A DNA stretch of 64,000 nt from Xylaria sp. FL1777. Lineage: Eukaryota; Ascomycota; Sordariomycetes; Xylariales; Xylariaceae. The translations under genes and the position numbers were made by a program. The stretch's first letter is position 1; every line of letters starts with the position of its first letter. A model generated the notes under the pieces. The model saw nothing but the letters and a program-made list of their open reading frames with translations. It was not told the DNA's origin and did no database searches. The stretch covers positions 372,001 to 436,000 of the forward strand of contig MU400520.1 of the NCBI GenBank assembly GCA_022578965.1, written 5' to 3'. Positions 1 through 64,000 of the stretch are shown here, one piece after another.

Positions 1-1050
1 GTGGTCCCACAGACGACCTCGGCGAATTGCGGTGGGAGACGCTCACGCGCGAGCTTCCGCTGTTTCTCCCATGCTTGTGGATCTGTCATGCCGGGCGGCA
101 TGGTGATGGCTCTACGTCGCCCGTTGCGATCAGTCATGATCTCTTCGAGATCTTCTGATCCCTCTGGGAAATTCGTGTAGTATACGAAGTTGATTAGCCG
201 CTTCCCAGGCTCAACGGTGCCGTCTTTCCCCGGGATGAGGTACGTCAGGATCTGGACTCCTGAGCAGTGGAAGAAGGTGAATCGTTCGCAGCAAGTCTCC
301 CTTGTTTTCTCACTTGCCTCGTCTTCCGGCAGCGTTCCTCTTAACGCGCAGTATCCGGCGTACTTGCGCTCTACATTGGGTTGCACGAGCTTCCGGATTG
401 TTGAGCTTGGTCCGTCTGCCCCGACAACGATGTCAGCAAGGAGGGAACCTTCGTCACCTCGACTACTTTTCCAAAAGACTCGTATCCGTCCATGTCCATC
501 GTTGCTTTCTTCCGCGATATTCGTTACGTTCCGATCATGGATATGCACGGCTTTCCCATGCTCTGGGACCGGATCTGGCACCTCACAATAAGGACTCTCT
601 ACACCATCGTAGTTGGCGCGCATTAAGTAGTAAGTTAAATCCCATGATGTCATTCTCTGCAACATCTCCTCCTTATGCACGATCTTGCCTTCACGATTAA
701 GGTATTGCCGCGCATACGAAGTCACCCCCAGCGGCCGATTGCAGCGGTTATAGCGCTCGAAGAAATCAAGCGTATCTCCTCCGGCGACGATCCCAGCTCC
801 CTGGTCCTGGAGAAGCGGCTTCGGGTTGCGCTCCAGGATCGTGGTGTCATGACCCAGCGCTTTCAATGCCAGGCCCGTCGCGAGACCACCGAGCGACCCT
901 CCCACCTATATCATCGCACAATTACGATCGGGTTCGAAAGAAGCGTTTATCATGCTGTGAGAAATCCAAACTCACTATCACAAAGTGGAGCTTCTTCTCA
1001 CTCCCATCACGTTGCCCCTCTTTTTGTTTATCCGTCGAAGTCGAGACCAT
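1..1050 (-). CDS. FAD-dependent monooxygenase, 3' end beyond window
   Basis: Two exons: 976-1050 (25 codons from the first in-frame ATG at 1050) and 1-905, open to the window edge. The 70-nt intron 906-975 (GTGAGT...ATATAG) rejoins the dinucleotide-binding motif: exon 1 ends KLHFVI and exon 2 begins VGGSLGGLATG, completing the GxGxxG-like FAD fold with the acidic LER about 30 residues on. Further along are GADGPSSTIRKLV, the second FAD motif of group A flavin hydroxylases, and a YAGYCALRGT segment of the kind seen in 2,6-dihydroxypyridine 3-monooxygenase-like enzymes. Expected role: NAD(P)H-dependent hydroxylation or oxidative decarboxylation of an aromatic substrate. About 326 residues are visible; C-terminal FAD contacts lie outside. 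The substrate is unknown. The nearest recognisable gene is the type III PKS at 5178, same strand, which makes an aromatic-polyketide tailoring role plausible but unproven. Confidence 0.85.
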
Positions 1051-4000
1051 CGTAGCCAATTCGAGCTTTCGTCGGTCCTTCTTAAAAACAATAGGGGCGA
1101 GGCCCAACTATGGGAAGTTTGGCATTTGAGATGTATTGTCCTCTTAAGATAATGAATTCACGCAGAGTGGGAGAATAGACTGATTTCAACCTTGGTGAAT
1201 ATAGGCATCAGATAGATGAGGGGACACTGACGTCAGCATAGGCTAAATGGACGCTGTCCATGATGAACGGCACTTTAAAGGCGCGTACAGAAACAAAATG
1301 TCGTGGGGGAAAATCAGGTATTCTCTAATTTGAGGTTGGGAAACGTTTGCAGTTCAGACTTGTTCGTACAGATATTTTCCATGAAGGACTAGCACCTCTC
1401 GTCTCGAACTTTCAGTATTCAGCTTTGCTCATTTAATTGCTCTGTGAGCATCATCCTTAGTTGCTAGCGGTTGGATGAAGATTACGAACAGGATGAATTT
1501 CTGTAAACTTTTGGAGATAAGCATCACATGCAAGCCCCCCCTCCCCAACAAACAAAAAAGACGACGATTCCTAGGACCTTCCATATTGGAACTGTCGCAC
1601 GCAATACCGATATAATTAGCCACAAGGAGGGAAGAACCAGCTTCAGCTTAGGCTGGGTTAGGTAACTTGACGTATGCATGTACTATATAACCCTAGTATT
1701 CCCGCATCATTACCGATGATCTTCAAAACATAAACTGACATTTGAACCCCAGTGTAGAAGAGTATTGCTAAATCAAGGGCGTTATCTAGGCTTTTAGTTA
1801 AGCCTTGGTTCTAAACATCTAGGCTAAACACTCAAATTACCTATTCTGAGGGTTGAGCATTTTTGTGGACAAAATAACGCATAGGTTTAAACACGAACGT
1901 TCGCCATAACAGTGCAATCGCTTGTGTCTTGTCGAAGATACAGGCCTACTCTACATCCTATGAAAACAAGGCCGTTGTTTATGCGTGAGCAAGAATAGGA
2001 ATCTAGACCCGATATCATTGCAACGCCTATTGCCACTGTCCACGTCGGCCAAGACTATAATACTATAAGCCTTGACACCGAAGGGTGCATAATCAGCGGA
2101 ATCCTTAGGCACAAATCTTACCCATAGTTGACGTTATCTGCGGCGATTTCGCCTAGCCGCTTAGAAATCCTACTATACGAGATTACTATGCGGCCAAGAC
2201 ATAGCCGAGACTATGAGGGTATTCGGGTTCGGGTAATAAGTCGTATCGTGACGCCTTATCCATTGAATTGGTGTAATACCGGAACATTGACGTATGATCT
2301 TTCCAAAGAACAGGCTATGTGATTAGGGCCGCCTTTCGGCCGACGAGTTGAATTCGCCGCAGTTAGTTGCCCTTGACAAACTATGAATACCCAATGACAT
2401 AAGGGCCAATGTTATCTTCAGAATACTGGTCAACGGCTTTAGTATCTTTTTATAAGCATGAGCCTAAAAAGCAAACCGTGACAACAAACAGATGGAGAGA
2501 CCGATGATTACAGGTGAAGCGTCGAAAAAAAAAGTAGACTCTATTCTACCAAAGCCATTAACTAGCGAAGACTAAGTTACCACTGACTATCACAGTTGAC
2601 AGCGACGAAACGAACCGATATAAGCTGTCGAAACTCTCCTAGCTGATTTCTGTTTCTCTATGTCTTAGTTTCAACTTTAATCATACATTTTTTCTGTCGG
2701 AAATTAACAGGAGTACAGGTCAAGTTGCTCTAGCGTATACCAAGCATCTTTGTAAACTCGAAGCGCAATTCGTCTTAAGTACAACTAATCGACTAGAGAT
2801 ATTATACCCAGGATTCAGGGTGCCCGAAGATGACTGCGATGCCTATGAGAATCTGTACTATGTAGTAGACGGTATATGAGCTTGATTAGACCAGGATACT
2901 ACGTGCCGATAGAGGCCTAACTAGCAGGAAGAGACAGACTCACCAGTTAGATACGTCATAAGGCGAGCTTTACGTGTAATTATTTTGCAGAACCTTTTCG
3001 AGCTAATTCTTTAGGGACGAGGAGGGGACATCAGGACTTAGCAAGGAAAGACCATGCCAGATCGTACCTCCTGAGCCTCCTAGACAACCGGCAAATCTAC
3101 AAACATTTGAACTCTTCCAGGGCCGGATCAATGGGCTGGGATACCATCAGAACTCACTGTCCCCACAGACTGGGTCATTTATAGGTTGTGGGGGTGATTC
3201 TGTCGTGCTGGCGCCAGCACGTACCAAACTGGATCTCATACACACATCCCTATAAGTGTCGTCTGGGGCAGACGAAGGCTGCATATGGGACTAGATATAG
3301 TCTAAGTAAGACTAGTCAGATAGGTATACTGACGATATGTAGCATGTTTCCGAGGAGTGGCATCATGATGATGCCTGATTCAATGACTAATAGTCGACGA
3401 TGAAAGAAGAGCTACAGCCTAATCATTGAAAGACACGATTGGTACGCCGCCAACGGCGCATCCCGCTACCCTGATTTGTAAGGCTTCACCATCCCCGGCA
3501 TTTGGAGAAAACGAGTAGTTATATGCGGAAAGGTCAATTCAAAAAGATATGAGCTCCGCACTTGGAGATCTGCTGCCGTTTCGCTTGCCGCCGGCGCTAT
3601 TTACCTTCTGCTCATGGGTCCTATCCAGTCTAAAGAATTGCTAGCATCAGAAGTATGATTATCCATCATGTTGCAACAAGGTACCTACCCAGATCAGATT
3701 TCTTTTCTTATTGACACGTGTAATTAGTATAGTTAGACAACTCTACATTGTAGTGCCATGCACGAGTCCATGGGTAACTTGCATGCCGGTACTTCTGCCG
3801 ACTGGACCCTGGCTAAGATGACAAGGATGTCACATGTGCCGGCCCTGCATAGCATCGGCGACCGACGTACCACTGTAGCTGATGTGAGCTCGAAGCGATC
3901 TGATTCGGAAAATATGAGATCTATGATGCCCAGCCCACCTACATGCAACACAGAAACGCCTGACGGGCATGCCCGGTAAGACTATCTCACCTTACACGCT

Positions 4001-5177
4001 CGCTTATATATACCGTTGAAAGATTATTGGGTCATTCGAGGTTGTATTATTACCCCATGGCGTTATAATAAAAGACTTTGATTTTGTAATATAGGTACCT
4101 AGATATTCTGTTCTATAATAAATGACATAATTCTTTTTGGAGCTAACCTGAGCTTCGTTTAGTAATGAGATCATGCATTATCTACTATGTACAAATGTAG
4201 ACAAAGAAAATATGGATAGTGTAATCGTGCCTTATCACGTAGCGATAACCCTCCGGCTATTTCCCGTGGCTCCGGGCTGACTTATTACAACAAATACTAC
4301 CTTCACACTTCCTTCAATTGATAGGTATTCACCCCAGTAACCTTTGATATCCTGCCTTGCACTCTACGTAAATGCTTTAGCGAGAAGCTGTAAGTTGGCC
4401 AGATGCAAATAGTATCCCGGGTTTTGGTTCAGGTAAAAAAATAATAAGCAATGAATACAAGCCCAGTCGTAGAGCACATAGCGGGTTGTGACAGGTTGGA
4501 TTACACCTTCGAGTATTACTACGCCGAACCGGTCGCAATAATAGGTGCCTAAACTGTTATCTTCAAACAAGTTTTCTTGACATGTGAGACTTAATGGTAA
4601 CTTGGCACTCGGGGTTTGTTGCCAAATCTCACTTCACAGCCCTCTCCCTCAATTAGGTTAGGATGATTATACTATCTGGAATGCCTAACTAGTTAGGTAG
4701 TGGCTTCTCCACGGTAAATTAGTCAGCAATGCAAGACCAAAGGAGCAAACGACAACTACATGAACGAAATGAGCCTTCACACCGCTACTCTAAATAAGTG
4801 TTCAATGATATTCTGTCTTATGGCACAATATAGATTTCTTATTCTAAGGTTTGTATTAACGAAGCGAGAGTCATACCAGTTTCAAATACGATTACACACC
4901 TCATATACCAGTATAACAATTGCGATAGATAGGTACCTAAGTAGGTATAATGGCATTTCTCATCTCTATGATGCTCTAATTCTATTTCCTTCATAACCCT
5001 AACTACTCCTCCCAGTCCCAATGTTGAAAGGCTATTCTGGGATAGGTCTATTTGGAAGTATTCATGTACTCCCGGTAACCGGTAACAGACGCCCTGCCAA
5101 GGGCCGCTGCTATCTAAATATTTCATTATCCGTGACAAAAAAGAGCAATGGGCAAGTAGAGAAAAGATCTAGAGTAC
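1051..5177. other. 4.1 kb without a recognisable gene
   Basis: Only short open frames (up to about 100 codons) occur on either strand, none with a recognisable motif or a convincing splice continuation. TAG and CTA trinucleotides look frequent, which would fit mild CpA-to-TpA decay of an older sequence, but this was judged by eye and not counted. No tRNA or tandem array was noticed. Confidence 0.5.
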
Positions 5178-6403
5178 CTAACAGTGTCGCTTAAGTCGTG
5201 CCATTTCAACAGTCAAGCCTGGACCAAAACTGCACACGACGACATCCTCGGTACCGGGACCCATCGTCCGTAATTTGTCAAGTACAGCAAGCACTGTCAC
5301 GCTGGCCGTGTTGCCCCTCGTGCTATATACGGCACTAGTGGCCCGAAGTTGGTGATCGGGGATACCAACGGACTTTTGCACGCCCTGGATGATAGCCGCT
5401 CCACCGGCATGCAAAGCCCAGTCACACTTTGTGGGTGATGGTAGATCCTTATTGCCGAAGAGTCGCTGAAGTGGCCGGTGTACAGCTGCTGAGGCGTGCT
5501 TTGGGAGAGTTCTGGAAAGATAGACTAGGAAGCCCTGAGATACGGTTGTGACAGAGACTTCGTCATAGGTCTCAGGGGAAACATTTTGGCACCAGTCGGC
5601 GATGGTAAAGAGACGTGGCATTTTCTCGGTCAGCGCGAGGTCGTTGCATAGAACAACTGCCGCTGCACCATCGCTGAATAGGGCAGCGCCGATCCGAAGC
5701 TTACCGGACTGGTTTGCGGCTTCGAGCTCGGCACGGAGGTTGATACTGCTAAGCTCGCAGGCTACGACAAGAATGCGGGCCGGTCGACCACGAAGAGTCG
5801 AAGCACAAGCCATGCTATTGGCCACTCGCAGAGCGGCTAACCCTCCTGCACACCCTGACCCAGAGATAAGGGATCTTTCCGCGTCCCCCGATATCCCTAG
5901 CTCCTTGGCAACGAGGTGATCGTAGCCGGGACATTTGCAATTCGTTGCCGTTACCGAGACCATATGGGTGATGGCCGAGGCTTCGATGCCGCTTTCATTC
6001 AAAGCCCGACGGGCAGCACCAGCCGTCAACGGGGGCGCGTATTTGTCAAAGGCCTCGTGAACCTGTTCAATTGTTGGCGGAACTGGCCCTCGCCACATGG
6101 GATCGTTCCAGCATTCAAGGACGGCCCGCGTCTTAACGCCAGTCTGGGCGTTCACCATGAGGAGCTTCTGTAGCCTGAGATTATTTGTTAGATACACGGT
6201 CACGAAGAAAGGACTGGTGAAGCATACCATGGAGAGTCCGCTGGGTAAATGCTCTCTGCGTACTCCCGAAGGTCTGCTGTGCCAACGAGAAGTTCGGGCC
6301 ATTCAGATCCTAGACCAGTGATGGTGAGACGATCACTGAGGTCTTCCCGCGGAACATCAACATTTTCAGTCTCGCCAGGAGAGGAGGACCAGCTAGCACC
6401 CAT
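5178..6403 (-). CDS. type III polyketide synthase (chalcone synthase-like)
   Basis: Two exons, 6228-6403 and 5178-6174. The 53-nt intron 6175-6227 (GTATGC...CTAAC...CTCAG) splits the Trp codon of YPADSPW and restores LQKLLMVNAQTGVKTR, the usual fungal type III PKS junction. The ATG at 6403 is the first in frame; the product is 390 aa, normal for the family. The catalytic triad is visible: Cys167 in SGSGCAGG, His314 in WALHAGG and Asn347 in STRGNTAS. The C-terminal SFGPGLTVEMA loop is at 374-384. The homodimeric enzyme would extend an acyl-CoA starter with malonyl-CoA and cyclise it to a pyrone, resorcinol or resorcylic acid, probably in the cytosol. The product cannot be told from sequence alone. 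It lies in otherwise gene-poor DNA with only the FAD monooxygenase at 1-1050 nearby. No stop or frameshift is seen. Confidence 0.95.
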
Positions 6404-9400
6404 TTTGAAATTATTCAAGAAAGGTGGACAAAATTCAAGGTGGTCTTAACTAGTTTACTCTCTGGGCTGGCTTGACACTTGTCAATAGATCCTGAGGTCA
6501 AGACTCTTTTAAATACTTACACCTGGAGCCTTGGAGCCCTACGAGTGCAATATCAGACGGCCATATCCGTCTGACTAACAACAGACCCATTTCCAACCAA
6601 TTTTCTATGTAAGCAACCTGCAGAAGATAATGCGTTCTAGGCTTGTGGAGCATTGTAAATTATCTGCCTATGATTATGTGTGATAGAAGACTTACTACTG
6701 ATAGGTTTTATGGTAGGCCGCAAGGAGGTACGAGATGACGATATTGAACATAGACGAAGTGCAAGATGCTAGCCGGAATCGGAATGTATATGGAACGCAA
6801 TGCATGGTGGTATCACTACCGGGTATCCATGCAGCAGTGCAGGTAGTCTGCCCAATGCTTAGGGCTCCTTGCATTATAATGTCTGGTTACTAGTAATAAT
6901 AGGTAGAGAGGGCTGTGAAGATTAGTCAGCGCCATTTGGATCTTCCGGGCCATGGTCGATCATGTGTTTGCTACGCCGTGGGCCAGCAGTTGTGGGATTT
7001 CGAAAATAAGCTCGGAAGCGAGAGTTTATGATTGTCTAAACAGTATAGACAATTTAGGCAATTGACACCCCTGTCGGCCTAGTTGATTTGATATAGGCTA
7101 TGAGACACAGAGGCTCTGCAAGCTGATGGCGCCACCGGCCCCATGAGACCCGTGCAACTAACGATCGGAGAGGTTAATGTGGAAATCCGGGATATGATAG
7201 ACTAATCACGCCAATGATTCGTCAAAGAAGAAACCATTGATATGGTAATACTCGTTGTTAATATGGGAGGGGTCTGATTAGGCCTCTGGCGAACGGTTGC
7301 AGACGCGAAATGGCGTTTTAATCCCCGTGAGTTACTGGTCACGCTTAGTTTAGCATGACATGATCTGTAACTGTCTTAAAGCCTCACGCCTTATTGCCTA
7401 GCTGTGTATGATGCCCGTTCCCAAGGGGAATGGGCATGTGAGTTTGGAATTACTAATACATGGTGTTGATATCATTTGTTCACCCCTAGTATCTGCATAA
7501 GGCCTAGACTGCCTGCTTCAACTAGCAAGGCTTGTGGTTGTTGGTTTCAAGTCTTATCTGGAGACAAAGTGAGGGAAGCAGCATCGTAACATAGGGTCTA
7601 CCTATCGTAGTATACAGCTAACCCCTGGCTTTCCTTGAAGATCTACGACACTATTTCGGCTATACACTTCCCCAAGCGAGACCATGTGGCGTCGGATCTT
7701 TTACTTCTTACGTATGTGTATGGGTTTGTCACCACTCATATTCCTGACAAACGGGAAGCAAAGCTTGATAATAACACATCGTAAAGATGGCATAGGGACT
7801 AGAAGAGAATACAAGTGCAGATCAAATAATAGAATGGTCCTATATGTATGCCTGTCTTATTTACGCCGGGATTATTAAGGTTAAGCTCTGTTCTTAAACC
7901 CTTTGACTTTAATCAGTCGATCGATATGATATTCTAGGACCTTTGCTTTATTAATAAGTCTGATTAATGGTTAAAATAGTCCTAGAATATGATAAATACT
8001 TTCGCACATGAGTTCTAAAAAGTGAAAATAAGGGAATAACTATAACTACTTAATACATTTATAGCTTAATTACTTGATAGGTGAACGGGAAGATTTGAGT
8101 TTTAATTACATGTTAGTTAGTGTTAAAAAATCAGGCGACCCTAAAGTAGAATCTGCTAATAAGTAGAATTAGAAACCAAGGAGCCTTAAATGTCACAGAT
8201 TTAGTATATAACGAAATACTAGTGAAAAGTAGGATATATGTATTTCCTAGTTTACAGGCATAGATCTATCACCTGATATCTGCTACGAAGCTCAATTTTT
8301 CATTTGAGAGGTCAGCATTTTCTTGTTATTTTTCCTGGTAAGATGGATAAATGCCAAGAAGAGAGCGGACACACGTAATTGGACCATCAGCTTGTTAAAA
8401 AGAAGTACACTATCAGCGGGCTTATCATCATTACGATGTGTAGACAATTTGGTGCAGGCTCGGCGTTGCATCCTCTGACACAGTGCTCTAACCAGAATTG
8501 TACACATGAAGTTAGTAGAAGCGGTGAAATAGGTATGGCGTGATATATGATGACAAAGCATTCTTAATTTACCTACTGTACGGCGTACATACCCATGTTT
8601 GAGGCTCGCAAACGGCGCCCAAGGTCGCTGTAGGTAGTCAGCACTATACTACTTCTATAGATAAGCATATTTGCATGCCGATCCATGCGAACTAGATGAC
8701 CGTATATCTGAAATACTTTTCACGAGAAATGCAAGCAGAACATATCCCATAGAAAGTTGACCTTAGCGTCTATTGGATTCGAGTATTTACTCTCGAAATA
8801 AACTCCATTCACTGTCTATATTATGAATTGGATAGAGATGAACAAGTTCAGGATTTCGGCTATATTATAGTCAATTGGCGCGCGAGGTGTATATTTTTAG
8901 CCTTGTCGTCGGCGCTTACAATCTAAACCGGTGAGATTCATTCGGGCTAAGGGGATCCGGCCACAGCTGTGATGCTGCCCTCTAGTATAATGAGAGAATG
9001 AGCTATTTACCCGTACCTAATCAATTTTTATTCGCGATCACAGTGCTTCGATGGAAGATGGTCTTATGTGTCCTCCATCTCAAAGATTAACAGGGCTGGA
9101 GAATACTCTAGACGCGATAAAAAATCGTGCTCGTTTCATCCATGAGTTGTCATGCTTTCAACATTTCGCCCTGGCCGCAGATACCAGAGGGTATACTAGG
9201 TAAAGCACCCAGACCGGTGGAAATCAACTATACGTATACGCACCGGGCTTATGCAGTTACAGGGTTCCTGCGTTAGCGACGATCTGTGCCGTTTGCTTAC
9301 AGGTTGACTCACAGGGTTTCCGAATTTGGAACCAACCTTAATCCAAGTACCTAGTACGGTACCTTACGGAAGGTGCCGTATTATGAGTACAAATAGCATT

Positions 9401-10344
9401 ATTCACTTACCCTAAGAGTTTATCTTAGCTTTTTGCATTAATACCTCTTAACCAGCTTTCTTTACATGTTAACATTGGCTAATCTTTCATGTCTATTTCA
9501 AATTTTATGGTTTATTCTACTGTTATTTATGATTATCTATTGCGTATATGTGTATAGAAGATAGCGGAGACAAAGATGAGAATCAACGTCCATGAGGGCT
9601 CCAACATGTCGGGTCCTCGAGGATTAAGGTCGTAGTATTGGTAATTATCTAGCCGCAAGGTTAACCGCCCGTCTAAAACTAAACATCGAAGCGTTCGGCT
9701 TCATAATAGCGGCCGAATCCTACATGTAATAGATTTCAGTACGAGTAGTCCTCAAAACCCATCACGCCCCACCGTACCCTTGACGGGTTCGAGTCGTATA
9801 AATCTGCTCAAAGGAGATGTGCTGGAGATCGGAGATAGCTTTAATAGATGATCCCCTAAAAAAAGCCGATTCCACTAGCCACAATGAGAAAAGATGCCAA
9901 GACATTCCCACAATATCGGGCCTTTTGCCGTTGACGCAACTACAGTGAGCCAGGGCTGGCTATTACTATAGAACAAATTCATGAGGACTCTCTCTCAACT
10001 ATGGTGAACTTATTGAATAGAAGAGACGCTTATTTAGTATGCCAAAGGTGACAAGCATAGCCGCTAGACAGAAATTAGTGTGTGCAGGGACCACTGTCAA
10101 GGTGAGGCAATGAAAGCACTGGGCTGGCTATATATAGATAAGTAGTTCCGTTGACAGGTCCCCTGCGTTTCAACGAAATCGTGCCTAACTTAGAAGGTGT
10201 ATGTAAGCACTCACGCCATTTAAATACTGGTATTATAATGCGACGAAGTAAGATAAAAGGAAACATAGAAGTCTAGATGCTGCTATTATCGCTTACCTTT
10301 ATATTTGGATGCGTACCGTAGTTAAGATTTTGAATTAGGCATGA
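6404..10344. other. 3.9 kb without a recognisable gene
   Basis: No coding frame with a known motif was seen. AT content rises visibly around 7900-8250. A 12-bp inverted repeat is listed separately at 7929-7990. The rest is stop-rich in all frames and gives no sign of exons. Confidence 0.5.
7929..7990. repeat. 12-bp perfect inverted repeat
   Basis: ATATTCTAGGAC at 7929-7940 is matched by its reverse complement GTCCTAGAATAT at 7979-7990, with a 38-nt AT-rich spacer. It lies in gene-free AT-rich DNA and could be the terminal inverted repeats of a very short transposon relic or a chance hairpin. No target duplication was identified. Confidence 0.55.
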
Positions 10345-10963
10345 TCAATTGTTTTTTCCCAGTGGCGCTCGGACGAATTCCTTCACAAGTTTGAGGACCT
10401 CTGGGTTCCTATTTAGTTTGGCATAGTCCAAAGCCGACCTCCCTTTTGAACACCTCCATGTCCTGTCGGTCCTTGCATCTTGTAAGAAAAGCCGCACAAG
10501 TTCAGGACTGCCAAAGTTAACCGCTGATAAAAAGGGGACTATACCACCCATGTCTGGGAGATTAACGTCAATAGAAGGATGAGATAGGAGGAGTTTGACA
10601 ATGTCCAAATTTCCTTGCTGAGTGGCGAGTTGAAGTGGAGTACAACCGGGACTTTGAGGAAGTGGAGTGTAAGCGGACAGACTTTGAAGAAGTGGAGTGT
10701 AACCGGACGGACATTGAAGATTGACGTCAATAGAAGGATGAGATAGGAGGAGTTTGACAATATCTAAATTTCCTTGCCGAGCAGCAAGGTGAAGTGGAGT
10801 GTAACCGGACGCACTTTGAAGATTGACCTTAATAGAGGGATGAGACAAGAGTAGCTCGACGGCTCTGAAGTTCATCCGCGTAACGGCCCTTGAAAGTGGG
10901 GGGAACCCGAGCACATCTTGGGTATTGATGTCAGTGGAAGGCCACAGAAGGAGAACCTTTAGT
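10345..10963 (-). pseudogene. 3' part of split NLR-like gene (C-terminal ankyrin repeats)
   Basis: This open frame encodes 206 residues of ankyrin repeats ending at the stop at 10345. It is the severed 3' part of the gene at 25934-30031. The codon at 10963-10965 (ACA) lines up in frame with the GAT-AC left at the other side of the LTR element, so the ancestral junction read EMD-TLKVLLLW. The open frame continues about 18 codons into the left LTR, with no in-frame ATG there; the first in-frame ATG of the host part is at 10875 (MNFRAVELL), so expression is doubtful. Recognisable repeats include GYTPLHLAARQGNLDIVKLL and a near-copy TPLQLATQQGNLDIVKLL. Between them are degenerate short units (GYTPLLQ, AYTPLPQ, CTPLQ). 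The nucleotide sequence is not RIP-mutated. Alternative reading: an independent ankyrin gene that lost its 5' end, but the exact frame match argues against this. Confidence 0.85.
10565..10776 (-). repeat. near-identical ankyrin-coding repeat units, 159-bp offset
   Basis: The 53 nt at 10565-10617 recur at 10724-10776 with only two differences, an offset of exactly 53 codons. Both copies encode the GNLDIVKLLLSHPSIDVN part of an ankyrin repeat. Short copies of a GAAGTGGAGTGTAACCGGAC-like unit lie between them. High nucleotide identity indicates recent duplication or gene conversion within the repeat domain. Confidence 0.85.
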
Positions 10964-10967
10964 GTAT
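10964..10967. repeat. target-site duplication GTAT (left)
   Basis: GTAT immediately precedes the TG that opens the left LTR and is repeated as GTAT at 25947-25950 directly after the CA that closes the right LTR. Four-base duplications fit LTR-retrotransposon integration. Confidence 0.8.
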
Positions 10968-11271
10968 TGAAATGGAGCAGTGCGATCGCGCAAGATCTAC
11001 CATACCACTCCAATTGCAAGGAGATAAGTCATAACTTACGCATCCAAGCAATTAGGCCATGTATGAATTGGAAAATTGAACGATTAATTGAAGGGCTATT
11101 TAATAATATAAATAAAGCAACCGTAGCTAATTTCCATTTTTTTGTGCGTTTTTATTAAGTTTATACTTCGAAATCTAGCGTAATACTTATACTTTTATTT
11201 TTACTATATAATTTAGCTTAAACTTACTTTAATTAGCTAGTTAGCTTATTTAGCTACTTTATTTTACTTTA
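10968..11271. repeat. left LTR (304 bp)
   Basis: Begins TGAAATGGAGC and ends ACTTTA, where the right copy has ACTTCA. It aligns to 25643-25946 over all 304 positions without a gap. Its outer part (to about 11130) is nearly unmutated; the inner 80 bases carry most of this copy's 19 C/T or G/A changes. A block around CTTCGAAATCTAGCG is identical in both copies. Confidence 0.9.
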
Positions 11272-14200
11272 ATCTTTTTTTATTAAAATATAGCTGCTTT
11301 TAGTTTATTTTAATATTTATAATTATATAGTTTTTTATTTTTATTAGCATTTTTTAAACAAAATTAATATTATTTTTTTTTGCTTATTTAGTTTTATAAG
11401 TTTTTTTTTATTTTTTTTGCTATGTTTAAAAATAGTTTAAGCTTTAGCGCTTATAAAAGCATTATAGCTTTATTAAAACTAGTTTTAGCTTTTTTACGTA
11501 TTTAAATATATAAACAAAAGCTTTTAAAAGTGCTTAACGTTTTTTTTGTAAAAGTGCTTATAAAAAGTTTATATTTTTTTTTTTTTAAATTATTAAGTTT
11601 AGCTAAGTTTTATACTTAGTTTATTATACTTAAAAAAAAAAATATTTGCAAAAGTTTTTATAGCAAAATAACTTTATACTATTAAAACGTTTTTATATTG
11701 CTTATAATATAACTTTTTTAGTATAATTATTAGTTTTTTTTGCTAAGAACTTTTTTTGTGCTTTAAAGTAAAAAGCACTAAAAAAACAAAACAATTAACT
11801 TTTAGTTTTTTTTTTAGCATTTTTTTTTTATTTTATATATTTTTAGCGCTTAATAATAAAAAAGCTAACTTATTAAATCTAAAAAAAGTTGCTTTTAGTT
11901 TTTTTAAAAAATAATAAAGCTTAGCGCTTATTAAAAGCAATAAATATAAATCTTTTTGCAATTTAAAGCTAAAGTGCTTTTTAAAGTTTGCTTTTAAAAA
12001 TTAAATAAGCTATTTATAATTTTTTTAATTGCTAATACTTTTTTTTAAATATTAGCTTATTAAGTTGCAAAACATATAGTATAAATATAAAGCTTTAATA
12101 AACCTATATATATAATTATTGCGCTAATAAAAGCAAAAAAGTATAAAATAGCTTAATATAACCTTTATATTAAAGTACTTTATTATTTAATATTTTTGCA
12201 ATTTTTAGAAAACTTATTTATTATTTTTATTAGTAGTATATTTAAAGTTTAAAATATATATTATTTTTAAAACAATATTAATAAAAATAATAATTTAATA
12301 ATTATTTAAGCAATATTTTATTATAAAATATTTTATTTAAAAAGTTATAGCAATTATTATAGTTTACTTTATATTTTGCTAGTTTATAAGAAAATCTTTT
12401 ATAAATTAGCTATACTTAAGTTTAATACTTATTTTTAAAGCTTTAGTTTTTTTATTTATATATAACTAAAGCAATATATTTAGTAAAGCTTTTATTTTAC
12501 GCTTATTTAGCTATTTTTTAGCGTTTAGCTTTATAAAAATATTTATAATATAAATAGCTTTAATTTTTTATTTTATAGTGTTTATTTTATAAAAGTTTTT
12601 ATAGCAGCTATAAATAATAAGCTTTCTTTAGTAATTTAAATATTTTTATTTATACTAATAAGTTTTTTTAGCAGCTATTTGTTATTTTAAAAAGAAAGTT
12701 TTTAGCTATTGCTTTTTATTATTTTTATATATTGTTTTTAGAACTTTACTTAATAAAAAACAATAAGCTAGCTTTTGTTTATTATAAAGCTTTAGTTTAT
12801 TAAAATGTTTTATATTATTATTTTTTTAATAATTGTTTAAAGCTTTTTTTAATAGTAGTTTTTTTAAGAATTTTATAAATAATAACTATTAAATATTTAG
12901 TTTTTATATTATAGGTTTTTATTTTTTATATAGTTTTAGCTTTATTACTAAAACTATTAAATTTTTTATAAACGTAACGTTAGATTTATTAAAACAAAAA
13001 TTATTATTTTTGCAGTATTTTTTAATCTTAAATAAGTATTATATTAATATTATAAAACTTTTTATAGCTATAAATTTTAATATTTAGTTTATAGCTTATA
13101 AAAATGCTTTTAAATATTTAGTTTTTAGTTTAAGCATATAAAATAGCGTTTTATTTATATTTATTAAGCAGTTTTATATAGCAAAATATGCTATAAAAGC
13201 TTTTCTTTAAAAATTAAGCGCTTTTTTACTAAGCAATAAATTAAAAATATAAAAAACTTTTATTAAGATTATATATAGTATAAATTATTAATATTTTAAC
13301 GCTTTTTTATTATAATACTTTTTATATATTAAGTATATTGCTTTTTTTTATATTTGTTAAACTAAATTTAGAAATAAGTTTTAGTAAGTTTTGCTATTTT
13401 TAAAAAACGTATAGCTAAAGTGTTTTTTTAGTATTATTTTTTCTTTTTTTTTTAAGTTTTTAAAAAACAAACTTTTTATAAAGGTTATTTTTTTTTATAT
13501 AAAATAAAACTTTAAAACAAACTTTAAAAAAACATTAACTAAAAAAAGCAGTATGTTTTTTAGCTAAATATTTTTTATATTTAGTTTTTTAATTTATAAA
13601 AAAAGCTAACAAGCTAAATATTTTTTATATTTTAAATTTTTAATAATTATTAGCTTTTTTTTAAAGCTGTTTTTAAAAAGCTATTAGTTTTTAAAGAAAG
13701 GCTTTTTATAATTAGCAGTTAAGTTTATATATATATATTTATTTTTTTTTTTTTTGCTTTTTTTTTAAAGTTTGCTATTTTTTATGCTAGTTGTTTATAT
13801 GCTTTAATATTAAGTGTTAGCTTTATAAAACTTTTAAAAAAAAATGTTTTTATTTTTAGTTAATTTGTAGTACTAATAACTTTTTTAAAAATAGGAAATA
13901 TAATAATTAAAAGCGTATATATATAATAAAAGCAATTTTTAATAATATTTAAGCATATATATACTTTTGCTATGTTTTATAATTTAATAAAAAATACAAG
14001 CAAATTAAAAATTTTAATATAAATTAAAAGTATAAAAGCAAATAGTATAAAAAGTATAAAATATAAGTATTAATATTAGTACTATTTGCTTTATGCAGTT
14101 TAATATTTTTAATTGCTAATTTAAGTTATTATTTTTTAATAATTGTAAGATTTTTTAAATATAAATACTAAAAGTATTTATACTAAATATAAAAAGTTAA

Positions 14201-17200
14201 AACTTATTAAGTAAATAAAATAGCAAAGTTAAATATAAATAAAAAGTTTAATAAAGCAAATATAATAAAAAAAAAGCTAAAATATATATTTTTAAACTAG
14301 TGCACTTTTTTTTTATAAACTTATTATATTATTTTTAATTTATTAATTAATTATTTTATTACTAAAATAAATTATTAATTGTTAAATATTTTTATAATAA
14401 TTATTTTTTATATATTTATATTAGTATTAATTAAAAAATAAGCAAATAAAGTAATTTTAATTAGCTAAATAGTTATTTTTTAACTTTTTTTTAATATATT
14501 TATAACTTATTTTTTTTAAACATTTATTACTACTAATAATAAAATAAATAACTTAAGCTTTAATAAGTATAAAAAAAAAGCTTGTTTTTTTTTTTAATTT
14601 ATTTTTTCTTAAGTAGTTTTAAAGCTTAGATTTTTTTTGCAATTTTTTTTTTTAGTGCTTAAGTCTTTAGATTACTTAAATTATGTTTTTATTATAAAGT
14701 TTTTGTTTTTAAGTAGTATAATTAATGCTTGTTTAACTAAGTACTTAAAAAACAATTTTTGCGTTATTAATAAAGTTTTAAACAATTAAAAAATATTATA
14801 ACAATTAACTAATATTTAAAAAATTAATATTGCTTAGCTAATAAATAGTTATACTTATAATATTTAAAAAGTTAAGTTTATTAATAAATAGCAAAATATA
14901 TATGTTTTCTTTTTTTTTAAATTTTGTTTTTTTTATTTAGCTAACTTTTTTTGTTTTATATAATTAAGCATTAAGCTATTTATAAATTAAAATTTTTAGT
15001 AATAATGCTAGCAGTAAGTATATTTAATAAAAAGTTAGTTATAATTTTTTTTATATATGTTATATAAATTAATATATTTAAGCTAGCTTTAGCTAAATAA
15101 AAAAACAAAAGTATTTAAAATTTTGCTTATTATATATAAAAGCAACTAAAAGTAGTTTTTAAAGCAAATATATATATTAAATCTTTTATAACTTTTGTTA
15201 ATTTATAGCTATGTTTATATAGCTATTTAAAATATAAAATGCTATATTTTGTAAGCATTATAAATAATTATTAATAATAGCTAAAAGCAAAAAATATATA
15301 AAGTTTTATTTTTTTTTTTTTTGCTATATTATTTTAAAATAAAAGTTTAGTATGTATACTAACTATATGTTTATTATTTAGTTATAAAACTGTTTATTTT
15401 ATAAGTTTAAAAGTAATATAACTAAATATTTTAAAGCTAATATAGTAACTATAGCAGTTAAAAAAAATCTTACGTTTAAAAACTTTAAAAAATAAATAGT
15501 TTTAATTAAAAATACCTTTGTTTGCTTAACTAAAAAAAAAACTAAATTAAAACATAAATTAAAGCGTTTTTTTTAAGCTAATTTTATTGCTTAGCTTATT
15601 AAAAGTAATATTAATAAGTAATAATTTAGTATTGTTTAAAAGATTAACATAATGCTTAAATATTTAAAAAAATAGCTAAAAAAATAAATTAAATAAATTA
15701 TATAAAGTAAAATAAAATAAGAAAATTAAATAATTTGCTTATATAGCAATGTTTTTTTTAATATAATTTATAATTATTTTTTTTTATTGCATAGCTTATA
15801 AATTTTTTTTTAAGCATAATAAATAAAAAAAAAATAGTTATTATATAAAAAGTTAAATTATAACATTTATAAAAGCAAATATATAAAACTTTTATAACAA
15901 AAAAATCAAAAATATATAAAATAAGAATTATTAATACTAAATTGTTAAATTTTTTTTTGTTTTTTTTTTAGTTTTTATTTTTTTAGCTTTATATAATTAA
16001 ATAATCTTGCTTAATTTTTTATAGCAAAGTTTTATTTTTGCTAAGCCTGCTTTAAATTTTGCTTAAATGTTTGCTGTTTTACTAAATGTTTATTATTGCT
16101 TAATAATAGCTTTAAGTTATTACTAATAGTTTAAGCACGTAAAATATAAACTAGTAACTTTTTAAGGTGTAATAATAGTGTTTTTTGCTTTTTAGTAGTT
16201 TTAAAGTTTTTATTAAATATTAAATAGTTTAAACTAAAAGCAAAAAAAGCTATTTAGTTTTAAATAAAAGTAATAAAGCAATTAAAAGTAAAAAAACTTA
16301 TATGTAAGCGTTAGTGCAATAAAATAAACTTAAATAATTAAAACTAATAAGCAGTTTTTATTTTTGTTTTTTTTGTTTTTATGCATTTTTAAAAAAAAGC
16401 AATAATAATTTATATTAAAACTAAGCTATTTAGCTATTTAAAAAACATTAAAATAAAATAAAAACTTATGTTTTTAACGTAATAATAAAAAAAGTGCTAA
16501 TAAACTAGCTGCTATAAAACTAACAAATATAAAACTAATAAAAAAAAAGCTATAAAAAACACGCTTAGTTTTAAGCAAAAAAAAATAGTTTTGTGCATTA
16601 TAACTTAATTATATAAACTTATATAATTAGTAAAAATAAAAAATAAAACAATTAGTAAAAAAACAAAAAGTAAAAAAAAAAAAATTTATTATTTTAGCTT
16701 TTATTAGTTATTATTTTTTAAGGCGTTTTATAATATAGTAGTTAAAAAAATAAAGTAAGCTATTATATTTTTTAGCACTTAAAATGTTTAAAGTACTAAA
16801 AGTTGTATTGCAGCTTTTATAAACTTAAAAAGCTTTTATAACTTGTTATATTTTTTTTATTTTTTATAGCTTAACTATTATAGCTTTAATTGTTAAAAGC
16901 TTTATTGTTTTAATTTAGTTTTTAATAAATAGCTATAGTACTAGTAGTTTATATATTAAAGTTAAGATTTTTTAGTTTTTAATACTTTTAATTATTTTAT
17001 ATAAATTGCTTTAATCTTTTAAAAAAAAATAACTTTTTTAATTTTTTGCTAGTTAGTTTTACTAATTAGTATTGCTTATAATTAACATTTTTTTTAATTT
17101 TATAAAAGCTAATCTATTTATATAATAGCTTTTTATTATTAAACTTATTTATTAAAAATATAATATTATAAAAAAAAACAAAAAAGCTTTTTTTAAGTAG

Positions 17201-20200
17201 TTACTTAATTTTATAAGCGTTTTTTCGAAATTTAGCTTTTATAGCTAATCTTTTTTTTTTAGTTATAATTGCTTTAACCTTTATAATATTTTAGTTATAA
17301 CGTTTTAGCTATTTAACTTTAGCTTTAATAAAATTTTCGTAAAAAGCAATATTTTACTATTTAATTACTTTTTATGTTAGTATTACATTTTTTACTAGTA
17401 AAATTAGCATTTTTTTATATATTAGCTTATATAAGCTATAGCTATAATAATATATAAAAATATAATCTGCTTATATTATTAAGTTTAAATATTTTAGCTA
17501 ATTTTTTTTAGTTTTATTTGTTATTTATATAAAGCTTTTTTTTATTAGCTTATAGTTTTCTTTAATAAAGCTTTAAGCTTAAAAATAATAAGCTAAACTA
17601 TAGTTTATTTTATAGCTTAAAGTATTTATTGTATTTTTTACTTTTTTTTTAAATTTAAAGCTATTATTACATTTAATTTTTATAAGGACTTTATATTAAA
17701 ACATGATTTTTTTTTTAATAAATTTAAGTATTTTTAGAAAATTTATGTGTTTTAAAAGTTTAGTTTTTAAGTAAGTTATTATTTTGCATTTTGCTTTTAT
17801 AATAGTTTTAAATCTATTGCTTAATAGTATAGTTTATATATTTATAACTTAAAAAACTAAAAAATCTAAAAAATAATTAAAACAGTATTTTTTAGTTTTT
17901 TTGCTATTTATAAATTTTTAGTAATTAAAGCAACTAGCAATTATAACATAAATATTTTAATAAAAGCCTTTTTAGTAATATTTTTAAGTTATTTGTTAAG
18001 TTATAAATATTTAGCTTTTATAAGTTATTTTTTTATAGTTTTCTTTAATAAAAGCTTTTTAGGTTTTTTTGTTATTAATAACCTTTTTTAGCATTTTTTT
18101 AAATTTTGCTTTTTTTTAAAGGATAGATTTATTAACAAAAAATTTAAAGGCTTTTTTTTTAAAGTAACTTTGCTTTTTTTTTGTTGTAAGTTCTTTTAAA
18201 ACTTGCTTAAAAACAAAATACTTAGCAATTTGCTTGCTTTTTTTGCTTTAATCTTTTTTTAAGTATAGCAAAAGTTTTATTTTTTAGTATACTAAGCTTT
18301 TAATTAGTTAATTGCTTGATTTTTTATATATAATAGTAATAGCTATTATATATAGTTAAAAATTAATAAAATCTTTTATATTTTTTTTTTAATAATTATT
18401 TAACTTATTTAATAGCTTAAAAAGTTTTTTAGAAAGCTTATTAGCAGCTATATATTTTTTTTTTAGCATATAATAAAGTATAAAATCGAAAGTTTTTATA
18501 TATGCTATTTATTTTATTAATTAAGCATTTAGCAATGCTAAAAATTTATTATTTAGCTATGCTATAAAAACTTTTGCATTAATTTTTAAATAAAACGTAA
18601 TTTTATAAAAATAGTTTTGCAACTTTTAAAAGGTTTTAATAATAGTAAGCCTTTTTAGCTTTATAGTATTATATCTTTTTTTAGGGCTTTTTTATATTTT
18701 AAACTTATATTTTGCTAGTTTAATAATTTTATTAACTTTTTAGCATAAAATAGTGCTTTAGCTAGTTTTAAAAGCATTTATTTTTAGTTAAATAGGTCTT
18801 TTTATATAATCAAAAATAATAAAAATAAAAGCTATTATAATAGCTTTTTAAAGCTTTTTTATAGCTTTTTTCTACAGTTTTTTAAAATAAAACGGCTTAT
18901 TTTTCCGTAATAAAACCATTAATAGTTTTGCAATTATAGCATACTTTTATATTTATATTTAGTAGTATACTGTTATTTTTAAAAAAAATTATACTTTTGT
19001 AATGTTTTTATAAGTCTTTTACTTAAAAATTTTTATTATTTTTGCTTTTATTAAGCTTTTGCTATTAGTGCTATATATATAGCTAATTATTTTAGTTATT
19101 TGTTTTGCTTATTTGCTTTTAAGTATGCTAGTTATAATTTTAGCTAGCTTAAAATTAAGTAGCATAATATTAAGATTTTTAAAATGCTTTAATATAAACT
19201 ACTTAATTTTTAAGGCAACTTTATAATTATTATACTTAGTAATAAGTTTTTTAATTATTATATTATTAAAAAAAAGTTCGTATTTTATTAGTAATATATT
19301 ATATAAAACTTTTAATAGTACTTTTAAAAATTAAGCTATTAAATTTATTGCTTTTTGTAAAAAAGTAATTATTTAAAAAAAGCTTATTAGTATAAAAAAA
19401 GCAATTATTGCTTAGCTAAAAATAAAAAGTAGTATTTAATTATATTTTAAAAATAAATTAACTATAGAAATTATTTTATATATTATAAACTTTTTAAAGA
19501 ACTTATTATAGCTTTAAAAAAAATTAGCATTGTATATAGTAATTATGTTTATTTTTATAGCTAAATTAATTAATTGAACTTTTTTATTTTTTTTTTGTAC
19601 TAAAAACTAAGCGTTATAATATAAACTGTAAGCTTTTTTAAAAATGTTATGCTTAAGTTAAGTTTTTAAAACCTTTATAATAATGTTTTTTAAAAGTTTA
19701 AAGATTAAAATGCTGCAAACTTGCTATGCTTTATAAAAAACTGTTTTAATTTTATAAAAAAGAAAAATTTTATTATATATCTTTTTTATTTTAAAAAAGT
19801 TCTAAAAAAGTGCTATTTTTTTGCAATATTATATTTTAGTTAATAATGTTGCTTTTTGTTAAGTAAGGTTAATTATATAAAGCTTTTTCGAAAAAATAGC
19901 TAGTTGTTTTATAGTTAGTTAAATGCTTTTAAAAATAATGCTAAAACATAAATATATGTTTTAATAAATGCTATTTTATTAAAATAGCGTAAGATTTTTT
20001 AAGTAATAGCTTGTTTTTTTTAAAGCTTGCTTTTTTTATTTATAAAATCTAAATAAAATAGTGCTATTAAATAGTATGTTATTTTTAAAATAGATTTTTT
20101 TATTTTTTATTTTATATATTATATTTAAAATTATTGTTTTACTTTTTATTAATTTGTTAGTTTTTAAAGCTTAAAAAATTAATAATACTTAAGTTAAAGT

Positions 20201-23200
20201 TATAATTAAGTTATATTTGCTTTTTAATTTATATGCAAGATTTTTAGTTTTTATAATTGTTAATTTTTTAGCATTTTTTTGCTTTAGCGTTTTTTTTATT
20301 GCAATTAAAAGTATTTTAAGTAGTTAATTATTATTAAAAATAACGCAAACCTTTTTATTGTTTTATATTTTTAGATTTTCGAAAAGTTTGATATTTTGTA
20401 TAAAAGAAATTAAAAAAACTACTAATATTATATTATTATATAAGTTTTAATCTTTTTAAAAGTTTGCACTTGTATACTTTTTTAAACTATATTTTTTTAA
20501 TTTTTTTTTTGCTTTTTTTTGCTAATCGTTAAATTTCCTATTTAAAGTTTAATATTTTTATGCTTTTTGTAGCTTATTTACTAAGCTAGTAGTTTAGCAA
20601 ATATATATTAGTTTTTTAGTTATTAACGTTTTTAAGCTTTTAAACTTAGTTCTTTAATATAGTTTATTACTAGTATAATAATTTAGCTTGTTTTAAGTAT
20701 TATATTAGCTATTATATAAAAGCTTTAAAAATATAAACTTATTTAAAACTTTATAATAAAGTTTATTTTTAGTAATAAAAAGTAAATAGCTTATTTTTTG
20801 CTAACTATATATAACAAAAAAAGCAATAACTTTTTACTTATTTAAATAGTAGTTTTTAAGCATTTTATATATTTAATTAAATTGCTAGTTTAATTAAATT
20901 TTTTTTAGGTTATATTTGTATTTTTAGTAGTAAAGCTGTTTTTATTAACAAATAAGTTTATAATAATGCTAAATTGCGTTTTAAAATTAATAATTCTAGT
21001 AATATTTCTTTTGTAGATTTTGTTTTTTATTTTTATAATAAGCTTTAAGTAAAGCTATATATATTTTTTTAGCTTTATAACGCTTAAAAATATAGCTAAA
21101 ATATTTTGTAATTTTAGTAGCAAAGCTAATATAAAATATAAATTTAAAAAGCTTAAGTATTTTTAGTTAAAATAATTTATTAAGCTTAAGTTTTTTTTAT
21201 TATAAAATTTATACTTTAATATTTTTTTAAATAAATTTAAGCTATTACTACTAATATAATTATTATATTTTTTATAAATTTTTATTTTAAAAGGGTTAAA
21301 AGTTTAATTAGCGCTTTTTAAAACTATTAATGCTAGCTATGTTAGCTTTTTAAGCTTTTTTTTTTTTTTTAGTACTACTAGCATAAAATTAGCATAAAGC
21401 TAAAGTTTAGTTAAAAATACTACTTTTTTTAAAGGTAGCATAAGTATAACAATTAATAACTTTTGCTTTTTTAGGTTATTTTTAAATAATAAATATATAA
21501 TATTATATTAGTTTAAAATCTTAAAAAGCATTTTATTAAACTTTAGCTTATTTTTTAACGTTTAAAAATTTAAAGCAATATAAGCAAAAAATAATATTAC
21601 TTAATTATTTTATTAGTTTTAATTGCAAAAAACCTTTATTATTTTATAGCGTTATTTATTTAAAAAAGCAGTTATAAAGCTAAATTAAAGCATATAAGTA
21701 TATATAATAAAACTATTATATTTTATTTTTTTATTTATTTATGTTACTAAATAGTTTAATAAAAAGCTAGTTTTATAAGTGCTATTTAGCGATTTATGTT
21801 TACTAGGTTAACTAGCTAATTATAACATTAGCTAAAAACTTTTTTGTGCTTTTTTAATTGCTAGCTATTAAAATTTTATGTTATTTTTTAAAGAGTTTAT
21901 GCTTTTATAAAAAAAAGCATTTTTTATGTTTATTTAAGTTAAAATTTCTTGCAATAAAGTTTTTAGTTAAGCCTTATATTTTAATTTGTTGTTTTTTTTT
22001 TTAAAATAAGTTATAATATGTTTAATTTAATTTGCTAACTTAAATTTTTGCTAAAGTTATTTAAAAGTAGTAATATTATTTTTAATATTAGCTTAAGTAT
22101 TTTTATTGCTTTAAAATATAACTTAGCTTTTATTTAAATAATTATTTAAATAAAAACATTAAAGTATTTTAAAACTTTTAATATAAAGTTTTTAAAAATA
22201 ATATTTGTTTTTTTGTTTAAGAAGTTTTTGAACTTTTTAGCTTATATTTTTTCAAATTTTAAGCTTTTTTTTATAAGTCTTGCTTTTTAGATTTTTTAAA
22301 GCTTTTAATAATTAGAACTTTTTAGTTTTAATAAAGTATTTTGCTTGTAAAAATTGTTGTTTATTTATATATTTTTAGTATTAAGCTAAATAAAGAATTT
22401 ATTGTTATTTAAATAAATTTTTTTAATTGTTTAATTTATAAAAAGCTTTTTTTTTTGTTTTTTAGGTTTTTTTTTACTTTTTGTTTAATAAAAGGCAGCT
22501 TTTTTAGTTAAAAGTTTATAACAATTAGCTTAAAACACATTTATGCTAATCTTTTTGCTTAATATATAGCTTTATAAAACTTTAGTGCTATTTGCATTAT
22601 AAGAAGTACTTTATGTAAAGTTTTAATTAATTGTAATAAAGCTATTATTTAGTTTGCTGTTTATTAAGTTGTTTTTTTTAATATTATAAGCTTTTATTAG
22701 TTCTATTTTATAAAGCATATTAATTTAATTATTAGTTTTTTTATTTGAAAATTAGTTTAGCTGCTTGTTATTTAGCTAGTAAAGTTTTTTTTTTTTTTAA
22801 CTTTTTTGTTTGCTTTTTATTTTAGCATTTAGATTTTTATTATTTAAAATAAAGTTTTTTTTTTATAATTAATAATAAGCTTTTTACTTAAGTAGTTTAT
22901 TATTACTTAAAATAAAGTTATATATTTATTTTATTGCAGCATTAAAAATTTTTTTTTTATTTTTGCTAATTTTTATAACTTTAAAGAAAACTTTTATGCA
23001 TTTAAAGCTTACAAAAGATTTTAGTTCTTTTAAGCACTATTTAAAGTTTTAGTGTATAATGTTTTTCTTTTTTAATTTATAAATAAAGCTACACTTATAA
23101 ACGTAGTAATTGTTTATGCTACATTTTTAATAAATAATTTTTTTTATTAAATAAAGATTGTTTAACTTTATTTATTATAAAAAATTAAACAATTGTTTAT

Positions 23201-25642
23201 TTTGTTTTTGTTTTTTAGAGTTATATTTACTTCTTTATAAATATTTAAAAGTTATAACGTTAATACTAAATACTTGTTTTTTTAATAGGTTTATGTTAAT
23301 TTTGTAATATTATAATACTTATAGTTTTTAATTAATTAGCTAAACATACTAATTTTGCAGTTTTTTTAGCATTTTTTTTAGTTTTTTTTTTATAATTGCT
23401 ATATTTTTTTGTTTTAATTTTAACTGCTATATTTGCTTAGTAATATTATTTATATTTTAGTTATAAACAAAGTGTTAAGCTAATTTTACTTGCTATTTTT
23501 TAATAATAACTGTTTTAGCAGCTAATATAGTTATATTAATAGCTAGCTTAATAGTATTAATAGCAATATATAAAAGCTTATTAAAATTATAATTATATAA
23601 ATAATTAACTTTTTTTTATGCTTTATATGCTTTTTTTGTTTTTTTAAAATAAAGATTTAGCTTAGACTTTTTATTAATTTAATTGTTTAGTGTTTTATAA
23701 AGGTTTTTATAAAACATCTTATTTAAATTATTATATAATTTTTTAAAAAACTTTATTATTTTGTTAATAGTATTTTAATTTAGTTTTTTAAGCAAACTTT
23801 AAATAAGTTAAAAATTAAAGTAGTAATTTTTTTAAGCTTTAATATTTTTAGTATATACTTAATACTAAAAAAAATAAGTTTTAAAATTAATAAAGTATAT
23901 AGCTTTTAAGCAAGCTTTAAAATTTTATAATATAGCAATAATAAATTTATTTTGCTTAAAGTTTTAAAGCTTAAATTTTTGCTTAAGTAATTTACAAGCT
24001 TTAATTTATAATAAACAATCTTTTAGTATTATTTTTATTATTTTTTTTGTTTAGAAAATATTATAATAAATAAAGACCTGTTTAATTTTGTTAATGTTTT
24101 TAAAACGCTTTGCATAAAAAAAAGCATTTAGATTATTTAGCTATTTGTTTACTTTTAATCTATTAAACAGCAAATGCTAGTTTAATTTTAGGTTAAAAAG
24201 TATAAATAATAGCTTAATTTTAATATTATGCTTATTATTAAAATAGCTTAAGCTAAATAAAGTTGCTTTAATACTTTTTAAAAACAATAAGCTAGTTATT
24301 TTTATTTTTTTTGTTTATAAATAATTTTAATGTTTTTTATATATTAAAGTAAAAAAATTTAACGATTTTTTATAATTAGATTACTTAATTAAGCTATAGT
24401 TTTTAAATTTTTAAGCTATATAATAAATTAAAGTAAAGTTTATATAAAAATAACAAAAAAAGTAAGCTACAAAAAATAATAAAAGTAAGCTATAAAAAAT
24501 AATAAAAGTAAACTAAATAAAAATATAAGTTTAAAAAAAAAAGAAGTATAAAGTGCTAAAAGTTTTTAGGTATTTTAAGTATTTAAGTTTTTTTATACTG
24601 TTTTTTTAGATTTTTTTTTTAAAAAACTTAACAATTTTTTTTGTTTGTATTTATAAAAACTGCTAGTTTGTTTTTTATAGCTTTTTAAGTTTTTTTTTAA
24701 ATGCTTTTATATTTTTGTTTTTTGTACGCTTTTATTTTTTTGTATGCTTTATAGCGTTTAGTTTTTTTGTTTTTTAGTTTAGCTTGCTTTGCTTTATATA
24801 AGTTTTATTAAGCAAGCTTTATTTTTTTATAGCTTTTTATTTATAAAAGTAGCATGCTTTTTTTTTTTTTTTAAGGCTTTTTTATTTAATAATAAGTACT
24901 ATAAAGAAATAATAGCTACATTTTATATAAAGTCTTTAAACAATAGCTAGCTTACACTTAAAAAACTTTGCTTTTTATTTTTTAATAAAAAACTATATTA
25001 GCTTAAAAAATAAAATATATTTTTAATTATTAATAGCTTTATATATTAATATATAAACTTAAATTCATTTAATATAAATAAGCGTTAAATTTGCTTGCAT
25101 TATAGCTTTTAAAAGTTTTAGCAATTTTTATTCTTTTTTAAGCTTATTTTTTGTTTTTTTTTGCTTATATAAAGGCAATTGTGCTTTTTTTTTTGTAAAG
25201 CACTAGCTTTTTAGCAAAAATTCTTTTTTTTTAGCTTTTTAAGAGTTTTTAATAAATAGTTTTTTAGCTGCGCTATTTTAAAGATTATACTAGCATTTTA
25301 ATACTTAATTGTTGTTTTGCTAAAAAAAATAAAAGCGTTTTATAAATTAAACTAAAAAAAACAGTTTAACATTTTTATACGTTTGTTTTAAGCTTTAATA
25401 ATTAAAAGCTACTAGCTTAAACGTTTATTGCTAATTATAACTAAACTGCTTATATTAAGTAAGCCTTGTTTATTACTAACTAAAGCAGCTAAATATAATA
25501 TATTATATTTTGTTTATAGAAATTATAGCAATTAATAAATAAATAAATTAAACATATAAGTTAGCAATAATAAATTGCTTGTTTGTTAGTTTTATAGTAT
25601 TATTTGTAATAAGTAAAAAATTAGCTTTACTAAAAACACTAA
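11272..25642. other. AT-saturated interior of the LTR element
   Basis: No coding sequence, tRNA or rRNA was recognised. The text is dominated by A/T runs with short GpC-containing words. Open frames of more than about 60 codons are absent on both strands. The composition is that of a fully RIP-mutated repeat, not of a fungal mitochondrial genome, because no conserved mitochondrial reading frame survives. Confidence 0.8.
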
Positions 25643-25946
25643 TAAAATAAAGCAGTATAATTACGCAAGATTTACTATATTACTTTAATTGCAAAAAAAT
25701 AAGTTATAACTTATGTATTTAAGCAATTAAGCTATGTATAAATTAGGAAATTAAACAATTAATTGAAAGGCTATTTAATAATATAAATAAAGTAACTGTA
25801 GCTAATTTCTATTTTTTTGTGCGTTTTTGTTAAGTTTATACTTCGAAATCTAGCGTAATACTTATACTTTTATTTCTACCATATGACTTAGCCCAGACTT
25901 ACTCCAACTGGCTAGTTAGCTTATTCAGCCACTCTACTCTACTTCA
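25643..25946. repeat. right LTR (304 bp)
   Basis: Begins TAAAATAAAGC (TG mutated to TA) and ends CTACTTCA. The pattern mirrors the left LTR: its inner (left) part is mutated at 32 positions while its outer (right) 80 bases are intact. The last base forms part of an ACT codon, and the LTR supplies the codons Glu-Val-Glu-stop that end the truncated NLR reading frame at 25934. Confidence 0.9.
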
Positions 25947-28900
25947 GTATCCATTTCGGCCGGCTCGACACAACAGTCTATTGCTGTTTCCAGAGCATTT
26001 GGGCTACAATTGTCTTTTGAGTTCGGATCGGCTCCAAGTTCTAATAAATATTGAATCATGGTATGTCTTTGGTGCAGAATAGCGTAATGCATCGGCAAGC
26101 ATTTGGAACTATTTGACAAGTTACTATGAGCTGGATTGAACTCACACAAGACCTTTAAACCGTCGAAGTTATTAGCCCGAATGGCGGTTAAGAGTGGAAA
26201 ATACTCGTTCTCGTCTTCTACCAATGTGCCATCGATATTTAAAATATTACGGAGTAATGGCAAAGCTGTTACCTCATTAGAGGTAAGAATAGCATGTACG
26301 ATACTCTGTCCGCAGCCCTCTTCAAATTTGACAATTCTCCGTAGTTCTTCGCTGGATAGTCGGCTCAATGTAGACAATATACTAGGAGTATATTGGACAA
26401 TTGTTGGTGGTATACGTCGTGAAAGGAACCAGCCACCGTGTCGAATCAGTAATGATACCATTGCACTTGACTTTGCAAAGTTCAAGCAGGTCATGTCTTT
26501 GCATCCAAGGCGAAGCGAGACAATATTTGGGTCTGCACTTTTCAGCAGTAGAAACTCAGCTCTCGCGAAGTCATCAGCATCCACTGCCTTCATAAGAGCC
26601 GTGAGTCCATCATAAGTAATCGTATCAATATGGGCACCGAGCTGGATCAGATGTATATCAATATCAAGGGTCGTAGGGCGTCCAACACTTCCTAATAAAT
26701 CCTTGCGCTCGACATTGGAGGTGGCTAGGATTTGGTCACAAAAAATTTCAAGTAGAGTGATGTTTCCAATCGAACAAAATAGTGTCAGTAAATCCATGGG
26801 GTTTTTTCTTTGCCCACTCAGATCTGATTTGAATTGAGGCATATTGCGCAAATCCTTTTTAATCTTGTTGAGATCTTGTAACTGACTAGGGGCCAATGCT
26901 CGTGTAGCAGCTTCAAATATCAGTGAAAATACTGCCTCGTTATTTCCAAAGACAGCTGCAGCTATAAGAGGGTTTGGAAATCTTTCTGTTTCATTGCTCT
27001 TCAGGGACTCATATCGCTTCGGGTGTATACGTATTAGACTAGCCAAGTTTTGCTCAGCTAGAAGATAGAGGAGGTCAACCTCGCTCGTGTGGTGCCGACT
27101 CTTGTGTTTCTGCAGCTTATTATCTAGACTGACCCATTTTTCCTTTGGAAATATGTTTAGAAGGAAATCAATCTGTTCTGAACCTAGGCTTTGAGCTGAA
27201 TCCGTATGGGCAAGGATGTAAGTCACCGCGTACTGAAGGAATGGCATATCAATCCTGCTACTGCTTTCAGCTGACTCTTGCGCCACGTATCCCCCATGTA
27301 TCTGTTTGAGACAGATATCTCTGAGTATATCGTGGCTAGCCCCATCAGTCAAGTTCCTCTGGGATTGTTGAGAATTGAGCAATGTTTCTAGCCCCCTTTC
27401 CCGTAGCAAGTAGTCTCGCACTGACTCATGGATAAACTGCATGGTAGCGTTCTTTTTCGTCACTTCTGTGAGGCCCTTGGAGGCATTCAGATTGAAGCGG
27501 TTAATGTGCTTTATAGTCATGGAGGCTGGATCCCAAACCATGGATGCCTCAGTGCCCTTTCCGATTTGTAATGCAACGTAAAGTTCCTCAGGTCGCAGCG
27601 GTCGCTTTGCAAAGAGAATCAATTGAATACATAGTATCATTTCCTTCATGTTCTCATTGTCGCGAGTTAAGATGTCCTGAAAAAGGTCGTTCAAACCCTG
27701 GGGTATTTGGCGTAGTCTCTTACGTACGCTTACATCACCCCCTTTGTCGTTCTCCTTGTTGAGGATATCAACGACAAGTGCTGCCCAAAGGAAAATCCTC
27801 GAAGATCTGTCGAAAATTTCATCCTCGATTTTTTGCCGTTGCCCATTGTTGTCGATTCTAAGTTGGGAGTGAATATATTGTCGAATATCATCTGAGTGAT
27901 CATCTTCATCTTCGAGGACAAGTTGTAACCCGTGACTCATTGTCACGTGTGGGTAGTGGCGACTAGAAAAGCACACTCGAATATTTAATTCACCGAGGGC
28001 GGTCCTCTCGCCAACATCCTCAAAAAATGAGATCATATTCCTGATTTCTTCCTCTGCACATTCGTCTAGCGCATCAACAAAGCAATACACTTCACGAGAT
28101 GAGGCATTTGTCAAAACAGAGCTAAAGGCCTCTTTTAGGGCCTCGATTGGCCACGGAGTGGCGTCATCAAGGTTACATAGCTGGCTGAGAGCATACGAAT
28201 TGATGTCACCGACAGGCAGAGCGCTTATTAGTTGCCATAATAAGGACCTATACATGCCCTCTGTCGAATGTTCGAGCTTGTTACCCCGAGCATTGAAGAA
28301 GAATTTGAGCACAAGACGACCATTCTTAAAGCGCATGGTGTTTTGGTAGAGGTATTTCATGGAAACGGATTTCCCAGTTCCTGGTTTGCCTTTAATCCAA
28401 AGGAAACCATGGTGTTCACCCGTTTGCGATAAGTCGACCCATGATTTGTATAAGTGATGCTCAAGCAGCCATTGGCACGTCTTGCGCTGCGCGTTCTTAA
28501 GTGTCATGTATCGAGCATCGATTCCTTGAAAGCTTATCTTCTCTAGCATCTTAGCAACTTGTTCAGATGATAGCTTGGCGTAGGTGGCTTGTGGAGGTGC
28601 GTGCTTTTTATATTTATCGGATTTGAGAGAAGTATGGGAAGTGGTAGGTGGTAATTGCTGCTGTGTTCTGAGAAGTGCCGATGATACTTTACGGAACTCT
28701 GGATCATCAGCATCTGTGAATCTGCACATTCCAACATGATCGGCTCTAATGTGGACTACTCTCTCATGTTGGGGGTCGTTTATAGAAGACGACTGGTCGT
28801 CTACAATCTGATTTTGCCAATAGTTAGCCAGAGTATGTGTTTCGCTGGACAGTCGTCAGCTATGTATGAAAGGGAACTCTTACTTTGGCACCTAAGGCAC

Positions 28901-30031
28901 TATGTGCGAATTCTTCTTGGAATGTATATATGTTCCAATTACACTCATTCGTCCATTTGAGAAAATCATCTGCTAATAGCTTTGATCTCTCGGCTCCAGG
29001 CATCAATGTTTGGACGATTTCCTTGTTAACTCGGAAACCGACCGCATTAATTATGTTAGCAAGAACCTTGTGCAATATGTTGCGAGGATCGGTCCCTGCG
29101 TGCGGTGTACCGAAGAAGAAAAGATTTGTAGTCGATTGATAGACGTGGTAGCGTTCGGGCTGAGAATGCTCGTAAGACTTTGATAATCTTAGCGTGTCTT
29201 TAACAAGCAAACCGCCTAAGCTATGGGCAACAAACATGAGGGGTCTCTGAGAATCTCGAGAGCGGCAATTCTCTAACGCAGAAATGAAATCTGTTGCGTG
29301 GTCGCCTAGTCTGTTCTGACTTATCGGCCTATTCAGAGAATGCCGGATATTGGTATCGTAACCGAAGGTCAGCACTCGACTACAAGGAAGAATATCTGGT
29401 AGAAGATCTGGTAGATATAAGTTAGTCCAATAAACTAGATGAAAATAAATATTAAAGCCCGTTATAGTGATTAAACCGAGGTATTTGTTAAGTAAACCCT
29501 TAAACGGGTTTTTAATATTTGTTGCCCTATAAATGATGATAGATTATATCAAGCTTTGTTCTTCAGCTTATTTAAAAATTAAATAATTGCGCTACTATAA
29601 CAGAATATAGTAATAAAAAATAACAGAAAATCGCGTTAGGGGATACCTCAAGGCGTGAAAATATGGGGTGTAGGTAACGACGAACCTCTGGGCCAGTACA
29701 CGAACTCAGGCGTTATTGGCTCGCTTTGAGAGTACGGTATGAATTTACCAAAAGGTGTGCGTTTTCGACCATTTCCTGGAGTTACCAGCTCAGAATTAAT
29801 AGCGCGCTTCTTGGATCTCCAGGTTCGCTCAGGGTGCCCAGTGAAGCCATGAACAAAACATATACTATATCAAAATAGTTAGATGATTCTGTAGCGAATT
29901 CAGAGCACTATATTAGGTGGTTCTCACTCAACGACTGGAGAACTAGGAGCATAGAGTACCGTGATCCCTGTAGGGTGAATGCTGTCCATATTTCTTGCGC
30001 CCGGCTCGGGCGAAGATGTTCCAGTCATCAT
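25934..30031 (-). CDS. NLR-like alpha/beta hydrolase-NACHT-ankyrin protein, truncated by LTR insertion
   Basis: Four exons: 29928-30031, 29686-29864, 28884-29407 and 25934-28807, all in phase. Introns are 63, 278 and 76 nt. The N-terminal hydrolase domain has VHGFTGHPERTW (about 39-50), WPRDLLPDILPCSRVLTFGYD across the 278-nt intron, the nucleophile motif AHSLGG (Ser157), FFGTPHAG and GAKIVDDQSS. The NACHT module has Walker A GKPGTGKS (409-416) and Walker B FVDALDE (512-518). Ankyrin-like repeats follow. The reading frame ends after 1226 residues with three residues and a stop supplied by the LTR; the missing ankyrin end is at 10345-10963, and the ancestral protein would be 1428 aa. Fungal proteins of this type are STAND regulators linked to non-self recognition. 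The start at 30031 is the likeliest ATG, but the frame stays open upstream to 30247. The truncated form might still be expressed. Confidence 0.88.
25947..25950. repeat. target-site duplication GTAT (right)
   Basis: Copy of the GTAT at 10964-10967, directly outside the CA end of the right LTR. It falls inside the NLR codons GAT-AC(T), which is why removing the element with one copy restores the frame. Confidence 0.8.
29408..29685 (-). other. long AT-rich intron of the NLR-like gene
   Basis: This 278-nt intron (GTTCGT...CTACCAG) is several times longer than most others in the window. It joins VYWPR to DLLPDILP exactly in phase. Its inside is AT-rich and contains direct copies of ACAGAA-type words and CTACCAGAT repeats at the acceptor. 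It may hold the remains of a small insertion. Confidence 0.7.
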
Positions 30032-31007
30032 GTAGGTACGATAAGTTGCGTAATGACGGTACACCACACTATAAGTTATAGATAAGGAGGCACTATATAC
30101 CGCTTCCCGCTTCCCATAGAGACCTTCTTCTCCATGAAAAAAGTGTGTTCGATTGATACAAGAGTATTGCTGTTGGGATGGAGTGATGAGGGGAGGAAAA
30201 AAGTCGAGGGTGGCTGTGCTGAGCTGAGGGACGCGAAAACCAATCATCGTGAATTATGTAGACGAGGGTGACAATAACGCCCGACGAAAGTGCTGGCAAT
30301 GATTTGGCAGGCATTATTGGGCAATGCAGTGGCTTAGCCGTGGCTTAATCCTCGTCTATATGCCCCTAGAAGCCTAAATAGTGACGAAGTAGGAAAAAAA
30401 GAAAGGGAAAAAGATTAACGTAGAGTCTTTATTTCTCCTATACTATTTGCTATTTTGATTCTCTCACAACAACAGCTGTGAGGATCGTGTTTTGGTATTT
30501 TCAATGGGTCTGTGGTTCGGTATCGTTCAACTGAGGGGGATTAGAGGATTTATTTGCACCTTCACCAAATAAAATAGGACTTTGTAAGCGTCACATTTTG
30601 GTAAACTGCGTTACAAACAAGGTAAAAAAACCTCATTATATACATAAATAGGACATTTGTGCACATCGTAGCCCCTTAGTCTAGTACAGCACATGAAGTG
30701 ACTTCTTCACCGAATTTACTTTCAACACCTACACCATTAAGTACTGCTGAGTTACTAACATCACTCGAAGGTATGAACAAGTTGTAGTAGCTAAAATCCC
30801 ATAATAACGGCATCGTTCCGGTCCATAAGTATCCCGTTTTGACTTAGAGGTGAATAGTGATGATAGTAATTGCTAGCATCGGGACAGGATCTTAGCGTGC
30901 TCTGAACTCTGTAAAGTCTTAAGGGATCCTATTTTTTATTAGCACAACACCGTGATTACTCCAACCGAAGTATACATAGATCAATTCATTCCCGTGCTCT
31001 TCCACGT
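30032..31007. other. 976-bp spacer between NLR-like gene and ferric reductase
   Basis: Both neighbours are on the minus strand, so this holds the NLR promoter and the reductase 3' region. The NLR frame remains open up to 30247 without family-like sequence. Nothing else is recognisable. Confidence 0.6.
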
Positions 31008-32823
31008 CTACCATGCAAAGCTCTCATTATGCCACCAAACGTATCTGCCTTTTCTAACCCAATTGCCAACATGAGATCTTAGTTCACGTGCCATTGGGTC
31101 TGATCCGCAGACGAGCACTGCAACCCTCTCTTCAAAGCCTTGCTTGAAGACATCGTCCACTATGGTCTTTAGATTTGGTCGCTTGTCGCTAGGCATTGGA
31201 GTTTGTCTCGTCTGCTGTCGATTATTGGATATACTAACCAGCTCCACATCCTCGCTGTCATCACTTAACCTTACATCTGGATTTAAAGTCTCTACTATAT
31301 TTCCCGTGAGAAATAGCTGAATATTATCATCGTCCACGATGCTCTTTCCTTCACTGGTTTCAGGCCATGTGGCATCACCAGCACTCCGCACTGCCCAGGC
31401 CATCTGAACACGAGCTGCAGGGTTCTCGGCTAGGATCCAACGGTAAAGAGGAAGTGTGAACGTCGCTCCTACACCGCCAGCGACTAAAAGAATCCGGTCA
31501 AACTCAGAACTCGCTAGGTTCGGAAAGCGTTTGGCGCATCCGTAGGGACCATCGAAAGCGAGTTTGACCTTGGAAGTAGCATCTGTATTATTCGCTAACT
31601 TGGTAAAGGCCCTGGTCATGGGGCCATCGTGTCGACGAGCAACTAACGTAAGCTGCCCAGAGGCCTCATCCACCGCGGCTACAGAGAAAGGGTTAAACGA
31701 AAACTCGAAGACAAGGTTACCGGGCGCTATGGGGTTCCTGGTTGGGCGAGAGGCAGAAGGTATGCTTAGGTAGATGTGCGTGCCCGGGTTCTTCGCGAAA
31801 CGGTCAATCTTCCCCTTCGGGATGGTGCCGACGAGTTTAATTAAATCAGTGTCCGGGATCAGCTCGACCTCTGTTTCGGCTATGATAGTGTCGAACCGGC
31901 GCTTTGCGATGTCCACAAGGAACACAATGAGAGACTCCCAAACGTAGAATGCAGCGTGGTGCGCGTGGAAGTAGATGACCGGGGGAAGCGCAAGTGCTAT
32001 TAGTAGATGTGTGATGAAGAATATCCTATACGAGTACTGCCGCACCACTGACAGAGCAGTCCCATACAAGAGGTACATGAGAGTGATCAAGGTGAAACCT
32101 AACACTGGAACAAGGGAAGTGATCTTCTGGCCGAGTAGGTTATTCTGGTAGTAGAAATTAAAGAAAAAGGCCGCATGCAGGCTCACGAATATGCCGATGA
32201 TGCGGCCGAGAACACGATGCCAGCGGTTGACCTCCTCATGCGAAGACTTCAGTGCCAGGGCGATTGGGTTAAGGCTCTTCAGCGATAGCAAGTACTGCAC
32301 CGGGAACTGCGACACGCCAACGATCCCAAAGCGTCTGGTGAGATGCATATAATCTACAATGGCAATCAGCGTCCGCCACCATCTCTAATACTGCCACATT
32401 GGATCAAGAAGAAATCAATCCGGCAAGGATCTTACCATTTCCTGTGCCTACTACGCACAGAACGAGCAACCAAATCGTCCACACGGCTCCAGCGATGATC
32501 TGGTCGCGCGGTCCCCAATTCCAGCCCAAGAACACGACATCGTCACCAAACCACCAGGCAACCTTCCCTGCGCCAGTCCTCCATGAGCCGACAACACTCA
32601 GCCGTTGCCGCTTCAAAGTCGGCGAGTCCGGAACAGCGGCGTACCTCCCGCGATCGGATCCTGTCAGCTTCACTATTCCCCACGCGACAAGACGGTACAG
32701 CAAAAACAGCGCAACCGGCACCAACGTAGATAGCTGCGCGATTAACCCATAGCGATCGAGAGCGTGTCGGCGTGCTTGGAGCTGTTCCGCGTCAAGGTCG
32801 ACGAATTGGTAGGGCCAGCCCAT
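31008..32823 (-). CDS. ferric-chelate reductase (FRE family metalloreductase)
   Basis: Two exons, 32436-32823 and 31008-32353; the 82-nt intron 32354-32435 (GTAAGA...TTGTAG) restores GNDYMHLTRRFG. The product is 577 aa. The N-terminus MGWPYQFVDL is typical of fungal ferric reductases. The transmembrane core carries two bis-heme histidine pairs with 13-residue spacing: His175/His189 (RWHRVLGR...LHAAF) and His245/His259 (THLLIAL...YFHAHH). The cytoplasmic half has an FAD-binding NPFSVA segment, FDGPYG, the NAD(P)H-binding LLVAGGVGATF, and the C-terminal VLVCGSDPMARELR. The expected role is transfer of electrons from NADPH through FAD and heme to extracellular Fe(III) or Cu(II) at the plasma or vacuolar membrane. 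Sequence and splice sites look intact. No adjacent iron permease, ferroxidase or siderophore gene is seen. No regulatory motif was verified. Confidence 0.95.
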
Positions 32824-34826
32824 ATTTGCTCCCCCTCCTGTCGGATTGACCGGATCGACTGCCTAGCCGGTTAAATTCGAGGCGACCCAGCCCGGTGGTA
32901 ACTTTAGTAGATGGGATGGCCCAGTTAAGCTTTAGGAACTGCTAATTTATCAAAAGCAGGACACCATATCAAGTAAGCGAGCTTTTTTCGCGTCCGGGCG
33001 ACACGTATTGAGTCAAGGATAGCGGAATAGTGACAGCTTGATCATCTCGTGAGGATTTCAGTCAGCTTCGGTTCGATCGGCGTTGGATTCGGCTCGGCCG
33101 ATTCACGCCCATTGCTAGTTACCTATTTTCTGCCCTCTGATTGGCCAAGATGCTATTTCAAGCGTATACATAGGCCATGTTCCCCGGCCGCTTACACAGA
33201 GTTGCACCGACCGCCCAAAACGAGTGATTAATAATTAGGTAGTGAACAATCATTCGCGCTCTATGCAGTATAGGGGCGCGGTCTATCAAGCGCTCGATAC
33301 TTCCTCAACGGCCAATTGAGATAGCTCCTTGCTAAATTGGCATTATATTATGCGTCTAGTACCAATACTTCTAGCTTCTGCAGATATCCGAGAGCAACCT
33401 CTCATGCTTCACAGACTTCGGAAATCTTGGGGGAACTTTGCAACTCATGCTGAAATTGAATCAACTAAGGTTCTCTAAGAAATTGTCCAAATCTTAACGA
33501 GATCATAATGTAAGCAGCTCAAAGCTTAAAGATGTATGCTCGAAAATTGAAATTAGAGCTATATGTTAAGCGATGACCTCTGCCTTCGATAATCTCAGCA
33601 ATAGTCAAATTTCTTTCATTCAGGTTGAAGTCTTAACCCCCCCCCAATTGAGGGACCGATTTCTCCAGCTGTAAACATCATCCTGTGCACTAGTAAGATC
33701 ATCGATGCTTATGATGTATCAAGTACCGATTCTTTCCAAAAGAATCGCATGTGTATTTGGCTAGCCTGGCTTATTATAAGGCCCTCCTGGCTCATTCCTA
33801 TACCTCAATCTGAGAGGTGCTGTTGATGCTTCAGCCAGTGAACCCTCTGCCAAGCCATTACAGCGGCCCCTCCCACCCCAAGACTACCTACGCCAGCAGC
33901 AGCTGCACCGTCGAGTCTGGCATAATTCCCTAGAGATCATTCAGAACTAGATAAGAATATGTGTTACAACTCATTTTTAATGGTGATACCTTGCTTCATG
34001 ATGAAGCAGTCATGATGATATCCCAACAGCTTTTCCACCCCCTAGAGAGGTGAAAGATGAGGTAACTCACTAGCACTAATAGCGCTGTTAGGGATTGAAC
34101 TATACTTACTAAATAGTTTACGGGTGTTACATGAGCAGTTGCCTTGGACGGACCTCCGTCAGCGCTATTATCCTCCAATTTAGGGTTTGGGCCGCTCGTG
34201 ATAACGCTATAGTAAGTAAATCATTATCCTTCGCTAAACCGAGTTCATCTTTACAATATGAACTCGGTGTTCAACATGTGACTTTGACATATCGATGGCG
34301 GAATCTATTAGCTAGTATGCTGCATGCTAGAACATGTAGAGAGTGAATAGCGAGGCGGATTTTGTAGGTTTGTTGGTACTTAGCATATGTGATGATCTAT
34401 TCGAAAGCGGACTACGGAACGCAAACAGAGATATAAACGGATAGTGGGCAATTTTTTGTTATTATGGTTCACTATCAATTTAATGGTCGCCTTGCGCGTA
34501 TTATAAGGTTTCCTTTAACATTTATTTTGGATTCCTTTACAACGGTTAGCTCACATGTTAAAATGAAGTACTTGAATTGTGGATGTGGCACTCTGCACTT
34601 GATAGAGTTGGCACCGAATCCCACATGTTTAATCTTAGAGCAAAGCAAACTCATAATTTATTGATGGTAAGATATAAGTATGGAGTTAAGTGTCTGTGTT
34701 GCGGATCAAGGCTGTACCCTTTCGTTTCACAAGCAGAACATCTCGCAATAACAGGCTCAAGACTTTCTTACACTTCTTCGACAATACATTCACATATTCT
34801 TGGGTCTGGTTAATACGATTCACACA
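32824..34826. other. 2.0 kb without a recognisable gene
   Basis: Promoter side of both the ferric reductase (-) and the small secreted protein (+). Only short frames are present. It holds a poly-C run near 33637 and the hairpin listed at 34238-34268. Confidence 0.55.
34238..34268. repeat. 11-bp stem hairpin
   Basis: ACCGAGTTCAT (34238-34248) and ATGAACTCGGT (34258-34268) are perfect inverted copies around a 9-nt loop. The position is intergenic, about 560 bp upstream of the secreted-protein start. Function unknown; it could be a palindromic site or a transposon scar. Confidence 0.6.
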
Positions 34827-35387
34827 ATGCATTTCCCAATATTTCTCCTAGGCATCGTATCTGCTTCTATTGCCAACAGCTATCTCATCGACCCCAATCT
34901 CGAAGACGGAGTCTACTTCATTCCACTCCTAACTAACTCGACGAAGTTCCGGATAGCAGAAACAACTTACGGGGAGCCTATTCTAATAGACGATGCCGTC
35001 GTCACTCATGCTGTACCCAAACGCTCGGTAATCGGGGTAGTACCAGTCCCTACAACCGCGAAACTATGCTACACAAAAACGGAGAATGCGACTGAGCTCG
35101 ACGGAGCACGCGATAGTCTCAGCAAAATATGCGATAGCGGGACTAAAATTCGCCGGTATTATTCAAAACCAGGGATATTACTAGCCCGGCAGGGCTGCTC
35201 AATTGCATGGGCTTGCTCCTTGGGAGGCAAGCAGGGCTGTGCGCCCAACGAGATCGAGGATGCCTGGTCTCAGATTGCAGACAACTGTGGCAGCAGCCTT
35301 GTAGGGGGACAAATTTACGCAAGTTCTTGGAAGAAGTCGTACGGTCACTCTGCATTTACTACATATGTTTGTTCAAACGAGGTCTAG
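34827..35387 (+). CDS. small secreted cysteine-containing protein, effector-like
   Basis: A single-exon 186-aa protein. The ATG at 34827 gives a clean signal peptide (MHFPIFLLGIVSASIAN, cleavage near SYLIDP); an in-frame ATG at 34800 adds nine residues and spoils it, so the later start is preferred. The mature part has seven cysteines (LCY, KIC, QGC, WAC, QGC, DNC, YVC) clustered in the C-terminal half, with WACSLGGKQGC and a terminal SWKKSYGHSAF segment. Small secreted ascomycete proteins with a comparable C-terminal Cys and Gly-Gly layout occur in plant- and insect-associated fungi, but no named family is claimed here. The odd cysteine count leaves one possibly unpaired. It stands alone between the ferric reductase and the ABC transporter. 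Confidence 0.75.
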   Translation: MHFPIFLLGIVSASIANSYLIDPNLEDGVYFIPLLTNSTKFRIAETTYGEPILIDDAVVTHAVPKRSVIGVVPVPTTAKLCYTKTENATELDGARDSLSKICDSGTKIRRYYSKPGILLARQGCSIAWACSLGGKQGCAPNEIEDAWSQIADNCGSSLVGGQIYASSWKKSYGHSAFTTYVCSNEV

Positions 35388-36620
35388 GTTACTACTGGCA
35401 TTTCCCACAGTGAGACGATGGGTTAGGGCACGAACGTAAAAGGATAATTATTTTGGGGTCACTAGTTAAATGATAATCATTTTCGTTGGCATCGTTCCTT
35501 AAGATTGCCTTTACATAATCAGTTTTATCTTAATACCCTGGGTATTTGAACGTTGTTTTCGTTCATAGACCCTAGACCATACCGGTGTGATACCAATATA
35601 AGATTTCTTAACCCGCTGTCCGTGAGATGGGTCTAGGGCAATATCAGGTTTTTAGGGGAGTCCATACTGTATATTTCCTATACAGAAATAGTCTAAGCCT
35701 TCGAAAAATCTCTTTATAGTATAGGTCTAATGGCCATGGCCATGGCCTCCGGCAAACCTTCTATTGACGTAGTCTTTATTTTGCGTTATTGTCGTTTGAG
35801 TCTCAATGGGTTTATACTGATCTTGCGAATTTCCTTAGGCCTTAGTGGAAGCCATGGGCGCCCACCTGAGAATCCTACGATATATGACTGACTACAAATC
35901 TAGATTCTCTTTTGAATCTAGCAGTGTCTTCTATGGCATAGTCTACCTGGATAGGTATTCGTATCACAACGGTCATCCCGCTAAGACGGCGCATTACATA
36001 ACCATATACTTCCCGAATAGGCAACATACGTAGCCCATCCGATCTTCGGAAAATGCTCGGTTCACGGGGCGTGAGCTTGGTTATATAATAGTCACATCGG
36101 GCTATGCAGGCCGTCATAGGCCTTCAATATTACGATTAGGTCCCTGAAACATAGTCTGTGCCGCTGTGCGGATAGTGAATACGGCCGGGATAACACAACG
36201 CAGATTTGCATCCCACTGTAGCCGCTAGTCTTAGAGACCTAGCCCCTGCCAAGCACTTCTAAGAGATATTATCTCAAGGTTGAAATAGTCAACACAATTG
36301 GTAAAGCCTTGATTTTCTCATGGGAGACTCCCGATTATCGAGTTTCACTGGTAACTGGTCGATTGGACAGGGTAAGTCCTATACGCAATCACGCAATGCA
36401 GAATGCTCCACAGGCGAACACGAGAAACCAACAGCTATAATTATATACCCCAGCATGGACAGCACAGCACTTTTGCTGCTACGCAGTGCTCTTCCATGAC
36501 TATGTGTTCTGCGGACTGTTCTGCTGAGAAGCCGTCATAACTTTAGAAACAACTGACAGAGGTGTCCTGCCTACTGCTTCAGTATTGCCTACTGTAGCAA
36601 CACTCTGCGCAGCCGTCACA
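35388..36620. other. 1.2 kb upstream region of the ABC transporter
   Basis: No independent gene is recognised. The stretch 36496-36620 may hold the true N-terminal codons of the ABC protein (ATGs at 36496 and 36502 start a short frame MTMCSAD), but no convincing splice to the first assigned exon was found. Confidence 0.5.
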
Positions 36621-39600
36621 ATGACTCCAGAGCCCTCATTGGCTTTGCACACTGCATCCACGGCATGCGCCGCAGTATTGCTGCTGAGTTTGATTTTCAG
36701 GCTTTGGAGGCTTCATCCCTCTCGCATTAGAGGCAGCCCAAGCTGGCAAGGACTTTTCAAGGCCGTCAGTATCAACACCCTTTCCAATCATCTATAATTC
36801 AGGTCAATCCTAAACGGCTTTAGGCTCCTGGGATTCTGCTCTCAGTAATACTAGCGTCATATTGGACTACAGCTTCAACCTTGGAGATTCAGTATAAGAC
36901 GAACTTCTTGGTATCGCTGCTGATTTCTCTACTTGCTGCCCTTGGTCTGAGTCTGCGTCTATTCTACGAGCAACAGCAGTCACATAAACCCTCACATCTG
37001 ATCACCCTATATCTTCTTGCATCTATAATATGCGATGCTGTCTACCTCACCGTGCCTTCCAGTGCGGCTATGCGCACTGGCACCTCATACCCCGTGCTTC
37101 TTCGTTGTTGCGTTCACTCGGTGCTTCTAATACTTGAATCTAGAGCCAGAAATCCAGCATCAGGTCCTACCAACAAGCACCACTCTCCTGAGGAATCCCA
37201 CGGTGTCTTGGGTAGAGTTTTTTTCACCTGGATCAATCCAATTCTTCTTAGGGGATACAGGAATATCCTTGTTGACAAAGATTTACCACCCCTTAGTCGA
37301 GATATAAAGCCAGAACTTACGAGAAAAGCAATACTTCAAGCTTGGTCTCAGCGGGGTTAGTTGAAAGCCTCACTAACCCCATGTCTTCACATATCTAACA
37401 AGACTAGCCAAGCCCGAGACGGAGAGGACTCTTCCTCTAGTTCTGATAACTTGTCTCAAAGCACATTTCTTTGCTGCAGTGATACCTCGCCTATTATTGA
37501 TTGTATTTCGTTATTCTCAGCCCATCTTAATCCAGGAATCAATACGATACGCTGCGAGTTATCCAGCGAGCTCGGGAATTAGCCATGGATATTGGCTTGT
37601 TTTATCAGCTGCAACTATATACCTTGGTCGTGCCGTAAGATATAATTCTTAATTTACGTCGCCAATGCTAACGTCAACATACAGCTATCATCGGCCATAT
37701 ACCAGCACAGCATCGACAAATTGAAGCTGATGACAAGAAGCGCCCTCATAGGGCTTATACATGACAAAACTATGAAATCGCCCAGCGTCGCTTATGACAA
37801 TGGCCAGGCCATTACTCTTATGAATACAGATGCAGATAGTCTTGATGGACTGGGTGAAATGGTGCACGAAACATGGGCTCAGGCGATCGAAGTGCTGATT
37901 GGTGTTATTCTTCTAGCTAGAGAAGTTGGATGGATTTGGCCTCTTCCGCTCTTTCTGATCTACTGCAAGTACCCCGCTATTCCTATATAACTTCCTTTTA
38001 CTGAGAGAGGTAATAGTATGTTCGCACATGAGTCGATACGTCGCAAAGCATCTACAACCTCGCCAGGAGGCCTGGAATCGTGCCACGCAGAATCGCATGG
38101 CTGCGACGAGCTCTGTAATAAGCTCCATGAAAGTCGTGAAAATGTTAGGATTTGAAGAGAAACTTACCCGCCGCATTGAAGAATTACGGAAAGAGGAGCT
38201 CTGGATAGCTTCAAAACAGAGATGGGTCGTGGTATACAATAACGCTTCTGGTTCGTCTAGAGCACCGAATTAATCCTACACTATTACACCCCAGCTAACT
38301 CGATGATAGCCAATGCGCTCGGGATATTCTCTCCAGCTATTACCCTTGTTCTTTTCGCGTTGTTATCAGGTGCACGTGGCCGCGACCTACACACAGGGAC
38401 TGCATTTTCCACGTTAACTATCCTCGGCCTAATCACGCACCCCGCCAACATTATTATGACGATTGTGCCGCGTGCAGTGGGAGCATTGGCTGGGCTGAAG
38501 AGAATACAAGCGTTCTTACTCCAGCCCCCTTTAGAAGACAACCGAAAACCACTGCCGAGGAGTGCTCTAGACAAGATATCGTGCGACCCAACTTCTGGTC
38601 GCCTGGCCCCCGCCGGCCCCGTCATCCAGATCCAACAACTAACCATTGGTGATAAACAGATCATACTTGAAGACATAAACATTAAAATGACCGCAGGATC
38701 TTTCACTATCATCTCGGGTCCTACTGGAAGCGGCAAGTCGACTCTAATGCGCGCTATCCTTGGAGAAGTAATACCCACTCGCGGCTCTATCAGTCTGTCA
38801 ACACAATACATAGCATACTGTTCCCAGAGACCGTGGCTACCGAGTGGTACTATTCGACAGGTTATCTACGGTGCTACCAAGAAACTCGATGAAGCATGGT
38901 ATGATGAGGTAATCAATGCGTGTTGTCTCGCGCATGATTTCGATTCACTTCCCAATGGAGATCAGACACAAATCGGTAGCAGAGGGCTCAACCTGTCGGG
39001 AGGGCAGAGACAGCGAGTAGTGAGTCTCCTAAGATTTTTATGCTTAGATGAAGTTAATTATTATAGGCGCTTGCGCGTGCATTGTTTTCAAGATGCGACA
39101 TACTTCTACTTGATGACACCTTCAGTGGGTTGGATGGTGAAACGGAACAAACCATCTTCAAAAACTTCTTTGGGGATTCAGGCTTGGTCTGGCGTTTGAA
39201 GACTACAGTTGTTCTCATTTCTAACTCCTGTAACTCTCCCTTTTTTAAACCCAAAAGGAGTCTGACATGCTTACGATGGGATAGCTCAATACTTTCAATC
39301 GGCAAATCATATCGTGGTTCTGGGCGAGCATGGGATAATAGACCAGGGTAGTTGGCAGGATATCAAGGTCAAAGCTGCATCTATAGCTAAGTTTTCATCT
39401 GGCCGTCCCGTCAAGGAAAACGCCGTTCTGTCGGCGAACTTCGACAAACTCTCCGCACAGGTCAGGGCAAAAGACGAAACCGAGGTGGACCTATCTAGGC
39501 AGACTGGAGATCCCGCCCTCTATGGTAATGTCCCATCTCAAAATAGTGGATGTAACCTAATATGAGTCCAGGTTACTATTTTCGTTTCAGCGGTTTCACC

Positions 39601-41826
39601 AACCTTCTCATTCTAGTTACTTGCATTGCAATATACTCTTTCTTCATTACTATCCCCCAATACTGGCTTCAACTATGGACTGAAGGTGATGGCGCAAATT
39701 CTGCATTTTACATGTATGGACTTCTCTTCCTGTCTTTCATGTCCTGGATCTCAACTAGCATCATGATGTGGTAAGTCTTCTAGATCCTTTCGCATGCTCA
39801 TTCATTGTTGCTGAGAATACCAATAGGTCCGTTCTCATCGGGCTTGCTCCCTATTCTGGGTCACAATTACACCAACATCTTTTACAAATCGTCACACGGT
39901 ACGTATTTCTCTTCAATTTCACAGGAAAATAACAACACCCTTAACCCCCTGAGCGGAATGAGCGACATATATCGGGATCTCCGCGACAATCTAAGTCGCG
40001 GTCCCAAAAGGAGAAAAAAAATTTGACAATCTCATTTAATAGGGCTCCATTGTCCTACTTCTCCCAGACAGATAACGGCTCGATTTTGAACAGGTGAATA
40101 ATGCAGCATATTATGATTTTACAGCCCCGTCACTAAACAATACCCTCTAGATTCAGTCAAGACATCCAGATTATCGACAAGCAGTTGCCAATGACGTTTC
40201 AATCTGTTTTAGTTCGTAGGTACCTACCTTCTCTTCTCTCAAGTCTCGAAAGAGGCTAACAGGTTTAGAAATTCTCAAACTCCTTATGCAGGTTATAGTC
40301 CTATGCATGGCCGAAAAATGGCTTGCGGTGTCTTTGCCAGCATGTGCAGTTCTGGTATACATAGTCCAGAAGGTATATCTACGGACATCAAGGCAACTTC
40401 GGTTTCTAGAGCTACAGTCACAGGCTGGAGTCTTCTCGAATTTCTTAGAATCTGTATGTGTAGATATATCTCAGTCCTCAGTTACTGGAGAGAGTTAATC
40501 TTGATTATTTAGATCGAAGGTCTTGAAACAATACGGTCATTTGGTTGGTTCGAAGCCGTAGTACAAAACAACGTTAAATGTGTTGATAACTTCCAACGTG
40601 CAGGATACCTCTTCCTATGTCTCCAGAGGTGGCTGAATATTGTCCTTGACCTTCTATCCGCCGCTGTTGCAACCAGTGTTATCGCTATAGCCGTATCATT
40701 GCGTGGGACGGTCAGTGGTGCGCAAGTCGGAATTGCACTTAATATTATGCTTTTAGCAAACACAACACTGTTGAAACTCGTGGATAATTGGACAATGTTG
40801 GAGACATCTCTCGGTGCTATTGCTCGATTAAAATCGCTCGAGACATCGACTCCGGCTGAGGGCCAGGAGGGTCGGGGTTTGCAGCCCGCCAAGAATTGGC
40901 CCTGTGAGGGGCGTGTAGAGTTCAGGGATATCACTGCTTCTTACCAGTTAGTCTGCTACCGATATCCACACTTATAACTCGCTTACGAGTACGAAACTCA
41001 GATCCGATTCGATGGCTCTACGACGTGTGAGTCTGAGCATTCCGGCAGGTCAGAAACTTGTCGTGTGCGGGCGTACAGGCAGGTGAGTTGCCATATCTAG
41101 GACATACTTGTGCGATTGCTTACTATTCATTCATCAAGTGGTAAAAGCACACTGCTACTAACTTTACTCCAGCTCCTGGAGTCGAAGTCTGGCAAGATCG
41201 AGGTAGATGGCATTGATATCAGGGAGGTGCCTCTTGACCTCCTTCGCCGGCGGTGCTTCGTTGCGGTTTCTCAAGATCCTCTGATTTTACCCAACGAGAC
41301 CCTGCGGTTTAATTTAGACCCAGATGCATCTGTGTCGGATCACGCTGTCGTCGAAATATTGATCAAAGCTGGTTTATGGACACATTTTCGTTCTGGCAAA
41401 ACGCATCTGGAGAAAGAGACAGCCACAGCCATGCGCATATCCGGCTTTAACGAGCTACCAATCCTCGATCTTAAGATGTCACTTCTCCCGGAGCTGTCAG
41501 TCGGTCAATGTCAACTACTTGCCCTTTGCCGAGCTCTCATCAAAGTGACCTCATTACGGTACTCCGGAGCGAAGCCAGTGATCCTCTTAGATGAGGTCAC
41601 GTCCTCCTTAGACTCCGAGACCGAATCTATCATCTATCGCATTATCGACGACGAACTCACCCAGAAGGGCCATACTGTTATCGTTGTCACTCATAGGCTT
41701 AGTGCCCTTCAGGAATACACTGTAGTTGGACGAGATGCTGTGGCGTTGATGGAGGATGGGCGGTTGCTAGAAGTCATTGAAGACCTGCGCCCCGCAACTT
41801 TTCAGCGTATTGGACAAATTGAATAG
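36621..41826 (+). CDS. ABCC-type (MRP-like) multidrug/metabolite exporter, 16 exons
   Basis: Exons: 36621-36764, 36824-37355, 37408-37634, 37685-37964, 38017-38250, 38310-39019, 39067-39229, 39285-39524, 39572-39770, 39827-39898, 40043-40093, 40151-40215, 40299-40453, 40513-40946, 41002-41082, 41139-41826. Every junction preserves phase and the family sequence, giving about 1424 aa. Introns are 47-83 nt, except one of 144; intron 37965-38016 starts with GC. Order: N-terminal membrane helices, first ABC membrane domain, NBD1 (Walker A GPTGSGKST, LSGGQRQRV, Walker B ILLLDD), second membrane domain (WSVLIGLAPYSG...RFSQDIQIIDKQLP), NBD2 (GRTGSGKST across the last intron, VILLDE, D-loop SSLD, THRLS). 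NBD2's signature is LSVGQ instead of LSGGQ. NBD1 has Asp where catalytic Glu is usual, as in other asymmetric ABCC pumps. It probably exports conjugates or secondary metabolites at the plasma or vacuolar membrane. The N-terminus is uncertain. Confidence 0.9.
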
Positions 41827-43021
41827 GGGTACTCTGGTAAGGTGAAAAATCTCTTGGAGAAGTAGGTGGCGTCTTTTAATAGAGCCTGAGGCCCTGCATG
41901 GGATTACTTAGACAACAGACATTTCTCAGGGCTATCGGATAGGCCACACATTGAGAGGTCCGGGGAGCTCAGCTAAACATTTAAAGGAAAGCATTATCTA
42001 AACTAGAAGTGTAGGACGGTGTTTATACCTAATTTCTAAAGGCTCATATAATATGTACTTATATCTATATTAACGAGCACTTCCGCTACTTTCCGAAGTT
42101 CTTGGAGAGAAGGAGCCCGGCATAGATTTGTTATATATTAATGATGAGTAAATCAGGAAAGTTCTTGTGCAGTAAGCAAGGTAGTTTCTGTAACTCACTT
42201 GTAGCGAGGTGAGATAGTCCCATACACGGAGCATCGTTCGCAATATAATTATATCCAATTCACCCGTTGTATCTAATGGTCGACTTTTGCATATCAACGA
42301 CAACGCGCTAACGGCCAAAAATATTAGATGATGTTAAAATTACCACTCTATTATTCGGGTGTTTAATGGGTAGTGTATGTTTTTGAACAAAAGCTAAGCG
42401 TTAGGCCATTCGTTTAGGGGTTAAAGGAGCGCTACGAATACTATGTAGGTATACTACTTAACGTTGTTAGGTGGAGATCTAAGCCTATGGTAAGCTGAGG
42501 CTAAGCTAGGTTTTTTGCGTTGGCGTGGCTTATGAGCTAAAAATAAAGCTGTATTCATGCGTAGTTTGCTTAGATCTGGCCTATTAAAAGACTACCTGGT
42601 AGCGTTTACCTAGAAAAAACGCCCGGGATTGCGTTTGTTATTAGTGAGGTGGTGGTGTTGTTGTTTAGGGGCTAACTGCCACCCCCTTTGCCACAGCTCA
42701 TATAAATTGCCTCTTGCGATAGCTTCAATACGAAGAGGCAGCAGCACTAGTTGACGCAGCAGCAGTGGCGGCAAGTGGAGGAGAAAAACTGGAAGTACCG
42801 ATTGACCACGGCCAACCTAGATGGCAGCGCTAAATCTAACAAGTTGCTATACTTAGGTCTGATGAAGTGTTCTGCATTGTCCTTTCGTAAAGTTGTTGGT
42901 TTGCCAATGGTTTCCGTGGCCCGAGCTCACTCCTTCTAGAGGCTCTTAAAGCCCCCCCTTTCCGACCTCCAACTTTACTCTTCAACGTCCTTTCCAATTC
43001 TTCATTCAAATCGCTGCGCAT
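41827..43021. other. 1.2 kb intergenic region
   Basis: Spacer between two plus-strand genes, containing the ABC terminator side and the SDR promoter. Some repeat-like TTAGG/GCTAAG words lie around 42370-42560 and a CAG-rich stretch near 42735-42775. Nothing codes convincingly. Confidence 0.5.
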
Positions 43022-43996
43022 ATGGCTACCAAGACCATTCTAGTGACCGGCTGCTCCGCAGGAGGCATCGGAGGTGCCGTCGCCATTGCGCTTGCTAAGA
43101 GGGGCCACCACGTTATCGCGACCGCGCGAGACACGTCCAAGATCGCCCCAGAACTGTCGGAGCTCCCTAATGTCTCTATCTTACAGCTTGATATATCATC
43201 GACAGCCTCTGTCCAAGCGGCCGCTGAAGCCACAGCAGAGCGCGGTGTCGATGTGATATTCAATAACGCCGGAGCCGGATATTCAATGCCCATCCTCGAC
43301 ATCGACATCGACAAGGCACAACGGCTTTACGATACCAATGTTTGGGGCCCTGTGCGGATGATACAAGCATTTTCGAAGCATTTGATCGCGAGTCGAGGGC
43401 GTGTAGTCAACCTAAATACTTGTGGTGCTGCTATCAATACCCCGTGGATGGGTGAGTCGTCAATTCTCCTCACGTGATAGAAAGAGAAGGCCATCTTCTG
43501 TCAACAGCCATGTTAAAGTAAGTCGCGTATAGGGTCATATCTGTCCTCAAAAGCCGCGTTGAAAAATATTTCGGATGTCTTGCGTATTGAGCTTGCTCCG
43601 TTCGGTGTCACCGTAGTGACGATCATGGCGGGCGTGGTATCTACATATTTCCATGCCAACGAGCCGCCTTTCGCTTTGCCACCAAACTCACAATATAAAT
43701 CCATCGAAAAAATTATTGCGGGCTGGGCTACTGGAGAATCTAAGCCCGGCGGCTGTTCTCCAGAAGAGTTTGCTGAGTTGGTGGTGGATGATATTGTTGG
43801 AGACGTAGAGGATGCTATAATTTGGAAGGGACCCCATGCGGACGGAATTAGAATGCTTTCGCAAGCCCCCGCAAAGACGATGGTAAGTGGAACTACCGCT
43901 AATTTTTGAATATAACACTGATGCTTTCATTAGGATGCCGCACTGAGCAATGGTACCGGCCTACAAGAACTCGGAGGAAACCACACAGGGGCTTGA
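43022..43996 (+). CDS. short-chain dehydrogenase/reductase, AYR1-like
   Basis: Three exons: 43022-43451, 43533-43882 and 43934-43996, in phase, giving 280 aa. Introns are 81 nt (GTGAGT...TATAG) and 51 nt (GTAAGT...TTAG). Family marks: the cofactor-binding TGCSAGGIG (9-17), NNAG (81-84), and the catalytic Tyr146/Lys150 in YLSSK, which is only rebuilt by the first splice. The position normally held by the catalytic Ser, 13 residues before the Tyr, is Thr133 (LNTCGAA), a conservative change. Overall it resembles fungal 1-acyldihydroxyacetone-phosphate-reductase-like classical SDRs, which also turn up in secondary-metabolite clusters. It would reduce a carbonyl with NADPH; the substrate is unknown. 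A decayed flavoprotein dehydrogenase follows 330 bp downstream on the same strand, and the ABC exporter lies 1.2 kb upstream. Confidence 0.92.
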
Positions 43997-44321
43997 AAAT
44001 GAGTGTAGGTGACGTTAGAAAACTTCCAGTTTTAGCTAGTCGTAGAAGTGTGCAATCGTGAATAATCGATGAAGCCATCTTCCACAAAATATCATCCCAA
44101 CAAGAAGGCCTCTCAAGCAACTCAAGTACAATCAACGAATCCAACACCATTGCTACGTGAGAAATTGGTCTTGGCTTAACGATTCTCTCGTCATATGTAG
44201 CATCTGCCCATGCAGCGATAAGGAGACATACTACGAGCGGCGGTGATCGATTCTCCAGGTCAAGGGAATTAGCTGATGCATGTCTCGCATAGATGATTGT
44301 TTGGGGGGACTAGGCAACAGA

Positions 44322-45060
44322 TAGACGCAGAATACGGCAATGACACGCCTGAGAACATGTTCCGCTACTTACAGCACGAAGAGGGTGATGCGGTAGACGA
44401 GTCAACGCTGAAAGTATGTTGTCACTAGAGTGTAGAATGCCTGAAATGGCTTGAAAGCTATGGGGCCAGGTTCAGCGGCTCAATATGCCTCTTTAAAGCG
44501 AGCTATCGGACTCGGTAATACTTCTTATACTTTTCTGGAAACGAAAAAGCGCATCCTTTTGCATGAATCGCAACCCGGCCCCTGGTGGCCATCGGGCTGT
44601 TGGAAAGGGCAGTGGTGGAATGGGCATGACTGGTGAGCTGTTATGGAGAGGGCTCTTTTCGTTTCGGCCATAGAGATGGAAATCAAATGTCAGATGGCCA
44701 GCTAAGTCGAACATTTACCAGTCAATTCTGACGGAAGAGTAGTAGGCGCGGAATACCGTACACTTGGGGAGGCTTTATCTACCGCGCCATTCTACGACAT
44801 TATCATCTCACTCAGGTCAAGCGGGATGATGCTGGTTCTACCATTTTACTCTAGGGGGCCCCAGGGCGGATGGCAAATCGGGACCTGTCCTCATCGAGTC
44901 GGGAGGACTGATCCAGGGCCTGCATGCTGCGGGAAGAAACGCGGTTGGTGTCTGCTCTAATAGCTATATATCGGGGCTTGCTCTGGCAGATTGGGTATTC
45001 TCAGGTAGACGAGCTGGAAAGGTCGCTGCAAGTCATGAGAGGGGATCTAAAATAAGGGTG
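44322..45060 (+). pseudogene. remnant of FAD-binding 3-ketosteroid dehydrogenase/fumarate reductase-like flavoprotein
   Basis: Pieces of one family appear in order. DAEYGNDTPENMFRYL starts at about 44324, then SVECLKWLESYGARF, YFLYFSGNEKAHPFA and NPAPGGHRAVGKG. After a gap come FTLGGPRADGKSG and the C-terminal LHAAGRNAVGVCSNSYISG and LADWVFSGRRAG, characteristic of KstD/FRD-type flavoproteins. Breaks: an in-frame TAG at 44426 and TAA at 44516, a further stop and frame change near 44567, loss of roughly 300 residues between about 44632 and 44836, and no FAD-binding N-terminus. No set of introns explains the stops; the gap around the first TAG would need a 15-nt intron. It is probably the relic of an oxidoreductase that once accompanied the upstream SDR. 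Confidence 0.8.
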
Positions 45061-46638
45061 TTGATAGAACCACGATCATTGTTTGAACAGAGTACGATAA
45101 TTATGCACATTTCATGAAAGTAAGCATGTTATATGGTATACTTTCGTTCGCGGCACATCGAACCTGAGGGAATGTTAGCGCCAATACCAAACACGCTAAC
45201 GGAGATTGGTTCATGGGAGGAATAATAAGAAATCTCTCTAATCAGTTCATTTGGACACATCATTTTCGAACCTGAAACCATTAGGAATTATTATAGAGCA
45301 GAATGCAAGTAGCCAACATCTTATAGCGTACCTATTCCCCGCAGCTCAGCTACTAGAGCCGTAGTAATCATTACTTTCTCCTCAATAAGTCCAAAAGGTG
45401 CTGAATGGTCGTGGTAACTATGTTCTCTCTCTGCAGTTATTCATGCGCATGAATAAGATGAGGAAACCATAGATTATTATCAGCGAGAATGTAATTCCTT
45501 TGAACTGCGGATATTGACAATGCTCTTAAAAGTGAAGTCTGGTAGCAGAGCTCTCGGATCAACTGAATCATGCTATGCATGTAGCCCTATGTATGACGTG
45601 ACTCGTTACCGACCTGCAGGATAGATCACCGCATTTGAAGATTTCTGTCAGCTGTCACTCTTGCATGTGCAGCATAAATGCATCGAAGAGAAAACAGGGA
45701 TAGTTATGTTGACTCGAGAGACATGCTGTCAAGAGACCAGTAAAGGGCAAGAGGCGGGAAAAGAAACGAAAATGAAAAGCCATCGAACGTGCTTGTAGAA
45801 TACGTACTATCAAATGGGGACACACACGAGGGGTAACGAGGGTGAAATTAAGTACTGAGTCAACTGTTTCGAGATAAGACAAAGCGGGCGCCCGCAACTG
45901 GAGTGAGTCCGAACAGGACTGTGACTTCAGCTGAGACCAAGATCTCTTATTTGATTGGCAGGTCTTAAGTCAGCTGATAATTTTGAACAATGTTGAATTT
46001 CCGTTAGATGTCGTGAAGCTGAATACCTCTATCCTCCGCTAGCACATCTTCTACATGGTTAGCTAAGACATGCAAGCCCAAGTTCGGTCCCGAAGAGCAA
46101 GGACACGATCTCGAGGACCTCGCACAATGAAATATCAACCGGCAAACAGACCTAAGTAAGTAGTTATCTAGGTAAATATGCGACAGCTACCGACAGACTT
46201 ACATCTGCCAGAAGTTACCTTAAATCCTTGGCTAAGAATGAATCGTGACGGTTGGTAGCATTTTGACTCGATGGCAAACAACGGACAATTGCATGTAGGT
46301 CTGGGTGAGACAAGCAAATGAGGTTGAAGATCTCGGCCTCCCTTCTTTCGACTATTGAAACTTGTGACCCCTCTCGTCGGATTGACGCCTAGAGGTGGCT
46401 GATGGCTTACGAACTGGATGGATGATAGTCACGCCACGTAGGGTTGCTGCAGGGCGTCACATTTCTGATATCAAGTTTAATCCGAAGCAGTGGCATCCGA
46501 GGCGTGTTAGGATATCGGCAGATGACATATAATAAGAGCTTCGATCACCTCAAGATTTGCTTCTTTCTTAGCTTTTCTAGACACTCGCATCTCATCAGAT
46601 CTTCAGTCGAGGCCAAGTCCTGCTCGAATAAGCCCAAC
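45061..46638. other. 1.6 kb without a recognisable gene
   Basis: No motif-bearing frame on either strand. The end holds the promoter of the But2-domain gene. The open frame continues upstream of 46639 to 46444, but those codons precede the signal peptide and are probably 5' UTR. Confidence 0.5.
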
Positions 46639-47325
46639 ATGCGCTACATCGCCCTCATGCCGCTACTACTAGGGACAGCGATAGCCGCCCCGTACGAACT
46701 GATCTCCAAACGCGAACTCAAAGACCGCGAATGGGGCCATAGCAAGAAGACCGGGTGCCCGGCGCATCTGGAAGCGGGCGAATTCGAGTACCCGCACTAC
46801 ATCACGCACATCTCGGCCAAGGAGCCCGACAAGGCGTTCGGGCCCACGCAGCACGGCGTGTTCACGCCTAACGACATCTCGACCGTCTTCAGCTTCGACA
46901 TCCCAGCCTCGCGCGTCGACGCGAACTACACGTTGGAGTTCCTATTTCCACTAAGATACCAGCTGACGACGTCGTCGTTCTCGTACAGTGGGGGTGGGAG
47001 CTTCTTCTTCACGGGCTATCAGGCGGGCAGCTGTCCCGGTCCGGAGACGACTTATAATAATCAGCCGCAGCTCGGGCCGTACCCCCCCTTCCCGCCCATT
47101 CACATGGAGCCCGGTTATGCCTATACGATCGATGTCGGTCCTTGCTTTGTAGCTTCTGGAACTTGCGTCGCTGGGGGTGAGTGGTTCGGCGAATTTGAAG
47201 TCGGGAATCATGAGAGCTAACCGACGACAGTTACCTCGACCAATGACACTCACTTCTCTTATTTTCAGGATTATGATGATTGCCCCATTGGTATCTACAC
47301 TGCATATAACTATGGCTTGCCTTGA
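46639..47325 (+). CDS. secreted But2 (ubiquitin-3-binding protein C-terminal) domain protein
   Basis: Two exons, 46639-47176 and 47231-47325; the 54-nt intron (GTGAGT...ACAG) leads in phase to the conserved ending THFSYFQDYDDCPIGIYTAY. The product is 210 aa. The ATG at 46639 is chosen because it opens a signal peptide (MRYIALMPLLLGTAIAA) and is followed by a Lys-Arg (SKRE) dibasic site. The body matches the But2 family: YPHYITHISAKEP, GVFTPNDISTVFSFDIPAS, SGGGSFFFTGY and GPETTYNN. Several Cys pairs are present. But2-domain proteins are common secreted ascomycete proteins of unknown function, some reported as surface antigens. GC content is higher than in the flanking DNA, probably codon bias. 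Confidence 0.88.
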
Positions 47326-48003
47326 GAGCCACCATACTGCTAGATGGGCATGTTGCCTCGGAGGTTTGGAAAGAGAATTAGGACGTTCTCATGGCAAGCC
47401 GATCGATGTATCTATACACAGTTTTGTCAGATAACCAAGCTACGTAGATGGAGATTGGCTGCCGGGGTCGTTAACAAGTTTAAATTTAACTTATGCGACA
47501 CTCACTGTCAATTCGTTTAACTTTTATACAATGAGAGTGTCGCTTACAGGGTAGGGCAAGTATGTCAATTAATAAGAACAGCCCCTTCAAAAATTTGGAC
47601 TTCCACATGAATCCGGAGATTCAGCAGCCCGATGATCATAGAAGCCTGATATTTAAGCAAGGCGGGACGTTGAACAGAATCTAACAGCTCAGGACAGCTT
47701 TCAGACCCCTATTCCCCCGCCGTAATTTGTGCGAGTAGCAAAGAGTTAACTACCAATACTGAGCAGTGGTGAAGCGTCTGATATCGAGGTCCAGTAGTAT
47801 CCTAGAGCAAGGCTTAATAGTGAAATAGAGTATAGGAGCGTGGTAAGATGCTGTCTTCTTCCGACATCAACCTCTTGAATCTTCAGCGACCGCGCTAGGA
47901 ACCGCATAAGACCATGACAAGAGGTTTGAAGAGCACATGCCAGGAAAACCTAGTCATGATCCATTCACTTAATTCAAGCAGTACACCTCCCCTCCCCCTT
48001 AAC
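47326..48003. other. 678-bp spacer between convergent genes
   Basis: Lies between the 3' ends of the But2 gene (+) and the DUF4470-like gene (-). It contains the inverted repeat at 47495-47543; nothing else is recognised. Confidence 0.55.
47495..47543. repeat. 9-bp inverted repeat between convergent genes
   Basis: GCGACACTC (47495-47503) and GAGTGTCGC (47535-47543) pair across a 31-nt spacer, about 170 bp past the But2 stop. It may be a terminal hairpin or a palindrome remnant; low significance on its own. Confidence 0.45.
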
Positions 48004-51000
48004 CTAATTAATGGAACGCCTTGGAGGACGGATGGTTCGGGGGACCCGGTTTTCCAATAATCTCACGAATTTCGAGTTATATAAGTCCGAAGCAGGGCAA
48101 TATGTGTGGCCCGCAAACGGAGCCAAGAACGCCGGCGAGATGGCGGCCCGGACAAAGTACTTCCGAATCATATGCCACGAAGGATAGTGGGTGTTAAAAT
48201 CGGCAGGGAATTGCCCGTTTCCACAAGCGCATAAGAACCTTTTGCCAAGCTGTGTAGCCAGGGGGATTTTCCCGGAAGTTGCGTAGTCGCAATCCACGTG
48301 GTGAGCCCAAGTGCGACAGCGTTCCACGTACGCGGGCAAAACTTGTCGCCAGAGCTGCATATGCTCATCGGTTACGCCAATAGATAAGACGCCCATGGCT
48401 GCTAAGGCTTCGAGACGGGGGCCTTTAAGGTCACCAGGCGCTGTACTTACGGCACAGTCAAGCACTACCGCACGATCGGAGAGGTTGAGGCGGAGAGAGG
48501 TTATGAGAATGTAGAACTGAACAATCCCATCTGTGATACTGCGGAAGGAGAACCCACGCCATCTTTTAGCGGAAGGGTGAGAAAACCGATCGAAAATAGT
48601 ATAAAGGGTGTCTGTGAAATCTAAGCGAACTAGCTCACCGTTAGATGGTTCGGGTAATATATAAGTTTTCTTTTCCCTCATGTCCCATTCGCGTGATGAT
48701 ATCGCCATCGACAGGTGATTCCAAAGCCACTGCAACTTGTTACGTTGGCTAATGTCTATCTTGGGGCATTTGGCTAGCTTGATGTATGGCAAGTTCCAGT
48801 TTATTGGCGCCCTTTCTTGGAGATGCACAGGATACATGTGTCTATACCACTCCGCCCATTTGGAATTATCGGCGACTTGAATAGAGACCTCTATCTGGAA
48901 AGACTCGCGATCGATCACGGGGATCGGTTCACCCGAAAAAAATACCGGAAAGTATAAAACAAGGGGCAAAGTCTGTCCCAGCTGAATTGAAAGTTCGCAC
49001 GGTGACGGGGTAGGTATATCAGCGTCACACCCGTTTTAGATCGCGTGCTTGCAATCGTTGCATGTGATGTCTAATCGACCAGTAAAAGTAACAATTTGTC
49101 CAGTCTCAGGGTCAACGTCGGGAAGTAAGGAAGAAATGGCTCCTGCGTTGATGGGGCTCGCTGGTAAATTTTTGATAAAACCAGTAGCAATTGGGAAACC
49201 GGTCTGATTTGGTGCATATCGCGTGATGTAGACCGCGCCCACCTCATCGACAGTAGTCTCAGGTATATTGGTACCAGAAGCGAGTATCGAGTCAACTGTA
49301 GCTACAAATTCAGGCGTGCTGTGGATGCCCAAAAACACTTCTGCTGCTCGTAGCTTCAAAAGAAAGGCGGGTAAATAGAACACTGCAATCAGCGGCGATT
49401 GCCCATTCCAGCCAGCATGATCTTCTGCCACAGAAACTTCAAAAGACTTATCGTGCACCTCCCCAGAAGTTGAGATGTCTCCGAATGTTAACTGCCAGGC
49501 GGAAAAGACCCGCGGTGAATTCATATTGCCAACTTGAACGATGCAATGCACAACAGGTATGCCGAGCGCTATGCGATTCATCTTAGTGAACGCGGCAAGT
49601 TTCTTCCGGGGAACCTCGAGAATTAGACAAACAACTGGAGGCATATCGTCCGAGTCGCGCAAGTCTCCCCACCTCTCACTGGAAGCTGCTATGCGAGAAG
49701 GAGGAAGTGCCAAGTTGTTTTTCCGACCAGACCATTGCTTGATGGCGTCAACGGAAAATATGTCCATAATGTGAAGGTATGTATAAAGCTCGTGCATGTA
49801 ATCCTTGACTATTGGGACCTTGCATCTTTTTTCTATGAGCGCCAGCAGTAAGCGCATTACTGCATTCCAGTCGCAGACAAACCTTGTCTGGACGAGACGG
49901 AGAAATGACGCAAAGCTAGCATGGTGACACGATATGTGTGAGGAATGCCAAGGAGTTTCAATACCGGAATATTTTATGGGATTGTTTCCCTTATCGGCAA
50001 ACATATTAGCATAGATCTGATAAAGAACATGGGCAAGCTCGCTAGCATAAAATTTGATCCTAGTCGGTTTAGGACAGGATTCCTGAGTTGGAAGCATGCA
50101 CGATTTGCTTTTCCAACATGTTCTGAGAAACATCTGGTCGTTTCGAGAACCATCTTCTTTATCCTTGGAGTTCTTAGCTATGGCTGCATTGAGAGTTCCC
50201 TCGTCACCCAGAGAGATAGATGACGTGTTGGTCCAGTATTCGGCCGGGAACAGGCCAAGGAGTGTAGACAAAGTCGGAACATGACCACCGAGCATACTGT
50301 CTAGTCCATCTCGGTAAGTTTCGCTGCTTTTTAAAAGAAATTCAGTAAAGAGAGTTGAGGATGAATGGCAGCGCAATAAGGGGGCTGTCGCGGTTAAGAG
50401 GGTCCATGAACCGACATGATCGCAGAGGTTAGATGTATCGATTACGTCAAAGTCTAGAGGGGCGGTGTTAGATACATAGTCAGAACCATTTAGTACGAGT
50501 GGCTGCAGGCTATATCGGTTCTGATACCAATGAGCGGTGTTTTCTGTGGTATCGCGTTTGTGTTGTATAGTATACGCTAAGGCTATAGCATCCCCAATGA
50601 AGAAACGTATTTTGATATCCACGAGACTTTGTCTGTATGCCAACATCCACTGGCGGAACTCTATGCGAGCAACTTCCACAGTCTTCACAAGCTGGTGAAG
50701 TTTGTGTAGTTTTCCAAGTTCTGCGTCGTCCGGATGGATGGGGACGTAGGCCATAGCAAGATGAAACCCGAATAAAGGGTTGGTACAGTGGTGAATAGTG
50801 ACATCCTCTTCTCCCGTGAGAAAGGTAGGATTGGGATGCGTTGCTGCCGCTCTAGCCTTCGCGTTAAAATTGGTACTCCTATACTTCCAATAGTGCCGAT
50901 GAAGAGTGTCAAGGTCTTTTGTCGCCTGGCCCTGGACTGGTACAGCTGATCGGAAACCAGTCAGATAGTCCAAGTTACTTCTCCTAGACTTTGCCCTTTC

Positions 51001-51617
51001 GAGAGCAGATTCAAAGAGACGCTTCAAGTCAGGTTTTGTATTCGCCGTGCAGTAGAAACTCCATATGTTTCTGACGCTAAGAAGTGTGGCGTAGTCACAG
51101 TACCTGAGCGAGGATCCGTACTGGCTCCGTTGCCATTTACTGCTGCTAGCGGAGAGATCATACAGTTTCTGGGCCTGAGAACGAAGAAGGTCGAGAGCCT
51201 TTTCATCTAGGTACATATGGTAGTAGATATCCCACAAGAGATTCTCGTTCTGACTATATTTGTCGTCAATGATGAGTGATAAAAGCAGTATGTTACGGGC
51301 TTAAGACGAATATGTCAGCGGTTGCATTAGCTAGTTAGAGAGACGGGTAGAAGCTTGCCTATAATAGCCTTCTGATTGTCGCAGCAGGTTATGTCCATTC
51401 GCCGGCCTAGTCAAACTTAGAGTCCGGATTCTTCTATCATTGGAATCATCCTACCGTTAACATGACAAGTGAATAAGATGTTCCGCACATCCCCACACCC
51501 AAGAAGGAGCACATCAGTCGGCACAGACGGCGGCATAGATTGAGTAAGAGAAACCGCAGGTGTATCCCCCATGGGGTGGAAGAATGAGTTGTGATTAACG
51601 GTAGCTGTTGTCAACAT
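48004..51617 (-). pseudogene. DUF4470-domain protein with one premature stop
   Basis: Exons 51455-51617, 51359-51406 and 51299 onward. The first intron (48 nt) is GT-AG; the second (51300-51358) begins with GC. Splicing yields FFHPMGDTPAVSLTQ, LLLGCGDVRNILFT, ITCCDNQKAIIARNILLLSL and LLWDIYYHMYLDEKAL, the conserved N-terminal layout of fungal DUF4470 proteins. A TAA at 49036-49038 ends the frame after 824 aa, yet the same frame stays open for another 344 codons with family-like sequence (QLGQTLPLVLYFPVFF) down to 48004. Read through, the protein would have 1168 residues, a normal size. No acceptable intron removes the stop. A single C-to-T change from CAA would explain it, so inactivation looks recent, or this is a sequencing error. 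DUF4470 proteins often carry a MYND finger; none was found. Function unknown. Confidence 0.78.
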
Positions 51618-54379
51618 CTTAACAGTCCACGATGATAGTGGTGGCTTAACACGCTGTGAGTGTTTTGGGGGTTAGCTAATAGACAGGGGATAACTTCGGA
51701 GTAATGGCGATTCTGAATCAGTTACAACAAATTGCGTGTCAGCATAGATCCAAATGAAGAAGCAGTCCAAGGCATTCGAACTACTCACAAACCGCACGTA
51801 CCTACCCACCCGTTTCCTTCATTTACGGCGACCGGCTCGACCCTGCTGGGTTTCATCATCTTCATAACCTTATGTACCTGCCTTAGATTACTTAAGCCGC
51901 AACTTAGCTAATCACGAAGACGGCCAATCCCGGGACCATGGCGAGCTTCAGCAGAATTCTATCCCTTCACGGGTATATACATCGAAGACACTGCTGCATA
52001 TTCGAAGACTCACAAGATGTTGGCAGATGACGTCTTGATGCCGTTTCGATGTAGTTTCGAACGGCACGCAGTCCACTTTGTTAGAATGTTGTTCCATGTT
52101 TTTGAAGCAGTGATTGACAGGCATTCTGACACTCCCCTGATCCCCCCCTTTCCCCAGACCACAACAATACTTCGGTAAGCCCGTAGGGATTGTCGATATT
52201 GACGTACAAACTCTATACTTGTTGATGTTCGGCGCACTAGCTTGATGTTATGTTGATCGAATCTCGGTGCCTTGCATATGTAGTGTTAGTTTTCCCTCCC
52301 GACTGATCAGCACTATAGCGTGTGATGAATCACCGCACCAAATCCCATCTTTTCCCCAGACCATGTTCACAGATTCGACTTACGACATGGGCATCCCGTC
52401 CTATTTTTTGGGTGTTGAGCTTCCCCTGTGTAGTGATGACTTGTTGCCCTTCAACGCTAGGTCCGTGTCCCCTGGTGTGCTCCAGCTTCAACAGATGGCA
52501 AGTAAGCTCAAGACGGCCCTAAGCGCATGCGATGAGCCATGCGCTTTACTGGGCGGGTACGCAAGGGCGGTCGGATGTTTCTTACGTAGAATTACATGCA
52601 TACAGACTAAGCCATCCACCTCTATCAAGTCGAGGAGAATGCGAGCATTTATGGCCACGACAACTACTCGGGATGCGAACAGCTCTCGTTAGCGCCCCAG
52701 GAACTAGTAACGAGGAGTCTTTTAGGCAATTGATTCGAGCGTAGGGCGTCATCCAGTGTGGATGCTTGCTTGTGAGCGACGTGGAATACGGTATCGTAAT
52801 AACACGTGTCTTGAAAGCGGTTGAATTGAGAAGCAGAAAGCAACAAGGCACATCGAGTACCATGAAGGTCATCGGATATAGGCTTCCATCGTGTCTAACC
52901 AACACGTTCCACACGCGTTGGCCCTCGAGGCACTCTACGGGCACGACCACCACTCCGTGTCAAGTCATCTCGCCATCTCACTAATAGCGCCTATTTGATG
53001 ATTTTTGCTCTCACAACTTGCACCGGCGACGGCAGAGGACGACGAGGTGCTGCTGGCGTAGCGAACTTATGGCTCAGGGCGTATTGGCCAGGTTGCGACG
53101 GCGAATGGTATCGCCGGGCTTATATGGCACATACATGTGGTGCATTGTAGCGAGGGACGACAGAGTATAGGAGCAAAGCGCAGGTCGTGGGCGGTCTGTT
53201 AGGACGTTGGAAGTGACGACAGCATTGACGTGCTTCGCGATGGCATTAGAGACGTGGTCTAGAGAAATATTGAGGAAACAAGACGGGCTGCCAACAGGCA
53301 ATACCTAAGAGAAATGCGCCCATGCGATGTGGCTGGGGAGCCTAAATGTGGCTGGTGCTAGACCCGCCCATTTGCGGCGTCCACGCCAAGTATTATCACC
53401 CCTTTCCTTCCCATTCAATTTTAAGAGCATTTTCTCTAAACCAAACGGTATCTTGTCCCTATCGCCATTCGCCATTCACCATTAATAATCTCGTCTTTTT
53501 ACACATAATTCTCAGAAATAGGCAGAAACTTAATCCTAGCATAAGAATTTCACATCGCGCTAATCTTATCAGCCGCTACATGAATGGACCAGATCTTTAG
53601 CTTCCGAGTGTTGTCTAATAGCGACGCGGGAGAGATATACTTACATAGCTGCTGTTATCACTGCTCACGGCCCCCGGATATTACAAGGATCACGGCAGGA
53701 CCTCTTAGAAGGAACTCGAGAAACTGGGCTATTGATTATGAGTTCTATACCCCTGAAGTCAGGGGTGAGAGCAGATGTACTAAATAGTTACTTCGTTGGC
53801 GACGTCACCCAAGCACCGTGTAAACAGATCAGGTAGAAAGCTTGTAGAGACGAGGAAAAAGAGTAGCGGGAAATTATTGAGTAGGTTATTCGTATGGTAT
53901 TCCCTTTGCACCGTCACCATCGCCTAGGACAGAGGGTCAATGGTTGAGAATGAGTATCCTCCATCTCTGATTGAGATGGTCTCACAGTGACCTTGATCGC
54001 CTAGGATCTCCTATCGCTTGACCTTGTTGACAGGCGTCTGTATATTTCAACCGGACTTGAAACTTGAGGGCTAAGAGCATCCCGCTGATTATCCGGAGAA
54101 CCCGTTGGAGCTTTGTCAAACTTCGAATTCAAACTACCAAGGATCATCTTATCTGGCTTCCCTGTCCACGGTTCGTGATCAATGGCATCACTGTCCCATG
54201 GTTAGCCCATTTGTTGTTGATATATCTCCTCAGTGCTTACGCAATATCGTATTTCTTCGGCATGTCCTTATCGAGCGCGTCTAGCCTGCCTTTTGCCTGC
54301 TCACCGAAAGACACGAACTGTATGATAAATACCCTATCATCAAAGCTTCTTGCTCTTTTAGAATCTTTGTAAAAACGTG
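51618..54379. other. 2.8 kb with only doubtful coding traces
   Basis: Overlapping frames occur at 52267-52692 (+, 141 aa), 52582-52953 (-, 123 aa) and 53074-53301 (-, 75 aa). The minus-strand pieces look slightly protein-like (CLEGQRVWNVLVRHDGSLYP), but no family was recognised and no splice path was established. Treated as non-coding or a degraded gene. No tRNA noticed. Confidence 0.35.
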
Positions 54380-56445
54380 CTATCTTTTCCTCCACCTCTC
54401 CAAGACCTGGCGATGAGCCACCCTCGTTGGGACGATGTTCGTAAGACTAGCAGACTTGTTTGAATGTTTTGAACGATCCCCTTCAGGTTGGATGAGTCTT
54501 TCTGCTTCTTTCCGTCGTTGATCCGAGTATTCCTTCATCGTTGATGGAGCCGTTTTATCGAGAGAAACGATACACTTGATGATAGACTCAGCAATCTGTT
54601 CATTCATTTTCTTCGCTGTGGCGAGGAGCTTATTCAACTTCTGGTATAGTACAGCTGACGTCAATCGGCTGTCTCCATATTGGCCCAAGACTTCCTCGTC
54701 GATTAAGTCAAGAATCCTACTTGATACTGGATCCGATTTTCTCATGACTTGACGAAGGAAGTGGTGCCAGTCGGTAACATCCTTCAATACGCCAAACCCA
54801 TCGTGGAAAATATCTCCGAATAAGTCATGGGTGGTGCTAGCCTCGGGGTGCGATTTGATCTTCATGATAGCAGCTTGTCGTACCGTTTCAAATTGCTTTA
54901 TTCCCTGATATCCTAGCGTAACCCATGTAACTGCAACGGATAATACACAGGCGATTGACCATGTATCAATAGTATTCGTGATAATGCAATTATCATCATC
55001 ACCCGATGCCATTCTGTCCTTTTGGAAGAATTCAGGAGCGCCTGAACAGTTGTTAGTCGACACTACCCGTCACGAAGTAGAAATAAGGGTATACGGAGTT
55101 AATTAGGTACTTACCATATGTTTGAGTGCCACCGACCGGGGAAAGGTTACCCACACCGCAGGGGACAAATGTTGCGAATCCAAAATCAGCCAACTTGAAG
55201 CTACCTTGGACCCGGAGGATATTGTCAGGTGTCACGTCAGCGTGACAACTGATTGCGTTAGTCAGATTCTTAATGGTGTAGAGACTAAATCATAGTTCTT
55301 ACCCTATATACCAGTGCGTCGTGCCATCCTTCCTCTTCTGCTCTAGATTGTGTACTCGTTGAAGGGCGTCAACAATTTGGAAGAGATTTCCCCAGAAATC
55401 TATTATCTCGCGGTCAAGGACAGGGGGGTTGTGAACAAAAAAGTACTCGTTCAGATCATCCTCTCCATATTCCAAAAGAATGTTGTAAGATCTTCGCTGT
55501 TCTTTGTTCCTTGGTCCTTGTAAAGTTTGGGGGCATTGAGTACACTTCACTGTTCCTAGGTATTTGATCATGTTCTCCTCGTATCTTATCCTGTGGAAAG
55601 CATTTATTTCGCTGTTATAGATATCCTCCCATTCTTCGCTATAGGACTTGAGCGCAAATCGATAACACTAAATCGAGAATTAGTTACCTTTTGAGTTAAC
55701 TTGCTACGTCAAGACTAGAAGGGGAAATTCTGCAGTAACTTGCTGAGAAAGGGGTGGACATTGTACATACCGGTCCAAAATCCCGGTCAACATATTTAGT
55801 ACATTCAATTATCTCGCGGAGGTTCTCATTGACAAAATCTTCCTCAACGGCCACTTCGTATAAATCAGCTGTTACTCCTTTGTGAGTGATGCGTTGCCTG
55901 CGGCAGAATGGCAGCACACGCAGCCCGTCATCCAGATCGATGTCTATATCTTGATAGAATTCGACAGGACAGAATTCCCATCTTCGACTCTCGAAAATGA
56001 CCATGAATGACTGCAATTCGGCAGAATCCTTGAAGCTTAGTTTCAACATATCTTCTTTGATAATATTACCTCGCCTATGCAAGTAATTGTCCTGAACGGT
56101 GAATCGACGGAAGACGTCGATAAGGTGTCCATACCCTAGGTCTACGAGGAAGCTGAACATGATGATGTAATTGCCATCCGATATTTGCTCCCATTCAACA
56201 GGGCAAAATAAGGGCAAAGGATTGCGAGCGGCTTCATAAACATGTTCGAGAAGAAGACTTCCGTTAGTCGCGGTCGAAGAAGTATCAGTTGCCCTCATCC
56301 AATGAACTATTCGCCTACTGCGGACGTATTTGCTGCCATCGACAGTCTTACCTGTCCACTGATGCTGCATATGCTCTGTGAATGTTTTATGAATCTCCCC
56401 CACCTGTTTCAAGACCACAGGATCGGCGGATGATGGGTTGTCCAT
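54380..56445 (-). CDS. Ser/Thr protein kinase-like protein
   Basis: Four exons: 55771-56445, 55303-55667, 55115-55248 and 54380-55041, all in phase; introns are 103, 54 and 73 nt. The product is 611 aa from the ATG at 56445. About 200 residues without a recognised domain precede the kinase domain. Kinase marks: FALK with Lys232, the catalytic loop HADVTPDN (Asp351, Asn356), DFG at 368-370, then GGTQTYGAPE completed by the third splice, and DTWSIACVLS. The catalytic loop has Thr where most Ser/Thr kinases have Lys (HRDxKPxN) and Ala in place of the Arg, so activity may be weakened or the enzyme atypical. Such divergent kinases are expanded in filamentous fungi and their substrates are unknown. 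The C-terminal 150 residues are hydrophilic and basic. No nearby partner gene is evident. Confidence 0.88.
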
Positions 56446-57440
56446 AGTGGGATTCAAAACGTCAAGGTGCCTTGATTGGAGGGGGCAAATGGCGCTTAAG
56501 GGTTATAAGGCATTTCCTTGGAGGTAGTAAGGAAGGGGAAAAGAATTATGGAATATCATTGCTATGCTGTTAGAAAATGGCACTCTTGGAGATTTATAGG
56601 CTGTATGGTCCTGTATTATTGCCCGGGGGGGCGGGGTCGATTCTACGTACTGAGTAGATGCGATACACCGACTTGGAGGAGGCCGCCGATTTGGATGTGT
56701 ATTAACCTTCTTGGAGTATCAACGTAAGCAATGCTACCGTAGCAGTACATCTCGACCCCATAGGGACTACCTACCAGGTCCTATCTGCCGTTGTTAATCG
56801 ATTGCTCTAGACGAGGTGGCGCACCGCCTTGGATGGCAAGGTGCTGAGAACCTTACACCATAACATACTTCAGCCCAGGCGCACTCGGCCACCCTGGTCT
56901 ACACCTCACTTAGCCCTGTCCGGTGAAGTACACCGTGAGCCATAATCTAAGATCGCACGAGGTACCAGTATATTAATTACTAGTCCCCACCCTTCTACCC
57001 GCTGTTCCCTTAGCTCTAGGTGGTGTCATTGGACTGGGGCACAGATATTTTCGCATCCAGTCCAGTCTCGTTCGATAATCGAACACCATTTTTTGAGACA
57101 TGCATATTTTATGATATAAGTTTCCAATAGGTTGTATCTTCGCGTTATTGGGATACTTTTAGGTGGTGTTCATACCGCTCAGAGTTTAAATCGGTAAACT
57201 TCCGTATGGCACCAATCTTTTATTAAGGAGTTAAGCCGAGTTAGTTTCATATGCACAAGATTTTACTACTGTCGCGAAGAAGCTCAGTATTAGAACGAGC
57301 GATCCAGCAATTCCATAGAAGGAGTACAAGATAAGCTACAGGAAATGAAAAAATGAACAACAAAAGAACAACGAGCGCCAAAATTCCAGCTCAAATATCA
57401 ATCTCCATATAGCCTTGAAACAGTACTTTTACACCCAGAT
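56446..57440. other. 1.0 kb intergenic region
   Basis: Promoter of the kinase gene and 3' side of the CorA-like gene, both on the minus strand. No coding or RNA feature recognised. Confidence 0.6.
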
Positions 57441-59405
57441 CTAAGGAGAGCCTGGTTTCTTGTTATACAGAGGCAAAGAAAGAAATGGTTTCCTTGCCCG
57501 GAAGAACCAAGTTGGTCGCTGTTTTGTTTTCTCTGCGTTACGCAGTTGCTGCTTTGCTCGATGGTTCCATATCCAAGCTAAAAGTAGAGTGACTGCTGTC
57601 AAAGGCAGCGCTATTTGCAACCATCTCACTATTGCGGTGTACGAGAAACTCCCCGAGTCATTTGGACCGTTTTGGTACTTAATCACGTCAGTACTGAAAA
57701 ATGTCTTCTCCATCCCAGTCAGTCATTATTGAAGATGCTTTTCATTAAGAATAACTTACTGAGACAAATGTCGCTGGAAGATAAATCAATGTGACAATGG
57801 TGACAATCCTCACTAAAATAGATTCTTTCTCCATGTTACTATTCATCTTCTCCATGTTCTCTATTGATTGATTTTGGAAATACTGGACAACCTAGATAAT
57901 AGTTAGACAAATAGCCTTCAAAATATCCTTTATAACGTACAAGTTGCTTTCGACCGTCTATTGTCTTAAGCAGAGTAGATGCTCGTTGAACAAGATGCTC
58001 GATATCTGACATGGAATCTTCCATATGATCTGTGAAGAGGTCGAGATATTCAGCCACGTCATGCCTCAGTGGAAAGTCTTTATTCTTTTTCAGACCAGAA
58101 TAGAATTTGTATAACGAGCCAAAGACACACATGTTTGCCTCAAGAGCAGCGAGTGTCTCATGCACCTCCTCTTCGTGTCTCTGTAGTGTTTGAAGGTCCC
58201 CTTGCTGGTATTTCTGATGATCTTCACCTATTCCACGGGGTCCAATAACGGTCAATTTTGTCTTTTCTTCTGTCAGTACCAGTTTTAGGTCATGTTGTAC
58301 TGCTAATAACATACTGCTTCTTCTAAATCGGTTTCAAATAACTTGATGTACCATCTCCAGTCCTCGATGGCCCAGGCACAAAACATACTATGAGCCGCCA
58401 AACTAGACCGAAAACATTCGACTGGGGTCTCAAACGATTTATTCTCGGCCTTTGCACCCTTCTCCGTTAGATCTGCGAGCATTAGGCAAGTGTAATCGGC
58501 CAGTTGCATCGCAGTATAACTTACGTTTGTATCTTTCCTGAAGATCGCGTCTTCCCGCTGTCACAACCCACAGAGTCTTGCCATTGACGACATCAAATTG
58601 ATGGTGAACGGCCGCCTGGCGTATTGAGTACCCTCTTCCACTCTTTCCCGCGATGTGTTTGAGATTGTAGCATAACTGGTACTGTTGGCCACTTCTTCCT
58701 AGGCCTAAAATTTCTAGCATACGGGCACTCGGCGCAAGCGATACCTGCTTCTTGAAACTCGAAAACCTTAAGTCGGTAGGTTTTTCCTGTCGGCCAAAAG
58801 CCATGACAAAATCTAGATATGATGGCATAATTTGGTGAAAGGTAAGGATTCGGGTGAACATTGGCTGAGTTACGTCGAGAGCACTGAGAGATGTATCCCC
58901 GCATAGATATCTAATATTATGTTAGTGCTTCCTATGTATCGTCAGGCTAATGAAGACAATCCGCTTTATTGCCCCATGATATGATCATCTCTGGTGGGGT
59001 ACTTACATGAACCTACACTGCGGATCATGCTGATATGAAGTGATAGCCGATGTGGAATTATCAATATTGAAACCCATCATTTCCGTTAACTTCTCAGAAC
59101 TTCGAATATTCAATTTTTTTAAATCTGATAAGTTAATAATGAGTTAGTAATAAGTCATGCGTTATGATAAGGAATGTGAATTCACCGAGTCCATGGCCCA
59201 CGCCAAGATCTCTCCACGCTATCTCTACATCCTTCTCAGTCTCAGCAAACAACTGAGTTGACATCTCGCTCAGACGCTTGTTCAGCCCCTCAAGGAACTC
59301 TGGCGAGGTGATAGGCATCATATATGCCATATTTATGGGATATTCCACCGAGTTGGCATAGCTCTTTTTGAAAACATCTGGGAATGGAAAATTATATAAC
59401 GCCAT
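57441..59405 (-). CDS. CorA-like Mg2+ transporter family protein
   Basis: Seven exons: 59186-59405, 59007-59124, 58525-58910, 58315-58472, 57941-58261, 57760-57891 and 57441-57704, giving 532 aa. The fifth exon could instead start at another in-frame AG, so its acceptor is uncertain. The ATG at 59405 opens MALYNFPFPDVFKKSY. Family-like segments: HDPQCRFI, LDVTQPMFTRILTFHQIMPSYLDFV, LGRSGQQYQLCYNLK, YSIRQAAVHHQFDV, FCAWAIEDWRWYI, and the coiled stretch LQTLQRHEEEVHETLAALEAN. Two C-terminal membrane helices follow (IVTIVTLIYLPATFVS and IALPLTAVTLLLAWIW). The canonical CorA GMN loop is absent; FFSTDVIKYQN sits after the first helix, as in many fungal CorA-like proteins, so Mg2+ transport is not assured. 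The kinase gene lies 1 kb downstream on the same strand. Confidence 0.85.
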
Positions 59406-61952
59406 GCCTGGGTTATGATATTCCTGCTTTCTAGGCAGGTGATGGACAAGACAAGCTGGGAACCAAAAGGAACTGAGAGCCGCGATGGTGCTTTTTGAAC
59501 TTCTTACGAAGTGTATTCTATCAATTAGGAGCTCAGCTAAAGAGATGAGGCATTGCGTCCCTGGGTGGCTGACGGAGGGACTGAAACAAAATTGAGGTAC
59601 TAAGTTATGAATTGCTAAACAAGATCTACCAATACGACGAATGATCATACACCCCCCCCATTCCAATGTGGAAAAACTACAGCCCTAGCACAGTGCCTGG
59701 AATTGCCACACTGAGGCAGTACATCCCCCCTTGCTCAGCCAGGTCATACTCTGTCGTGCCCCTCACCTTTCTGGTGAAATCGATGGGCCACGAGATTCCC
59801 GTTTGACATAACATACAAACTTGATGTGGAGTGTTCCTCTCGTTTCGCCTTTCCATATATCCATTAAATACGTCTCTAGGGTCTCCCTTGAGAGGCGGCC
59901 TCTATAGGAGCCAATGCTTTCTTGAACACGAGATGGTCTCTGGTTTTGTCCGTATTGGTCCGCTAAATTGGGCTCACGTCCTTGATCCTCGTGACTGCTG
60001 AACCCTGTGTCTATCCGATTGAATGCGTTACTCATCTTTGTGGGGGGGCTGACTTCAAAATCTCGAATTGGGGGCGATTACAAGGTATTGGTGCTATTGA
60101 AGTGCAAAGGCGTACCCAAGACCACTGCGATTCTGACGGCGGCAACGCAAGGGATTCTGGCGTATTAATTGAGGCCACACGGTTCAATTTATGAATTTGA
60201 TGATGGGCGCGCATCGGGGAGCCGCGTGATCTACCTACATAAGGCTCCACGACAATGGTTGCCTTTCTATGATGCTCATCAGGCTACAGCACCTATATGT
60301 GAGGACGCAGGGACATGTCGGTAGCTGATTGTCCAATGAAGATATATCGACACAATGATTTCCGGGCGCTCGATCATGCAACAAGGGGTTCGGTCGGCTT
60401 CTCCGGGTTTGGTAGGGTGGTACTCGCACACCATCATATTCCTGGGAGCCTCACTCTGATCTTGTAAGCTCAAGGCCTTCTTGCGCACCTTGAACACCGC
60501 TCCATTTCTAGCCACCCCTCCCCCCCCCACCTAAGGTACAGCTCCAGCGCCCTTTGCAAGGTGTCGGAGCAGCACAGTAGCATTACCCGCGACCTTGTTT
60601 AGAATGGTGGCATGGCATAGCCTCAACTGTCTGCCTATAATCTAAAGCGCCTCTGTCGCCTTTTTCGGGCAACACAGCTTTGTTACTAAAGTTCTTCTTC
60701 CGTACAAGTACTAGACCAAAGAAGTTTTCCGATCAGCTCAAGCCCAGCGATTCGCCAACGCAAGCCACTGCTGACTCTGCATAATATATGTGAGGCATTA
60801 ATCATGTTCATTGGGCAAACATAGGTCACTCCAGAATCCTACAGATTTGTTGGTAGATTTCATTGGCGATTTGCGAACCAATTTAAAAGACTAGGGTCAG
60901 CAAAGCACAAACACACACACAAACACACTGAGAACCCGCAGAGAAAAGAAAAAGGGAGATCTCTTAGCATTGAAGATCATGCCATAGTATCAAGACGTGA
61001 ATCACCATCTTACATTCTTACATATAAAATGATAAATATAGAGACTCTTGTGAGTAAGAGAGCGTAAAAAATGTCAGCATACGGCTTAATTACAGCGGCG
61101 CGTTATCCGCCTTTTACTCACACCGCCAATTAGGGACTCCCAATTATACTAATGCCTCCTACTCACGGCAGCATCAACATTCCGCGGGCATATGGCCGAG
61201 AGTTCGTGAACGGATCTCCCAGCGCATTGCATTTCATTTCCAACTTTCGAGCCACACGAAAAAACTCTCAGTATTCTCTTCCCTTTTGTTTCCATGTTGG
61301 TCCCGTGCACTTAGGTAATGATTCGTAGCGTCATTGGAGGCTACGAGAACTTCGAATAGCTAGTCCGAACTTGTCTGCATCTATGCATCAACTCGTCAAC
61401 CAAGTGGCTAGAGTGCTTTGTGAGGAGGAATAATTCTGAATTTTATCGTAGAACTATACAACATGTTACTCCTTGGGTTATCTAACGAATACTGAACGAT
61501 TGAGGATTTAATACAGCGGCGTGGCTTACATCGTTTAGCATACTCGTGGTACTAAGGAGATAGCGGGACTATAGTCTAAATCCTCGGCGTCAGCTGAGCT
61601 GTACAAACGTTATTCAGGATGGGTATTACATCACTATCTCTCTACTCATATTCTGTTTACATCTTCGAACCAATCTTTCTCCAGTGTATCAACTGAAAGG
61701 TCGAATGGCTATGCCTACTGCACTTTCGCTGGACCGAAGAATAGATCTAAGTACTGTGAGAGGGGACGGAGTAAGCCCCTATTTCATCAGAAAATACAAC
61801 CACCCTTCCCCTGATCTCTCATCGTCAATCATCGTGTTCAGGGCTCATGAAGTCAAGTCTTGTTTATGAAATGCACCACCGAGCCTCGTTTCTTTATCAT
61901 ATGATTCGTCCTGTAGCATCCCCTATCCCAATCGTTCTTCCGAAGAACCCTA
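59406..61952. other. 2.5 kb with one doubtful frame
   Basis: Contains the frame listed at 59763-60035, a C-rich run at about 60521-60538, a CA-type microsatellite near 60906-60928, and otherwise short frames. No recognised gene or RNA. Confidence 0.45.
59763..60035 (-). CDS. hypothetical 90-codon frame or upstream exon
   Basis: An ATG-started frame (MSNAFNRIDTGF...) with hydrophilic, protein-like composition; GRLSRETLETYLMDIWKGE is the most structured part. A GTATGT and a GTGAGG follow as possible splice donors. It might be a 5' exon of the CorA-like gene 360 bp downstream, but no acceptor gives an obvious continuation, and the transporter already has a plausible start. No family recognised. 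Confidence 0.25.
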   Translation of the reverse strand: MSNAFNRIDTGFSSHEDQGREPNLADQYGQNQRPSRVQESIGSYRGRLSRETLETYLMDIWKGETRGTLHIKFVCYVKRESRGPSISPER

Positions 61953-62858
61953 CTATCTACCACTTTGCAGGGCCACAGAAATAACGAAGGAGAACTCAGG
62001 GAGCATCTCCAACGCCTGAACGCACCGCGGGGACAGCGCGCTCATCGGTGGGAGTTCATACGGATTGAATGTTTGCACTAAGAGTCTATCCGCCTTGAGC
62101 TTCCATGTCTTAATCCAGAGGATGATATTGGCTATCCGCGTCACCAGTGGCTCATTTCTCAGTGTTGCAGGGAGACTGGAAGAATAGTACGGCGGTTTCA
62201 TGGTTCCAATTAAATCGCCTGTTAACTCTCGCAGCTTTTTCATCCGGGTGGCATCCGTGATGTCGATGAGAGCAGGGCTCTCCTCGGCAAACAGCCCGAA
62301 GAGTCCGCTCGTACAGGCGGTCTCATGGTCCAGATTTATGACAACTTCGTCGAGGGTGATGATGCATTTCTTCCGCTTGCACATGCCCTCGATAAGCCAT
62401 TTGGTCATAGCGTTCGTGTAATTAGAGCTGGGATGGTATAACAAGATGTCGTCACCAACACAGAGCGGGATCTTCGGGTTGGACATCATCTCGAGTACTA
62501 CTGCGTGGATCAATGTAGGTTGGAATTGCAAAAGGTTGCAGATGCCACAATAAAGCAGGTATGATGGATTGACGCTTATGCAGTCCGTACTATAATCGAA
62601 CCAAAAGGGAGGCATCCTTCCCGCAACAATTCTATTCCGACCATGAAGGAAAGCTTCACGTCGCGATAGCCGACAAACGCGGGACATGAGCGGAGGTTTA
62701 GAAGACGTATGGCGTACATTTGATCTTGTCCAATGTCGGCCAAATAACTCGACAACGCGCGAAGGGAGGCAAAATCTCCATACCATGGCTTGGATCTCGA
62801 TGGGAAGAAAGAAGAATTGGTGGAACGGGGTGAGTGGCCCAGGACGAGGACCCTCCAT
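61953..62858 (-). CDS. 2EXR-domain protein
   Basis: A single-exon protein of 301 aa from the ATG at 62858; the upstream codons to 62870 start with GTG and are not preferred. The N-terminal block FHQFFFLPIEIQAMVWRFCL with SRVVELF matches the 2EXR motif of fungal proteins (F..F..LP.EIR..IW...LP.PRVVE). A LMSRVCRLSRREAF helix and a FWFDYSTDCISVNP segment follow, also usual for the family. The remainder is less conserved. Members are abundant and variable in ascomycetes; their function is not established. The frame is intact and isolated between gene-poor stretches. Confidence 0.85.
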   Translation of the reverse strand: MEGPRPGPLTPFHQFFFLPIEIQAMVWRFCLPSRVVELFGRHWTRSNVRHTSSKPPLMSRVCRLSRREAFLHGRNRIVAGRMPPFWFDYSTDCISVNPSYLLYCGICNLLQFQPTLIHAVVLEMMSNPKIPLCVGDDILLYHPSSNYTNAMTKWLIEGMCKRKKCIITLDEVVINLDHETACTSGLFGLFAEESPALIDITDATRMKKLRELTGDLIGTMKPPYYSSSLPATLRNEPLVTRIANIILWIKTWKLKADRLLVQTFNPYELPPMSALSPRCVQALEMLPEFSFVISVALQSGR

Positions 62859-64000
62859 GATCAATATCACGACTGGGTGTAGCTCATGGGCAACGTGGAT
62901 GGATGAAGCAAGATGACAAAATCAGGTTTGTCAACAAGATGCCGTGTACCTTATACTATAGTATATGCTACAACTCCTCAGCTCGAGATTTCGAAGATGC
63001 TAAAGATAGTATTATTTTCACGTTTAGGGGACTGGCGCACTAGAAATACATGAACATGGCCGCCTCGTGTAATCTATCTAAGCTTGGTAAGTGCCATTTT
63101 AGATAACGATGGCATTAAGTTCAAGCAGGAGAGGCGTAAGGAGAGGAAGGATTAAACCTAGAACGACTTGAAAATTAGCATAATCAGCCCTTTTGATTGC
63201 CTTCAATAACAGTATGTGACTGCCAGATTTAGGCGCGGGAAGATTCGTAAAGAAACTGTAAGGTTATTATATCTGGCTGTAAAATAATGTTAAGATTTGT
63301 ATCATACACACCTCGACGGTCTGAGAAGTATGGAGTAAAGGCTCGCGGATTACCTTGGTTCTTCACACTAGATCAATATAGACCAGACGTTGCGGCTCAA
63401 GAGCATGATATCTGTCAGGCTTTGCCATTGTGTGAATGTATTGTAGTTGTAGATGGGATGGAGTGGACCTAGTGTCCTAACACTGTAGCTACCATATATA
63501 TACATAGGCTAGGCCGTAGCTGCCTACAATATCCATATATCTAGACTACCTCATTATAAAGTGAGGGAATCCTCTAATAATATGCCACTAAGAACAAAGC
63601 AAGTAAATATGAGGGGGGTATCGAGTGTATAGATCCACAATGATCTAACCTAAGACCTTGAAGCATTGCCCAGCTAAGCTATCCAAATTGGCAGCCCCAG
63701 GCCGATCCTATGACCCCCATTGGTCAGCTTTCATACAACTTTTATAATACATGGATACAAATAGCGAGACAAAAAATCGTTGTGTCTCATGTTGCAGAAT
63801 ATACTGCAGTGACAAACCGACCGCATTCCACTCGTTGCTCAACAGTAGCTTTCCTGCCCTTGCCTCCCTCGCCTATCCGGACTGTTGCCCTGGGAGCGAT
63901 TTGAAACCGATGCACTTCGTCCTTACGTCCCTTTTCTGCGTCACCTTTTCCGCCATCCAAAGGTCCAATGTACGTCGGAATGGCCACATTATTTCGTTTT
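62859..64000. other. 1.1 kb without a recognisable gene
   Basis: Short frames only. A tRNA-like A-box (minus strand, about 63680) was examined and not accepted. Several TATA/TAG-rich words near 63490-63600. The window ends inside this region. Confidence 0.5.

Follow-up and report, generated by a model that had tools for sequence, protein, structure and literature searches.

An LTR retrotransposon within an ankyrin repeat of an NLR-like gene of Xylaria sp. FL1777

The stretch analyzed here, referred to as the window, comprises 64,000 nt of Xylaria sp. FL1777 (GCA_022578965.1, contig MU400520.1, positions 372,001–436,000, forward strand), and all coordinates are those of the window. It contains an LTR element of 14,979 bp (10968–25946) that lies within one minus-strand gene. 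We consider it very probable that a gene of the NLR type, with lipase-like, NACHT, and ankyrin parts, was interrupted within an ankyrin repeat by an LTR retrotransposon, probably of the Ty3 type, that inserted with a 4-bp GTAT duplication and probably shares the gene's orientation. This reading is based on the observed anatomy of the element and its target duplication, an in-frame empty site, an ankyrin repeat that is split in two, paralogues without interruption, and hypermutation that the element acquired once inserted. The disruption is clear, fairly young, and of a known kind.

The element and the gene it interrupts

The locus is made up of the following features.

10345–10963, minus strand: 3′ part of the gene's 3′ exon, ankyrin repeats up to the stop codon
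10964–10967, no strand: left target-site duplication, GTAT
10968–11271, minus strand: left LTR of 304 bp; if pol lies on the minus strand, this is the 3′ LTR of the element
11272–25642, minus strand: internal region of the element, GC 12–17% in 1-kb bins over 12001–25000
18593–18874, minus strand: decayed RT-RNase H-like domain (RT_RNaseH_2), weak match
25643–25946, minus strand: right LTR of 304 bp; if pol lies on the minus strand, this is the 5′ LTR of the element
25934–25936, minus strand: stop codon now ending the NACHT frame, within the right LTR
25947–25950, no strand: right target-site duplication, GTAT
25947–28807, minus strand: 5′ part of the same 3′ exon, NACHT-type NTPase (NPHP3_N, P-loop GKPGTGKS) and first ankyrin repeats; its 3′ end includes one copy of GTAT
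28808–28883, minus strand: probable phase-0 intron GTAAGAG...CAG, 76 nt, donor read by eye
28884–29543, minus strand: open frame with a lipase/esterase-like segment (HSLGG, FFGTPHAG), Pfam matches below curated cut-offs; the coordinates are those of the frame rather than of an exon boundary

The element has the paired direct LTRs, TG...CA ends, and short target-site duplication of an LTR retrotransposon. Its two LTRs are colinear and gap-free and differ at 51 positions, all of them transitions (51/51, 0 transversions). The outer LTR ends read TG at the left and CA at the right, and both inner ends read TA, which is what C-to-T mutation of TG/CA would yield. The internal region holds no frame of at least 150 aa among those listed.

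The NACHT-ankyrin frame (28729–25934) runs into a stop inside the right LTR and an ankyrin frame (10963–10345) resumes directly beyond the left LTR, in agreement with the frame positions given in the initial annotation. With the element and one copy of the duplication removed by script, the exon from 28807 becomes 3480 nt, or 1159 codons and a stop, which reproduces the length and the lack of an internal stop claimed there. By phase, 206, 1, and 10 codons can be read past the junction, such that the join is in frame in one of three phases. The cut falls within a single ankyrin repeat. Specifically, the left piece begins at the LTR partway through a repeat, in its second helix, and the right piece ends past the first helix (helices read by eye), and ankyrin landmarks at residues 895 and 931, 36 apart, span the junction at residue 927. 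The bridging repeat exceeds its neighbors by a few residues, and the best Ank_2 stretch of the joined piece begins at the junction and does not cross it.

The reconstructed gene has the NTPase and the C-terminal repeats of a fungal NLR. NPHP3_N, which we take to be a NACHT-type NTPase, is matched over residues 84–257 (E 2e-32) with the P-loop present, and Ank_2 is matched in the right half (E 5e-15) and in the left half (E 1e-40). The N-terminal segment matches Hydrolase_4 and DUF676 at E 0.0025–0.0082, both below cut-off, and a comparable segment is present in 6 of 29 paralogue loci; “SesB-like” is offered as a suggestion for this domain because a lipase-like domain is weakly matched in Pfam. 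In the three closest NACHT paralogues in the genome (L010, L011, and L012), both halves are matched in one frame, of 792, 773, and 835 aa, respectively. No empty site was found in the same assembly. The viral_contigs and genome_contigs collections yielded no relatives of the NACHT half, which says little because they hold viruses, bacteria, and archaea.

Element family, hypermutation, and age

The element belongs to a large, recently amplified family. There are 284 recognizable LTR starts genome-wide, none with the pattern reversed, and among the first 100 starts listed, 27 same-strand LTR pairs are 14.59–14.75 kb apart, with at most three pairs in each of the other 800-bp distance bands given. 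Three other complete copies, one of them nested in another family copy, carry 4-bp repeats at their ends; over the four copies these are GTAT/GTAT in the window, ATAT/ATAT in two, and GTAC/GTAT, with a one-base mismatch, in the fourth. Weak RNase H matches suggest that the element is of the Ty3 type and in the same sense as the host gene: RT_RNaseH_2 is matched in all three copies read, at E 8e-6 to 1.2e-4 and below the Pfam curated cut-off, and in the genome-wide RNase H search 150 of 623 candidates were scored, the window copy not being among those listed. RVT_1 (31 matches in the genome) and RVT_2 (16) have none listed within the four complete copies, rve has no match genome-wide, and none of the 111 H2C2 matches lies inside these copies. 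When the window copy was read as 36 pieces, no RT or integrase was found, and the same reading picked up two RTs, each with 11 stops, that belong to other elements. Eighteen of the 47 stretches with RT matches (16 RVT_1, 2 RVT_2) were fetched together with one LTR stretch; the RT stretches were rejected as parts of the window element, with no alignment of at least 150 bases above 65% identity and similarity at the level of AT-rich background. An RNase H match at 167.7 kb of contig C17 was rejected as a further copy, as its fetched surroundings do not match the element.

A bias of insertion towards NLR genes was also considered and rejected. Fifteen outer left flanks were read, the window included, ten of normal GC and five AT-rich, and in the scan of the ten a long open frame at the edge (206 aa) occurs in the window flank alone. 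The longest edge frames in the other nine are of 49 aa and of 99 aa, the latter antisense to a 339-aa frame ending 25 nt before the LTR. It should be noted that six of the ten were picked by eye for little-mutated outer ends, making this a non-random sample.

The repeats show C:G to T:A change, with 1907 transitions, 42 transversions, and 4 gaps in 22,038 aligned bases. The host exons are free of this signature, as the initial annotation had noted for both host parts, and the confinement of such transitions to repeats is that of RIP. By the 3′ base, the mutated fractions are 24/45 for A, 8/21 for C, 7/26 for G, and 12/77 for T; by the 5′ base they are 18/21 for C, 22/35 for T, 6/53 for A, and 5/60 for G. 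Hence a 3′ A favors mutation and the 5′ base is the stronger separator.

Hypermutation of the repeats appears to fall mainly at TpC and CpC (and ACA) and largely to spare GpC, unlike plain CpA-type RIP. A tentative rule, to which we give somewhat less than an even chance, is that a 5′ pyrimidine (TpC or CpC, with any 3′ base) is the main determinant, that ACA is targeted as well, and that GpC mostly escapes. If true, this specificity would differ from the fungal signatures that have been tabulated (CpA, CpT, and CpG), and a methyltransferase or deaminase of a different preference would then be implicated. Six DNA_methylase matches are spread over four contigs, and one of the genes carries BAH; these matches do not distinguish RID itself.

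The sequence supports a young insertion, because the LTRs differ by transitions only, the window copy has no private transversions (0 at 4340 sites covered by at least two other loci), and no stop interrupts the 1159 codons. The recency proposed in the initial annotation therefore stands, although the reason given for it, undamaged host parts, does not: such flanks are no clock because unique DNA beside a mutated element is spared anyway. Indeed, in the window copy, mutation tapers off through the outer half of each LTR, and unique host DNA adjoining the saturated element has escaped it.

Proposed consequences and alternative explanations

After insertion, the element underwent C-to-T hypermutation that was heavy inside and faded in the outer LTR halves. 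In the window copy this fading occurs within the outer 100–150 bp of each LTR; as part of the tentative reading of the mutation rule given above, the element would have been silenced with both gene halves still readable. We propose that the gene now ends at the stop in the right LTR, and the truncated protein would keep the effector-like and NTPase parts and lose the final 206 residues, where most of the Pfam-recognized ankyrin repeats of the gene lie. The downstream ankyrin piece would be an orphan. The likely result is that ligand sensing is lost or altered, which would make this a natural allele that is either null or changed. Because RIP operates during the sexual cycle, the insertion, if the hypermutation is RIP, would have come through generations of sexual reproduction and can be expected in natural populations.

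The same locus could in principle have arisen from two neighboring ankyrin genes between which the element landed, the frames matching by chance. A frame match by itself has a chance of one in three, and ankyrin-coding stretches are common in the genome (42 matches to the ankyrin half, with the gene and a few LTR matches counted in). However, the listed frame of the left piece, which starts mid-repeat at the LTR, has its first ATG no earlier than codon 49, the right piece stops after the first helix with a joined spacing that fits one repeat, and the three closest paralogues hold both parts in one frame, such that we regard two genes as highly improbable. We give still less credence to a repeat-mediated assembly join of two unrelated loci. 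So abundant a family could mislead an assembler, but a matching 4-bp duplication, transition-only LTR differences, and an in-frame ankyrin repeat would be unexpected from such a join. The target duplication, the TG...CA ends, the frame, the split repeat, the uninterrupted paralogues, and the other copies of nearly equal length with their 4-bp duplications make a mis-join very unlikely, and they strongly support the original proposal that an LTR element splits one NLR-like gene whose halves are still in frame.

A further alternative is compatible with the insertion into one gene and concerns its effect: the gene may already have been a pseudogene when the element arrived, or the truncated protein could still be functional, so that the insertion changed little. 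We consider this rather unlikely, with perhaps a minor chance of being correct. Of all single substitutions, 4.2% produce a stop, yet the 1159 codons contain neither stop nor frameshift, which bounds any prior decay.

Significance and relation to known systems

A retrotransposon that takes most of the ankyrin repeats off an otherwise readable NLR-like gene constitutes a natural deletion experiment. Should the intact allele still be segregating, a comparison of strains that carry the insertion with strains that lack it would directly test a putative role in allorecognition or defense. The locus also indicates that retrotransposition is a route by which an NLR-like gene can be lost in a genome whose repeats are strongly hypermutated. 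Of more general interest as a lead is the unusual context of the mutations.

SesB-like domains make up 13–14% of the N-termini of ascomycete NLRs, and ankyrin is one of three C-terminal repeat types (PMC9815663). The gene described here has the same domain order as fungal NLRs with a SesB-like or other effector, NACHT, and ankyrin, including the ankyrin C-terminus, but differs in that most of its C-terminal repeats are severed by a retrotransposon and its N-terminal lipase-like domain is weak in Pfam. Inactive natural NLR alleles are frequent, as excerpts of PMC12222747 describe for het-d3, het-e4, and nwd pseudogenes of Podospora anserina; there inactivity is attributed to repeat number and stop codons, whereas the cause here would be an LTR element of 15 kb. 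For the het-B2 haplotype, intergenic LTR insertions have been reported (PMC10890737). Among the closest parallels for the element are RIP-mutated LTR families such as crapaud of Podospora, whose full copies are C-to-T hypermutated, as here (PMC10787394). In that account the mutation context in Neurospora and Podospora is CpA/TpG, while the element described here is set apart from crapaud by its length of 15 kb, a four-base target with a central TA, and a context that appears to be mainly TpC/CpC.

Structure and family of the element

Self-comparison of the window shows two direct repeats of 300 bp, spaced 14,675 bp apart, that bracket an AT-rich block in which the GC content is 12–17% per 1-kb bin from 12001 to 25000. 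The element is 14,979 bp in total with outer ends TG and CA, and its borders, together with a putative intron of the gene that it interrupts, are as follows:

10964-10967, left target duplication, GTAT
10968-11271, left LTR
25643-25946, right LTR
25947-25950, right target duplication, GTAT
28808-28883, minus strand, putative intron of 76 nt, donor picked by eye

Searching the whole assembly (58.7 Mb, 588 contigs, fungal in gene content, the window being C15:372001-436000) with a degenerate 35-base pattern of the LTR start gave 284 sites, against none for the reversed pattern. Among the 284 starts, the first 100 are listed; of these, 54 form 27 same-strand pairs lying 14.59–14.75 kb apart, while no other 800-bp distance band among those listed holds more than three pairs. 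Another three copies are complete; they are 14,979, 14,957, and 15,028 bp long and carry, in the same order, the end 4-mers GTAC/GTAT, ATAT/ATAT, and ATAT/ATAT. The 15,028-bp copy is nested within another family member, and the matching sequence of the window copy, at 22.6 kb, is uninterrupted. Such nesting of one family copy inside another is seen at C17:16-31 kb. In 17 of 18 insertions read in this assembly, the 4-mer to the left of the LTR has TA at its center; for those with normal-GC flanks the count is 9 of 10, and the reading covered both sides in only 4 of the 18.

Across 36 window pieces read in six frames, a single Pfam match reaches E ≤0.05, that to RT_RNaseH_2 (18593-18874, minus strand). 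It has counterparts at the corresponding position of two other copies (E values of 8e-6 to 1.2e-4, below cut-off), and its strand would place pol on the same strand as the gene. Profile searches gave no match to a reverse transcriptase or integrase in any of the four complete copies. The same reading did recognize two reverse transcriptases from other elements, each carrying 11 stops. In a genome-wide RT_RNaseH_2 search, in which 150 of 623 candidates were scored, the window copy is not among the matches listed.

The interrupted NLR-like gene

The element cuts the reading frame of an NLR-like gene. A minus-strand frame that can be read from 28729 encodes an NPHP3_N (NACHT-type) NTPase domain (E 2e-32) and ankyrin repeats, and its stop, at 25934, falls in the right LTR. 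An ankyrin frame (Ank_2, E 1e-40) resumes outside the left LTR and runs to 10345. The initial annotation held these to be in-frame halves of one gene, and this is strongly supported: once the element and one GTAT are removed, an exon of 3480 nt (1159 codons plus stop) follows the acceptor at 28808, and 206 codons follow the junction in this phase compared with 1 and 10 in the other two. In the joined protein, 36 residues separate LLELGADPN (residue 895) from VLLLWPSTDIN (931) with the junction at 927 between them, and thus the cut falls within one ankyrin repeat, although the best Ank_2 stretch of the joined piece starts at the junction without crossing it. In the three nearest paralogues in the genome, L010, L011, and L012 (37–42% identity in the NACHT region), the counterparts of both halves lie in a single frame of 792, 773, and 835 aa, respectively. 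No empty site, allowing up to three mismatches, was found in the same assembly. The ankyrin units at 10530-10860 are very alike (up to 86–89% DNA identity), as in fast-changing recognition domains.

Upstream, a lipase/esterase-like frame containing HSLGG joins the NACHT exon in phase through the putative 76-nt intron. Its Pfam matches are weak (E 0.0025–0.0082, under cut-off), and a similar segment is present in 6 of 29 paralogue loci. As read from the sequence, the present product would be a truncated receptor consisting of the lipase-like part, the NTPase, and a few ankyrin repeats, which would make this a null or altered allele. A ferric reductase-like frame adjoins the gene (31008-32348, minus strand), and a type III polyketide synthase-like frame with chalcone synthase domains lies at 5178-6302 (minus strand).

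Hypermutation and the age of the insertion

The two window LTRs differ at 51 positions, all of them transitions. Early in the LTR it is the right copy that carries the mutated base, and later in the LTR it is the left copy, apart from two mid-LTR exceptions; mutation is therefore heavy in the element interior and fades through the outer halves of both LTRs. The outer 100–150 bp of each are nearly without mutation and the inner half is heavily mutated. In family copies with AT-rich surroundings the outer LTR ends are mutated as well, and hence the fade belongs to the window copy and its normal-GC surroundings rather than to the whole family.

In the interior (11272-25642) and in other repeats, hypermutation falls mainly on C after a 5' pyrimidine (TpC, CpC); ACA is also a target, and GpC is largely spared.

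Mutated C by neighboring base in the window LTR pair
5' base: C 18/21, T 22/35, A 6/53, G 5/60
3' base: A 24/45, C 8/21, G 7/26, T 12/77

Per column over 13 LTR copies, the mutated cells number 295/454 for TpC, 57/91 for ACA, and 36/455 for GpC. By 5' base, C/(C+T) in the window element is 0.02 (T), 0.03 (C), 0.20 (A), and 0.53 (G), compared with 0.42–0.51 in host DNA. The same order holds in 16 stretches from RVT_1 matches and two from RVT_2 matches, and also in an AT-rich stretch of contig C80, but there GpC is at 0.36, under the host level. The classical indices would still call RIP (TpA/ApT 1.46, substrate index 0.60). The GC dinucleotide stands at 6.7 times expectation in the element. DNA methylase matches occur on contigs C14, C17, C31, and C98, one gene having BAH and DUF7893 domains.

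The undamaged host DNA had been taken as a sign of recency, but it is no clock. An alignment of 17 loci (12 elements; 22,038 aligned bases) contains 1907 transitions, 42 transversions, occupying 20 sites, and four gaps. At the 4340 sites where two or more other loci can be compared, the window copy has no transversion of its own. If transversions are one third of ordinary substitutions, this would limit its divergence since the split from its relatives to about 0.2% substitutions. At one more site a single other locus is available, and there it differs from the window copy. The open gene halves would permit up to about 2%, since 4.2% of substitutions would give a stop. If the hypermutation is RIP, which passages of PMC10787394 describe as active in the sexual cycle, the insertion would predate at least one such cycle.

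Comparison with other fungi

The signatures tabulated by Amselem et al. are CpA, CpT, and CpG (PMC4352252), and Monacrosporium haptotylum is said to have a lesser CpA preference (PMC3828140). Among the open-licence papers listed by literature searches, as judged from the listings and selected passages, none describes a GpC-sparing pyrimidine rule. A 5' preference has a precedent in Microbotryum, where TpCpG is described as mutated (PMC4352252, PMC2621366), whereas Monilinia, as described, is the opposite of the window element, with GpC depleted and TpC less so (PMC8959702).

Likewise, titles, abstract openings, and some passages of the papers listed yielded no earlier case of a fungal NLR gene that harbors an LTR element. 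Ascomycete NLRs are described as including a SesB-like NACHT-ankyrin type (PMC9815663), which the window gene may fit, although its lipase-like match is weak in Pfam. Inactive NLR alleles are, by the account in PMC12222747, well known, and the disrupted gene would add a case to them.
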